From Malus domestica (lineage: Eukaryota; Streptophyta; Magnoliopsida; Rosales; Rosaceae), in contig NC_091671.1 of assembly GCF_042453785.1 (NCBI RefSeq), positions 36,223,001 to 36,287,000 on the forward strand: DNA of 64,000 nt, written 5' to 3'. Below are positions 1 through 64,000 of this stretch, piece by piece. Below the pieces are notes generated by a model. That model saw only the letters and a list, made by a program, of their open reading frames with translations, was not told the DNA's origin and made no database searches. How positions within the stretch are numbered: position 1 is the stretch's first letter; every line of letters begins with the position of its first letter. The position numbers were made by a program, and so were the translations under genes.

Positions 1-494
1 GCTAGTTCATATTCCTTGATCTTGCGAATTGTGATCATCCAAGAAAATACGCTTATAATTGCAGACTTCAATAGTAAATTTCATTTTTGAAACCAATCAC
101 GACGTCGTACTCAAAGGGGGAACCAAAACAGCAGCAAATGGGGAAGAATGTTGAGCTAATCCCGCAAAAGGATACAAATGTGGTGCGTTTCAAAGCATAC
201 ACCTTAAAAATGCACATTCTTTGAAAGTCACTCACTTTTTTCAAAATTCACTCTGTTCACAGATGAACCCCCTTGGCATCCCAATCAAAGTTTTCAGATT
301 CCAACAGTGAATTTCACCATTAGTTTTTGGGAAACTGCAGAATGCGAAATCTTCCAGGAAAAAAAACAACTTTCCACACAATCATTACCGATCTTCTAAA
401 AACTATTCAAATTCCAAATTACACAAACTCATTTAACCTAAATTCTCCTAAAAACTAAACAAACAAATCGAAAATTACATCGCCAAGGGCATAC
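1..494 (-). other. Intron 1 of the Tubby-like F-box gene (partial)
   Basis: This AT-rich stretch follows the splice donor of the first coding exon on the minus strand (intron GT read at 494-493). I see no continuation of the tubby domain before the window edge, so the rest of the gene lies to the left of position 1. Confidence 0.7.
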
Positions 495-839
495 CTGTTT
501 AAGGCACGAAGGGAAGGTAATTTTGCCACTGTACGAAGGAGACCGCGCGATCTCCTTGGTGATATCCCTCCACCGCTTGCAGACACAGGCACAAGCGACG
601 ACGTTTTTGCGGTGAGGCCACTTGTCCTCGCTGGCCTCCACTCTCCGTATGATCTCACCGAGCAGCTCCGGGAGCATATCCGACCACGAAGACGACGACG
701 GCGATGAAGATGAGTCAGCACAGTCCGAGTCGCGGACGACTCGGCGGTTGCCCCCACGCGCCTGATCCTCGTCGCTGAGCTTCAATTCCCTGAACGATTT
801 GGAGAATTTCCGGGAGCGAAAGGCTTTCCGCAGAGACAT
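495..839 (-). CDS. Tubby-like F-box protein, first coding exon (partial gene)
   Basis: Exon 1 encodes about 115 residues from ATG at 839-837 to a splice donor after CLKQ (CAG then GTATGCCC). The protein starts MSLRKAFRSRKFSKSFREL and has a serine-rich linker. An F-box follows at about residues 47-95 (WSDMLPELLGEIIRRVEA ... ACVCKRWRDITKEI). It ends at the opening strand of the tubby domain (GKITFPSCLKQ). This layout is that of plant TLP proteins, which link an SCF-type F-box to a phosphoinositide-binding tubby domain. In known TLPs the next residues begin PGPRD and the protein is about 400 residues long; those exons are outside the window. The reading frame also runs upstream of this ATG, but the MSLRK start matches family N-termini. 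Which TLP paralogue it is cannot be told. Confidence 0.9.
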
Positions 840-2020
840 GGGTTCAGATTGGGGCTCTAGGGTTAGGGTTCCGATCTCGAACTTGCTGGTAAAGAGAAGC
901 AGTTTTTTCTCCTTACAGAGAGAAAAGAGAGCGAGAGTGGTAGGGGTTGATGATGAATGGGAGAAAATGAGTTTTGATAGAGAGCCGGGGCTGTGACGGG
1001 TGATATTTTGGAGGCCAATGGGAGAACGAGGATTGGACGCGTGGGGAGATGGGATGTGGTGGTGAAGGGGCGTTGGGTGACGGGGATGTGAGGTTAGTGG
1101 TGTTGTCAAAGTGTGGTGGGCGTTTGACTGGTCCTATTCAACGTTAACAGCTGAAACCCGTTCGCGGCAGAGTACCGTAACAGTGACTGCCATTTATGGC
1201 TTATACTTTGTGTCTCATATTTGTTGTAGTTCTATTTTGGTTAGGAATGTGATTGTGTAAATATAATAAATCGTTATAGAAATCTATAATGTTTTTCGAT
1301 AGTTTTATTTTATTGTAATGTATTACTTGAAAGATGAGAATATTTTAAAAATAAAATGATTGTCTAATTCTAATAATTTATTGTCACTTAGTACAACATC
1401 TAGTGTTATTATTTTTTATTTGTAAATGAGATGTTTTAGTTTCATTCTCGCCTAAAACGAATTTGAACCACATTATTGCTAGCTCATTGTGACTTAGTGG
1501 AGATAATATCATTTGTTCAACAAACAAAAAAAATCAATAATTTATTCTTAATTAAGGATAAATACGAATTTTAGCATAACCAACTACGATATTGAAACAA
1601 TATTATTCTTAGTATTCTACAACCAATGGGATAAAATTAGTGGGACTAGGTCTGTCTTTCCTTAGAATGTATGAAACTTTTTCATCTTCCGCAGAAAACC
1701 TTCTTCGCATGACGCAATTTTTTGTATTTTCCAAAAACGTCTTGAATCAAAAGATATATTGTCAAGGCGCCGTGTGATACCTGATCCTTCTCTTCTTGCC
1801 TAACTCCTTATCTCTTATTTTTGCTCTATCTCTAGCCTTGTCTTGCTCCATATTCAGTGCATGTTGGCGAGCCAATTTGAAAATTAATTTTAGTAATCAT
1901 TATTTGAAGAATTCCTTCTTGCAACTCTTTTCTTAGCAACCTTCTTACAAATAGGCCTCGAGGTTTCTTGGGTTTGTGTGAGCAATTCAATTGGGGTTTC
2001 CTATGGTGCCTCCAATGATG
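840..2020. other. 5' leader and upstream region of the Tubby-like gene; no other gene
   Basis: The first 150 bases or so are purine/pyrimidine-skewed and probably form the TLP 5' leader on the minus strand. The rest is AT-rich and non-coding, apart from one short copy of a dispersed repeat at 1452-1530. I see no further gene. Confidence 0.5.
1452..1530. repeat. Dispersed repeat fragment (attattgctagc... family)
   Basis: It carries the core cacattattgctagctcat and a gagataatatcatttgtt tail, also seen at 42718-43380 and, reverse-complemented, at 45350-45700. Three unlinked sites sharing the core indicate a dispersed repeat family, probably a small non-autonomous element. Confidence 0.55.
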
Positions 2021-2025
2021 ATTCT

Positions 2026-2279
2026 TGACATGCCCCGATCCCGATGTCCGAAGGACAACATGATGGTCATATGCTGGCGACACCCGAGGTGACGCAAGCT
2101 ATTTTATGAATGCATGTGCCAAGAACATGTGAAACATGCATATAAATTTTGCGCATAACTACTTAATGTAATATTCAAATACAACTTTAACAAAATAATA
2201 TAATAAGTTCAACTGCCAACAAGATAATAGTGATAATGCATGACATGTTCAGATCATATTACTAATTCAAAATACAAGC
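2026..2279. mobile_element. Solo LTR copy 1, left fragment
   Basis: It starts TGACATGCCCCGATCCCGAT and is the reverse complement of the right end of the solo LTR at 28781-31336. It is preceded by attct (2021-2025), which recurs at 28220-28224 just beyond the right fragment, so the whole LTR spans 2026-28219. It was later split by the Tat element at 2280 and by the hAT-like element at 25597. The last five bases (2275-2279, caagc) are the Tat target site. Confidence 0.75.
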
Positions 2280-2760
2280 TGTTGATGCACAAAATCAGTG
2301 AGGACTTTGGTACAACAAAAAGTGTTAAGTTTGTGACCTTCACTAGATTGCTCCGGTCACTAGTGTGAATAAGTATGTAAATGGATAGGGACAGGGAAGC
2401 AAACACAAGATGTACATGGTTTACCTAGATTGGCTACGTCCACGAAGTAGAGGAGTTCTCATTAATTGTGAAGGGTTTACACAAGTACATAGGTTCAAGC
2501 TCTCCTTTAGTGAGTACTAGTGAATGATTTAGAACAAATGACATTAGGAAATATTATGAGAGAATGATCTCTATTTATAGAAGAGAGTTTCTAGTTTCAT
2601 TTTGACATTGACACGTGTCGTGTTGTGATTTGCTTCTGATGTCGACACGTGTTGCGCTGTGATTGGCCTCCTGGTTGGAGGGAAACTCTTCTGGGTCCTT
2701 GACGGTATAACGTTGACTGGTGCTCAGTAGTTTCGGGATTGGTCAAATATGGTACAAACA
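2280..2760 (-). repeat. 3' LTR of the Tat element
   Basis: It is 481 bp with TG...CA ends and matches 23518-23998 along its full length. The element-sense polypurine tract lies immediately inside it at 2761-2772. Confidence 0.92.
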
Positions 2761-4089
2761 ATGCTCCCCTAAGTTCCCGAGTGAGGGAATCTCCTCGGTT
2801 GGGAACTTGCAAGATCCAAGCCATTGAGTAATCACGAAACTTCTAAGTACTGAAGTGTGGTATCATTTTCACTTGCCTTATCTGTCTCATATGTAGATGT
2901 GGCATCTTCTCTGGAAGTACTTTTCCTCCATCCAGGGGTGGTATCTTTAACCGATGAAGATGCACAAGGTAATGTATCAATTTCACTTGAAGCTTACTTG
3001 TAGTTTCGGGCTTGGTCAAGTGTGATACAAACCCTATAGTAGGAGTCCCCCAAGTTGCCGAGCTAGGAGATTTGTCGAATGAGGTAACAGACAAGGTAAT
3101 CAATCAGACTTCCAAGCAAACAACCTGGATTTGAGGTTAGACTTCGGCTTCCGATTGATTGTTCTCCTTCTCCTTGTATCGTAAACAGCAACAAGGATAA
3201 GGAGAAGCAAATGGAGAAGAGATGATATGAGATACTTTTGCTTTTGAAGAAGTAACTTTCCACATGCTTATTCTTGAACTAGGCTGGAGGGTTTTCTGGT
3301 TTCCTCTAATGTATAAGGCCGACTCAAGAATTTGAGGGTCAAAACAAGTCCTTCAAATCTAGAGTACGTTCGACCCTGATGATATGAGATACTTTTGCTG
3401 TTGACAAAGTAGTGGATGTATCGGAACGCGTTCTGTTACACTTGTCTCCACATGCTTCCTTGTATCATTCTCACTTGCCCTATCTATTCTTCAGGCAGAT
3501 GTAGTATCTTATCTGAAAGCATAAGATGTTAAAGATGAGTACTCGAGAGCAATGCCAGGTAAGTAATCAGGCAAGGGGTTCCAGGCAGTCATTTCCTGAC
3601 TGGAAGCTTGATTCCAAGTGCTGACTGATTGCTCTCTTTCTCCTTGTCTTGCAGGTAAGAATAAGGCCAAAGGAAAAGACAGGGAAAAAGCATGATATGG
3701 GATACTCTTGCTTTTAACCCTGATGATATGAGATACTCTTGCTCTGGTATGGCTTGTTTGCAGAGGTATTATCGGGAGAAAAAGAAGCTGAGTATTTCGA
3801 GAGACTCTGCTGAGAGTGCCCTCTCAGATGTGAAGAAAAGTTGAGCATTTTTTTTATTTGCAGGTCTGCCTGGCTGTGGAGGATGGAGGTCGACATATAT
3901 AGGAGCCTCCCTAACAATAAGTAGTAGTGTTATTCCTTTACCCTTCTTGGTCATAGCAATGTAGTGGGAGCTGCAAGCTTCACGTGTTTTAACTTTGTCA
4001 GGGCACTTTGAAAAAGTGGTCTGTGGTATCTGGAAAGCTGATGTTGCATGTGAAGATTGCAGACAAGCTTTATCCAAGGAAATCTGGTT
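2761..4089 (-). other. Tat 3' internal region, non-coding
   Basis: It begins with the polypurine tract and holds no credible coding region. Degenerate echoes of the LTR end and tract (gtagtttcgggcttggtcaa near 3000 and ctcccccaagtt near 3050) suggest past internal duplications. Another echo lies near 6100-6260. Confidence 0.5.
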
Positions 4090-4835
4090 CTTGAAGTTCG
4101 GAGAGCGGTGCCTCTTCGGTTTTCGAACATGCAATCCTGTCGGGGATCTGGCTCTCGAGATTCCGAGAACGGTGCCTCTTTGATTTTTGAGAAAGTAATC
4201 CTGTTGGGAGTTTGACTCTTGAGATTCAGAGAGCAGAGTCTCTTCGATTTTTGAGAAAGTAATCATGTTGGGAGTCCGGCTCTCGAGATTCGGAGGGCGG
4301 TGCCTCTTCGATTTTTGAGCACGTAATCCTGTTAGGAGTCTGGCTCTCGAGATTCGGAGAGCGGTGCCTCTTCGATTTTTGAGAAAGCAATCCTGTTAGG
4401 AGTCTGACTCTTGAGATTCGGAGAGTAGTGTCTCTTTGATTTTTGATAAAGTAATCTTGTAGGGAGTCTGGCTCTCGAGATTATGAGAGCAGTGTCTCTT
4501 CGATTTTTGATAAAGTAATCTTGTATGGAGTCTGACTCTTGAGATTCGAAGAGCAGTGTCTTTTCGATTTTTGAGAAAGTAATCCTGTTGGGAGTCTGGC
4601 TTTCGAGATTCGGAGGGCAGTGCCTCTTCGATTTTTGAGCACGTAATCCTGTTAGAAGTCTGGCTTTCGAGATTCGGAAAGCGGTGCCTCTTCGATTTTT
4701 GAGATTGCTCTCGAGATTCGAAGGGCGGTGCCTCTTCGATTTTTGAGCACGTAATCCTGTTGGGAGTCTGGCTTTCAAGATTTGGAGAGCTGCGCCTCTT
4801 CGATTTTTGAGCAAGCAATCTTGTTGGGAGTGTTT
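4090..4835. repeat. 64-bp tandem array (about 12 units)
   Basis: The unit contains ggtgcctcttcgatttttga and gagtctggctctcgagattc. The tgcctctt/gtctctt phrase recurs at about 4107, 4171, 4235, 4300, 4364, 4428, 4492, 4556, 4620, 4684, 4728 and 4792. Spacing is 64 bases except for one shortened unit near 4684-4728. Since 64 is not a multiple of three, the open frames crossing it change frame in each unit and are not a real protein. Confidence 0.85.
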
Positions 4836-5135
4836 TCTCGAATGTGAGTAAAGGTTGGGCATTTTTGCCAGTCTACCTTGCCACGGACCACGGAGGTTAA
4901 CACACATTGGGACTTTCTAGTTATCAAGCAGTGGTGTTGTTCTTTTACCCTTGTGGGTAATAGTAGGGTAGCTGGATCTTCAAAATTTATGTGTCTAAAC
5001 TTTGTCAGAGATCTTTGGCAAAATTATATGTGGTACCCGAGGAGCTGATGTTGCGTGTGGAAAGTGATGCCTCTTCGGAATCCGGAGAATGGTGCCTCTT
5101 CAATTTTGAACCAACGGCCTTGTTGCCCTTTCTTT

Positions 5136-5140
5136 TATAA
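5136..5140 (+). promoter_or_regulatory. TATA box of the antisense accessory gene
   Basis: tcttttataagggcacc at 5131-5147 has a good plant TATA context. It lies 110 bases before the ATG at 5250, on the strand opposite to the host retroelement. A start site near 5165-5170 would give an 80-base leader. The assignment is inferred from sequence only. Confidence 0.6.
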
Positions 5141-5249
5141 GGGCACCAATTGTGTGCAAGAAGTACATTCAGAGAGTTATTGCTTGTAGGAATTTTCCCC
5201 TTACTTCAGAGATTTATTGCACCTCATTTCTCCTTCATCATTTCTGAGA

Positions 5250-5924
5250 ATGTCTGGCCCATCCGACCGTCGTTTTGACTTGAACTTTGGTGAAGAGGTA
5301 GCCATGCCTTCTCAAGACAAAATATATCGCCCATCCTTCTTATCCCATACCGGTCCTCTTACCGTTGGGGACTCTATGATGAAGAATGATATGACCGCTG
5401 CGGTGGTGGCCAGTAACCTTATAACTCCCAAAGATAACAGACTACTTTCCAAACGGTCTGATGAGTTGGCTGTTAAGGATTCTTTGGCTCTCAGTGTTCA
5501 GTGTGTAGGTTTTGTGTCTAATATGGCTCAACTCCTATTTGCTCAAACCCGCCAAGTTGAATCATTGGCGGCTGAAGTGATAAGTCTCAAATAGGAGATC
5601 AGAGGGCTCAAGCATGAGAATAAACAGTTGCACAGGCTCGCACATGACTATGTTACAAGCATGAAGAGGAAGCACGACCAGCTGCAGGAATCTGATGGTC
5701 AGATTTTACTTGATCATCAGAGGTTTGTGGGTTTGTTCCAAAGGCATTTATTGCCTTCGTCTTCTGAGGCTGTATCGCGTAATGAAGCTCCAAATGATCA
5801 ACCTTCGGTGCCTCTTCATTCTGGGGTTCTGCCTAGTACTGAGGCTCCGAATAATCACCTTCTGGTGCCTCATCTTTTTAGGGCTCTACCGACTGCTGAG
5901 ACTTCTCCTGAGCAACCTTTGTGA
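5250..5924 (+). pseudogene. Antisense accessory ORF of the Tat element (one nonsense mutation)
   Basis: The frame opens MSGPSDRRFDLNFGEE and runs 224 codons to TGA at 5922-5924, broken only by TAG at 5592-5594. Upstream and downstream halves are in the same frame, so a single substitution (probably CAG to TAG) disabled it. No protein domain is recognisable. The N-terminal third is polar. A helical, coiled-coil-like stretch surrounds the stop (VESLAAEVISLK, then EIRGLKHENKQLHRLAHDY). A degenerate proline-rich repeat of about 20 residues forms the C-terminus (EAPNDQPSVPLH / EAPNNHLLVPHL / TSPEQPL). I recall near-identical hypothetical proteins from Rosaceae annotations; this is memory, not a search. 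It lies between integrase and 3' LTR and runs against the element, as do the antisense ORFs described for Tat relatives such as maize Grande. It has its own TATA box and AATAAA. Function is unknown. Confidence 0.72.
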
Positions 5925-5991
5925 AGGCTCATTCTTGTTTGTTTATTTTGATTCATGTATATGTACATATTTGTAACTTATCAGAGATATC

Positions 5992-5997
5992 AATAAA
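5992..5997 (+). terminator. Poly(A) signal AATAAA of the antisense gene
   Basis: AATAAA lies 68 bases past the stop at 5924, after a T-rich, TGTA-containing stretch (catgtatatgtacatatttgta) typical of plant far-upstream elements. With the TATA box at 5136 it makes a self-contained transcription unit. Confidence 0.55.
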
Positions 5998-6443
5998 CAA
6001 GTTTTACTTCATTTCAACGTATTGTGTTAAATACACCAATGCCTTCTTCACTAAGTTCTTTGAATTTTTCCTTTTGTTGAAGCTTTGTGAGTGAAGCATG
6101 TAGGTTGAGGTAGTGCTCCCTTAATTTCCCAAGTGAGGAAAACTTCTCGTTTGTAGACTTGAAAAATCCAAGTCATTGAGTGGTCGTGAGACTTCCGAGT
6201 ATCAAGGTGCAGTATCATATGGTAGGAATCCCCCAAGTCTCCGGTCGATGGAGTTGACGAATGAGGCATTTCCTTTCTAAATGGTAGCCAAAAACTCCTT
6301 CTTCATATATATTTGTTATGAAAGTTATTAGGCCCAAAGAAGAGGAGGCCTAGGTAATTTTTTTTTCGATTTTTTTTTTAATTTTCGAATTTTCGAATTT
6401 TTGAATTTTTGAATTTCCGAATTTTTTAATTTTCGAATTTCAG

Positions 6444-6446
<3 letters not shown>

Positions 6447-6484
<38 letters not shown>
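6447..6484. repeat. (AT)19 microsatellite
   Basis: An uninterrupted AT dinucleotide run, preceded by a degenerate aattttcgaatt array from about 6360. Confidence 0.95.
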
Positions 6485-6488
<4 letters not shown>

Positions 6489-6576
6489 TAAAGCTTTGTA
6501 GGTGAAGCTTTGATGCTGAAGCTTTGTAGGTGAAGCTTTGAGGTTGAAGTTTTGTTGGGCACCATGAATTGATTTT

Positions 6577-6610
6577 GCTTCACACTATCTTGATCAAGAT
6601 AGTGTGAAGC
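6577..6610. repeat. Perfect 34-bp palindrome, copy 1
   Basis: The sequence reads gcttcacactatcttga and then its exact reverse complement, with no spacer. It recurs exactly at 7051-7084 and with one change at 7234-7267, and decays into cttgatcaagagtgtg in the array downstream. Confidence 0.9.
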
Positions 6611-6985
6611 TTTTGTAGGTGAAGCTTTTGTGTTGAAACTTTGTAGGTCAAGCTTTTGTGGGTCAAGCTTTTGTTGGTCAAGCTTTTGTAGGTGAAGCTT
6701 TTATGGGTCAAGCTTTTATAGGTGAAGCTTTTGTGGGTCAAGCTTTTGTGGGTGAAGCTTTTGTAGGTGAAGGTTTTATGGGTCAAGCTTTTATGAGTCA
6801 AGCTTTTATGAGTCAAGCTTTTGTGGGTGAAGCTTTTGTGAGTAAAGCTTTTGTAGGTGAAGCTTTTGTGGGTGAAGCTTTTGTGGGTCAAGCTTTTGTG
6901 AGTCAAGCTTTTGTAGGTCAAGCTTTTGTGTTGAAGCTTTTGTGGGTGAAGCTTTTGTGTTGAAGCTTGTGTAGGTGAAGCTTTG
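6605..6985. repeat. 15-bp tandem array (aagcttttgtgggtc type)
   Basis: About 23 units of a 15-bp motif alternate between aagcttttgtgggtc, aagcttttgtaggtg and close variants. Because the unit is a multiple of three, long frames stay open on both strands (repeated GQAFV on plus, THKSF on minus). These are composition effects and I do not call a gene. HindIII-like aagctt recurs in nearly every unit. Confidence 0.85.
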
Positions 6986-7050
6986 AAGTTGAAGCTTTGT
7001 AGGTGAAGCTTTGGAGTTGAAGCTTTTGTTGGGTACCATGAATTGATTTT

Positions 7051-7084
7051 GCTTCACACTATCTTGATCAAGATAGTGTGAAGC
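7051..7084. repeat. Perfect 34-bp palindrome, copy 2
   Basis: Identical to 6577-6610, including a shared upstream ttgttgggtaccatgaattg-like context. This shows that a larger block was duplicated with the palindrome at its edge. Confidence 0.9.
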
Positions 7085-8095
7085 TTTTGAGAATTTGTAG
7101 TTGTCCTCCATTGATGAAGCTTTTGTTGGTGAAGCTTTTGTGTTGAAGCTTTTGTAGGTGAAGCTTCGGAGTTGAAGCTTTGTAGGTGAAGCTTTGGAGT
7201 TGAAACTTTTGTTGGGTACCATGAATTGATTTTGCTTCACACTATCTTGATTAAGATAGTGTGAAACTTTTGAGAATTTATAGTTGTCTTCCATTGATTA
7301 AGCTTTGTTGAATTTCCCTTTTTTTTAATTTTTTTTTTAATTTTTTAAGAAACTAGAAATTTGAAAATGTGGGAGAGACAACATATACAAATTTTGATTC
7401 CACACTGTTAAGCAAGAGATTATGATGCAAGCCACACCTTGTAATAGTCGAAGGTTTGGATGAACCATATAAATTGAATTTGCTTCGAACAGTCTTGAAT
7501 TTGTTTCGAATGTTTGAGAATTGTAGTTGCCCTCCATTGATGAATCTTTTGTTGGCACCATAAATTGGTTTTGCTTCACACTGTCTTGATCAAGAGTGTG
7601 TGAAGCTTTTGAGAATTGTGGTTGAACTTCTTTGATGAAGCTTTTGTTGGCACAATAAATTGGTTTTGCTCCACACTGTCTTGATCAAAAGTATGTGAAG
7701 CTTTTGAGAATTATGGTTGCCCTTCATTGATGAAGCTCTTGTTGTTGGCACCATAAATTGGTTTTGTTTCACACTGTCTTGATCAAGAGTGTGTGAAGCT
7801 TTTAAGAATTGTGGTTGCCCTCTATTGATGAAGCTCTTGTTGGCACCATAAATTGGTTTTGCTTCACACTGTCTTGATCAAGAGTGTGTGAAGCTTTTGA
7901 GAATTGTGAGGGTTGAACTCCTTTGATGAAGCTCTTATTGGCACCATAAATTAGTTTTGCTTCACACTGTCTTGATCAAGAATGTGTGAAGCTTTTGAGA
8001 ATTATGGTTGAACTCCTTTGATAAAGCTCTTGTTGGCACCATAAATTGGTTTTGCTTCACACTGTCTTGATCAAGAGTGTGTGAAGCTTTCTACG
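7085..8095. repeat. Tandem array of 95-101-bp units containing decayed palindromes
   Basis: The phrase ttggcaccataaattggttt followed by a tcttgatcaaga core recurs near 7580, 7675, 7775, 7870, 7970 and 8065. Each unit also carries gtgtgaagcttttgagaatt. It is an expansion of the palindrome-containing block at 7051. Confidence 0.8.
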
Positions 8096-8414
8096 AGTTG
8101 TAATGTTTGCATTGTTACAGAGGGGAAATGTTTAAAGCTGATGCAAGAGGGCTGAATAGCTTGATCTTCGTATGCCATGCATTGAAGTTGTTGTTGGCTT
8201 GCAATAAGACTTTGTTGGTGACTATAACTCTTGTTGGGCATAAATGCTCCTCTAGTTGAGTTGTCAAGTTTGAGGGTTTCTGATTATTTGTGAATGCTAG
8301 GAGTTCACATGTACAAGTTGTACCACTCGTCTTCTGGTAGGTGGAATGAATGGTGAGTTGCTTTCATCACTTGGTTGGTGGTACGAAGATGAGTTCTTTC
8401 TTCCCCTGGTTGGT

Positions 8415-8865
8415 GGCATGAATGACAAGTTGCCAAATGATATTAGAGTACGGGCTGTACATTTCATCACCTGGTTGGTGGCATGAAGGAGAGTATGGGT
8501 TGTACATTTCATCACCTGGTTGGTGGCATGAAGGAGAGTACGGGTTGTACATTTCATCACCTGGTTGGTGGCATGAAGATGAGTTTCTTCTTCACCTGGT
8601 TGGTGGCATGAGTGGCAAGTTGCCAAATGATATTAGAGTACGGGTTGTACATTTCATCACCTGGTTGGTGGCATGAAGGAGAGTACAGGTTGTCCATTTC
8701 ATCACCTGGTTGGTGGCATGAAGATGAGTTCTTTCTTCACCTGGTTGGTGGCATGAGTGGCAAGTTGCCAAATGATATTAGAGTATGGGTTGTACATGTC
8801 ATCACCTGGTTGGTGGCATGAAGGAGAGTACAGGTTGTACATTTCATCACCTGGTTGGTGGCATG
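8415..8865. repeat. 45-bp tandem array (cacctggttggtggcatg)
   Basis: Units of 45 bp built on catttcatcacctggttggt alternate with longer units carrying gccaaatgatattagagta. The 45-base period keeps plus-strand frames open (SPGWWHEGEYGLYI repeats), which I regard as spurious. The array continues after the Athila insertion at 17012-17060, so the Athila landed inside it; the target site is gcatg. Confidence 0.8.
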
Positions 8866-10344
8866 TGGTAGGATTAAAAGCACACCACAAAGTAGCCCAC
8901 AATAATCCTATTGATTTTCCTTATTAACACTAAAATTTGTCGATTGTAGCATACAAAAATAAGGGTCTTTCCCGCAGAAGATTGTTTGATCCAAATACTT
9001 AAAATGTCACAAAAACAATAATTATTAAACTAACTTACACTTACCAGCCACCAAACAATAATTATTAAACTAACTTATTAAACTAACTTACACTGACCAG
9101 CCACCAAACAATAATTATTAAACTAACTTACACTTATCCAAATAATAATTATTAAACTAACTTACACTTATCCAAATGCAACGAAATTTTATACACATAA
9201 ACTAGACACACCAAGCTATGCTCACACAAATGTTTGGGATTTTTTGAGTTGATTAGCTATTTAAATTAAATCGGACAAAACAGGACCTCAACAAGTTTTA
9301 AATAATACCAATAGATTTTAATTCACAAGTTAAGAAAACGAGTTAGGGGAATTGTTATCCACCACCAAATAATCATGCAAACATGTTATGTTTCATTCAA
9401 ATTCCTTTTATTTCCGGATGAAGATGCTCAAGTTGGCTCAATGTTAGAACACAACCTATTACTCTTTCTTACGTAGTATGTTAAGAGAATGGCGTTTTCA
9501 ACTTAACGTAGTCCCTAGCATGCAATCTAGAATGGCATGTTCATAGATTTAACAAGTAGAAATCATTAAGAACGAAAAGAGTTTGAGTCATCACAAGGCA
9601 TGGTAAGTACTGGCGTTGTCTTACTTATCCTAGAAATCGGTTCACATGTTAACCACAATTAACAAGTGCTACTCTAGAACATATGTAGGTCCTCATTTAA
9701 CAAGGGCAGGTAAACATATATTCATAGCATTAAAATCCTAGATATGCTCACTATGTATGCATCCATAGAAACATATAAAGAATTTATCAATGACATAAGT
9801 AGTGAAACAATTTTCATCCTTTCATAAAAGTCATTCAAACAAAATATCACAATAAACTTACAATCATATTCGGGGCTTCAAAACAGCCCCTAACTACTAA
9901 AAATTAGTTACACATTATTCTTAAATTAAACCAAAAGTAAAACATGGATTTGAGAAGATAAAACCAAGAAAAGAAGATCTGCCGTGCTTTTGTGCCTGCT
10001 GCTTCTGCTCTCTGTCAGTTTCTTTGCTTTTCTCTCTGCTGCTTCCGTGCCTGCCCCCCTGTCAGCTCTTTTTCTCCGCACAGTTTTTCTGTGCTTCTCT
10101 GTCTGTCACGTCTCTCTGCTCTGCGTCTCCTCCCCGCACACTTCTCTGTGCTTTCTGCTTCTCACTTCGCTTTGCAGTCTGCCTATGTCCTTTTATTTTA
10201 GTCTTTTTCTTTCAGTCCGTGTCCCTCGTCAGTCGCGCACTCCTTTCCTATTTTATTTCAGTCTTTCCTCCACTCTCTTTGTTTTATTTCTTTTCTTTTT
10301 GCTGTGCTGCACTCCCTTCTTCTTTTCCTTTGTTTATTCCTCCA
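8866..10344 (-). repeat. 3' LTR of the Athila element (truncated)
   Basis: It is colinear with 15380-16764 from TGGTAGGATTAAAAG up to tgtttattcctcca. The last 240 or so bases present in the other LTR are absent and replaced by inverted integrase sequence. At 9015-9180 the unit aataattattaaactaactt is present about four times, against once in the other LTR. The C/T-rich stretch at 9980-10340 opens leucine- and cysteine-rich frames that are not genes. Confidence 0.88.
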
Positions 10345-10740
10345 CTCTCTTTGATGTGTGGGGTATTGGCTATGGATTATGTTTCTAAATGGGTGGAAGC
10401 AAAAGCCACCAAAACTAATGATTCAAAAGTTGTTTCAGATTTTATTAAGAGTAACATCTTTGCAATATTTGGAATACCTAGAGCAATCATTAGCGATGGA
10501 GGGAGTCATTTTTGCAATCGAACATTTGAAGCGTTGCTTAGGAAGTACAATGTCACACATAAGGTGTCTACACCTTATCATCCGCAAACTAGCGGTCAAG
10601 CAGAAGTATCAAATCGTGAGGTGAAGCAAATTTTGGAGAAAACTGTGAGTCCTAGAAGGAAGGATTGGAGCATGCGCTTGAACGATGCATTGTGGGCTTA
10701 TAGGACTGCATTGTTGAGATCTTTGATGTGTGAGGAATAA
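10345..10740 (+). pseudogene. Inverted integrase core of the Athila element
   Basis: The plus-strand frame reads FDVWGI..., then [23 protein letters not shown] and [20 protein letters not shown], ending WAYRTA. These are the D, D and E blocks of a retroviral-type integrase catalytic core. It runs opposite to the rest of the element, whose zinc-binding half of the same integrase is on the minus strand at 10764-11071. The segment has lost the residues between VWGI and DYVSK. It ends in a second copy of the VEIFDV coding phrase on the plus strand (10713-10731), which forms one arm of a hairpin at 10719-10763. An inversion during reverse transcription or repair explains this best. Confidence 0.85.
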
Positions 10741-10763
10741 ACAATACCTCACACATCAAAGAT
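10719..10763. repeat. Hairpin at the inversion junction
   Basis: The arms atctttgatgtgtgagg (10719-10735) and their reverse complement (10747-10763) flank an 11-base loop. A further copy, accccacacatcaaagatct, lies at about 10786-10806 in normal element orientation. Confidence 0.85.
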
Positions 10764-11180
10764 GGAAAAGGTCCCATGAAATCAATACCCCACACATCAA
10801 AGATCTCAACAACCAAAATAGGGGTTTGTGGCATTTGATTTCTTGGGCCCAAGTTACCTGTTTGTTGACAACGATCACATGTTGCACAAAACTCGTACGC
10901 ATCCTTAAACAAACTAGGCCAATAAAAACCACTCTCTAACACCTTCAGCGCTGTCCTCTTTGCTCCAAAATGGCCACCACATGCATAAGAATGACAAAAA
11001 GTTAGAATAGATTTAAACTCAGATTCGGGGACACACCTTCTAATCAATTGATCAGTGCAATATTTCCACAAATAAGGATCATCCCACTCGTAGTATTTGG
11101 CAGTTTTGACAAGCTTATCTTTTTGAGCACGTGTAAAATCATCCGGAATCTTTTTGATGACCTTATAATTGATAATATCT
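10764..11180 (-). pseudogene. Athila integrase N-terminal zinc-binding region
   Basis: The minus-strand frame contains an HHCC integrase zinc module: H-S-Y-A-C-G-G-H-F near the start and CATCDRC near the end, with FYWPSLFKDA between. It continues to VVEIFDVWGIDFMGPFP and then breaks at the rearrangement. The frame continues upstream (WKYCTDQLIRRC; DDFTRAQKDKLV) to a TGA in TDP*YAD near 11187, explained by TGG to TGA. Confidence 0.8.
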
Positions 11181-11185
11181 GCATA

Positions 11186-11725
11186 TCAAGGGTCAGTAAT
11201 CTTTAATGAAAACAGTTGCTCATCTGGAAAACTTTCACGTAAAGGGATGAGATCTTCCTCTGTGTTTGAATGCACAAGTCGGCTAAGATGATCTGCTACA
11301 ACATTCTCACTCCCTTTCTTATCCTTGATCTCCAAGTCAAACTCTTGAAACAGAAGTATCCATCGAATGAGTCGTGGTTTTGCATCTTTTTTTGTGAGTA
11401 GATACTTCAAAGCTGCATGGTCAGAAAACACAATAACTTTAGTCCCAATCAGATAAGATCTAAATTTTTCTAAAGCAAATACAACAGCTAGAAGCTCCTT
11501 CTCTTTTGTTAAATAATTCAACTGTGCATCATTGAGTGTTTGAGATGCATAATAGATGACATATGACACTTTGTTGACACGCTGCCCTAGAACTGCACCA
11601 ACATCATAGTCTGAAGCATCGCACATTAACTCAAAAGGTAAACTCCAATCTGGTGGCATGATTACAGGAGCCGTGGATAACAACTCCTTAAGCTTATTGA
11701 ATGCTACCACACACTCTTCATTCAT
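11186..11725 (-). pseudogene. Athila RNase H domain
   Basis: The frame of 179 codons begins in the RT-RNase H connection ([14 protein letters not shown]). It covers the Ty3-type RNase H with its catalytic acidic positions: D in [17 protein letters not shown] in [17 protein letters not shown] and D in [16 protein letters not shown]. It ends after DHLSRLVH. It degrades the RNA strand during reverse transcription. Frameshifts separate it from the RT upstream. Confidence 0.85.
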
Positions 11726-11787
11726 ATCAAATGTTACATCCTTTTAAAGTAAACGACACAAGGGTCTAGAAATCATTGAGAAGTCCT

Positions 11788-13020
11788 TCATAAACCTACA
11801 GTAGAAACCTGCATGTCCAAGAAAAGAACGAATCTCCTTGACAGTAGTAGGGATGGGTAAGAACTAACAAGTTCTACTTTAGATTTATCAACTTCAATTC
11901 CTTTTTCAGATATGACATGCCCTAGAACTAATCCATGCGAAACCATGAAATGAAATTTTTCCCAATTTAACACTAGATTAGTTTCTTGACAACGTTTTAA
12001 AACTAGGGACAGATTATGTCAAAAGAATCACCATAAACTGAAAAATCATCCATGAACACTTCAATTATTTTCTCAATCATATCAGAAAAGATACTTACCA
12101 TACACCTCTGAAATGTGGCAGGGGCGTTGCACAGTCCAAACGGCATCCTCCGGTATGCAAATGTGCCAAATGGACATGTGAAAGTCGTCTTTTCTTGATC
12201 CTCCGGAGCAACTGCAATTTGATTATACCCAGAATAGCCATCAAGAAAACAATAATGAGAATGATCAGTTAGCCTTTCTAACATTTGATCAATGAATGAG
12301 AGTGGAAAGTGATCCTTGCGTGTGGTGCTATTTATCTTTCGATAGTCTGTACAGACTCTCCAACTATTTTGCACACGTGTAGACATTAGCTCATTAGCTT
12401 CATTCTTAACAAATGTGACTCCAGATCGTTTAGGGACTACTTGAATAGGGCTTACCCACTTGCTATCTGAAATAGGATATATGATGCCAACATCAAGAAG
12501 TTTGATAACCTCTTTTTTTACGACTTCCATCATGAGTGGGTTTAAACGGCGTTGAGCTTCCCTTGTTGGTTTTGCACCTTCCTGCAACATAATCCTATGC
12601 ATGCATGTAGCTGGATTTATACCTTGATATCTGCAATGCTCCAAGCTATGGCAGTTTTGTGATCCTTCAGTACCCGGATCAGTTTTCCCCCTCTTCTGTT
12701 GAAAGTTGTGACGATATGATGACCGGTAATGTTTCATCCTCTACCAAAAATGCATACTTCAAATGTTCAGGAATTGGTTTAAGCTCCAATTTGGGTGCCT
12801 GAATCACAGAAGGAAGAGTTTTTTCGTTAGAAGTAGGAAGAGAAATAAAATAGGAAGAACACTTACCACGAATTGGTGAAAGAGACTCAAGAGAGGCCAC
12901 TATTTGGATTAATTCTTCTTCAATGTGCTCTGAATAATTAAAATTTCCATGTGTAATGCTATGCACTAATGCCTTCTCTAAATTATCTTGTCCCACACCT
13001 TCATTAAAACAATCCTCCAC
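11788..13020 (-). pseudogene. Athila reverse transcriptase (frameshifted)
   Basis: Three overlapping frames make up the RT. Linker sequence (DCFNEGVGQDNLEKALVHS) is at 13020-12679. Fingers and palm lie at about 12600-12003 (GAKPTREAQRRLNP, WVSPIQVVPKRSG, VCTDYRKINSTTRKDHFPL, FLDGYSGYNQIAVAPEDQEK, RRMPFGLCNAPATFQRCM) with the catalytic motif VFMDDFSVYG. The thumb (VLGHVISEKGIEVDKSKVEL) is at 11973-11788. At least one frameshift lies near 13020, one near 12700 and one or more in 11790-12000. The enzyme copies the element RNA into DNA; this copy cannot be translated whole. Confidence 0.87.
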
Positions 13021-15266
13021 AAATAGTCAAACACATCAATAGACAAACAAGATTCTAATTCACTAGGATACCTCATAGCATTGAAGATTCTGAACTTGAC
13101 GTTTTCCCCCTCAATTTCCATGGTTAAGGTACCATCGTAGACATCAATCTTCGTCCGTGCTGTTCTAAGGAATGGTCTTCCCAATATAAAAGGAAGTGCA
13201 GTAGGCATAGGATCATGTTCCATCTCAAGAACAAAAAAGTCAGTGGGAAAAATGAGCTCATTCACTTGCACAAGTACATCCTCCAATAGGCCTTTGGGAT
13301 ATCTATTTGAACGATCTGCCAACTGGATAACTACCTTTGTTTCCTTCAAGTCTCCAAGGTTCAATGACTCATACACTGAATATGGCATCAGATTGATGGA
13401 TGCCCCCAAATCACACAATGCTCTCCCAAACTTTTTGCCTCCAATTACACATGGAATGGTAAAGCTACCGGCATCTTTCAACTTCGGTGGCAGCTTTCTC
13501 TGCAAAACAGTTGATACTTCCTCGCTTAATGCCACAGTTTCTTGATCATTGAATCTCCTCTTGTTCGTACAAAGCTCTTTAAGGAACTTTGCATACTTGG
13601 GCACTTGTTTTATGGCATCTAAAAGAGGTAAGTTCACTTGGACTTTCCGGAAAGTATCCAAGATTTCCTTATCAGTTTGCTCTTTCTTAGACTTCATAAA
13701 CCTACGAGGAAAAGGAATAGGGACACATGAGTTAAATGAATTTTGAACTTCTTTACTTACCTTATCAGAATCTTTTTTGTTCAATTCTGTATCTTTAGGA
13801 GAATTTTCAGTTTCTGTTGAAGCCTCATCTTGCTCAAAAACTTCTTTTCCATTCCTTAAAGTCACAACATTCATCTGCTCCGCATTTGGATTCACCACAG
13901 TTTGGCTAGGCAACCTTCCTGGTTGGTGTTGTTGCCCCATTAAACTTGCTAACTGACTCATTTGGCGCTCAAGGTTTTCAATTGCTTTGTCTGTTTTCTG
14001 TTGATGAGATTGAGTAGAGTTAGCTAAAGAAGCAATTAAATCCTCAAGAGACTTACTTGGAGCTTGTTGTTGTTGAGGCTGAAATGGTGCCTGCGGTTTT
14101 GCTTGAAAGAAGCCAGACGGACGGTTATAGTTGTTGGGAACAGATTGTTGTCCGTTATCTTGATTGTTCCACTTTAAGTGTGGATGATCACGCCAACCTG
14201 CATTATAGTTGTTGGAATAGGGATCATACTTTTGCCTTTGTTGCCCTTGAAATCCTCCTAATGCATTAGCTTGCTCAAGACCACCTTGATCCATCAACGA
14301 AGGGCACATGTCTGTGGCATGTCCCATCATTGAACATACACCACACACCTGTTTTGGAGCCACAATAACCTGTTGCACAAGATTAGTCAAGTTAGCTAAT
14401 TGTAATTCAATACTAGAATTAGCACTTACCTCGTTAACTTTCTTAAAAGGTAGCTCATCTCTCCCTCCAAATTGTCGTGTATTGCCAGCAATGTTCTTTA
14501 ATAATGCCTTAGCATTAGTAGGCGTCTTGTCCATGAATGCTCCTCCACTTGCTGCATCAAGCATTACACGATCAGTACCATACAATCCCTCATAAAAGTA
14601 TTGTATTAGTAAATGCTCTGAAATCTGATGGTTAGGACAAGATGCAACCAAATATGTGAACCGCTCATAGTAATCTCCAAAGGGCTCTCCATGTTGTTGT
14701 CGGATTGCACATATGTCTTTCCTTATGCTTGCAACTTTTGTGGCCGGAAAATATTGCTCCAAAAATGCGTGCTTCACCTGGTTCCATGTGTTCATTGATC
14801 CCGGAGGTAAATTGTAAAGCCACTCCTTTGCCTTAGCTTCTAATGTAAATGGGAATGCCCTCAACTTGACTTGCTCCTCATCCACATTTGCTGGTCTCAT
14901 TCCTGAGCATACCACGTGAAACTCCATGAGATGCTTGTTGGCATCCTCTGTTGAGAAGCCATGGAATTTAGGCAAGTAGTGAATCATGCCGGACTTAAGC
15001 TCAAATCCTCCTTCTGCATTTGGATATGTGATGCACAATGGTTGTTGATCCGTATTTGGCATTGCCAACTCCCTCAATGTACGGTTATCAGCCATGCCTT
15101 CTTGTGGTTCCTCCTCCTCTTCCGAACTTAAATGTGGTGGAGAAGATGGTGGTAAAGACACCGATGCACACTTTTGCTTGATTTTTCTTTGAAGCTTTCG
15201 AAATGTTCGTTCAATCTCTGGATCGTAGGAAACTAGATCAATGCTCTTAGACTTTCGAGTATGCAT
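12978..15266 (-). CDS. Athila gag-protease polyprotein (open, 762 codons)
   Basis: A single uninterrupted frame starts MHTRKSKSIDLVSYDPEIER. Residues 90-260 form the plant retrotransposon gag domain (HYLPKFHGFSTEDANKHL, LPPGSMNTWNQVKHAFL, FGDYYERFTYLVASCPNH). A CCHC knuckle at about 308-321 reads CGVCSMMGHATDMC. A glutamine-rich linker follows. The aspartic protease at about 610-720 carries LCDLGASINLMPYSVY and FILGRPFLRTARTKIDV; DLGAS in place of DTGAS is usual for Athila-type elements. The last 17 or so codons are out of frame owing to a frameshift that cuts the link to pol. Gag packages the element RNA; the protease would cleave the polyprotein. Confidence 0.88.
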   Translation of the reverse strand: MHTRKSKSIDLVSYDPEIERTFRKLQRKIKQKCASVSLPPSSPPHLSSEEEEEPQEGMADNRTLRELAMPNTDQQPLCITYPNAEGGFELKSGMIHYLPKFHGFSTEDANKHLMEFHVVCSGMRPANVDEEQVKLRAFPFTLEAKAKEWLYNLPPGSMNTWNQVKHAFLEQYFPATKVASIRKDICAIRQQHGEPFGDYYERFTYLVASCPNHQISEHLLIQYFYEGLYGTDRVMLDAASGGAFMDKTPTNAKALLKNIAGNTRQFGGRDELPFKKVNEVSANSSIELQLANLTNLVQQVIVAPKQVCGVCSMMGHATDMCPSLMDQGGLEQANALGGFQGQQRQKYDPYSNNYNAGWRDHPHLKWNNQDNGQQSVPNNYNRPSGFFQAKPQAPFQPQQQQAPSKSLEDLIASLANSTQSHQQKTDKAIENLERQMSQLASLMGQQHQPGRLPSQTVVNPNAEQMNVVTLRNGKEVFEQDEASTETENSPKDTELNKKDSDKVSKEVQNSFNSCVPIPFPRRFMKSKKEQTDKEILDTFRKVQVNLPLLDAIKQVPKYAKFLKELCTNKRRFNDQETVALSEEVSTVLQRKLPPKLKDAGSFTIPCVIGGKKFGRALCDLGASINLMPYSVYESLNLGDLKETKVVIQLADRSNRYPKGLLEDVLVQVNELIFPTDFFVLEMEHDPMPTALPFILGRPFLRTARTKIDVYDGTLTMEIEGENVKFRIFNAMRYPSELESCLSIDVFDYLWRIVLMKVWDKII

Positions 15267-15361
15267 GTACTACAAAGAGTACCTGAAATAAAAACAAAAA
15301 CACTAATTGGATAAGAAAAGAAAACAATAGAAAAATAAGTAATTTAGAAATAACAATCCCC

Positions 15362-15379
15362 GGCAACGGCGCCAAAATT
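15362..15379 (-). other. Primer-binding site of the Athila element (tRNA-Asp type)
   Basis: ccccggcaacggcgcca on the plus strand lies directly inside the 5' LTR and equals the 3' end of plant tRNA-Asp as I recall it. Element-sense DNA therefore reads tggcgccgttgccgggg. Confidence 0.8.
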
Positions 15380-17006
15380 TGGTAGGATTAAAAGCACACC
15401 ACAAAGTAGCCCACAATAATCCTATTGATTTTCCTTATTAACACTAAAATTTGTCGATTGTAACATTTAAAAATAAGGGTCTTTCCCGCAGAAGATTGTT
15501 TTATCCAAATACTTAAAATGTCACAAAAACAGGGTGGCTGTCTCCACTGACCAGCCACCGAACAATAATTATTAAACTAACTTAAACTTATCCAAATGCA
15601 ACGAAATTTTATACACATAAACTAGACACACCAAGCTATGCTCATACAAATTTTTGGGAGTTTTGGAGTTGATTAGCTATTTAAATTAAATAGGACAAAA
15701 CAGGACCTCAACAAGTTTTAAATAATACCAATAGATTTTAATTCACAAGTTAAGAAAACGAGTTAGGGGAATTGTTATCCACCACCAAATAATCATGCAA
15801 ACATGTTATGTTTCATTCAAATTCCTTTTATTTCCGGATGAAGATGCTCAAGTTGGCTCAATGTTAGAACACAACCTATTACTCTTTCTTACGTAGTATG
15901 TTAAGAGAATGGCGTTTTCAACTTAACGTAGTCCCTAGCATGCAATCTAGAATGGCGTGTTCATAGATTTAACAAGTAGAAATCATTAAGAACGAAAAGA
16001 GTTTGAGTCATCACAAGGCATGGTAAGTACTGGCGTTGTCTTACTTATCCTAGAAATCGGTTCACATGTTAACCACAATTAACAAGTGCTACTCTAGAAC
16101 ATATGTAGGTCCTCAATTAACAAGGGCAGGTAAACATATATTCATAGCATTAAAATCCTAGATATGCTCACTATGTATGCATCCATAGAAACACATAAAG
16201 AATTTATCAATGACATAAGTAGTGAAACAATTTTCATCCTTTCATAAAAGTCATTCAAACAAAATATCACAACAAACTTACAATCATATTCGGGGCTTCA
16301 AAACAGCCCCTAACTACAAAAAATTAGTTACACATTATTCTCAAATTAAACCAAAATTAAAACATGGATTTGAGAAGATAAAACCAAGAAAAGAAGATCT
16401 GCCGTGCTTCTGTGCTTGCTGCTTCTGCTCTCTGTCAGTTTCTTTGCTTCTCTCTCTGCTGCTTCCGTGCCTGCCCCCCTGTCAGCTCTTTTTCTCCGCA
16501 CAATTTTTTTGTGCTTCTCTGTTTGTCACGTCTCTCTGCTCTGCGTCTCCTCCCCGCACACTTCTCTGTGCTTTCTGCTTCTCACTTCGCTTTGCAGTCT
16601 GCCTATGTCCTTTTATTTTAGTCTTTTTCTTTCAGTCCGTGTCCCTCATCAGTCGCGCACTCCTTTCCTATTTTATTTCAGTCTTTCCTCCACTCTCTTT
16701 GTTTTATTTCTTTTCTTTTTGCTGTGCCGCACTCCTTTCTTCTTTTCCTTTGTTTATTCCTCCATCAGTCCATTATTTCTGCTCCCTGCCCTCTCTCTCT
16801 TTTCTTTTATTCTTCCACTCAGCCCGTGTCCTCCACTGCTTTCTTTCTCTGTGTCTCTCCCACTCCCATTTGCTTGAAATTTATCTTAAAACAAATTTAA
16901 CTGCACATTAACACAAGGTAAGGTAAAATGCCACAATTTTAACACAAAAACATCACAAAGACTTTAGAAATGGATGGTATAAATGCATGAAATATATGAG
17001 TGATCA
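15380..17006 (-). repeat. 5' LTR of the Athila element (complete, 1627 bp)
   Basis: It runs from TGGTAGGATT to GAGTGATCA on the plus strand, so element-sense ends are TG...CA. The perfect gcatg duplication follows at 17007-17011. It contains a pyrimidine-rich tract at 16390-16870 and an AT-rich end. Confidence 0.9.
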
Positions 17007-17011
17007 GCATG

Positions 17012-17403
17012 AAGATGAGTTCCTTCTTCACATGTCATCACCTGGTTGGTGAGAATAAGGGCAAGGTGTCTAGGCACACTGTAGCAAGTGTCGAATGACA
17101 CAAAATATGTTGAACCCTTTCAAAGCACAGTTGGCTTATGTATGAATGTGTTAGAATGTATGATTGAACGAATATATTGTGAAGCTGTTCGTTTATTTGT
17201 ATAGTCTTGTTGACATATACTTAGACTTTGTTTCATGTTGGAAGCATTCATGTTGAAGCTTTGAACCCGAGTGTTTCATTGCTAGGAATGTAAGAGGATT
17301 AGGATCGAGTTGTCTAAATCACCTATTTATTGAATTCATGCCAAATAGTCTTCGTTACATAGGATGCCGAACGGCTGAAGCTTAACACTTGTACAATGTG
17401 AGT
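17012..17403 (-). other. Tat region between the Athila insertion and integrase
   Basis: The first 50 bases continue the 45-bp array interrupted at 8865 (aagatgagttccttcttc, tcatcacctggttggtgag). The rest is non-coding Tat DNA downstream of the integrase stop. Confidence 0.6.
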
Positions 17404-18822
17404 TTACTTGTAATAGTACTTCAAGTGATCAGCGTTCCATAGATGGCCAATGGTCTTGCCATCGGAGCTTCTAAACTTGTAAGAGCCAGGGCGACTGATG
17501 CCAACAACTTCAAACGGTCTATCCCAATTTGGACTAAGTGTTCCTTCACTCGGGACTTTGTCGTAGAGTAATCTTTTCTTCAATACCCAGTCCCCCACTT
17601 TGAAAGAACGAGGTTTTACCCTTGAGTCATAGTAGTTGGAGATGCGCTGCTTGTAGGCGACATTCCTCAAGTGAGCTTGGTTTCTGTGTTCCTCGACTAG
17701 ATCTAAGTTGAGGGTAAGTTGTTTGTCATTTTCGCTTTGCACGTAGTTCTGGACTCGGAACGTTACTTGCTCAAGCTCAACTGGGACAACTGCCTCTGTA
17801 CCAAAGGCAAGTGAGAATGGGGTTTCTCCTGTTGATGTCCGATACGAAGTGCGGTATGACCAAAGAACTTAAGGTACAAATTCTGGCCAACAACCTTTAG
17901 CCTTGTCCAAGCTGGTTTTCAAAGTTTGCTTGATTATTTTGTTGATGTTTTCAACTTGTCCATTAGACTAGGGATGAACTGGGGAGGCAAAACATAAGTT
18001 GATGTTGAACTTAGAGCAAAACATCCTGAACTTATTGTTGTTGAACTGTCGCCCGTTGTCAGTGACTATCGCATTAGGAATGCCGAATCTGCAAAGGATG
18101 TTCTTCCATACGAAGTCTTCTATTTTTGCCTCAGTAATGGTTACCAAGGGTTCTACTTCGGCCCACTTTGTGAAGTAGTCAACTGTAACGATTGCATATC
18201 GGACCTTGCCCTTCCCTGCAGGCATTGGGCCGATCAAATCAAGTCCCTATTGGGCAAAGGGCCAAGGGCTGATCATGGGAGTGAGCGGCTCGGGACGAGA
18301 GTGGGGAATATTTGCGTAGCATTGACACTTATCACATGAATGGGATATTCTGATGGCATCTTAGTAGAGTGTTAGCCAGTAATATCCTTGGCGAAAAGCC
18401 TTGTGTGCTAGGGATCGAGATCCAGCATGATTTCCGCAAACTCCTTCATGTATTTCCTGAAGGACAGTTTCCGCCTCTGCAGGCGTAAGGCATCTTAGGT
18501 ATGGTAGGTTAAAACCCCGTTTGTAGAGTTGGTCATTAATGATCAAGTAACGGGTAGCCTTGTATCGAATCTGCTTAGCTTGAACTTTGTCATTTGGAAG
18601 GGTGCCATGAGCAAGGAATCTATAAATCGTGGTAATCCAACTATCCCCCTGTTGTAAGTTGCACACTTCCGCAGCCATGGTGCTTGGTGCTGCTAACAAT
18701 TCGACTTGAACTTTTCTCCCAATCTTGTCTTCCACCGCTAAGGCGAGGCGAGCCAAAGCATCTGCATGACTGTTTGCTGCTCGAGGAATTTGGGTGATCT
18801 GGTAGTGGAAGTGTTGGAGCAA
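17404..18822 (-). pseudogene. Tat integrase with end of the archaeal-type RNase H (nonsense mutations)
   Basis: One continuous minus frame is broken by stops at 18361-18363, 18247-18249, 17968-17970 and 17869-17871. In order it has the C-terminal helix of the second RNase H (ITQIPRAANSHADALARLA) and the HHCC zinc region (EIHEGVCGNHAGSRSLAHKA ... SCDKCQC). The catalytic core follows with D in VTVDYFTKWAEVEPL, D in AIVTDNGRQFNNNKF and E in SNGQVENINKIIKQTL. The C-terminal domain (FKVGDWVLKKRLL, GTLSPNWDRPFEVVG) ends HLWNADHLKYYYK. Integrase inserts the cDNA into the genome. The stop at 17968 is CAG to TAG and that at 18247 TGG to TAG, both C-to-T type changes. Confidence 0.88.
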
Positions 18823-18825
18823 TAA

Positions 18826-20325
18826 TTATGTTTGTGCCAGATATGCTGCCATAGAGCTATCCTTAGCATCAAAGTTGTTGGTAGCCTGGTTAACCACCAA
18901 TTGGGAGTCACTGAAGATATCAATTCGTTTAACCCCAAGGTGTTTGGCCAAACGTAAGCCTGCTAGGAGGGCTTCATATTCGACCTCATTGTTCGACGCC
19001 TTGAATTTGAAACGAATAACATACTCTATCACCACTTTGTCAGGGGTCGTAAGGATTAGTTCTGTTCCACAACCTTGTTGGTTGGACGAGCCATCAACAT
19101 ATAGACTCCATGCTGGGGCTGTTGGTTCTATTTTCTGAGCTTCCGAGGGTAATGAAACCACTTTTTTAGGCATAGAAACAATCTCAACAGGATATGTGAA
19201 GTCGGCGATGAAGTCTGCCACTGCTTGGCCCTTCTCAGCTGGCTTTGGTTGGTAAGAGATGTTAAACTCACCCAATGCTATCGCCCATTTGATAATTCGC
19301 CCGGAAGTGTCAGGACTTTGGAGTATCTGTGGAAGAGGATGATTGGTAAGCACGATGATGGAGTGTGCTTGGAAGTAAGAGCGAAGTTTTCGAGCAGACA
19401 TGACCAATGATAAAGCCAATTTCTCGATGTTGGAGTATCGTGTCTCTGCATCTTGTAAGGCCTTGCTAGCGTAGTAGACAGGCCGTTCGACATTACCATC
19501 ATTTCGAATGAGAACGGAACTTACTGCTGAAGCCGATACTGACGGATAGATAATGAAAGTGTCACCAACCTCAGGTTTGGAAAGCAGATGGGCTTTACTC
19601 ATGTAGTCTTTGAGGTTCTTGAATGCCTCAGCACATTCATCAGTCCATGTAATGTACTTCTTACTTCCCTTAAGTGCTTTGAAGAAAGGAGCACATATGT
19701 CTGTGGCTTTAGAGATGAACCTAGTTAAGGCTGCCACCTTGCTAGTAAGGCTCTGGATGTCTTTTGAAGTTACCGGTTCCTTCATGTCGAGGATTGCTTT
19801 GATCTTCTCGGGATTAGCCTCAATGCCTCGTTGGCTTATCATGAAACCTAAGAATTTGCTAGAGCTTACGCCGAAGGCACATTTGTTGGGGTTCAACCTC
19901 ATTCGATACCTCTTCGGAATGGTGAAAGTTTCAGATAAGTTGGTGATGTGTTGGTCAGCGTGTTTACTCTTGACTAGCATATCATCAACGTAAACTTCCA
20001 TGCTCTTCCCAATCTGTTCGGCGAACATTGAATTGACCAGTCTCTGATAAGTCACTCCTGCATTCTTTAGGCTGAAAGGCATGACTTTATAGCAATATAG
20101 TCCTCTGTTAGTAGTAAAGGTTGTGTGTTCTTAGTCCGGAGGGTTCATGAGGATTTGGTTGTATCTTGAGTAAGCATCCATGAAGCTCAGAAGTTCACAC
20201 CCTACCGTAGAGTCTATAAGTTTGTCTATGAGAGGAAGAGGAAAACTATCATTCGAGCATCCTTTGTTTAGGTCGGTGTAATCGACACACATTCTCCATA
20301 AGACCTTTTGGAGCAGGAAACTTTC
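18826..20325 (-). pseudogene. Tat reverse transcriptase, RNase H and archaeal-type RNase H
   Basis: In one frame with stops at 20131-20133 (CAA to TAA) and 18826-18828. RT palm motifs are WRMCVDYTDLNKGC, FMDAYSRYNQI, YCYKVMPFSLKNAGVTYQRL and the catalytic MEVYVDDMLVKS. The thumb carries LGFMISQRGIEANPEKI. A Ty3 RNase H follows (VERPVYYASKALQDAETRYS), with degenerate acidic sites. Then comes a second RNase H: WSLYVDGSSNQQGCG, NNEVEYEALLAGLRLAKHLG and IDIFSDSQLVVNQ, retaining D, E and D. Carrying both RNase H types is diagnostic of the Tat lineage. Confidence 0.88.
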
Positions 20326-21465
20326 CTAGGTCGGATTCTTCTTATCAAGGACAACATTTGCTACCCACATTGGATAATTGACTTCGCGGACGAAGCCTAT
20401 GCCTTTGAGTTTTTCAACTTCTGCCTTCATTGCCTTGTACCGTTCAGCGTCATAAGATCTTCGCTTCTGTCTCACTAGCTTGGTCTTGGGGTCAATACTT
20501 AAGCGATGACAGATGATATCGGGAGAGATACCTGGCATGTCCTCGTATGACCAGGCGAAGACCTCCGTGTTCTCTTGCAAAAAAAAGATCAATGCCAACC
20601 GAATGGGTGGTGACAAGGTGGTGCCAATCTTCACCATGCGATCCGGATAATCTTTTGAGATTGAGACCTTCTTCAACTCTTCATCGGGTTGTGCTTGCTG
20701 GGTGAAAGAGTCATCTCGAGGATCGTCGGGTTGACTGTTGCCATCGTGAAGATCCAAGTTAGCTTCGTTTGGGCTGGTCTTTATGACTTGGTCATGTATA
20801 GAAAGGGTTTCCTTGGGCACATGCAGGTGCTGTTGCTTGACCGAAGTGTTATAACATGATCGTGCACTAAGTTGATCTCTTCTGATGTAACCATTGCCAT
20901 AGGGGGTGGGAAATTTCATCAACAACATATGTGTGAATACCATGGCCTTGAGATCATTGATGCTTGTGCGTCCGAATATGACATTGTATGTCGTTGGGCA
21001 ATCAACCACCAGGAAGTTAGTGGTAATGGTAGTTGTGTAAGAGCCTGTACCAATGGTGAAAGGTAAGTGTATGCTCCCCAAAGGTTGCACGATATTACCG
21101 AAGAAGTTTATCAGAGGGGAAATCGAGCGATCGAGCAAGTGTTCAGCTACATTAAGTGCCTTGAAAGTTTCAGCAAACATGATATTGACCGAAGCCCCCG
21201 TGTCTACCAGGATTCGTCGTACTTCAAAGTTGGCTATGTGAGCTTCCACGATCAGTGGGTCGTTGTGAGGGTAGATGATACCTCTTTCTTCCTCGAGGTA
21301 GAAACATATTGGATCCCAGTTAGGCTTTTGATGCTTACCTCCGTTGATGTCTTCCACGTGAAACACTTGGTGGCCAGACCTTAAAGCTCGTTCGCTATTT
21401 TTCATGGCCCTGTTGGAAGATTTAGATATGGGTGTGTCACCACTTATGGAATATATCACATTCAC
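20326..21465 (-). pseudogene. Tat aspartic protease and start of RT
   Basis: The frame of 379 codons begins MNVIYSISGDTPISK. The protease has the active-site motif RRILVDTGASVNIMF and the second strand pair TYNVIFGRTSINDLKA. A linker of about 120 residues leads to the RT N-terminus (EVFAWSYEDMPGISPDIICH, EVEKLKGIGFVREVNYPMWV). It ends at TAG 20328-20326. The same frame resumes downstream without any shift, so protease, RT and integrase were one pol frame. Confidence 0.87.
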
Positions 21466-22790
21466 TTGGCGTTGGTTACTGTTACCCTTGGAGGGTGAAT
21501 GAAGAATTGATCAATTTTTCCTTCACGTGCCAAAGCTTCAATATGATCACGAAGGGTGATACACTTCTCGCCGTCATGGCAGTTATGCTCGTGGTAGCAG
21601 TAAAACCTGCCCGTGTTCTTTGTGGGCTTGTAATCCGGGTGCCTTGGCTTTGGCTTCGGTATCAGGTGTGCTATGCTGGGGTAAATGGCCACGCATGTGG
21701 TGTTTAAAGGTGTGTATGCCTCATACCTTGGGGTAGGGGTTGTCCTGACATGTGCTTGACCTACTGTGTTAACTGCCTAAGGTCGAGGATTATCATGGCG
21801 ATACCTTTGGTTATCGAGGTAGTGTCCCTTACTCATTTTACCAAAATGAGACTGGTGAGGATGAAAATCTTTCCTTTTGCAATGAGATTGATATGTCTGT
21901 TGACTTGGCAAAGTATTTAAGTAAGGCAGGGGGAGGTACCGCTGCCGTTTGGAAGGTCGAGGTCTTCTCATTTGGTTGGATCTGGCTTCCACTCCCTACT
22001 TGCTGATAAGGGTTGGTTGTGAGGGGTTTCCCTTGATATGTCCTTGCCTCGGCGGAGGCATGGTTGTAAGCCTATGCCATCACCTCAGAGTAAGTCTTCC
22101 AAGTGTTGGCATTGATCATGTACTTGAAGAAACAATCACGTAGGCCTGCTGTGAAAGCCTTGATGGCGGTCTTGTCATCTGCCTCAGCGCAGCAAGAATA
22201 CTCATGGCTGAAACGACCGGCATACTCTCGTAGTGACTCGTCTGGCTTCTGGCGAATAGTGTACAAGTCATCTGCAAAATGCAAGCGATCGGTCTAGAAG
22301 ATGTGTTGAGAGACAAACAGTTTCCTCAGTTCCTCAAACGAATCTACTGTTTCAGGTGGAAGATGGCAATACCAATTTAGAGCTCCGTCAGAGAGAGTGG
22401 AGGGGAAGAGAAGACATCGCTCTTCGTCAGTGTGCATCCGATATGCCATGGTGGACTCAAAGAGGTTAAGGTATTCAATTGGGTCTTCCCTTCCAGTATA
22501 GAGTTGTAAACCAAGCTTTTGTTTTGTCTTCGCTTGAATAGGGGTGTCAATGATCCTCCTTATGAGAGGGCTAGGCCTGGGTTGGTTCTAGTCAGGTATC
22601 TCGGCCCGATGTTCGGCCTTCAACTTGTTTACTTCCTCAAGGAGCTGTAGGACGAGGGGGTCTTGAGTGGAGTCATGTACCAATGGGATTTTCTTTCGTA
22701 AGTCTCCATCGCCTCTTGGAAGTAGGAAAGTTTGAGCAAGGGCGTGTGATTTTTCCTTGGACTCGCCTACTGACTTTTAGGGCGAGTCTG
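21466..22790 (-). pseudogene. Tat gag core and zinc knuckle (frameshifted)
   Basis: The gag capsid-like region reads in frame at about 22560-22070: LGLQLYTGREDPIEYLNLFE, LSDGALNWYCHLPPETVDSF, then TAG at about 22297 (CAG to TAG) and KPDESLREYAGRFSHEYSCC, AFTAGLRDCFFKYM. The C-terminus, in another frame at 21692-21466, carries a CCHC-like knuckle (FYCYHEHNCHDGEKCITLRD) just before the protease. At least one frameshift separates the two. This would be the RNA-packaging protein of the element. Confidence 0.8.
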
Positions 22791-23411
22791 TCAGAATACC
22801 TCAGAGTCGCATGTACCTTCATGTTCTTCTAGGACATGTCGTTCCTTCCCTAGATTGGCAGCTGGCCTGGGTCGTGGGAGGGGACCGAGTCTTTTAGAAA
22901 CCCTTGGGTCATTGATCTTCGAGCATATGTGGAGGGGATTCTCTCGACGTTGCTTTAGGAAGTCTCGGCAGTCACTATAAACGGCTTTCGATCCTTCCAA
23001 CCCTTCTGCAATGAGGTGTCTTCCTCCACTTCTCCTGCTTCGGGTCGAAGTAGCTGGGTTGAGAGAAATCTCATGTTGATCAATGTTTTGATGATTAGCT
23101 CGCTCCTCATCAAGGATACCCATGTCGAATGAATGTGACCTACCGTGTTGGGGGGCACCCAGATGATGGTTGATGTCCACAGGGGCAACAAACTCGAGTG
23201 TTTGAGTACGCATAGTTTCATGAAGCGTCTCAAAGAGCTTCTCATACTGCTCCTGGAGGACCTCATTCTTCATTGCTATTTTGTTTTTTTGAGCTTCTAG
23301 CTCATCGACTTTAGCTTGAAGAGCAACCCTCTTTCCTTCATTCTTTCGTTGCTTCGCACTAGGTGCAAGAGGGGTGTCATTCTGTGTGCTATGGCTTCTT
23401 TCGCTCCCCAT
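22791..23411 (-). pseudogene. Tat gag N-terminal region
   Basis: The frame starts MGSERSHSTQNDTPLAPSAK at 23411, about 100 bases inside the 5' LTR. The first half is a predicted coiled coil (VALQAKVDELEAQKNKIAMK, NEVLQEQYEKLFETLHE). A basic, arginine-rich stretch follows (STRSRRSGGRH, DFLKQRRENPLH). It stops at 22791, ahead of the gag core in another frame. Confidence 0.7.
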
Positions 23412-23517
23412 ATTGGAAAGGGATGCCTGGTCAAAAGAGAGTGTACGAATGGTGGAAACCAGCTTGACAAAGCTGAAGAGAGTGGGAATAAGTGTCGTTC
23501 CCACAGACGGCGCCAAA

Positions 23518-23998
23518 TGTTGATGCACAAAATCGGTGAGGACTTTAATACAACAGAAAGTGTTAAGTTTATGACCTTCGCTAGATTGCTCCAGTCACTA
23601 GTGTGAATAAGTATGTAAATAGATAGGGACAGGGAAGCATACACAAGATGTACGTGGTTTACCCAGATTGGCTACGTCCACAAAGTAGAGGAGTTTTCAT
23701 TAATTGTGAAGGGTTTACACAATTACATAGGTTCAAGCTCTCCTTTAGTGAGTACTAGTGAATGATTTAGTACAAATGACATTAGGAAATATTATGAGAG
23801 AATGATCTCTATTTATAGAAGAGAGTTTCTAGTTTCATTCTGACATTGACATGTGTCGTGTTGTGATTTGCTTCTGATGTTGACACGTGTTACGCTATGA
23901 TTGGCCTCCTGGTTGGAGGGAAACTCTTCTGGGTCCTTGACGGTATAACGTTGACCAGTGCTCAATAGTTTCGGGATTGGTCAAGTATGGTACAAACA
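23518..23998 (-). repeat. 5' LTR of the Tat element
   Basis: It is 481 bp, full-length match to 2280-2760. The primer-binding site (tggcgccgtctgtgggaa in element sense) lies immediately inside at 23515-23498. The duplicated target caagt follows at 23999-24003. Confidence 0.92.
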
Positions 23999-24003
23999 CA
24001 AGT

Positions 24004-25596
24004 AGAATGTGTAACAGAAAGTGTTATTACAAGAATGTCCAAGCGGAGAGAATGACACAAATTCACTGGTATGGGAATGCCTCATAGCTCAGATCGTATA
24101 CCTCGTTCCTAGGTCCTGAAGGGGCGCAAAACAAAATATGAGTGGACCAAGTTGATATATAAGTAATACTAAAACAGTTATTCATCAATGTACTAACCCC
24201 CAAAATTTATGAAAACTCAATAGTATAATAGGTAATAGGTTTTCTGAAAACCCTAGCATGCCATAAAACTTCATAAAACATATATCATATATAGTGTGCT
24301 TAGTAGTGGTATTAGAATCGTCCAAAGGCCTTCATTCACCCTTAGGCCCCTACATCACCCGACCGAAGCCATATATGTATCTTCATTCGCCCGTAGGCCC
24401 TTACAGCACCCGACCGAAGCCATATATAGATATCATTCGCCCATAGGCACATAGTATGAGTAACCACTGAATAAGCACAATAAAAACATAAACATAATAT
24501 TTCCAAAAATATATGTATATATCTCAATAGAGCTCAATAGCTCGAACATCATATCTTAAATCATATTCATGAATATCTCAATAAGCATAAATCCAGTGAA
24601 GCATGATATTTCATAAAGTGTAAATCTAATTTACTCATAAACGTTTCATAAAACGTAGATATAAAATCATGTTTTTCATGTATCCATTTCTAATAGTAAA
24701 ATCGTGCATTTGGAAGGGATCCACTCACAGATACTCCGTAGTCGAAGAGTCGTGCGAACTAGGGAGGACAAAGACGCCACTAATAAATGCACCTAAGCAC
24801 ATAAAGGGACCAATTAATAAAACTATACTAAAACGATTGAATTTTGGGAAACAGATGTTATAAAAGGATTCAGGACGTTGAAAAACCTAAAGGGTAGCCT
24901 CAGGTACCCCCACGCGCCGAGTTGGGTTGTCGAAAAATTGGCCGAAAAAGTTACCGGCATCACCGACGTGGATGACGATGGAGAACAGTACCTCTAATGG
25001 AGGCACGTATGCTCCATGCACAGGCCAAGACAGGTGCCTACGCGTGCCCATACGCAGGCCTATGCACGGACCCACGCACTAACTGGAATCTGGGTTATGC
25101 TAAAGGTTTGGGTTTGGGCTTGGCTTAATGGGCTGGGTCTCTAAGTTGGGCCGGTAGCATGGCCCAAAGGTTTGGGCTGGGTAGCAGTTGGGTTTGGATC
25201 ATGGTTTTAGGGTTATTAGGTCGGGTCGACCCGATTTTAAGTTGTGGATAGGCCTGTTTCTAGGCAAACCTTCAAACGCTCATAACTTCTTCAATACTCT
25301 ACCAAATCAAGTAATACAAAAACAAAAGTTGTAGTTCTTAATGAGATGAAGAGAATGGTATCTCATAAAATGGCTAACTCATCGTGGGTTGACCGAAAAA
25401 CGGCTCGAAAGTGGCGGTGCTATCGGAAAACTGGGGAAAACTCACTCCGAGCTATTTCTACATTTAACAAGCTTAAATAACTTACAACAAGCCTTGATCT
25501 AACCTTAAAACACATCTCAAGGGTTTCTAGGAACTTACCCATGTTGAAAAAGTCACGAAAGTTGTTGGAGTTCGTCGAGGGAAGGTGTACCGTGAC
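24004..25596. mobile_element. Solo LTR copy 1, middle fragment
   Basis: It aligns as the reverse complement of about 29240-31100 (for example aaaaccctagcatgccataa against ttatggcatgctagggtttt). It includes the 50-60-bp sub-repeat with cacccgaccgaagccatata (24340-24445) and the tract aagcacataaagggaccaat. With 2026-2279 and 27692-28219 it rebuilds a 2.4-kb LTR-like unit lacking internal coding DNA. Confidence 0.8.
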
Positions 25597-25955
25597 CAAG
25601 GAAGAAAATATCGATGATATCGGAAATATCGGTAGTCCGAGAACACGGAAATATCGATGGAAATATCGGTAAAATATCGATATCGATAAAAATTACATGG
25701 AAACCACGGAAATTGTAAGAAAAACTTGGAAATTTTTATTGAAACTTTGTAGGATGTTTATTTAGTCAATTATCTATTAGTTTATCACAAAAAATTGGAA
25801 GGAAATGCATTGCATGATGGATTTAACATTATCAAGTTGATTATATAGCGATCTGACAAACATTATAAGTGTAGAAAATATGTAGTAATTAATGAAAGAA
25901 GTCTAAACACACCATAATCATTTATATATAATGAATTAGTACAATAGTTTACACT

Positions 25956-26500
25956 TTAGTACCACATAGAGTTCCTATGAGGTTCAAATTTGTCACTATC
26001 TTCATCATCTCTATGTGTAGAATGAGTGTATTGTGAAGAGTAGTTATCAAATGATAAATCCCCAAAATAGTTTTGCATGTAATTGTTAATATGCCACCCA
26101 TATGGATCCGAGATTGGTTGAGGTTGTCCATAAGAAAAATCATTTGAAGATTGAGGCTGGGATTGATTCCATGAGTCGCTCGATTCCATCCCAACAGGAA
26201 TGGGATATGAAGGGTAGGGAAATGGTTGGTTATGAGTATAACCATAGTTACTACTTCCCAATCCAACAGAGTCTGAAGTTCTAGATAACGAGTCATCTTC
26301 TTGACTTGACAAAATCCCTTTGCCTCTTTCTCTGCGAGTATAGTCCTTCCATATGGCACCAATTCCTGGTCCTGCCCGCCTACTGCCATGGTCATCATCC
26401 TGTTTTGCATGTGAAAGATGTCACACGATTTCATTATGAAAGCAGTATTATTTGTTGTCCATGTTCTGAAATTGCAAAAAGTTCTTTGGCTCATTGGATC
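25956..26500 (-). pseudogene. hAT-type transposase C-terminal fragment
   Basis: A terminal exon at 26399-25956 follows an acceptor-like tgcaaaacag and reads DDDHGSRRAGPGIGAIWKDY, TRRERGKGILSSQEDD, a tyrosine/serine-rich tail and EPHRNSMWY stop. A short stretch upstream (MSQRTFCNFRTWTTNN, about 26494-26440) looks like the preceding exon. The tail resembles C-termini of plant hAT superfamily proteins as I remember them. The BED finger, catalytic region and dimerisation domain are absent, so it is not functional. Confidence 0.6.
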
Positions 26501-26529
26501 AGAGAGGTAGACATAGGTTTGGAATGATT

Positions 26530-27510
26530 TGGTTTTGAATAATTTGGAGCATTGGATGCTTTTTTTTTCTTACACGCCACCACTCAGACAGTCAAAAAGA
26601 CTGAAAAACTCACACTCCACCACACACACACTTCGAGACCCCCCACACCACACCACACACGCACACCACACACGTACACCATACACGGAGCTCAGTCTCT
26701 CTCTCGATCTTTCATTTCCCACTCCACTACCATATTCTCGAATCCTCTCAATCTCTCTCTTCTCTCTTCTCTCTCTCTGAGGTCGGTCTGAGCCTTCGTT
26801 CTCACCGAGAACTTCTCAGTCTTCTCCCTCCCTTCCCCCTTCTCCAGTTCTTCCACACACACACAGAGACATCATCTCTCGAATCTCGATCCTCCTCGTC
26901 CGTGTCTCCGTGTCTCCCTGTCTCCCTCTGCTCCTCTCATCTCACCCGCCCTAAACCCAGCCGTCGACACCACTCCATAACCGCCTTCCTTCTAAACCAC
27001 CTTGATCCATGGAGATCGATCGGAAATCATCGTAGTCCAAGCCGTCGACACCACTGAGGAGCACGACGTTGTCCCAGCCGTCTTGGATTCGTGAGGAAGA
27101 CGATGTTCCCAGGCTCCTACTTCTCTTCTTCTCGGCTTTTACTTTAAATTTTTGTACAGATTTCAATCTTTCTGCATGTTGCACCTTTGTTGTACTGAAA
27201 TTGATTTTAGGGATTTAGGAATTAGGGTTTCTATTTTTGTACAGATTGCGATTTATCTGCATGTTGCTTGATTTTTGTACTGAAATCGATTTTAGGGATT
27301 TAGGAATTAGGGATTCAGTCAGTTCATTTGCTTTGAATCCGAATTTGGGGATTTAGGGATTCGGTTCATTTGCTTTGATTTTTGTACTGAAATCGTTCTT
27401 CTCGGCTTGTAAACATGTTGATTTTTGTACTGAAATCGATTTTAGGGAATCCTGTATTGTAGATTCAGTTCATTTGCTTTGAATTAGAATTTGGGGATTT
27501 AGGGTTTCGG
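26530..27510 (+). other. Pyrimidine-rich segment inside the hAT element, possible captured gene 5' end
   Basis: From 26575 the plus strand is C/T- and CA-rich (ctctctcgatctttcatttc, tctctcttctctcttctctc), as in plant 5' leaders. Intron-like T-rich DNA follows from about 27120, with three copies of tttttgtactgaaatcgatt. No long ORF is present. Its sense strand is opposite to the transposase fragment. Confidence 0.4.
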
Positions 27511-27691
27511 ATTATTTGCTCCGGCTGTGTTCTCCGATGATTCCATACCAAATATCGCGATAGTTTCGAAAATATCGCGATATTCTACCGAAAACAAGTT
27601 GGAAAGTTAATAAAATATCGGGGTCCCAAAAAAACGATAATATCGGCGATATATCGCCGATATTATCGATATTTTCTTCACGGTCCGTGAC

Positions 27692-28219
27692 TGTCAAGTG
27701 TCGAGTTTGGCATGGGGTTTCGAGGTCCAATGTCCAAGCCTTGAGTCTTGGGGTTGTTATTGTTGTGAGAGTGAACTCAGAGAGAGGGGAGAGGGAGATC
27801 GCAAAGAGAGGGCACGGGGAAAGTTAAAAGGGAAATGAGAGAAAGTAAGGAGAAGAGAGAGAAAGAATGTTATAAAAGGAAATAGGAAAAATTTGAAAAG
27901 TATGAGAGGGCATAGGGTAAGGTTAAAGGGACAAGAATCCCAAGTGGGTCCCATTGGTTCACAATCTAAGAATCCATAAGACGAAACATAAAATATCTGA
28001 AAACGTTCGACGGTTCAAACGCAGAATCTTCCTTATACATCCGAATTCGAATCCATTCGCACCTACGTGTTCATGACGATGAGTACGATGTGAATAAATT
28101 AATTAAATTAAGACTATGCATTTTGACGAGATGGTCAACGAAAGTCAACTCAAAGGTACAATGGTAATTTCATAAATTCGATAGTATAAAATACGATAAA
28201 TCAAGGACGAGGTTTCAAA
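27692..28219. mobile_element. Solo LTR copy 1, right fragment
   Basis: It matches the reverse complement of 28781-29240 (cattttgacgagatggtcaa against ttgaccatctcatcaaaatg). It ends ggacgaggtttcaaa, where copy 2 has gggacgagtttcaca, and is followed by the attct duplication at 28220-28224. Confidence 0.78.
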
Positions 28220-28224
28220 ATTCT

Positions 28225-28780
28225 TCAGTAGTTAATTCGTTATAAGAGCTATGTTCAATTGAACTCATGGACCACTAAGCTAAACTTTGTACTTCGGAGT
28301 ATGCTTCATAATGTTCCAACATTCATGCATTGTGAATGATTCCTTGTTTTCAAGATTGAACCACATTTGTGCCTATAATTGTTGAACAAAAATTCTGAAA
28401 CAACATAATTGTTGGAACCAAATTTGCGTACATTTGAGGACAGAAGCAAAATCCAGTCAAAATTACCCATGGACATAACGATGGGAGAATGAGGTTGATT
28501 GGAGGGTGTGATTGAATCCAGATCTAACTGCTTACATATCTCCAGGGGAGGATAATCAAATCACATGTATAGTTCTAAAGAAGGAAAGGTGTGATGTATA
28601 CTGCATCGTGAACCATCCTTTACAAGTAACTTATGGCGGGGTGTGTAAGAGAAACATCTTTATGTCTACACGTAAACAACAACGTGTATGATAGAATATG
28701 TATGAGTGATAACATATATAAGAATTATCTATGAGAGAATATATATGATTGGTAACATAAATTAGAACCAGGGAGATAAA
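28225..28780. other. Spacer between two inverted solo LTRs
   Basis: About 560 bases of AT-rich DNA without a credible ORF. The last five bases, ataaa, are the target site of the downstream solo LTR. Confidence 0.5.
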
Positions 28781-31336
28781 TGTGAAACTCGTCCCTAATT
28801 TGTTGTATTTTCATATTGTCGGACTTATGAAATTACCAATTTACCCTTAAGTTAACTTTCGTTGACCATCTCATCAAAATGCCTATTTCAAATTTTAATA
28901 ATTTATTCTTATCGTACCCATCACCATGAACGCTTAAGCGTGAACGGATTTGAAATTGGTTTTGTAACGAAGATTTTACGTTCGAAATGTTGAACGTTTT
29001 TTGATACTTTCGTGTTTCGTCCTTAGTGACCTTATTTTGTGCATCACTAGGGCCCACATGTTTCCTCCCTTTTCCCTCCCCGTGACCTCATTCCTTTTTC
29101 TTTTTCTGAAAAACACTCACACTTTCTCTCATAACTCTCTCATCTCTCTCCCTCTTTACACTCTCGGCTCTTTCTCAAACCATAAACAAACAATACAATA
29201 ATGACAACAACATCCTCACCAAAACCCCGGTGAACTTAGAATCGAAGGAGAAGCCTTCAAACCCTTCCAAACTCGATGCACAATACTTTCACTGTTCACC
29301 GAGTTTTTCGATAAGTTTTCACCTTTTTCGACCAAGGTATGCCTCAAACTTCATCCAAAAGTTGTAGATCATGTCTTGGTGTATGTCTGGAAGTAGTTTT
29401 GAGAAGTTTTGGTGATGTTTGGACATAAGAATCTCATGGGGAAAGCTTCCTCAGTTTTTCGGAGAGCATCGCCACTTTCGAGGCGTTTTTCGACCAAACC
29501 ACGACGAGTTAGCCATCAAGAAAGGTACCATTCTCTTTGTCTCGTCGAGAAGTATGATTTTCTTTTTTGAATCACTTGATTCTGGTGAATTGAAGAAGTT
29601 ATGAACGTTTAAAGTTTACTCAGTTTCAGGCAAATTCCCTAGTTTTCTCGCGGACCAGTCACCTTTCAAGCCATTTTTTGGCCATCTCTAGCAACCATTG
29701 GGCTTCCAAATAGGTACAATCTTGTTTTACACTTTCCTAGATTCGTTTTGAGATATTATGGGTCGAATTTGGTTAAAAAACGAGTGATTTACAAAGTTTT
29801 GAAAATTGCCCAAACTTCCGGCCAAAAATCCAGTTTCCGGTGGGTTTTCCGGTTACCGGGTCAACCCGACCCACAAACCCAGCTACCTGGCCCAATTATA
29901 CTACCCAGCCCAACAACCAGAAGCCCAACCCACTAAACTAAACCCAACCAAAGTAAGACCCAGCCCAACAAAACAGGCCCAACCTAATAACCTAGTCCAA
30001 CCCAGAAACCCAAAGCCCAGACCCCGATCCGACCCGTTGACTGTTGACCCGACCTGTTGACCGTTGACATGACCCATTAACTGTTGACTTTTGGTTTACT
30101 TTTTCGGGTTTTTGACCGGGACCTTTTCTAGACTAATTTCGACGTCCTGATTCCAAATTCGCACTCAATTTTCCTAAATTCAATCGTTATAGTATAGTTT
30201 TATTAATTGGTCCCTTTATGTGCTTAGGTGCGTTTGTTAGTGGCATTTTCGTCTTCTTTAATTTGCACGACTTTTCGATGACGGAGTAAGGTGAGTGGAC
30301 CCCTTCTAAATTGCATGATTTTACTATTAGAAATGCATACATGAAAAACATGGTTTTATGACTACGTTTTATGAAACGCTTATGAGTGAATTGGATTTAC
30401 GCTTTATTGAAATATCATGCCTTATCAGATTTACATTCTTTGAAGGATTTATGATTTTATATTGTGAACATGTTTTATGATATGATGTTTGAGCTATGGA
30501 GATCTGATGAGATATATGTTGGAAATATTATATTTATGATTTTCTATGCTTATATATGCCTACGGGCGAATGATATCATTAAATGGCTTCAGTCGGGTAA
30601 TGTAGGGCCTACGGGCAAATGATACTTATACGTGGCTTCGGTCGGGTGATGTAGGGCCTACGGGCGAATGAAGATTTATATATGGCTTCGGTTGGATGAT
30701 GTAGGGCCTTTAGGGCGAATAAAGATTTATATATGCCTACAGGTGGAAGATGAAGAGCCTTCAGGTGAATGAAGATATATATATATATATATATATGCAC
30801 ACTATATATGATATATGTTTTATGAAGTTTTATGGCATGCTAGGGTTTTCAGAAAACCTATTACTTATTATGCTATATGATTTTTCTAAACTGGGGGTTA
30901 ATACGTTGAAGAATAACTGTTTTAGTATAACATATATATAAACTTGGTCCACTCATGTTTTGTTTTGTGCCCTCTCATGATTTAGAATTGAGACGTACAA
31001 TCCCAGTGTCAAGGCACTCCCGCGCTGGTATCTTCGAGTCCTCTCAGTGTATGACCTATTCATCTTGTTATTGCACTTTCTAATATTCCTTCTGCTTGTA
31101 TTTCGAATTAGTAGTATGCTCTAAACCTGTCATGCATGATCACTTTTAAATTGTTGGCAGTTAAATATTATATCTTATTAAGGTTTGTACTTGATTACTA
31201 CTTTGTGTTGTTACGCACGAAATGGCTTGCGTCATTCTCAGCATATGCATTCATTAAATGGCTTGCGTCATTCTCAGGTGTTGGCCAGCATGTGACCATT
31301 CTGTTGTCCTTCAGACATCGGGATCGGAGCGTGTCA
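28781..31336. mobile_element. Solo LTR copy 2 (2556 bp), inverted relative to copy 1
   Basis: It has TGTGAAACTCGTCCC...GATCGGAGCGTGTCA ends (TG...CA) and a perfect 5-bp duplication, ataaa at 28776-28780 and 31337-31341. There is no internal coding region, so it is a solo LTR or a very large-LTR relic. It contains a GGCCCA-rich tract (29870-30020) and a sub-repeat of 50-60 bp with gcctacgggcgaatga at 30555-30780. Confidence 0.85.
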
Positions 31337-31341
31337 ATAAA

Positions 31342-32488
31342 TATACCCATGCTAGGTTATTTATGAAGACCTTGATAGTCGGAGAGTAATCAACAACTAA
31401 ATAGGGAAACAATCAAGAAGGGAATCTAGGATAAGATACCCAATCATCATAGGATTACGATTACATTGTATAATCTCCAAGATATCCTAATTTGACTTGA
31501 ACTAGGGTTTTCATACTAAGGAAACGAGTAACATATTTGATGATGTTAGAGCTAATAGAGTTGTGCCAAATTACCTTGATTATGGTAATCCAATAAGGTA
31601 TGGCCATGTAGCTCCAATCTCACTTAGAAGGCTTTCCGGTCATCTGACTACCCTAAGTGCCACGTGTCATTAGCCTAGAAATAAAGGTCTAAACAATAAC
31701 ATGTTATTTATATTTTAATTTATTACTAATAAATTGTTATTACCTCATTGACTAGATTATCGTCACTTTGATCAATAAATTACCTCTATTTTTGCGAGAG
31801 CTTTTTGGCAAGCTTTCAAATCTTTATGTAAATGTTTGTACCTGCTCAACAAAGATTGATCAGTTTGGGGTGTACCTTGAATTAGCTTGAAAAATTGTGC
31901 TTAAATCCTCTTCCACATTTGTTGCACTCTTATCTCATTTCTCGTGATCAGGTCATGAGTAGCACACACCCAACCCTCAAGCAAAGCAAAGTTTTCCCCA
32001 ATCAATGAAGTTGTTTTCTCTCATTTTAAAATTTTTTGTACCGTTAAATTAATCTCAATCGTTAATTTTTTGCTCATCTGAAATCCGGCGCACTGGAAAG
32101 TGTTATATGGCACAGTGGTAAATATTTTTAAGTTTTTTAATCGTTGGAAATCCAATAGCTCATAAATGCCACTTCATGTAGCATTTGGTGGCTTCTGTTA
32201 GACTCACACAATGGGCCTCACAAAGGCAGAAGCTGATGGCCAACTTGTTAAGTTCACGCATGTAGTGCAAGTGCCAGACACAAAATAAATAAATAAATAA
32301 ATCAAAACATAACTAACATCAGCCTTGTCCGTTGGAGCAAAGTTAGGCTTCGAATGTTTGGGCCTTTGGGCGAACTTTGCTTGGCCCACCACTTGCTCTT
32401 GCCAATTTGGACCGGTGGAGGAAGGTTTGGGGTTGGAGAGCAAGTTTAGGCCCTTGCCCTTGCCTTGCACCAACCGGTGAAAGTGCTC
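31342..32488. other. Intergenic DNA, no gene
   Basis: Non-coding and AT-rich, with a short (aaat)n run at 32281-32302. No repeat boundaries could be fixed. Confidence 0.4.
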
Positions 32489-32491
32489 TTA

Positions 32492-33092
32492 GGCCATCTC
32501 CAACCAAAGGTTGGCCAGATGGCTCGTTTTAGCCCTCTGGTCATCCAAGATATTAATATTTTAATGAACAGTACATGGCCATATTTGTCTTCATCTCCAA
32601 CCGAGGGCCATAAGGCTCATTTTAGCCCTGTCACAAAAAATCGTCTCCAACCGAGGGCAAAAGGGCCATAGGGCCAAACATAATTTATTATTTAAAGTTA
32701 AAAACAACAACAACTTAAATTTAAAAACTACAACTTAAATTTAAAAACTACAAATTAAATTTAAAAACTACAAATTAAATTAATAAAAAAAAAAATTGGC
32801 CCAAAAAAAAAGAAAGAATCCAACGGTAACTAGCCGTTGTATTTGAAATTTTGGCCTACCATTACTGTCGGATATAATCGACATGTATAAGTACAATGCT
32901 ATTAGATATAACCGACAAGAATAATGACAAATCCAGCCAAGCCTGGGGGTGGCTGGCTGGCCAACCGGTTGGCTCTTTGGCTCTTTTTTGTCCAATAGGC
33001 CCACGAGCCCTTTGGCCTAGCCCTCGGTTGGAGACGGTTTTCGAGCTATTTTCGGATCTCTGGCCCTCTGTACCCTTCGGTTGGAGATGGCC
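32492..33092. mobile_element. PIF/Harbinger (Tourist-like) MITE, 601 bp
   Basis: The terminal inverted repeat is GGCCATCTCCAACC(A/G)AAGG at both ends. It is flanked by tta (32489-32491 and 33093-33095), the 3-bp target duplication of Harbinger elements. Internal subterminal copies of ctccaaccgagggc occur at 32590-32660 and inverted near 33020. It has no coding capacity. Confidence 0.85.
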
Positions 33093-33095
33093 TTA

Positions 33096-34532
33096 ATACC
33101 CAAGATTTTTATTTTTTAATGTTTTTATAGAATTGTGAATAAAAGGCCAAACTATTTTTCTTTACCATCTTTTGATTGACAAAGATAATTTCTCAATAAG
33201 AAATATAGATACAAGATATTTTTTAGGCTTAGGGTGTTCGTATGAAGGAGAATCGCGACTAGTTTTTCTCCATGCAGTGTTGTGCAAGTCTTTCTTTTTC
33301 GGTGGTTTGTGTGAAGGGACTTTGTCAGAGTGGAAAGACATGTACTCCGTCTGAGAAGAGAGGCATGCTGGTTGAGCATGTTGCAGTTTCGCTAAAAGTG
33401 GTAATGACTATTGACGGTTGAGAGAAATCGTCAACCATTCCTGTATTTTGCTTATTTTCTTTTCCTTTTGTTTCTTCATTTCATTTTTAATTAGGTAATA
33501 CTAGAAAGATCATAATTTTAAATTAAATTTTGTAAACTAAATAATGTGATTGTTGATGATTGAATTATTATTTAAGTGTTGATTAACGTGTTTATTTCCT
33601 ATTGGTGACCCACATGGCCGACCTTGACCCAGTGCCAACAGGATGACCATTCAGGGCCCCAAAAAATCAAGGCACACAAAATATTAGGGTACTTTTATAT
33701 GAGTGTATGTTATATTTGTATAAATAGTGAACAATTTGATTAATTATCAAAATGTTTCTTTTGCAACATATATTTGCTGCATTTATTATGTATATGATTG
33801 CGTGTTTGGTTCTCGTAATGCCTCTCATTTTTATTTTTTGAATTGTTTGACAGACACATGAGCTTTTTTTATTTTTCTATAGCACCAAATTATTTCTCAA
33901 TTATTGACAAAGAAAAGATTATTTCTCAATTATTTTTTTATACTAACTTTTCAATTCTTGTTAGTCCATATATATTAAAAATGAAAAAAAAACTAGTGAA
34001 CAATCTTCCCCTTTCTTAAGAAAATTAGTACATGAATAGTTCCTCCTTTCTAAAAAATTTAAGTTTAAACTTTCTTTCTTCATCTCATTAGTGATTCAAC
34101 GCCATTTTTTTGGTCATGAATCATCAAATTAATATCCAAACTCAAACTCGTCATCATGATTTTTACAACAGTGCTACGCCCAAAAGGTGTTAGGAATTAG
34201 ACTTCGATTTTATAAATTAAAAACTAAAAATCAATGAGAATTGATTTTAGCTGATCAATGAAAAGAGAGAAGATGGAGTGCGTTGATCCTCTTGGATTCG
34301 ATTACTCATCAAATAGAAATGAGCAAGATAATCGTTGCAACCCACTCACGCCTACAACATGAGCCAACTATCACATACACAACATGTCTCTAACTTAAGA
34401 CACACAGATGCTACAATAGCTATTATTCATATAACCTATGAGCTAATTCTAATCTTAGCTATTCATTTCAAACAATAACATAATAACAAATAACCCCATA
34501 AATTCAACATTTAAACAAGGAAAAATTAGGTT
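33096..34532. other. Intergenic DNA, no gene
   Basis: AT-rich, with no ORF carrying recognisable protein similarity. I see no clear element ends. Confidence 0.4.
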
Positions 34533-34537
34533 CTCAT

Positions 34538-37500
34538 TGACACACCCCGACCCGGAATGTCCACTAGGATCCCGAATAGAGCCGTGATGGCCGACACCTG
34601 GAAGGTGATGAAGCCATAAAGTGTGATAATGTATAACATGTGAATAAATTAATTCTAAAAGTATCTAAGTACACAAGTGCGCGGTGAGTGGGTCTGGACC
34701 AATTTCACGCGTGATACAGAGCATAAGACAAGTACAGTGAGCAAAGATAATAATTATACCATCATAAGGAGCCATCAGAACTGGGAGTGCCACAAGTCTT
34801 CGTCGATACGGAACCTTGCTACTAGAACCTGGAGGGGTGCAATGATAGAAAGTGTGAGTGGTCAAAACAAAGATTTTCAAAGTCATTTCCATTATCAAAG
34901 GTAGTAACCCATCGCCGTAAAACCTGTATAGTTTCCAGCAAATCATACTGCGTAGAAGTATGAAGTCAAAAATATACTAACGGTAAACCTCGAAGTATAA
35001 TACTACTTAGCAACTCATTAGCAATATAAATAATCATGTGCTTAATAAACCATATTAGCATGCAAGCCAGAATCACCTATAGTGACCTGTACGACTCATT
35101 CATATCTCATTACATATCTCATCAATCATGACTAGCATATAAGTCGGAGTCACCTGTAGTGACCTGTACGACTTATTCATATCTTATCATATATCTCATC
35201 AATCATGGCTAGCATATAAGTCGGAGTCACATGTAGTGACATGTACGACTTATTCATATCTCATCAATCATGGCTAGCATATAAGTCGGAGTCACCCATA
35301 GTGACATGTACGACTTATTCATATCTCATCAATCATGGCTAGCATATAAGTCGGAGTCACCTGTAGTGACCTATATGACTCATAAATATCTCATCACATC
35401 CATTCATTACTAATTACCGTTCAATCATACCAATATTATATACTCACCTGAACTTACCTTAGCCTCCGCATTGGTGTGCAACACTGTGCAAGGTTGTACT
35501 AAATCACATACTAAAATGTAAACTAACTATTGCATGGCATTTATAAAACATAAAACCACAATTTCTCATTTCCTTCGCACGTTGGTTTATAACCAACATT
35601 TATTCACCCAAAACATAGGGTTAAATCTCACGTTTTTCACCAAATTCCTTCACATTGCTCATTTTCCCAAATAAAGTTTTTATCTCGATTATTTAATCTC
35701 ACTTATTGTATGGCTGCATCTAATGTCTCGTTAAACTGCCTACGTACTCTAAACAGGGATCAAGCCATTCGTAGTTCACAATAATTAATTGTAGGTAACA
35801 TGCATAAATCACTTTAGAAGTGTTTGTGGAACTATCAATTATATGCCTATAATAAAAGGAAAATACCCACTCACCTGGAGTCCACGCTATAATTCTCTAG
35901 CAGGCGCATCGAGACATCCCGAATGATTGGTGCCTATAACAATTATTGAATCACATCTCAGAACTCTTATCAATAAAATACATAATTCACATAAAATACA
36001 TCATCAAGGACATTCTAAAATAGTTTGAGACTCATTGACCATCAGTCAACTTCTGATCATAGATCGACGGTAGGGTCTACAACCCTGTATAACTCGATCT
36101 GGAAGATCCGCATATCAGATTTCCAATCCGAAACTTTCAAAGATCCACATTATGCTTCTATAATAACATATTAAAATTTCATTATGATTCAATGGTTGGA
36201 TCTCCGCCAATTTCCAAAACCAAGTGGCGGTTAACATTCTATTTTATGGACTTACAAATCCAATTCGGGAAGATCCGTACATCGGATTCCCAATCTGTAA
36301 ATTCCTACATTCTTCAAATATTATGTACTACAATTTAAAAACGTTTGGTGACGATCCAATAGTCAGATCGTCGATTACTATTCTAATCAAGTGGTGGACC
36401 TTAATGGAACTTCGCCGGATTCTGCAGATTTCGCAGATTTCCGGACAATCTTTAGAACTCCATATCTCACTTGTTTCTCAACCAAATTCAACCCATAATA
36501 TACCAAATCGAAGCTAGAGAAATATTGAACAAATTATACCAGCTTGGAGTCCAAATGGTGGCCGGAGGTGTCCGGAAAATGGTCTGAAATACTGCTGTCC
36601 GCGGGAAAACTGGTTACTCGCCAGTATTTCTGGGCAACCTTTCAACGTCCATAACTTTGTCAATACTCCACAAAATCAAGTGATTCAAAAATGGAAATCT
36701 TAGTTTTCGACGAGAGGAAGATATTGATACTTTTCTTGAAGGCTAACTCGCCGTGGTTTGGACGGAAAATGCCTCGAAATTGGCAGAGGTCGCCGGAAAC
36801 TGGGCAAACTTTAAATCGTTATAACTTTCTTATTTTTCAACCAAATCACACGATCCAAACATGAAAATTATCTAATCGATCTATACATGTGACTAAGGCC
36901 AATTTAACCTGAAAAGGCTTCAATTCTACTAAAATTGTACGAAACCCTTGAATTTAGGTGTGTTTAATCCGACTCCAAAACAACTCCGCCGCCCCCAAAC
37001 TTGTTTAGGCTTTATTCTAAGCCTCAAGATGATGCTATGGGTCGTGGTGATGGATGTGGTTAACTTCAGAATTGTGTGGTTCGAACCCAAAACCTCCGCA
37101 CCTCACCGTGCAGGTTTTGTGAAATCAATGCCAAATCCCTTGATTTTCTGGGTGAAATAGGAAGAATTATCGAATGGCCTCGAGTTAAGGATTATTTTGA
37201 CACCAACCTCGCCATCCATGGTGGTCAGAATCGGGAGATGGAACCGGGTCGGGTCACGGGTCATGATGAACCCGGCCGGTTCCCTCATCTTCTTCTTCTC
37301 TCCTTTCTCTCCTCCCTCATTGGTCTTCCCTTCTCTCTCTTCTCCTCATTGCTCCATTTATCTCTCATCTCTCTTCTTGCCTTTCCATCACAACTATCCA
37401 TATCATTGTCTTTAAATCTGGGCCACCCACATGGCACACCAGATTTCATTTAATTTTTTTTTTAGAGTTTTCTAATAATAACCAAATTATTAATATGCCC

Positions 37501-37724
37501 CAAACTTCAAACGTTAATATTTCCCTTGCTATAGCTCCAAATCACGTCCCATTTGCGCCCACACGTCCGTAGTGACGAGTACTACGAGGATATGCTAAAA
37601 GAATAAATCATACGTTTCTCTAACCGATGATCAATAAAAGTCAAAGTCCTTGACTCTAAGGCATTTTCATGAATTCACGCTTTTAAAGTTAATAAAAACG
37701 TAAAATTTGGGACGGGCTGTTACA
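34538..37724. mobile_element. Solo LTR copy 3 (3187 bp), related family
   Basis: The ends are TGACACACCCCGACCCGG and GGGACGGGCTGTTACA. It is flanked by ctcat (34533-34537) and cttat (37725-37729), a 4-of-5 duplication. Ends and internal motifs (cgccgtggtttggacggaaa, aactgggcaaactttaaatc) are related to copies 1 and 2. Gag-pol is absent. Confidence 0.75.
35057..35405. repeat. 65-bp tandem array inside solo LTR copy 3
   Basis: Units with agcatataagtcggagtcac and gtgacatgtacgacttattc start near 35057, 35133, 35211, 35276 and 35341. The last spacings are exactly 65 bases. Confidence 0.85.
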
Positions 37725-37729
37725 CTTAT

Positions 37730-38658
37730 CCCTCTTTCTTCTATTCCATTGATTAAAACCTTATTTCTTTGCAATTTTTTATCAAGGTCCTTAGGTTTTA
37801 ATGAGTGCCATTATTCAATAATAAAATATTTACTTATTAGCATAATTAAATAAATTTCTAAAATATATTAATTTAGTATTAGAAATGTTACATTTGGTAT
37901 ATTTATATTTATGGCTATACTTTGTATCATATATTTTTATTTTTTGTTTGTACCCAATTTTAATTTGCAACCCTTTTTTAAATTTGTACTAAATTTCTTC
38001 TTAGTTTTAAATTGTACCATATATTAATTTCTTTTTGTGCCCCTTTCTTTAAAAGATTTATTTGTAGTCTAGTTTTTTTTTTTTTTTTTTTTTGTACCCA
38101 TAATTTATCCATAATGTACCCATTCTACTTTATAAATGTACCACTTCTGTACCAATTTTTAAATGTACCCCTTTTTCAATTTCAAATGTACTCTTATTTA
38201 AAAATATAAAATAAAACATTTTATTTTGTGAAAAACTAAAAAATCTGAAAAGGGTAAGATGAATTATCCATCTTTGTAAGATTATAGGGAGAAATTAATA
38301 CTAAAATTTAATATTTTGTCTTTTAATTAAAGTATTCAAATTAAAAAATTTATTTTAAGTTTGGTATAATAAAATTTCAATCAAAATAATGTATCCATAT
38401 GAATTTTTGGGTTCATTACTATATAGCTTATTTACAATTTTTTAACATATGGACACATTCTTTTGCTATTTATGATTTCATATTATTACATTGTTTTTAT
38501 TCATTTATTCAATAAAAAATTTTGAAAACTTTTTACTGTAGCCGTTTCATATTATTACATTTGTAATATAATGAGGGACTTTAAATCTAGGATTTATATG
38601 CCACATATATATACACACACATAATATGGGATTATAAATCTCATAAATGTCAAACATA
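37730..38658. other. AT-rich intergenic DNA with T21 tract
   Basis: It contains a 21-base T run at 38073-38093 and a loose array of gtaccc/gtacca phrases (37950-38190). A similar degenerate array lies at 44090-44310. No gene is seen. Confidence 0.5.
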
Positions 38659-38666
38659 TAGAAATA

Positions 38667-39433
38667 GGCTTATTATATTAACACCCCACATACTTAATAC
38701 ACCTCACATTTGTTTTTTCAATGAGAAATTATCTTAATACACCCCACTTACTTCCTCATAATACCCTCACAGCTCATATTCTCAATATACACCTTATATT
38801 TTCTACATGCACCCCATATTTTTTATACACCCCACATCTCTCAAATCTTATAAAGCTTTTAATTTGGACAAAAAAATGCCGACTGGAATTTTGACAAAAT
38901 ATGTCGCCTGAGAATTAAAGCATATGTGGGTTGTTTTCAATTCCACCATTAAAACCCATGTCGTCTGCTTTTAATATTTGGTGGTAATTTTAGGTGTTTA
39001 ATTCTTCATGTAATCCCTGTGATCCCTAAAAGATGAATGCGAACATAGAAGCTTGAATAACGCAGCTAAAGTAAGATTAAATAATTATCGATATCGTCAA
39101 AATCACTAAAACAATAAAGAATATGAAGTCTTACCTCATGTGAAGCTTCCGAAACATCGATTTCATGTTCCATTCGTCAAAAATAATTTTTCTCAATCAA
39201 CATGTTTATTCATTGGTTAGGGTTTTGTTCAACAATGAAGGGTCGGAGGGATTTTAATAGTTGAAGAAGATAAATAATACATTAAAAGTGATTTGTGGTG
39301 TATTTAGAATATTTTTTCTTAAAACCTAATAAGTTCAAAATTGTCATTGTATGGTAGGGTAAATAAATCATTTAATATTAAATTTTAATATGGGGTGCAT
39401 TCAACATTTTGTGGGATGCTAATATAAAAAGCC
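38667..39433. mobile_element. MITE-like element with 8-bp target duplication, 767 bp
   Basis: The ends are imperfect inverted repeats of about 45 bp, beginning GGCTTATTATATTAACA and GGCTTTTTATATTAGCA. It is flanked by identical tagaaata at 38659-38666 and 39434-39441, which suggests a hAT or Mutator-type origin. There is no transposase ORF. Confidence 0.75.
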
Positions 39434-39441
39434 TAGAAATA

Positions 39442-40413
39442 TACATATTAATATTGATATAATGAGGTTTTCATAATCAAGGATAGAATACAATTAAGGT
39501 TTTAGTTAAAGAGTATTAGTGACTAGAGACCGAATCCAAAGTCTCCCTTTAAACAAAGTGTTGTTCGCACAAATGATTACATCTTCTGTACCATTCTAGG
39601 TTTTGAGTGCTAGAAAGTATTTATCTCTCAATCTAGATCTCTCCCATTAATTTTATTTTACTTTTAATTTTGGCATTGTTTATTTATTAAATTGTGCTCT
39701 CTAGATTGCAAAGCTTTTGTCTCCTTCAGCATTTGAAATTTTTGAAATTTTTCCCTAGAAGTTTGAAAATTTGCTGCTACATAATTTGATTTGCAAATTT
39801 AATTTAAAATTTTTTATCTCACAAGCACATGATCATGGGCCGCGTTAAAGGATTAGCACTGGCAAACTCTCTCTTAGTTTCTCTATTTTGTATCACCTCT
39901 GATCTCTAATTTGTTTCGTAGATCAGGAGGGTTTCCCACACATACATTCATAACTGGATGAATAATCCAACAGCAACAACAAAAATGCATGCGTTAGCAT
40001 GACTAGTAACGTCCATGCAGAAGCACAGGTGGCAGCTTGCATGGCAATGGGGCCTCACACGATGCCACGTCAAAATATCTTCCAACTACGTACCATCAAC
40101 TTGGACCTTTGACGAAAGCTTTTTGTCTCCCTTCCTTCCTTTTTCACAACAAAAAGAAAATACTTTGTTTCCTTCTACGAAGCATTCAATTCAAAGCATA
40201 TACTAATCCAACGGTGAAAGTAAATACGATTAATTCTTTATTTGATCATCGGTGCTGATGGGAGGATACAAAACACGAAAAGATCAACGTTAAACAGCCT
40301 GCATACAATATGTTGGTAGTACTTCAAGACTGCAAACAAATTAACGACGGTGTATACCCGATTAACTTCCGCCAACGATCAAAAAAACACCGTCTGATTA
40401 ACATAACCGAAAT
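39442..40413. other. Intergenic DNA and probable 3' UTR of the DOG1-like gene
   Basis: No coding region. The part adjoining 40414 probably contains the DOG1-like 3' untranslated region on the minus strand. Confidence 0.4.
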
Positions 40414-41558
40414 TCACACATTCCTACGCCGACGGTCCTGATTCAACCCCCAGCCGCGGACACCAAACTGCAACTCGGCAGCTGCAATCAAGAACTCCAC
40501 AGCCTGCTGTGGAGTCAGCAGTTCCACCACTTTTCTCAGAGTCTTCAGCCGCAGTTCGTCAGCCTTCTTCAACACACTCACCAGCAATCCCATGTTCGTC
40601 TCCAGATTAGTGTATTCGCCCATCAGCTCACACGCCCCGTCTTGCCACTCCGATAACTCATCGGATATCGCATTCTCCTCTTTCACCTGCACCAAAAAAT
40701 GAAGTAGCTATCTAGCATCATTTAATTATACCATTGATTCCAATTTTTTTCTTGTAAGAATATGTATAGTTATAAAATCACATGTAGAACGCTGAGTGTT
40801 TATCTTGTTCACCCCGCCAAAAGGTGCTATTTAGCGATCCAAAAACGTCAACATGCAAATGCAATCTCATCTAATCGTTTGTAAGGGAATGAAGAGTGCA
40901 AAATAATTTTTTTTTTTGGGTGCTAATAGATGCTTTTTTAAATTACAAGAATTAAGCGCGAGTTCCAAATTTATATTAAACAAATCCACATTTTGTGATA
41001 TAATTAAAAAACTTGTTATAAAATTGAAATGTCAATAATCCAACAGTTATAAAAATATTGTTGCGATATGATGACACTGTAGAATTTATTTTTTTTAGTT
41101 CAATTATTTTAGAAAGTTTTTGTTATTGATGTGGTTTATACACTTACAGTTTCGCACTGGAGGTCACTGACGCGGCGGAACTGGGAGGGGGTGAGGTCCC
41201 CAAGGTCACCGGTGCGGTAGCCCCGGAGGATGTCAACGATGTGAGCCTCAAAGTGGATGGAGGACTCGGAGTACACAAGGTGGAAGGCAGTGGTGGGGCG
41301 CCAGCCGCCGATCCAGTGGAGGGAGCGCTCGAGGGTGGTGGCCCAGGGGGCAACAAAGACGGAGAGGGCGTCGCGCTCCGCGGCAAGGGACTTGACACGG
41401 TAGTACTCGGCGTAGTGGGCCATGACTTTCTGGACGACGTGGAGGAGTTGGTGGTGGTGGTCAGGAGTTGTGGGGGGTCTGGGACAAGTGGAGAGCTGGT
41501 GGACGAGGTGGTGAAGCTGCTCAAACCACGTCTCGTAGAAGCTGGTGAAGCTGCTCAT
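40414..41558 (-). CDS. DOG1-domain protein (DOG1-like), two exons, 227 residues
   Basis: Exon 1 is 41558-41148 (137 codons, ending CET before GTAAGTG) and exon 2 is 40686-40414 (VKEENAISDELSEW ... RRRRNV stop). The 461-base intron has a tgcag acceptor and phase 0. The protein opens SFYETWFEQLHHLVHQL, the conserved aromatic/Trp pattern of DOG1 domains. It continues ERSLHWIGGWRPTTAFHLVY, LRGYRTGDLGDLTPSQFRRV and ALRKVVELLTPQQAVEFLIA-like sequence (here LRKVVELLTPQQAVEFLIAA). The DOG1 domain is shared with the C-terminal part of TGA bZIP factors, but there is no bZIP here. Arabidopsis DOG1 controls seed dormancy by interacting with PP2C phosphatases; the role of DOG1-like paralogues is less clear. 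Length fits the family (about 230). Proline/histidine-rich insert at residues 25-36. Confidence 0.88.
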
Positions 41559-42717
41559 TGTGGTGGTGGTGGGTTTAGTTTACTTGTCTACGACCGTTGA
41601 TGAAAGTTTGGAGGGTTTTATCTTTGGTTTGTTGATTGATGCCAAATTGGACAGAGTATAAGGGCACCTAATGGGAATGGGTGGTGCGTTTTGTGCGAAA
41701 GAAGAAATGGTGTTGGAGCGACAGTAGGGCACGTACATGGCTACGTGGAAGCAAGTTGGGCCACGCGGAAAATTTATAAAATGCCTTCTTTAATATAGTT
41801 CTTCAGAGTAAGATAATTTATTAATGTTAGAAAACGAGAACTTAAATCAAACAAACTTTACCACTTACTAATTGTAAATCTATGAATATCAATAAATAAT
41901 AAGTAAAAAGAATTACAAACGTAATATTGAAGTGATTAATAAAAAACAGTTTGATCCTAAAGAACCAAACAAAAAAAAAAAATACAAGAACTTTAACTTT
42001 TAAGTTTTACTTGAATGTTATTATTATATAATAAAACAAATTCATTTTTAGGGTGTTGTTATTAGTATTCTAAATCTCACATTGCGCACTTCAAATGTTT
42101 ATATTTAAAAAAAAAAAACTTTTTTAAGGAGTGCATAATAAGATTTTAAAGTACTACAAAAATAATTTTTGAATGAGGTCATTTTTTAATTTCCTAAACA
42201 TCAGCTCCTTTTAAAAATTTGATTAAACATTTTTCCTACAGTTAAGGTTCCACATATTTTATAAGTAACATATTTTAATGCAATATTGCACGATTTGCGC
42301 TTATAATGTACCTTTAATTGATTAATAATTATCATATTAATATCCCAAATCTCCTAAATGTAGTACATAAGTTTTAAAAATCTTAAAACACATCAAACTT
42401 GACCTAATTATGCTTCTAATGTACGTTTTCTTCCTCATTCCATACCACTAGCCTTCTTGCACATGCTCACGCGTGTGCATAAGGCCTTTTTTGAATCACG
42501 GTGTGCTACGTGCGACTGACACGTTTTAAATGTACTTATATGCGTACCTTGACAAAAGGAAAGTCAAATATTTGAAGTAAATGAATAATCTTAGATCATG
42601 CTAGAAGAAACCCCTCATAAACCAATTAAAGCAGTTGATTTCACATAATAAAATCGGTCTCTATAGAATTTACATTAAGAATAAAGAAAATAATATTTAA
42701 TAAACAATTGGTTGAAT
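41559..42717. other. Upstream region of the DOG1-like gene, intergenic
   Basis: The first 200 bases probably hold the DOG1-like 5' leader and promoter on the minus strand. The remainder is strongly AT-rich without ORFs. Confidence 0.45.
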
Positions 42718-43380
42718 CACATTATTGCTAGCCCATTGTGAGGCTAAACCCACCCCCTTCCCCTTAATGTAGATAATATCGTTTGTTAAAAATAAAAAAA
42801 TTATTATTTGATAACTAATTTAATGTAATTTAATCACATTATTATCCGCATGCCAAATACCTTTTTTATAACCGGCATTACACGCATCTTAAGATGTTTT
42901 GGACGTGTTTAAAAATAAAGAAAATAATATTTAATAAACAACTAATTGAATCACATTATTGCTAGCCCATTGTGAGGCTAAGCTCACCCCCTCCCCCTTA
43001 GTGTAGATAATATCCTTTGTTAAAAAAAAAAAATTTGACAACTAATTTAATCACATTATTATCCATGTGCGAAAGACTTTTTTTTATAACCGGCATTACA
43101 CGCCTCTTAAGATGTTTTGAACGTGTTTAAAATAGAGAAAATAATATTTAATAAACAACTGATTGAATCACATTATTGCTAGCCCATTGTGAGGCTAAGC
43201 CTACCCCCTCCCCTTAGTGTAGATAATATCGTTTGTTATAAAAAAAACAATCATTTGACAACTAATTTAATTACATCATTATCCGCGTGCAAATGACCTT
43301 TTTTATAACCAGCATTACACATCTCTTAAGATGTTTTGAATGTGTTTAAAAATAGAGAAATCGAATCACATTATTATACT
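42718..43380. repeat. Tandem repeat of 217-234-bp units (3 copies)
   Basis: attattgctagcccattgtg recurs at about 42721, 42955 and 43172. Each is followed by gtagataatatc(g/c)tttgtt, a poly(A)-like run, and cggcattacacgcctcttaa (variants). It belongs to the same family as 1452-1530 and 45350-45700. Confidence 0.85.
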
Positions 43381-45313
43381 GTTTAGAAAAGCTATAAAGT
43401 CCAGAGTTTGCTTTTTAATCTGTCTAACTCCATGCCCCATATATGCTAATGCATCAACCACTGCATTGGCTTCCCTGAAAACATGCTTAAAGGAATTCTT
43501 TGGCCATACTGTGGTTTGAATCAGTGTCCTAGCTCTCCAAGGGGTTTCAAATCACATTAGTCATTCCATTCCTTCCGGATAACCTAAAACATGTGGGCCT
43601 ACCTAAGAAAGAATAGAAAGGGTACTTTCAGATTAAAAAAAAAGGGTTAGGTACTAATTAAAAAAAGAAACCACAAAAAAAAATTATTAAAAAAAATTAT
43701 TGAAATTACGAAAATGCCCCAGCCTCATTTTTTTGGGATGCTTTTGAAGTTTTTTGTCTTGGAAGCATTTTTATCCAAATATTTTTGTTGAAACTTGGTG
43801 ACACCAAAATCACTATTCACCTTTTCCACTAACTTTGTATATCGAAGATACAAGTAACTAACGTGCTATCTTCTTCTACAACCATTAGCAATTTTTCATG
43901 CCATTGCTTTCCTCAATTGGTCTGTCAACCCTCTTCCGCTCTCCCTTGTCGATCATATTCATTTCCTTCATATTTCATTATGCACACCTTTTGATCTAAG
44001 TATCTGTATCAAAGGTAAGCATTTTTGTTTTAGCACACTTTTTACCTATCTTTCCATCTTTTTCACGTACCATGGTACATTTGGAAAATAGAATTTAGTG
44101 ATACATTTCCTTTTAAAAGATGGTTTGTATTGGGTACATTTCAATTTAGTATTGTATACGTTTCAAACCGATATGTGGGTACATTTCAAGTTGGAATTGG
44201 TACGTTTCAAATTGTCATTATACGTTTCAATTTAGCAACCGTATGTTTCAAGTTATTATGGATACGTTTTAAATCGACAAGAGTACCTTTCAATTTAAAA
44301 TTCACATCCATACATATATCTCATGGCGAAGAGCACTAATCTGAGTCAAAAGACTCCAAAGTAATCCTTTTGTCGACAACTTTTATATTTCAATGGTAAT
44401 TTTATGATGTGAACGAGCCAACAAAAGGGTATAAACCCTGAAGCGCAAAAAAATATAAGGAAAATTAATTAAAATGGCTTCAAAAGTTTGAGTTTTAACT
44501 AAAAGCCATCATATAACTCAATTTAATGATAAGGACAAGATAATGAAAAAAAAAGGAAAAAAAAAAGAAAATAAAAGAAACCTAAGTAAAGCTCGTGCAA
44601 TATATACTTCATCATCGCCTTATTATTCTTCATCTCCTTCTCCTCCATCAACTACTCTCCCCGACAACAACGCCTCTCCTCTTTCTCTCGAACAATTTTA
44701 TATTTTCCAATATTTCTGTATTAGACTATTGTTTGTGCACGAATTTAGTCAAATTCGTCTCTTGTAGATTATATACACAAAAGTAGGATTAGGAATTTTC
44801 TATTGTTTTATACATATATATTATTATATAACTACATATATAATTAATCTTCATCTACCGTTAAGTTTCATAAACAGTGTAGTACTATTAAGTTTCATAT
44901 ACAGTGTATTAAGTTTCATAAACAATTTGTGTAAAAGACGCGTGGGTCCGCACATCAGTTTTTTTTTAATATTAAAATTATGTCTTTTTCATTAAAATTT
45001 AAGTTATTTTGTTCTTTTTATTAAAATTTAAGAGTTGTTCATTAAATAAAGTTATAGCATGTTTTTCTTATTAAAATAAATTTAGCCCACACACTTTTCA
45101 TGAAAGTTCCCATAAATATTTTATAATTCAAAAATATTTTCATTTCAAAAAAAATTAATGACATGTAAATAAAATAAATTTAGATATGCTTAGGTGGACA
45201 TTAGTTTTATGCGTCTTAATAAAAAAAAACACCAAGGTTTAAAAATATTATGTAGAAAAAGAGTGGGGATTCTAATTTTTTTTCTTTTTTAATATATCAC
45301 GTTGATACATGAA

Positions 45314-45344
<31 letters not shown>

Positions 45345-45349
45345 TTTTG
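43381..45349. other. Intergenic DNA, AT-rich
   Basis: It contains a degenerate array of tacatttcaa/tacgtttcaa phrases at 44090-44310 and an (AT)n plus T14 tract at 45313-45348. No gene is supported. Confidence 0.45.
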
Positions 45350-45700
45350 CACAAAGTATATTATCTACACTAATGGAAAGAAGGTGGGCTAAGCCTCATA
45401 ATGGGCTAGCAATAATGTAGTTCAAATTCGCATTTGGCGAGTCTTGAACCTAAGACCTCTCACTTACAAGTGAAGAGGATACCACTAGATTATAGTGCAC
45501 AAACGATATTATCTACACTAAGGGTGAGGAGTGAGTTTAGTCTCATAATGAGTTAGTAATAATGTGGATCAAATTTACCTTTAACAAAAATCGAACCTAA
45601 GACTTTTTACTTACAAGTGAAATTCGCATTTGGCAAGAATCAAACTTAAAACTTCACCTTTACTACAGTACTAATTGTCATTCATGAGAGGAAATTTAAG
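45350..45700. repeat. Dispersed repeat, two diverged copies in tandem
   Basis: tatctacactaa...aagcctcataatgggctagc is followed by gaacctaagacctctcactt, then a second diverged copy from 45508. It is the reverse complement of the core at 42718 and 1452. Confidence 0.7.
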
Positions 45701-47265
45701 ACCTTAACTACTAGAGATTTTTCAGTGTGTCCGAAACATAGAGCAAAACACCATATGTCATTATATAATTGGAGAACCCTACAAAAAAAAAATCTCTTTA
45801 ATTATATAAATTATATAATAACATGTGGCGTACCAACGCTAAACTCTAGTACCACCCCCATATGTCATTACTAGCAAATGTGAGAACATCACCATCTTCA
45901 TCTTCTTCCGCGCATAGACGGCTTGGGAGAGCGAAAGATGCTACCCCAGATTTTAACAGTTTTTTCACCACAAGAGTAAAATTGACATGCAACCCACACC
46001 GCATCGATGAATGTTGACGCCTCCAACTTAGTCTGTAAATGTATAGACATGGTTGGAGATTTTCAATCATGACACACATTCTGAATCCAGTGTGGTTAGC
46101 CAGATCAATAATCTTCTTGATCGTTGGACAAAAAAAAACGTTTCTAAACAGAAAAACAAAAATCTAACTGCAACAGATGAAACTATGTAGCCAGAAGAAT
46201 GTCAGACTCGAACAATCACTATTGGCAAAACTATATATATCTCAAAGCAGCTGCTGACCCTCTATTTTTTTACAAACTCCGTTCTTATGACACAACTAAT
46301 TTTGACATATTTATGGAGTGAAACATTTGAAGAGAACTGACATAACATATAACCTACGTTATGTGAAGGTTGCAGAACTTAGTAGAGTGACGGCCTCATA
46401 GCACATTATGTATAGTTAGAAGTTAAACTACAGAGATTAGCGCATAAGTATCTCAGAATAATCAAAAGGGCAAGTTCAAAAGCGTGCTGCAAAATCCATG
46501 ACAGAACCGTATGAAACTACCAAGTTTAGTTTACTAATAGCTTTAAAGCATGCTTGTTGCTCACATACGTGGAGATGGTTTAAGGTCTAGCATCAAAACA
46601 ACTTCACAAATACAAAGTCCACAGACATATAATCGACATCTTCAAGAGTACAATGTATGACCGTCCAAAGGTTAATAACTAGAAGCATGCTTCTACGGGA
46701 TTGCCTGAACTCTTCTCTAGCTTTATTCACCGAACAACAAATGACGAATTAGCTTTGGCTTGACTTTCAAGGCGAAAACTCTACCTTCCTTACAAAGTCA
46801 AGGAACAAGTTCAACAGAGGAAGGGTGCAATGCATACTACTGCATGAATCAAACTATGGACTCCACAAAACTTGACACGAAAAAAGCCGAAAAGAATATA
46901 AAATCGAAAATTCATCCCCAATCTCCAATCTCAAGTTGATTTTGGTCACTAGGGCTCTTACATTATGCCGAGAATTATTCATATTCAGTATTTTATACAT
47001 GGAAAGATACAAATTCGTCCACTATTCGGCCATAAAATTCAACAAACAAGCTATTAAAGCTCGATCATTCTAACCAGAGTTCATCTGGAGGGCACATATA
47101 AACCTAAAATCTCAGACTAATTTGCCACAATCCGCGGCGAAATTCGAAAATCCAGCTCAAAAAACAGCAAGATTCCATATTAATGCAAAATTTCAAATCA
47201 GATTACTCAAATTGTTATTGTTTTACACACATTCATCAAGAATTTCAGAAACCAAAAACCTGAGA
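45701..47265. other. Intergenic DNA and probable 3' UTR of the small membrane protein gene
   Basis: A minus-strand frame of 77 codons at 45846-46079 is not recognised. The part nearest 47266 probably includes the 3' untranslated region of the minus-strand gene. Nothing else is supported. Confidence 0.4.
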
Positions 47266-47596
47266 TCACTCAAGGGCATTTGAGGCATTTTCGGGGAGCT
47301 GCTGCTGCTGCTGGTGTTGCTGTAAAGCCATGGACTTGCGCTGCATCTCGCGCCACTTGTTGATTCCAACCGTGCAAATAACTACACATAAAAAAAATAA
47401 AACAAAAATGGGCCAAAATTCAAATAAGAACACTTTCTCTCTCTAAAACAGGAAGAAGAACGATTTCTCTCTCTAGAAACCAAAGATTTGTTTAACCATG
47501 AAATCTGAAAGATTGTGACTTACAGCCGGCGCCGACGAAATAGAGGAGACGGAGGACCTTCGGAGCTGGTGGGCCCGCTATTTCTTCTCCACCCAT
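47266..47596 (-). CDS. Small single-pass membrane protein, 62 residues, two exons
   Basis: Exon 1 is 47596-47524 (MGGEEIAGPPAPKVLRLLYF ... GAG) and exon 2 is 47381-47266. The 142-base intron is GTAAGTC...TGTAG. Joining gives one frame with no gap: 189 nt, 62 residues plus TGA. A hydrophobic segment at residues 16-31 (LRLLYFVGAGFICTVG) is followed by a basic stretch (INKWREMQRK) and a glutamine run (QQHQQQQQ). That topology suggests a tail facing the cytosol or an organelle matrix. I recall similar short plant proteins annotated only as uncharacterised. No function is assigned. It is transcribed away from ALG2 across a 264-bp gap. Each exon is too short to stand out on its own, so support comes from splice sites and phase. 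Confidence 0.75.
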
Positions 47597-47860
47597 TTCT
47601 CTCCTTCGTCTTACAAACTCTCTCTCTCTCTTCCGTTCTGTGTTAGAGAAACAGGTAAAGACGACTGGTTTGGCCCGAAACTGTAACCGGGTCGGATCCT
47701 ATCGAACCAACCCACGTGCTTTTGTGAAATCCCACTTCATCATTACACATTTTGGGCCAGACCCGGCCCGTTTCGGCCCAATATTAGCAGAAAAGCTTCT
47801 CCTTTGAGACTTTGAATTAGACTCTGCAGATAATTGGGGAGAAAGAAGGAGCTGAAAGAA
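47597..47860. promoter_or_regulatory. Divergent promoter between the small membrane protein and ALG2
   Basis: The 264 bp between the two ATGs contain GGCCCA/TGGGCC motifs (47753-47758 and 47775-47780), typical of TCP-bound site II elements in housekeeping plant promoters. A CACGTG G-box core lies at 47713-47718. There is no clear TATA box for either gene. A pyrimidine tract (ctctctctctcttc) at about 47616-47632 probably lies in the minus-strand gene's leader. Confidence 0.6.
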
Positions 47861-50800
47861 ATGGCGGAGAAGAAAGGAGGCTCCAAGTTGAACGTTGCAA
47901 TCATCCATCCCGATCTGGGCATCGGTAACTTCCTCTTCTTCTCTTTTCTTTCCGTTGTTTTTGAAAACTGTGAAGGAGTTTTTGGGATTGAGTTTTTGTT
48001 GTGGTGAATGTGATGGGTAGGTGGAGCTGAAAGACTGATCGTCGACGCGGCTGTCGAACTTGCATCACATGGCCACAAAGTTCACGTTTTCACTTCCCAC
48101 CACGATAAAAATCGATGCTTTGAGGAGACCGTTTCTGGTGTGTGTGGCTTTCTCTACTTCAATTTATGCTTTTGATCAAATTGATAAGTACCAAATTTGG
48201 AATATCATATCATAAATAAATCAATTTTTCTTCAATAGTACGGACTAGTCAGTAGTACGAGAAATGAAAGGTCATGGTTGAATTGAGGAAACTTTATTTT
48301 TCTTACTTGCCAATGTAATGGATAAAAATCCGGACTATCCAGTAGTCGGAAATAGCGAAGACAAACCTTAAATAAATAAATAAAGGAAGTTGTAGAAAGG
48401 AGATTGTAATTTCTGTTTGTGAGTGTTAGTGGAAGATTTAGATGATGGCCCAATTTACATATAAGAGAAGAAAATAGTATGCATTGCTTTTAGGGAGAAA
48501 TAACGGTACACCAGGTAGTCTTGGTGTGTCTACTCTATGAGAAACATGGTTAAAAATACAGACCTGCCTGTTGAGGGTGTGAATCCGACATTGGTGAACT
48601 AAAGCCTTGCACAAGTGTTTTATCATCTCGGGCCTCTCCACCTATCGCCAATTGATTTTAGGTTGGATGTTCCTGTTCTAATATGGTAAATGGGGACTTC
48701 CTCAAATAGGTGACTACGTAGTTAGATGAATGTTAGGCCTTGGGGTTAGAAGATGGTTTACAACTTTACACGTTTCACTTCCTTTAGGTCCTTTGGGAAT
48801 GTATAGAAGTTGGAACAACATAACTTGTTTTCCTTTCTTTTGTTTTATTTTTTCTCAGCGTTGTGTTGAACAAATGTCTTTGGTTTTACAGGTATCTTTC
48901 CTGTTACTGTATATGGATCTTTCCTGCCCCGACATATATTCTATCGACTCCATGCTTTGTGTGCATATATACGGTGCCTTTTTGTTGCTCTCTGCATGCT
49001 GGTCATGTGGCCATCGTTTGATGTAATACTAGCAGATCAGGTTTCTGTTGTCATCCCACTACTGAAGCTTAAGAAGGCAACAAAGGTATTTGCACCTATT
49101 TCATACGAATTGTTATCTGGTAGCATCCAGTAGTATAGTTGTTTAATGCATTACATCTTCCTGTCCAGGTTTTGTTTTACTGTCATTTTCCAGATTTATT
49201 GTTGGCTCAACACACAACTCTTTTGAGGAGGATATATAGAAAACCCATAGACTTCATTGAAGAAATGACAACTGGTCTGATTCCATATCTCGGCTTTATG
49301 ACATTCCTCTATTTTTTTTCTTGTGCATTTTTCAGTGTTATTTTGTTGTGGATATACTACTATTTTTCACTAAATTTCCTTTTTCTTTTTGATAAATAAT
49401 GCTACAGGGATGGCACATAAGATTCTTGTTAACAGCAAATTTACAGCATCTATGTTTGCAAAGACATTTAAGCATCTTGCCGCACGAGGGATTCAGCCAG
49501 CTGTTCTTTATCCAGCTGTCAATGTGAATCAGTTTAATGAACCCGCCAATTCTTACAGGTAATGAACATGTTCGTATATCTGCTGGTGTCTTTTGGTTTT
49601 ACTTTTAGGGTGCCTGTATGATTCTTTATCTAACCATAACTTTGAAGATTTTCTTCTCTGAATTTCATCTGGTAGTTTGCTGTTGTTTTTCCTGCTTTGG
49701 TTTTTTCATTCCAGGCTAAATTTTCTGTCTATCAATCGTTTTGAGAGGAAAAAGAATATAGACTTGGCAATTTCAGCTTTTGCTTTGCTCCGTACCCTTG
49801 AAGGGGATGTCCTTCAAGGTCCTGATCTGGCTGAAGCTTCCTTGACAATTGCAGGCAAGTTCCGACTTGTTATCTCCCTACTAATCTTAATGATTCTATA
49901 GGATATGCGTGTTCCTTCATTACCTTATGTTTCTGTTGAAAGACTGTTTCCATTTTTGTTTGGCTCTCAATAACCAAGTGGAAGCATGCAGGAATCATCT
50001 GGTTGTGTGGTTAAGCTTTCCCTTAGTTCATTTGCGTGTTGGGAGCTTTACAGTATCATGTGCCCTTTATAAGCAGTTTTGTAAGCTTGTCTGACGTATA
50101 GCCAATTCAGAACCCTGTATTGGGTGTTCAAATTTTCCTTTGTTATTTGCGAAATATTTGTGCGTCATTTTGCATGATATATATGAAAAATGTATAAAGA
50201 TGTCAAAATTTAAATAACAATGGCCATGATGACGTATAACTTGTAGATAAATAGGGTGATAACTGTGTAAAAGACTGCAGTGACTTGGTATTTGGTGAGC
50301 TGAAATGAATTTAGATTGATTGGAGGATTACATACTCGTTTGACCTCTCAAAAGTTATTCCTCAGGGTTCCAAGTGTCATAGTTTTAGCAATTCTATGTT
50401 TAACTTAAACAATAGTTTCTGACCGTGTTAGTCTAAACATTTTAAATATTAAATATTGTCTTAAATTAAAAGTTAGGTCATATTGGGGACTCGTATGTGT
50501 TCGTCAGTCGAGGTTTGTATGGGGTTGCCTTTTACCTATTGTGGATGCTAGGTAAACAACCATATCTACATTGGATTTCTATTTGAGCTAGCAGGACAAG
50601 TAATGCTGGGTCCTTAGGTTCAGTTTACCCTGGTCAACCCTTGCCTGGGCCGTGTTCCAAGAGGAATCAATTCTGCTTCAATGCTTTACTGGTTGGCTTT
50701 AATTTGACATTGATATACTCATGTATCATTCCTTAATTGATTGGTAGTGCTGCATAACTTCTGCACATATGGGAATGATAAATGTAATACGTGTCTGATG

Positions 50801-51344
50801 TTTTAGGTGGCTTTGATAATCGTCTGAGAGAAAATGTTGAGTACTTAGAGGAGCTCAGAAGCCTAGCAGAAAGGGAAGGAGTGTCCAGTCAAGTTAACTT
50901 CATCACCTCTTGCTCGACAGCAGAAAGAAATGCACTTCTCTCCCAATGCCTATGCGTCCTTTATACGCCAAAGGTAAAAATTACATAATTTTGTTCCCTT
51001 GATCGGATAATGGGGAAAATGAAATTAATATGAGAGATTCAAAAATGCAGGATGAACACTTTGGCATTGTACCTCTGGAGGCAATGGCTGCTCATAAACC
51101 TGTTATTGCGTGCAACAGTGGGGGCCCTGTAGAGACAGTTAAGAATGGTGAAACGGGATTTCTGTGCGACTGTAACCCAAGAGAGTTCTCCTTGGCTATG
51201 GCTAAACTCATAAAAGACCCGCAGATGGCTCAGAGAATGGGTATAGAAGCACGACGGCACGTCACAGAGTCATTCTCTACGAAAATATTTGGTCAGCACT
51301 TGAATCAATACATTGCTGATGTTGCTCGGACGAAAAGGGACTGA
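47861..51344 (+). CDS. ALG2: Alpha-1,3/1,6-mannosyltransferase ALG2, 8 exons, 410 residues
   Basis: Exons: 47861-47924, 48021-48137, 48892-49085, 49169-49274, 49408-49558, 49715-49854, 50807-50973, 51051-51344; total 1233 nt with every junction in phase. ALG2 adds the second and third mannoses to the dolichol-linked N-glycan precursor on the cytosolic face of the ER, using GDP-mannose. The N-terminus has the GT4 glycine loop ([20 protein letters not shown]). The middle has [10 protein letters not shown] and [16 protein letters not shown]. The C-terminus carries the EX7E motif in [20 protein letters not shown] and [16 protein letters not shown]. Hydrophobic residues near 75-100 ([15 protein letters not shown]) fit membrane association. 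Length matches plant ALG2 (about 400). Intron 6 uses a GC donor (GCAG then GCAAGT). Intron 2 (754 bp) holds a decayed repeat near 48500-48670. Confidence 0.95.
49855..50806 (+). other. GC-AG intron 6 of ALG2
   Basis: The donor reads GCAG|GCAAGT and the acceptor TTTTAG|GTGG. Only this donor joins ...LTIAG to [11 protein letters not shown] in frame. The nearby GT (CAAGTT) would shift the frame. Confidence 0.85.
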
Positions 51345-51923
51345 AGAGGGAATTAACATAGTACGATACGGAAGACTGCATGACTAAGTAGTGTTAATGA
51401 CTCATCGAACTTTAATTATTCATCGTTTTCGAGCTTTTAGTAAGTTACAGAAGAGAAACTTTAGATTTTGTATGCTTAGTTCCTCTACATATATATTGTC
51501 CTACTCTCTCCAGTAGGGATATTCTTAAATGACAATACAATCAGTGGCAATATAGCTTCCGATATCGCATCATTGTTAATAATGTCCGGCGGGCATCGAT
51601 CTTCTTGTCGGCCTTGAAGTAGGCAACAAATCACAAGGGAGATTTTTGGGGCACTTTGCTAATCGCTCTTTTCTTTCGTTATGCTTGCCTAATCCTTCAT
51701 TACCGTCGTTGTTTTCGTTTAAATAAGAAAACTCGTGAAAGGGACAGATTTGGCCAAAATCATGAATAAAATCCCATGTACCTCTACTTCAACAATCAAA
51801 CGTCGATGCTAACAGGTTCAGACGTATTACTTTGATACAACAAAGCCTAAGATATTACATCACCTGATCAAATCTCAGGCACTGGGGTATCTATTGCACG
51901 TAAAATACAACACGCATACAAGA
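51345..51923. other. Convergent 3' ends of ALG2 and APC6
   Basis: The two genes face each other with 579 bases between stop codons. This stretch must hold both 3' untranslated regions. No other feature is seen. Confidence 0.5.
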
Positions 51924-54900
51924 CTAAACGCGTTCATCAAACGTAATTAAGCCTAGAAATTCAGTTCTGGAGTCCACACCACGACGGCTATCATCTACTA
52001 AAGCCAAGCTTAACATTTCGGTGCAGAACTGATCGTCTGGTTTTAGCCATAGAGCCTGCACGGACACAACAAAAGAAACGTAATCATACCTCTGTCATAA
52101 TCATACCATCTTCCTGCCATTACAAGCAATCTCATGCTAACACTATGAGCATCTAAAAAGATATTCCAGGTGCATCGAAAGTGTGTTTGGGCACGAAGGC
52201 ATCCTGCAGAAATTTTAATGGATCCATGTACGACCAAGAATTTAAACCTTTTCATCAGTCATGCAGTACAACATAAAGAATCATCAGCCTCACAATCAGT
52301 AGAGAGAGAGAGAGAGAGAACAGTTACTCACCTTATGATAGAATGAAATTGCTGCATTAAGATTATCCTGCACAGCAGCGAAAACGAGAGCATAAAAAAC
52401 AATAACACTAAGTACTGTCATCATACTGGATGGGGATGAAAGACACATGCACTCAATTTTTAGAAGTTTCGGTGTCTGGACACAAGATTCTAAGTGATAC
52501 TAACATTGTCCAGGCAAGAATAGATCAATTTCATTGTTTTAGAGTTGAATAACGTGTTTATTTACCCATCCAAGTTTCTACGTTTCCAGCATACCTCACT
52601 AAACATTTGAGAAACATTTCAAAACAAGAGAATGCAACAAGCATATTATCTGCCGATTAATTTTAAAATTTTCTTCTCTCCAAACGTGAAGCTTCTCTAT
52701 CCACATATGACAGGGAGATATTGAAACTGACCACACATCCAGAACATCATGCATGTAACTACAAAAATGAGTGTTTATTGGTAGAACAGTCTGCATTAAG
52801 TACACAACTAAAGAAAGTTGAGGTTCCACCATAAAACCAACAGAGTATATGGTGAGTAGCCCAACTCCTTATAAGCCCTTGTATGGTTTGATCCCTCACC
52901 GATGTGGGACTTTGTTCTCACATTATTACACGCCCCCTCACGTGTGGCGAATTTTCAAGCCTAACACGTGGACAACACAAACAGGGTGACGTGGAGCATG
53001 TGTGGCCGTTGAGCTTCACACGTGGGACAACCTGAGAAAGTTGGGGTTCCACCATAAAACCAATTGGCTAAATTATATGGGGAGTAGCCCAACTCCTTAT
53101 AAGCCCTTGCAGGGTTTGATCCCTCACCGATGTGGGAATTTGCCCTCACATTCTCACAACAACCTTTTATCAGTGGAAATTATTCATTATATCAAATCGG
53201 AAGCCCTTGCTAATATTTATGCATTCACAGATTCCAAGTTTTTAACACATTTCAAGAACAAGAAGCAATGCCCAGAAAAACGAGCAATAAATACAATTCT
53301 TCTCTTAAAAATTAAAATACATAAAGTAATTTATAACTTTAGATACCTGCAAATGGTAAGCATATGCAAGACCTGCATAAGTACTCACGCTTCTTGTCGA
53401 CAATGCAAGCGCTTTCTCATAGTATTTAATAGCTTCATCATACATCCTGAGACAGAGTAGAATTATCTAGTTAGACTAGAGGAAATATTAGTTTTACATA
53501 TAAAGACTTAAACCATAGGCATCAATAAGAAGAGAGAAACTGAAGAGGAAAACAAATTCCGCTATATCAAAAAACTACAAAGAAATAAAACTTCCAGAGA
53601 ACATTCTCTCATCCCCACAAATCAAGGGTACCAAAGTCTCCTAGAAAAAAATAAAAAATTCAGGATGAAAGAAGTACAGACACTGCTAACAAACAAAATG
53701 CTAGAAATTCTGATCAAATAAATAACGTACTTCAGTTTTCTGTACGCATGAGCAAGATTAACCACAGTTGGTTCCCACATTTCACCCAAAGGGGAAGGAA
53801 TTTGAGCCAAAGTTTTCTCAAACCACCACACAGCTTTAGTATACCTGTATGAAAAGAGAGATGTTCATAAAAATCACATAGTACAAATCGGAGAGGTGTG
53901 GCTGAAAAGAAAATTTGTGACAAATGGCCAGCAATTAGAACAGACAAAAAAGGAAATAAAACATGCAAATGATTTGATTATACGACCTAATAGTCCACAT
54001 AAATTACAGAATACAAATACAATTTCCATAATCTTAATGCAGTAGCAACTTCATATGAGCCAATTAATAATCATACAGCATGAGGACCACAAATGTTAAA
54101 TTTCTCAAGTTATATGACACTGTGAGTCAACATTATTTCCCTCTCTTCAAATTATTACCAACTACTTCCCCTTCTGGTAACTTGTTTGGGAAAATTAGAG
54201 TCAATTATCAAGCAGATTTAATTAGCATCCTTCGTTTAGTTGTCAATCCATCATAAGACCACTTTGAAATTGATTAAAGGATTCGACCCCAACAAAAAAC
54301 ATTGTAGATATGATAAAACAAAATAAAAATAAATAAAACCCTACTAACTACAATCATTCTGCACTCTGCAATTTAAGAGAACAAATATGGATGTGAGAAA
54401 AACGAAGCACTAGTCCACCAGATAAATATACCACATTGGGCCAGTTAAATACTTATACATGTAAAGTTGCCCAAACCGACTGTTATAGAATGGTAGAGTT
54501 AATATTTTGTGATTCAATATACATATCATTTGAGAAAATTGTGCATGTACGATCCTTACTTATAAACCACTAGAAATAAATGGTCAGCCTTTTCAAATGT
54601 CATTACAAACTTATCTTATATTCATTATTTAAGGTTGCATTTCTCATGACACAGTAACAGTACTTACTCCTTCAAATGATAAGCAACAACACCAAGTTCA
54701 TTGTATACTAGTGGATCTGATGGGCAAGTAGTCTTCGCCTGCATAAGAAACTACAGAAGCAAAGAGGCTTATATCAGTATTTTTATTGTAAGATAAAGAG
54801 TTACAAATGAAACTACCCGGTCACAGAATCCGTTATTGTCAGGTGGGAACGTACATGGGAAATGTATTAAGGGCTACAAATCGATGGAGAGGATACTTCT

Positions 54901-57900
54901 ATTCTCGTATCAATCTAACACATCTGGGCAACAATGTTATACTTTTTCATTCTAATCAATTTTTTGACAAGTGGACTGGACATCAATTCAAAGAAGGAAC
55001 ACAGTTTGTTGTCATCGTTCCAAAGTGGTAAGCCAGTGACATCAGAATAATGCAATGAATACGTAAAATATATATTAGAAGCTGAAAGTTTAGATTAAAA
55101 TTTAAATTTTTAAAGACTAAACTGAAAGTTCAAGGAAGCTAAAAACAATAATTAATTAAGAACAGTAGTCCCTTCACACATCCTTCACATGTAAAGTTCT
55201 CCTTTCTTTACAATTTCATTTTTTCTTCAAGTGCAGGTGCTTATGACAAAGCAAACTCCTCTTGGAGTTATCCACTTCTCATACTGCCCATCATGCTCTC
55301 AAACTTTTATAGATTAATCTTTTAATGTAAAGAGTTGTTTGTGACTTAAGAAAATGTAGGAAGTCATGAGGTAAATATGCCATTCAGGGTTTTCCTTGTA
55401 TGATTGGTATAGATGAGGATTATTTCACATTTCTGAACACCAAGATCACAAACAGCAATCTGTAAGTAGTTTACAGAACTCTATTTTACCTGCTCGGCAA
55501 GCTTAAAACTATGGGTTCGCATGTACTCCATCCCAATGTATAAAGTTGGTAAATGACACCTGGAATAAGAGAATATCAAGACCTGTAAAACACAATTCAT
55601 ATATAATAAGAGAAATTAAACTACGGACTATAGGACATAAGAGACAAACTAATGATAATACTCCAAGTAAGATCATTAGAAATTCATTTTGAAGTTTTCC
55701 AATTCTCAAGACCTAAGATTTTGCTGTGTCCTTGACTTTTTCTTATTATACCTTTATACTCTGACACCATTAACCACTGCACACAGGTAGGTGATGGTTC
55801 TTACCATAATTTTATTATTTGATAAAAAACAGAAGCTTTATGTGCCCTACCATATCACCTTCAATCAAACTAATGGAAAATATCAAGCACAAAAAATTGA
55901 AGGTTCTACCAAATTTGTGCTTTGTTTCAGTTAAATGACTTTAGTTCCTATTAATTATACTAATCTCTAAAATTTGCCTAAATAACATGATCATATCTTC
56001 TTCCTGGTATTCTCAAGTGGCAGAAGGAAAACAAAATTCAAGGTAATGGTCAATGTAAGATACTGAGAGAGATACATAATTACCCTGGAAACAAACGAGC
56101 AGCAGTGCGGTAAGCCGACATGGCCTGATCACCCTCTTCTTTAGCAGCATATGCGTTCCCATATCCAATCCAAGCAGGTGGAAAGGTCCCATCTAGACTG
56201 GTAGCCTTGCTACAGTGAAGAACAAACCCAAAAGAAATCGGTAAGGATTCAAGATTGAAACATACAAAGCAACAATAACCCCTCCTTTTCAACTGCTATC
56301 ACTTCAAATGATCTTTTTTTTCTTTTTTTTTTTTTTTTTTTGGTATATTAGGGACAGATTGTTTTTCCAAATGCTTTTCACCAAATGAGGGAGGAAGCAG
56401 GGGCAAGCAGCACTAAATCAAATCCAAACCAGGACTGGTCCAAACTTTCAACCTAAAAAGGATCTATTAATATATGAGTAATACAAAGCAATGTAACATA
56501 AGTACATTTAAAATTATCAATGTGGTAACAACTGATGCAAGGTTGAATAAGGTTATGAGCCTAACTACAGCACAATCCCTATATAATCCAGAAGAATTCA
56601 CATTAAATAATCTAAAGCATCCAGTATGATGTGAAGGCCATTTATCAGGCAACAAGGACATTCACCTCAAACAAAACAGAAATATCAGGGAAGCTGAGGA
56701 AAAAGAATGCTCATAACCTATCTTCTTATATACACAGCATAACTGCAGAATAAACTTCAAAGCATAAACACAAAATAACTGTCATAATCAAAAGGATCTC
56801 AAACCAATAATGCAGAAATTGAAAGCTCTAAGTCAACATGGGGCAAATAAGGCAACTCAAAATAAATTACATGTATACACTTCATTTAACAGCATTACCA
56901 ATTGTGATGGAGTTACCTGAAATAACGGTGCGACTCAACATACTTTTTGATACAATAATAGTAACAACCAACAGCAAACCATGATAAAGCCCTGCAAATA
57001 GAATACACCTGATAAAGTACTGAACTAAATGAATCACAAAAGCAACAAAACACAAGAAAATTCAAAGTCCGTCTTTCTTTTGGCATCTCAAATCATAGTT
57101 ACAAGATCCCCCAAAACCCCTGGAAACCGCAATCCATATCCCATGTTTGTCTCATGGGTATTCCCAGTAATGGTAGTATATGCATAAGTATTTATGGATG
57201 TACTTTCAATTTTCAAATTGTACAGTAGTGACTCGAGTAATATGGTTTTCAACCACTCACTTTTGAGGATAGTCCTTCACTAGATTGCATGCCATAAGAT
57301 AGAGCTCATTCGAATGCCCAAGCTCCATAGCAGCTGCTAGATGCACCAACGTACTTTTCAGATGGAAAGGATCTTTTTCGAGTAGTCTGTTGAATCACGA
57401 ATAAAACACAGATAAATTTTGGGGGGAAATAAAAACTCAAATGTAGGTCTTTTCGTATTTCGCTTCCAAACCAGTTCCCAACTTACACGGAAGTTAGCTC
57501 AAAGCATTTTTGATATTCACCGCACTGATGATAGTATTCAGCTTTGCAGGCTAGAAGGTCGGTGTTGGTTTTCAGAGTACAAATGAAGGATTGCTCAGTG
57601 TTACTACTACAACTTTCTTCCTCAAGTTCTCTGAATTTTGCTTCTACAACATTTTCTTTGTCATACTGGAAAACACAAAAAGGAGGACTGATGAGAACAC
57701 AGCAAAAGATATTGTTATATGATGTTTTGTACAGTAATATTTATTAAAAGGGTAAAAATTGTTTGGATGTAAGACGTCTTCTCTATGTTCGACACTTAAA
57801 GGGTGACATATTGAAATGCATTTCGATTTACCTTTTTAATTAAACATGAGTAGAATGACGAGAGCCATCCATCTTCAGGACCAAATTGTAATGATGAAAG

Positions 57901-60062
57901 TAGGCTCGCCTCTGAACTCAGCAGCAAATAAAAAGGTATAAGTAGGGGACCATGGAATCCATAGTTAAATGATTGATGAAATAAATGCAGAGGAAACAAT
58001 CCAATGCAATCTATGGATCAACAAAGATAAAAGTGCCAGATGGCTAAAACATATTTAATTAATTAACTTGAAAAGGTAGTATCAAAATACATGATATTAC
58101 TTCCTTAAATAACAATCGAACTTGATTAAATGAAACGTTTATTTAAATGACCCTAACCTTCCTCGCATGTAAGCATGTGATTCTCAATAAGACATTCCAA
58201 AGCCTGAAAGAAAATTAAAAAGGTCAGTAGAAAAAGTTTGAAGGATGAAACTGAAGATGCTATAAAGCTCAACTTTTTGTCGAACACTCTCAAATGGGTC
58301 TCACCCCATGTAATAGAGTTGGTAAAGAGTTGGATTGAATAGTATTTTCCAGATGGTATTTATTTCCTCATGAGAAAGTGATTCTACCTACCTTCTGATT
58401 AATGATTCCATGTATTTTTAAGCATGTTTGAAAGGATAAAACAGTTTATCAAGTTGATACTTTAGTAATTTCAATTCTTTTGTAAGGAATGCTATTTTCC
58501 CTGCCTGCTTTTGGTGGCCATAAAATGTTAGAAAAGGCCAGAAAGAATAAGTTTGGGCTTTTAACAACTTCAAAGAAAAACACTTCAAACCAAATACTTT
58601 AGAAAAATTCTTTTCTTACCTAGCAATGGGGAGAAGGATACCAAATGAATTTTGCAACTAAGAATCAATTAGAATGCGATAAGTGGATAGTCGAGGAGTT
58701 TTTTTTTTCTCCAATTGGGCCCTTGAAGTGTTTTTCTATAAAACTTACAGGTGTTAGGGTGTTTTACCAAACTGTCTCTGGTAAGTTAAAATCCCATATA
58801 TCCAACGGAATATTCCAAACGTACCTCATAACATAAGGGATCAGCTTTGATAGCAGCTTTGTACCTTTAAATTAAAAAAAAATATATTAAAATTAGTTAA
58901 AGGATCCCTTCAATCAACCTTTCTCAGCAGATACCACACCTATAGAAATCATTTATTCTCTATCCACAAGATCAACTTTAAGCTTAAGTCTCATACTCCT
59001 ACAAGTTAAAAACTACAGAGGGTATCATTTCTTTTACCCAAAAACACATTCAAACACACGCACACCTGTTAAACATTACATGATAAAGCCAGGTCCCAGA
59101 GAAAAACTTACCACTGCCGGGCCTGGACACGGTTTTCCAATGCTTCATATGCCTTACCTCGTAAAAAGCATATTGCAGAAGATATCTGTTGCAAGATATG
59201 AATAACACATTTCATGGGACAAAGATAGTAGTATATACAGACAGAACATCGGAAACTGTTGCCAAATTTTCATATAACAATGTTTACTAGGAGGTGAGGT
59301 AGTCAGATAATCTTACATTGATCTCATGATCTTCGCCATCTTTATCCAAGTACATGATATTGGAATCCTTTGTGTCATACAGATTCCCCTGTTCATCAAC
59401 TTTCGCATCGCCAAGCATTAATATGCATTGATCCCACTCCTTCAGCTCCTCCTGATTAAACAGACACAAAAAAAAAAAAAAAAAAGAACTAGTCAGTCTA
59501 TTAACCCAGAACACAACTGCATCGACCCCAAATTAAAGCTGAAAGACCGGCAATTTTTAATCATCATAACATCTATCTATGTTACTGAATTTGAAAATCC
59601 GACAACACGAAAAAAATGTCGCCTTTATAATCCGAGTAAGAAAGAAGTAAAACCCATTTTCTCCTTTTTCTACAATCACATATCAAAGTGAACCAAAACC
59701 CAACTAAAGAAACCCAAAACCCACAAATGGAAAACCCAATTTCAAGCAAAAACATTGAACCAACTCAGCAAACGAAGAGAACCCATATCCTAATTTCAGC
59801 AGCAAGAGAGACTTGCCAGGCACTTGGCAGCGAGGTAACGAAATCGGAGGTCGCGGAGGACGATCTGGGAGGCATTGAGGAGGTGGTAAGCGCGTCGGTA
59901 ATGGCGGCCGAGAAATAGAGCCTGAGCTTGCATGTAGATATCGGCAGGGTCATTGGTAAAGGCAGCGACTTTGTCAGCGAAGAAGATGGCGGAGGAGTAG
60001 AGGTGCTTCGTCACGCAGTCCCGAACTACCCCACGAAGCTTTTCAATCTCTTCTTCTCTCAT
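51924..60062 (-). CDS. APC6: Anaphase-promoting complex subunit 6 (CDC16), 16 exons, 553 residues
   Basis: Exons in transcript order: 60062-59817, 59451-59317, 59185-59112, 58864-58825, 58203-58158, 57911-57832, 57665-57487, 57386-57261, 56991-56917, 56209-56084, 55559-55490, 54750-54668, 53844-53731, 53446-53347, 52367-52332, 52055-51924. They sum to 1662 nt and every junction keeps phase. APC6 is a TPR scaffold of the APC/C ubiquitin ligase, which degrades cyclins and securin in the nucleus. The N-terminus (MREEEIEKLRGVVRDCVTKH) and AQALFLGRHYRRAYHLLNAS are near-identical to plant APC6. TPR helices include ALSWFAVGCYYYCIKKYVES, AWIGYGNAYAAKEEGDQAMS, DPLVYNELGVVAYHLKEYTK, TVVNLAHAYRKLK and STYAGLAYAYHLQ. 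The C-terminus is ALWLKPDDQFCTEMLSLAL. Arabidopsis APC6 is about 543 residues. Intron 1 has a GC donor; intron 14 carries a small repeat element (52811-53161). Confidence 0.95.
52301..52319. repeat. (AG)n microsatellite in APC6 intron 15
   Basis: Nineteen bases of alternating AG, just downstream of exon 15 on the minus strand. Confidence 0.9.
52811..53161 (-). mobile_element. TRIM-like element with paired repeats and snRNA-type promoter motifs
   Basis: Two direct copies of a 115-127-bp unit (52811-52931 and 53035-53161) share gttccaccataaaaccaa, agcccaactccttataagcc and tgatccctcaccgatgtggg, and flank about 100 bp. On the minus strand copy 1 has GTCCCACATCG (52910-52900), then 26 bases later TATAAGG (52873-52867). 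Copy 2 has the same spacing (53138-53128 and 53101-53095) with one change in the first motif. I recall this repeat as common in plant introns. It lies in APC6 intron 14, same strand as the gene. Confidence 0.65.
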
Positions 60063-60969
60063 TGTCGCCGAAAGGGGGTTTTGCTCTGGTTGCTTCAGTT
60101 CGAATTGGGTTAGAGAGAGAGAGAGAGTCAGTGAGGGATTTTGGGAAAGGGAGAGTGATTGAATTGGGCGGGAGCTGTGGAGATTTTAGAGTGATGGGCT
60201 TTGGGTTAAGATCTTGTTTAGGCTTTGTAATTTAAAATTTTAAACCCCTTTTGATTAAAGAACTTGATTTTTTTAGATACAAATAAAAAAACTAAAAGTT
60301 TAATATTCAAATTAGAACGTTTAAAATTATTATACGAAAACATCTTCTATGCAACTGAGTATATATAACTTTGCGCTTATCTGTTTCGTCATGTGATGTG
60401 AGAAAAGAAACAAATACAATGTGTTATCCGTCCGATTACACCTACGATTTTAGCATCTTGAATCTGTGACCTCATGTCAAGCTCTTGAAATCGTGTCGTG
60501 TCAAATTCTTTAATTTTGAACTCAAGTCCAAAGAAGGTTATAAAAAAAAAATATATAAAAAAATTGATGACCTAGCACTACATTGTACGCGATGATCAGG
60601 GAGTTTTTTTACCCCTTAAAAGCTTATAATAATTTTGGACCGTTGGATGAAATTTCAAAGGTCCGGATTACTTAATCCAGTGGTCTTGATGGAAGAGATC
60701 CGTCTCCAAAAAGAAGGGCGATGCTGATATTGAATTTGAACAAATATATCATTGCTAACAACAAATTTAAAGGCATAGATGGTGCTGAAGTGCGGATTAA
60801 ATGTGCTAATCAGCATCCACTGAAATTGTTTACCAATTGAGGATAACATAAGCTAGCTTACTCAGAGTAAAAATTTCGTGTTCCGGTATTCTCTAGTTTG
60901 TGTCCCTCTGCAAAATATTACACAGTTCATAGAAGCCATATTCATTCAATCAAGTTTTGTTTACCAGGC
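60063..60969. other. APC6 5' leader and promoter; 3' region of the RABA1 gene
   Basis: A gagagagagagag run near 60113-60127 lies in the probable APC6 leader. The rest is AT-rich, with the RABA1 3' untranslated region expected just left of 60970. No other gene. Confidence 0.5.
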
Positions 60970-63337
<2,368 letters not shown>

Positions 63338-63370
63338 CTAACTTTTGGTGTTCGAATTAAGAGAGAGGGG

Positions 63371-63393
63371 GAGAGAGAGAGAGAGAGAGAGAG
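63371..63393. repeat. (GA)n microsatellite in the RABA1 leader
   Basis: About 23 bases of GA repeats 46 bases upstream of the RABA1 ATG. In transcript sense this is a CT-rich leader tract, common in plant genes. Confidence 0.9.
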
Positions 63394-63606
63394 TTGCAGA
63401 GATGTGCAGCTTTCGGTGGGGATACTGAAGTGGGACTGGGAAGTGTGAAAGCGTTTTTAATTAAAAAAAGCGCCAGAAACTTGATGTCAAAGGAATTTGC
63501 ACATTGAGGAAACGTCCATGTAAATACCATCAGTACTTTTTTTTATAGATGGAATGATTCTCTTCTTATTTTTTTATGCTTTTCTTGGGAGTAAGTATTT
63601 TATATC
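63394..63606. other. RABA1 upstream region
   Basis: Presumed promoter of the minus-strand RABA1 gene. No TATA box stands out, and the promoter is hemmed in by the retroelement starting near 63607. Confidence 0.4.
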
Positions 63607-63928
63607 TGTGTAACCTGTTGTAAATGATGGGTATGTTTGCCCACATGTGTATAGTAATGTGTATAGTAAAGTATCACATGTGTACTATATACTCATAAGC
63701 TAAATAGTAATGTTTTGTAATTTTCCATTGAAGTAGCTCTATAAATAGAGCAATTCAATTGTGCAAAGATTAGTGAATGAGAAGAAGAAAGAAAAGAGAA
63801 ATATATCTAATAGCAATAATATACATTACTTCCTCTGCAACAGCTTGTGTCGGTATATTACTCTGCAACTGCTTCGTTCATTCACCGAGTAAAGGTTATC
63901 TCTCTATAAATTTTGCCTATTTATAACA
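63607..63928 (+). mobile_element. Probable 5' LTR of a Ty1/Copia-type element, running off the right edge
   Basis: A TG...CA unit of about 320 bp begins tgtgtaacctgttg and ends cctatttataaca. It has a TATA box at 63740-63748 (tataaatag). cgttatcagcacgactct follows, the phrase that typically follows the LTR in plant Copia elements and overlaps the primer-binding region. Only 72 bases of internal DNA are in the window. The exact start (63607 or 63609) and the partner LTR cannot be seen. Confidence 0.55.
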
Positions 63929-64000
63929 CGTTATCAGCACGACTCTCTAATCTTTTTCTCATTTCCTTTCACCGAAAGAAAAAAAAAAATGTTTCCTCTA

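Follow-up and report, generated by a model that had tools for sequence, protein, structure and literature searches.

aORF-A, the name that we gave to an antisense open reading frame lying between pol and the 3' LTR of a Tat-type retrotransposon of apple, belongs to a real, large protein family of conserved length. We consider it fairly probable, as one joint explanation, that aORF-A is a Tat-family antisense accessory gene of the apple tribe, that source elements make from it a dimeric adaptor modulating elements of their own family, and that the copy analysed here is a dead insertion, its frame decaying at about the neutral rate. All positions refer to the window, the 64,000-nucleotide stretch of Malus domestica DNA that was analysed.

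An antisense frame in a Tat-type element

aORF-A has 224 codons (675 bp) and lies on the plus strand at 5250..5924, where the stop-to-stop frames 5190-5594 and 5595-5924 are separated by a single in-frame TAG (5592..5594, +); aligned relatives have a sense codon at this place. The initial annotation of this DNA had described the same frame with its one TAG, a TATA box at 5136 and an AATAAA at 5992, and all of these were found in the sequence: the TATA-like box occupies 5134..5140 (+; TATAA at 5136-5140) and the poly(A)-signal-like AATAAA 5992..5997 (+). Composition shuffles of the ORF stretch contained 11.3 stops on average, and none of 5000 contained one stop or fewer. A chance ORF was ruled out by these shuffles and by the homologues described below.

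The outer element is bounded by a 3' LTR at 2280..2760 (-) and a 5' LTR at 23518..23998 (-), paired by blastn. They have TG..CA ends, flanks of five bases (CAAGC/CAAGT) and 95.0% identity over 481 bp, in agreement with the 5% divergence reported before. Its gag-pol (17404..23594, -), assembled from ORF pieces and Pfam matches, is broken by stops. In one frame, the Pfam order was gag, RT, RNase H, RVT_3, H2C2 and rve, with integrase last; PF17917/PF17919 was followed by PF13456, an RVT_3-type RNase H (E 3.1e-17). A second RNase H (RVT_3) after the RT-linked one is a mark of the Tat clade. By its gag-pol domain order and this criterion, the outer element is a Tat-type Ty3/gypsy element. In its 1480 codons, the gag-pol frame contained 20 stops, a roughly fourfold excess over the 5.1 predicted from LTR divergence without mutation weighting; this might reflect an element already non-autonomous when it inserted, faster mutation at stop-prone sites, or a local shift of the frame.

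As the initial annotation had it, the ORF runs antisense to gag-pol between integrase and the 3' LTR; that stretch also holds a nested element, which the annotation did not mention. The layout is of the Retand type: the ORF is at least 600 bp long, antisense and placed between pol and the 3' LTR, with one stop in this copy. Tandem arrays occupy much of the outer element's remaining length. A repeat search located a 64-bp array upstream of the ORF (4083..4831, +) and arrays of several unit lengths, including 15, 95 and 145 bp, between the ORF and the nested element (6604..8865, +). On both sides of the 64-bp array lies a duplicated block (3822-4059 and 4836-5066, 69%). Sequence comparison also detected, at 6114..6266 (+), a second, diverged copy of the sequence adjacent to the 3' LTR (2762-2866 and 3035-3084), with 75% identity over 105 bp and 78% over 50 bp. 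The LTR-adjacent sequence on the PPT side is thus duplicated just past the AATAAA of the ORF, which places the ORF between two PPT-like segments; this pair is perhaps a trace of how the antisense cassette was gained.

The nested gypsy element is younger and sits between the outer pol and the antisense ORF (8866..16764, -; ends approximate), as judged by LTR pairs and by pieces of gag, RT, RNase H and integrase. Its LTRs (9138-10344/15558-16764) are 98% identical over 1207 bp, and a further LTR pair in this region (8863-9077/15377-15584) is 90% identical. The integrase core domain was found at 10369-10584 (+) and the zinc-binding domain at 10652-11185 (-), together with the remaining gag-pol (-); the split strands suggest that sequence at the LTR side was locally inverted or rearranged. 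Elsewhere in the window, an F-box domain match at 438-1133 (-; 22 bits against a cut-off of 20.5) is probably a host gene exon, and inverted repeat arms at 24073-24851 and 30169-31021 are 78-88% complementary and 5.3-6.7 kb apart.

Two routes of expression would fit, one from the TATA at 5136 and one, drawn from computed gene models, by splicing of an upstream leader. With leader exons placed before it in some models, the gene is at most putatively self-contained, the term used in the initial annotation. The leader segment (3652..3852, +) was matched in tblastn by 5' exons of several Malus and Pyrus models (P0001, P0189, P0191, P0157, P0164, P0213 and P0215), and models P0189 and P0191 start at 3.65-3.77 kb. 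By our reading, a pyrimidine-rich stretch ending in CAG (5188..5208, +) is the apparent 3' splice site in P0189. The surroundings of the TATA box (5089-5202) matched the divergent metagenome relative P0133 with 61% in translation, across one stop in the window. Malus model P0157 has antisense exons inside the 3' LTR and at 2.9-3.85 kb (2381-3852), followed by aORF-A, so an LTR-driven spliced antisense gene is possible from this model.

The protein family and its predicted coiled coil

The initial annotation had proposed a protein search for intact relatives, and the search found them in large numbers. With X at the stop, 2065 of 2343 scored candidates matched at E<=1e-3; among the best 120 of the 2065, 115 are full length at exactly 224 aa, and all 120 are named Malus (Malus domestica, M. 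baccata). Another protein search (the third, alignment A3) again gave mainly the 224-aa crowd among the best 120 listed, and one 90% cluster of the family holds 2492 member sequences. A length-restricted search used a longer window reference with the region at 1-224, so that its filter left out this crowd; it yielded 97 matches from 666 candidates, of 226-719 aa, comprising 78 from Malus, 15 from Pyrus and 4 metagenome proteins. The taxonomic spread covers the best 120 matches per search and the range from 226 to about 720 aa, and relatives beyond Malus and Pyrus are possible. The metagenome-collection relatives P0133, P0136, P0160 and P0185 lie on contigs of 1.4-37.7 kb, which are probably plant DNA. 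In viral contigs, a search for DNA copies gave 45 pattern matches and no relatives.

Neither half of aORF-A had a Pfam match at E<=0.01, consistent with the earlier statement that it has no recognised domain, and the weak Pfam matches of 45 family members are mostly to generic coiled coils. A search by sequence for relatives of solved structure gave none at E<=0.01. We used AlphaFold2 to model the intact relative P0003 (alignment A2, 49 sequences). The model has helices at residues 47-57 and 60-167 and disordered ends, and the coiled-coil-like middle described in the initial annotation corresponds to these helices. In all, 84 residues had pLDDT>=90, with 93-99 in the helix blocks of 81-160; 85 of the 224 residues, mainly at both ends, were below 50, and the pTM was 0.34. 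On the DNA, the predicted long helix (codons 60-167) covers 5427..5750 (+). The disordered N-terminal part holds, at codons 24-32 (5319..5345, +), the family motif NIWxxSFxS with near-invariant N24, I25, W26, S29, F30 and S32, which reads KIYRPSFLS in this copy. The proline-rich C-terminal part is coded by 57-bp tandem repeats (2.1-2.3 copies; 5762..5900, +), the degenerate repeats that had been noted before.

Register analysis identified a leucine-zipper-like heptad at codons 103-138 (5556..5663, +). Nine of the 12 core hydrophobics of 99-148 fell in one a/d register (shuffle P=0.0013), in which the family residues are V103, V110, I117, N124, A131 and M138 at the a sites and L106, L113, L120, L127 and Y134 at the d sites; the four leucines form the heptad, with V/V/I/N at a. 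Across the eight source groups introduced below, 9 of 11 a/d sites were unchanged, compared with 11 of 39 other sites (P=0.0036). We infer from the model and this register that the helix looks like a dimeric zipper without a basic region.

Identity as a bZIP protein was considered and rejected, as a basic region before the zipper was not found. The bZIP spacing is N-x7-R-x9-L; the aORF-A consensus does not have it, position 109 being E. A bZIP family was also absent from the Pfam families listed (25 of 43) for aORF-A and its relatives.

TRP28 and longer gene models

Antisense ORFs are a known trait of Retand/Tat elements, as the initial annotation had stated, and examples are Grande gene23, RIRE2 and Silene Retand ORF4 (PMC7264820, PMC11963269). 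TRP28 (PF04195) is present in 61 of 63 tabulated Retand clusters and tandem arrays in about half of Retand elements (PMC11963269). The Tat/Retand aORF-3R resembles aORF-A in its position from pol to the 3' LTR, its antisense orientation and the tandem repeats alongside; it differs in that aORF-A is without the usual TRP28 and, in Pyrus gene models, adjoins a TRP28-type ORF.

PF04195 was absent from the five Pfam families of the window protein and, with 44 relatives added, from the 25 families listed of 43; it was not found at E<=1 in the three plus frames of 3501-17502. In tblastn, the TRP28-type segments of Pyrus P0194 and P0213 and of Malus P0204 and P0207 had no match inside the element at E<=1, and the two weak matches of the P0213 segment (E 0.72 and 0.95) both lay outside it. 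Whole Pyrus models at E<=1e-3 likewise revealed no TRP28-type ORF in the window.

In Pyrus models P0194, P0211, P0213, P0214 and P0215, the order of the parts matches the window and its strand: a leader at 3.7-4.1 kb (three of the five), aORF-A, a segment unmatched in the window, and antisense-of-pol sequence (four of the five, missing from P0213 only). In P0194, alone of 10 proteins scanned, the unmatched segment gave a weak TRP28 match, at E 0.00099 and with 19.7 bits where the cut-off is 26.2. This second ORF also follows aORF-A in two Malus baccata models, P0204 and P0207. From these sequences, the TRP28-type ORF and aORF-A appear to be adjoining parts of one element family, of which this element has aORF-A only. 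Three further Pyrus models, P0198, P0199 and P0202, continue after an aORF-A-type region with a different coiled-coil tail, about 200 residues long; the public name 'S ribonuclease' given to P0198 and P0202 is apparently wrong.

These models bear on the alternative of a longer antisense gene that has aORF-A as its first exon or its N-terminal part, running into the TRP28-type ORF or into the other coiled-coil tail, with the 224-aa form shortened in Malus. The Pyrus and M. baccata models that join aORF-A to TRP28-type sequence speak for it, as do those that join it to the different tail. However, all of them are predictions, and because four of the five Pyrus models run on into antisense-of-pol, the fusion may be an artefact. 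The preponderance of the exact length of 224 aa among the best 120 matches, together with the stop and AATAAA that follow the ORF in the window, also argues against a longer gene, and we regard it as unlikely.

Near-neutral copies, constraint between source groups and a proposed role for the gene

The LTR divergence (Jukes-Cantor, JC) was 0.0516, or 0.0258 per lineage, from which pure decay since insertion predicts 12.7-12.8 amino-acid changes and 0.43-0.54 stops. In this copy, 23 of the 224 sites depart from the Malus consensus, the stop included; part of these differences is presumably subfamily variation. Stop rates were similar in aORF-A (1/224) and in the one gag-pol frame checked (20/1480; Fisher P=0.51). 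The initial annotation had read a frame with only one stop as a sign of selection until recently. For this copy that conclusion does not follow, because decay alone predicts about half a stop.

In place of the dN/dS comparison that had been proposed, we used a protein-level stand-in with codons borrowed from the window; it gave near-neutral copies, against the expectation of selection, and constraint between source groups, in line with it. The within-copy set comprised 143 Malus proteins, each 224 aa long, after one outlier with at least 60 differences had been dropped from 144. As fitted per opportunity, the fraction of possible C-to-T/G-to-A replacements seen in at least five copies was 0.96 for CG, 0.92 for CHG and 0.51 for CHH, compared with 0.04 for other transitions and 0.02 for transversions, a spectrum that looks as expected of methylated, decaying copies. 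Over three frequency classes, the observed/expected ratio was 0.92-1.00 in the helix; radical changes, taken over the whole protein, gave 0.87-1.06. By these protein-level ratios, Malus copies vary like neutral decay.

For the comparison between sources, we chose eight groups: the consensuses M2, M3, Pyr1 and Pyr2 and the single proteins P0133, P0136, P0160 and P0185. P0187 (15 of 23 helix changes conservative) was not pooled with them. The 143 one-step replacements between groups included 7 radical helix changes where 30.6 were expected (P=5.7e-8); 72 of the replacements fell in the middle of the protein (23-167), where 93.0 were expected (P=0.0004). Conservative changes made up 57 of 72 helix changes between groups, compared with 67 of 134 among within-copy singletons (P=4.8e-5), and the distribution over regions also differed from the singletons (P=2.7e-5). 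Other results point the other way. Compared with variants in at least five copies, where 45 of 66 helix changes were conservative, the difference was not significant (P=0.071 for region and 0.18 for helix). Raw within-copy variation was also greater in the tails (15.2 vs 9.9 per site). Single groups were less uniform: Pyr2 had no region skew after mutation-class correction, though skewed by plain count (P=0.0006), P0136 had none by plain count (P=0.099), and Pyr1 had no excess of conservative helix changes (7/12). The depletion of radical helix changes between groups suggests selection in source elements.

The contrast of a/d sites between groups versus within copies (P=0.067, 0.075 and 0.65) and the one-copy stop count were each set aside as too weak alone for a selection test.

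If only the antisense RNA were functional, acting as dsRNA/siRNA or by interfering with gag-pol transcription, the protein would be incidental. Such a role has been proposed for plant antisense aORFs (PMC7264820), and the antisense position with TATA and AATAAA is compatible with it. It predicts neither the roughly four-fold depletion of radical helix changes nor a nearly fixed zipper core between source groups, and we give it a smaller chance than the longer gene. An old ORF passively carried by the element, with no function at all, would agree with the neutral-looking variation from copy to copy and with the stop in this copy; yet the inserted copies of any TE gene should decay, and the source groups show constraint, which makes this reading quite improbable. 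A captured host gene is very improbable: no relation to TRP28 or to Pfam families beyond generic coiled coils was found, as would suit it, but the 97 length-restricted matches are all from Malus, Pyrus or metagenomes, with no single-copy host gene recognised among them, a weak argument in that this search needs shared 5-residue words.

Our preferred explanation remains the accessory gene whose protein acts on its own family. In source elements, an antisense mRNA, started at the TATA at 5136 or spliced to an upstream leader, would encode a small protein that dimerises via the zipper-like coiled coil. The protein would display the conserved NIWxxSFxS peptide and a proline-rich tail, and the dimeric adaptor, probably nuclear like the Grande gene23 product, would modulate either the transcription of elements of its own family or one of their nuclear steps. 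Such an action is plausible because an own promoter and a nuclear product are reported for Grande gene23 (PMC7264820).

Other antisense genes offer partial parallels. PvRetro13 ORF2 and other ORFs annotated as Smc/Mis12-like are antisense as well (PMC7264820, PMC11963269), and the weak Pfam matches of aORF-A are likewise to generic coiled coils; aORF-A differs in being short, at 224 aa. In HTLV, HBZ is a bZIP factor whose RNAs are spliced or unspliced, and APH-2, -3 and -4 are without bZIP, APH-3 and -4 still suppressing 5' LTR transcription (PMC10186651). aORF-A shares with these genes an antisense placement close to the retroelement's 3' end; the analogy concerns layout alone, with no homology. 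Unlike HBZ, it is without a basic region, and an LTR-driven antisense transcript would be putative for it. It is possible, though doubtful, that apple-tribe Tat elements, independently of HTLV, evolved an antisense leucine-zipper protein, separate from TRP28 and sufficient without it, as a dimeric regulator of their own LTR. If this is true, a lineage without TRP28 still spread to very many copies.

The literature searched contained no description of the Malus/Pyrus aORF-A. New here are the TRP28-free Malus/Pyrus family, its coexistence with a TRP28-type ORF in gene models, the zipper-like core, and near-neutral copies as against constrained sources. Earlier work has not settled what antisense genes do in plant LTR retrotransposons (PMC7264820, PMC11963269). 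The aORF-A family offers a way to approach the question, with a short protein predicted to have a single helix and matched by about two thousand annotated sequences, neutral copies that can be set against constrained sources, and an element where searches did not find the usual TRP28 partner. The family also shows that public annotation lists many retroelement genes of apple as 'hypothetical proteins'.
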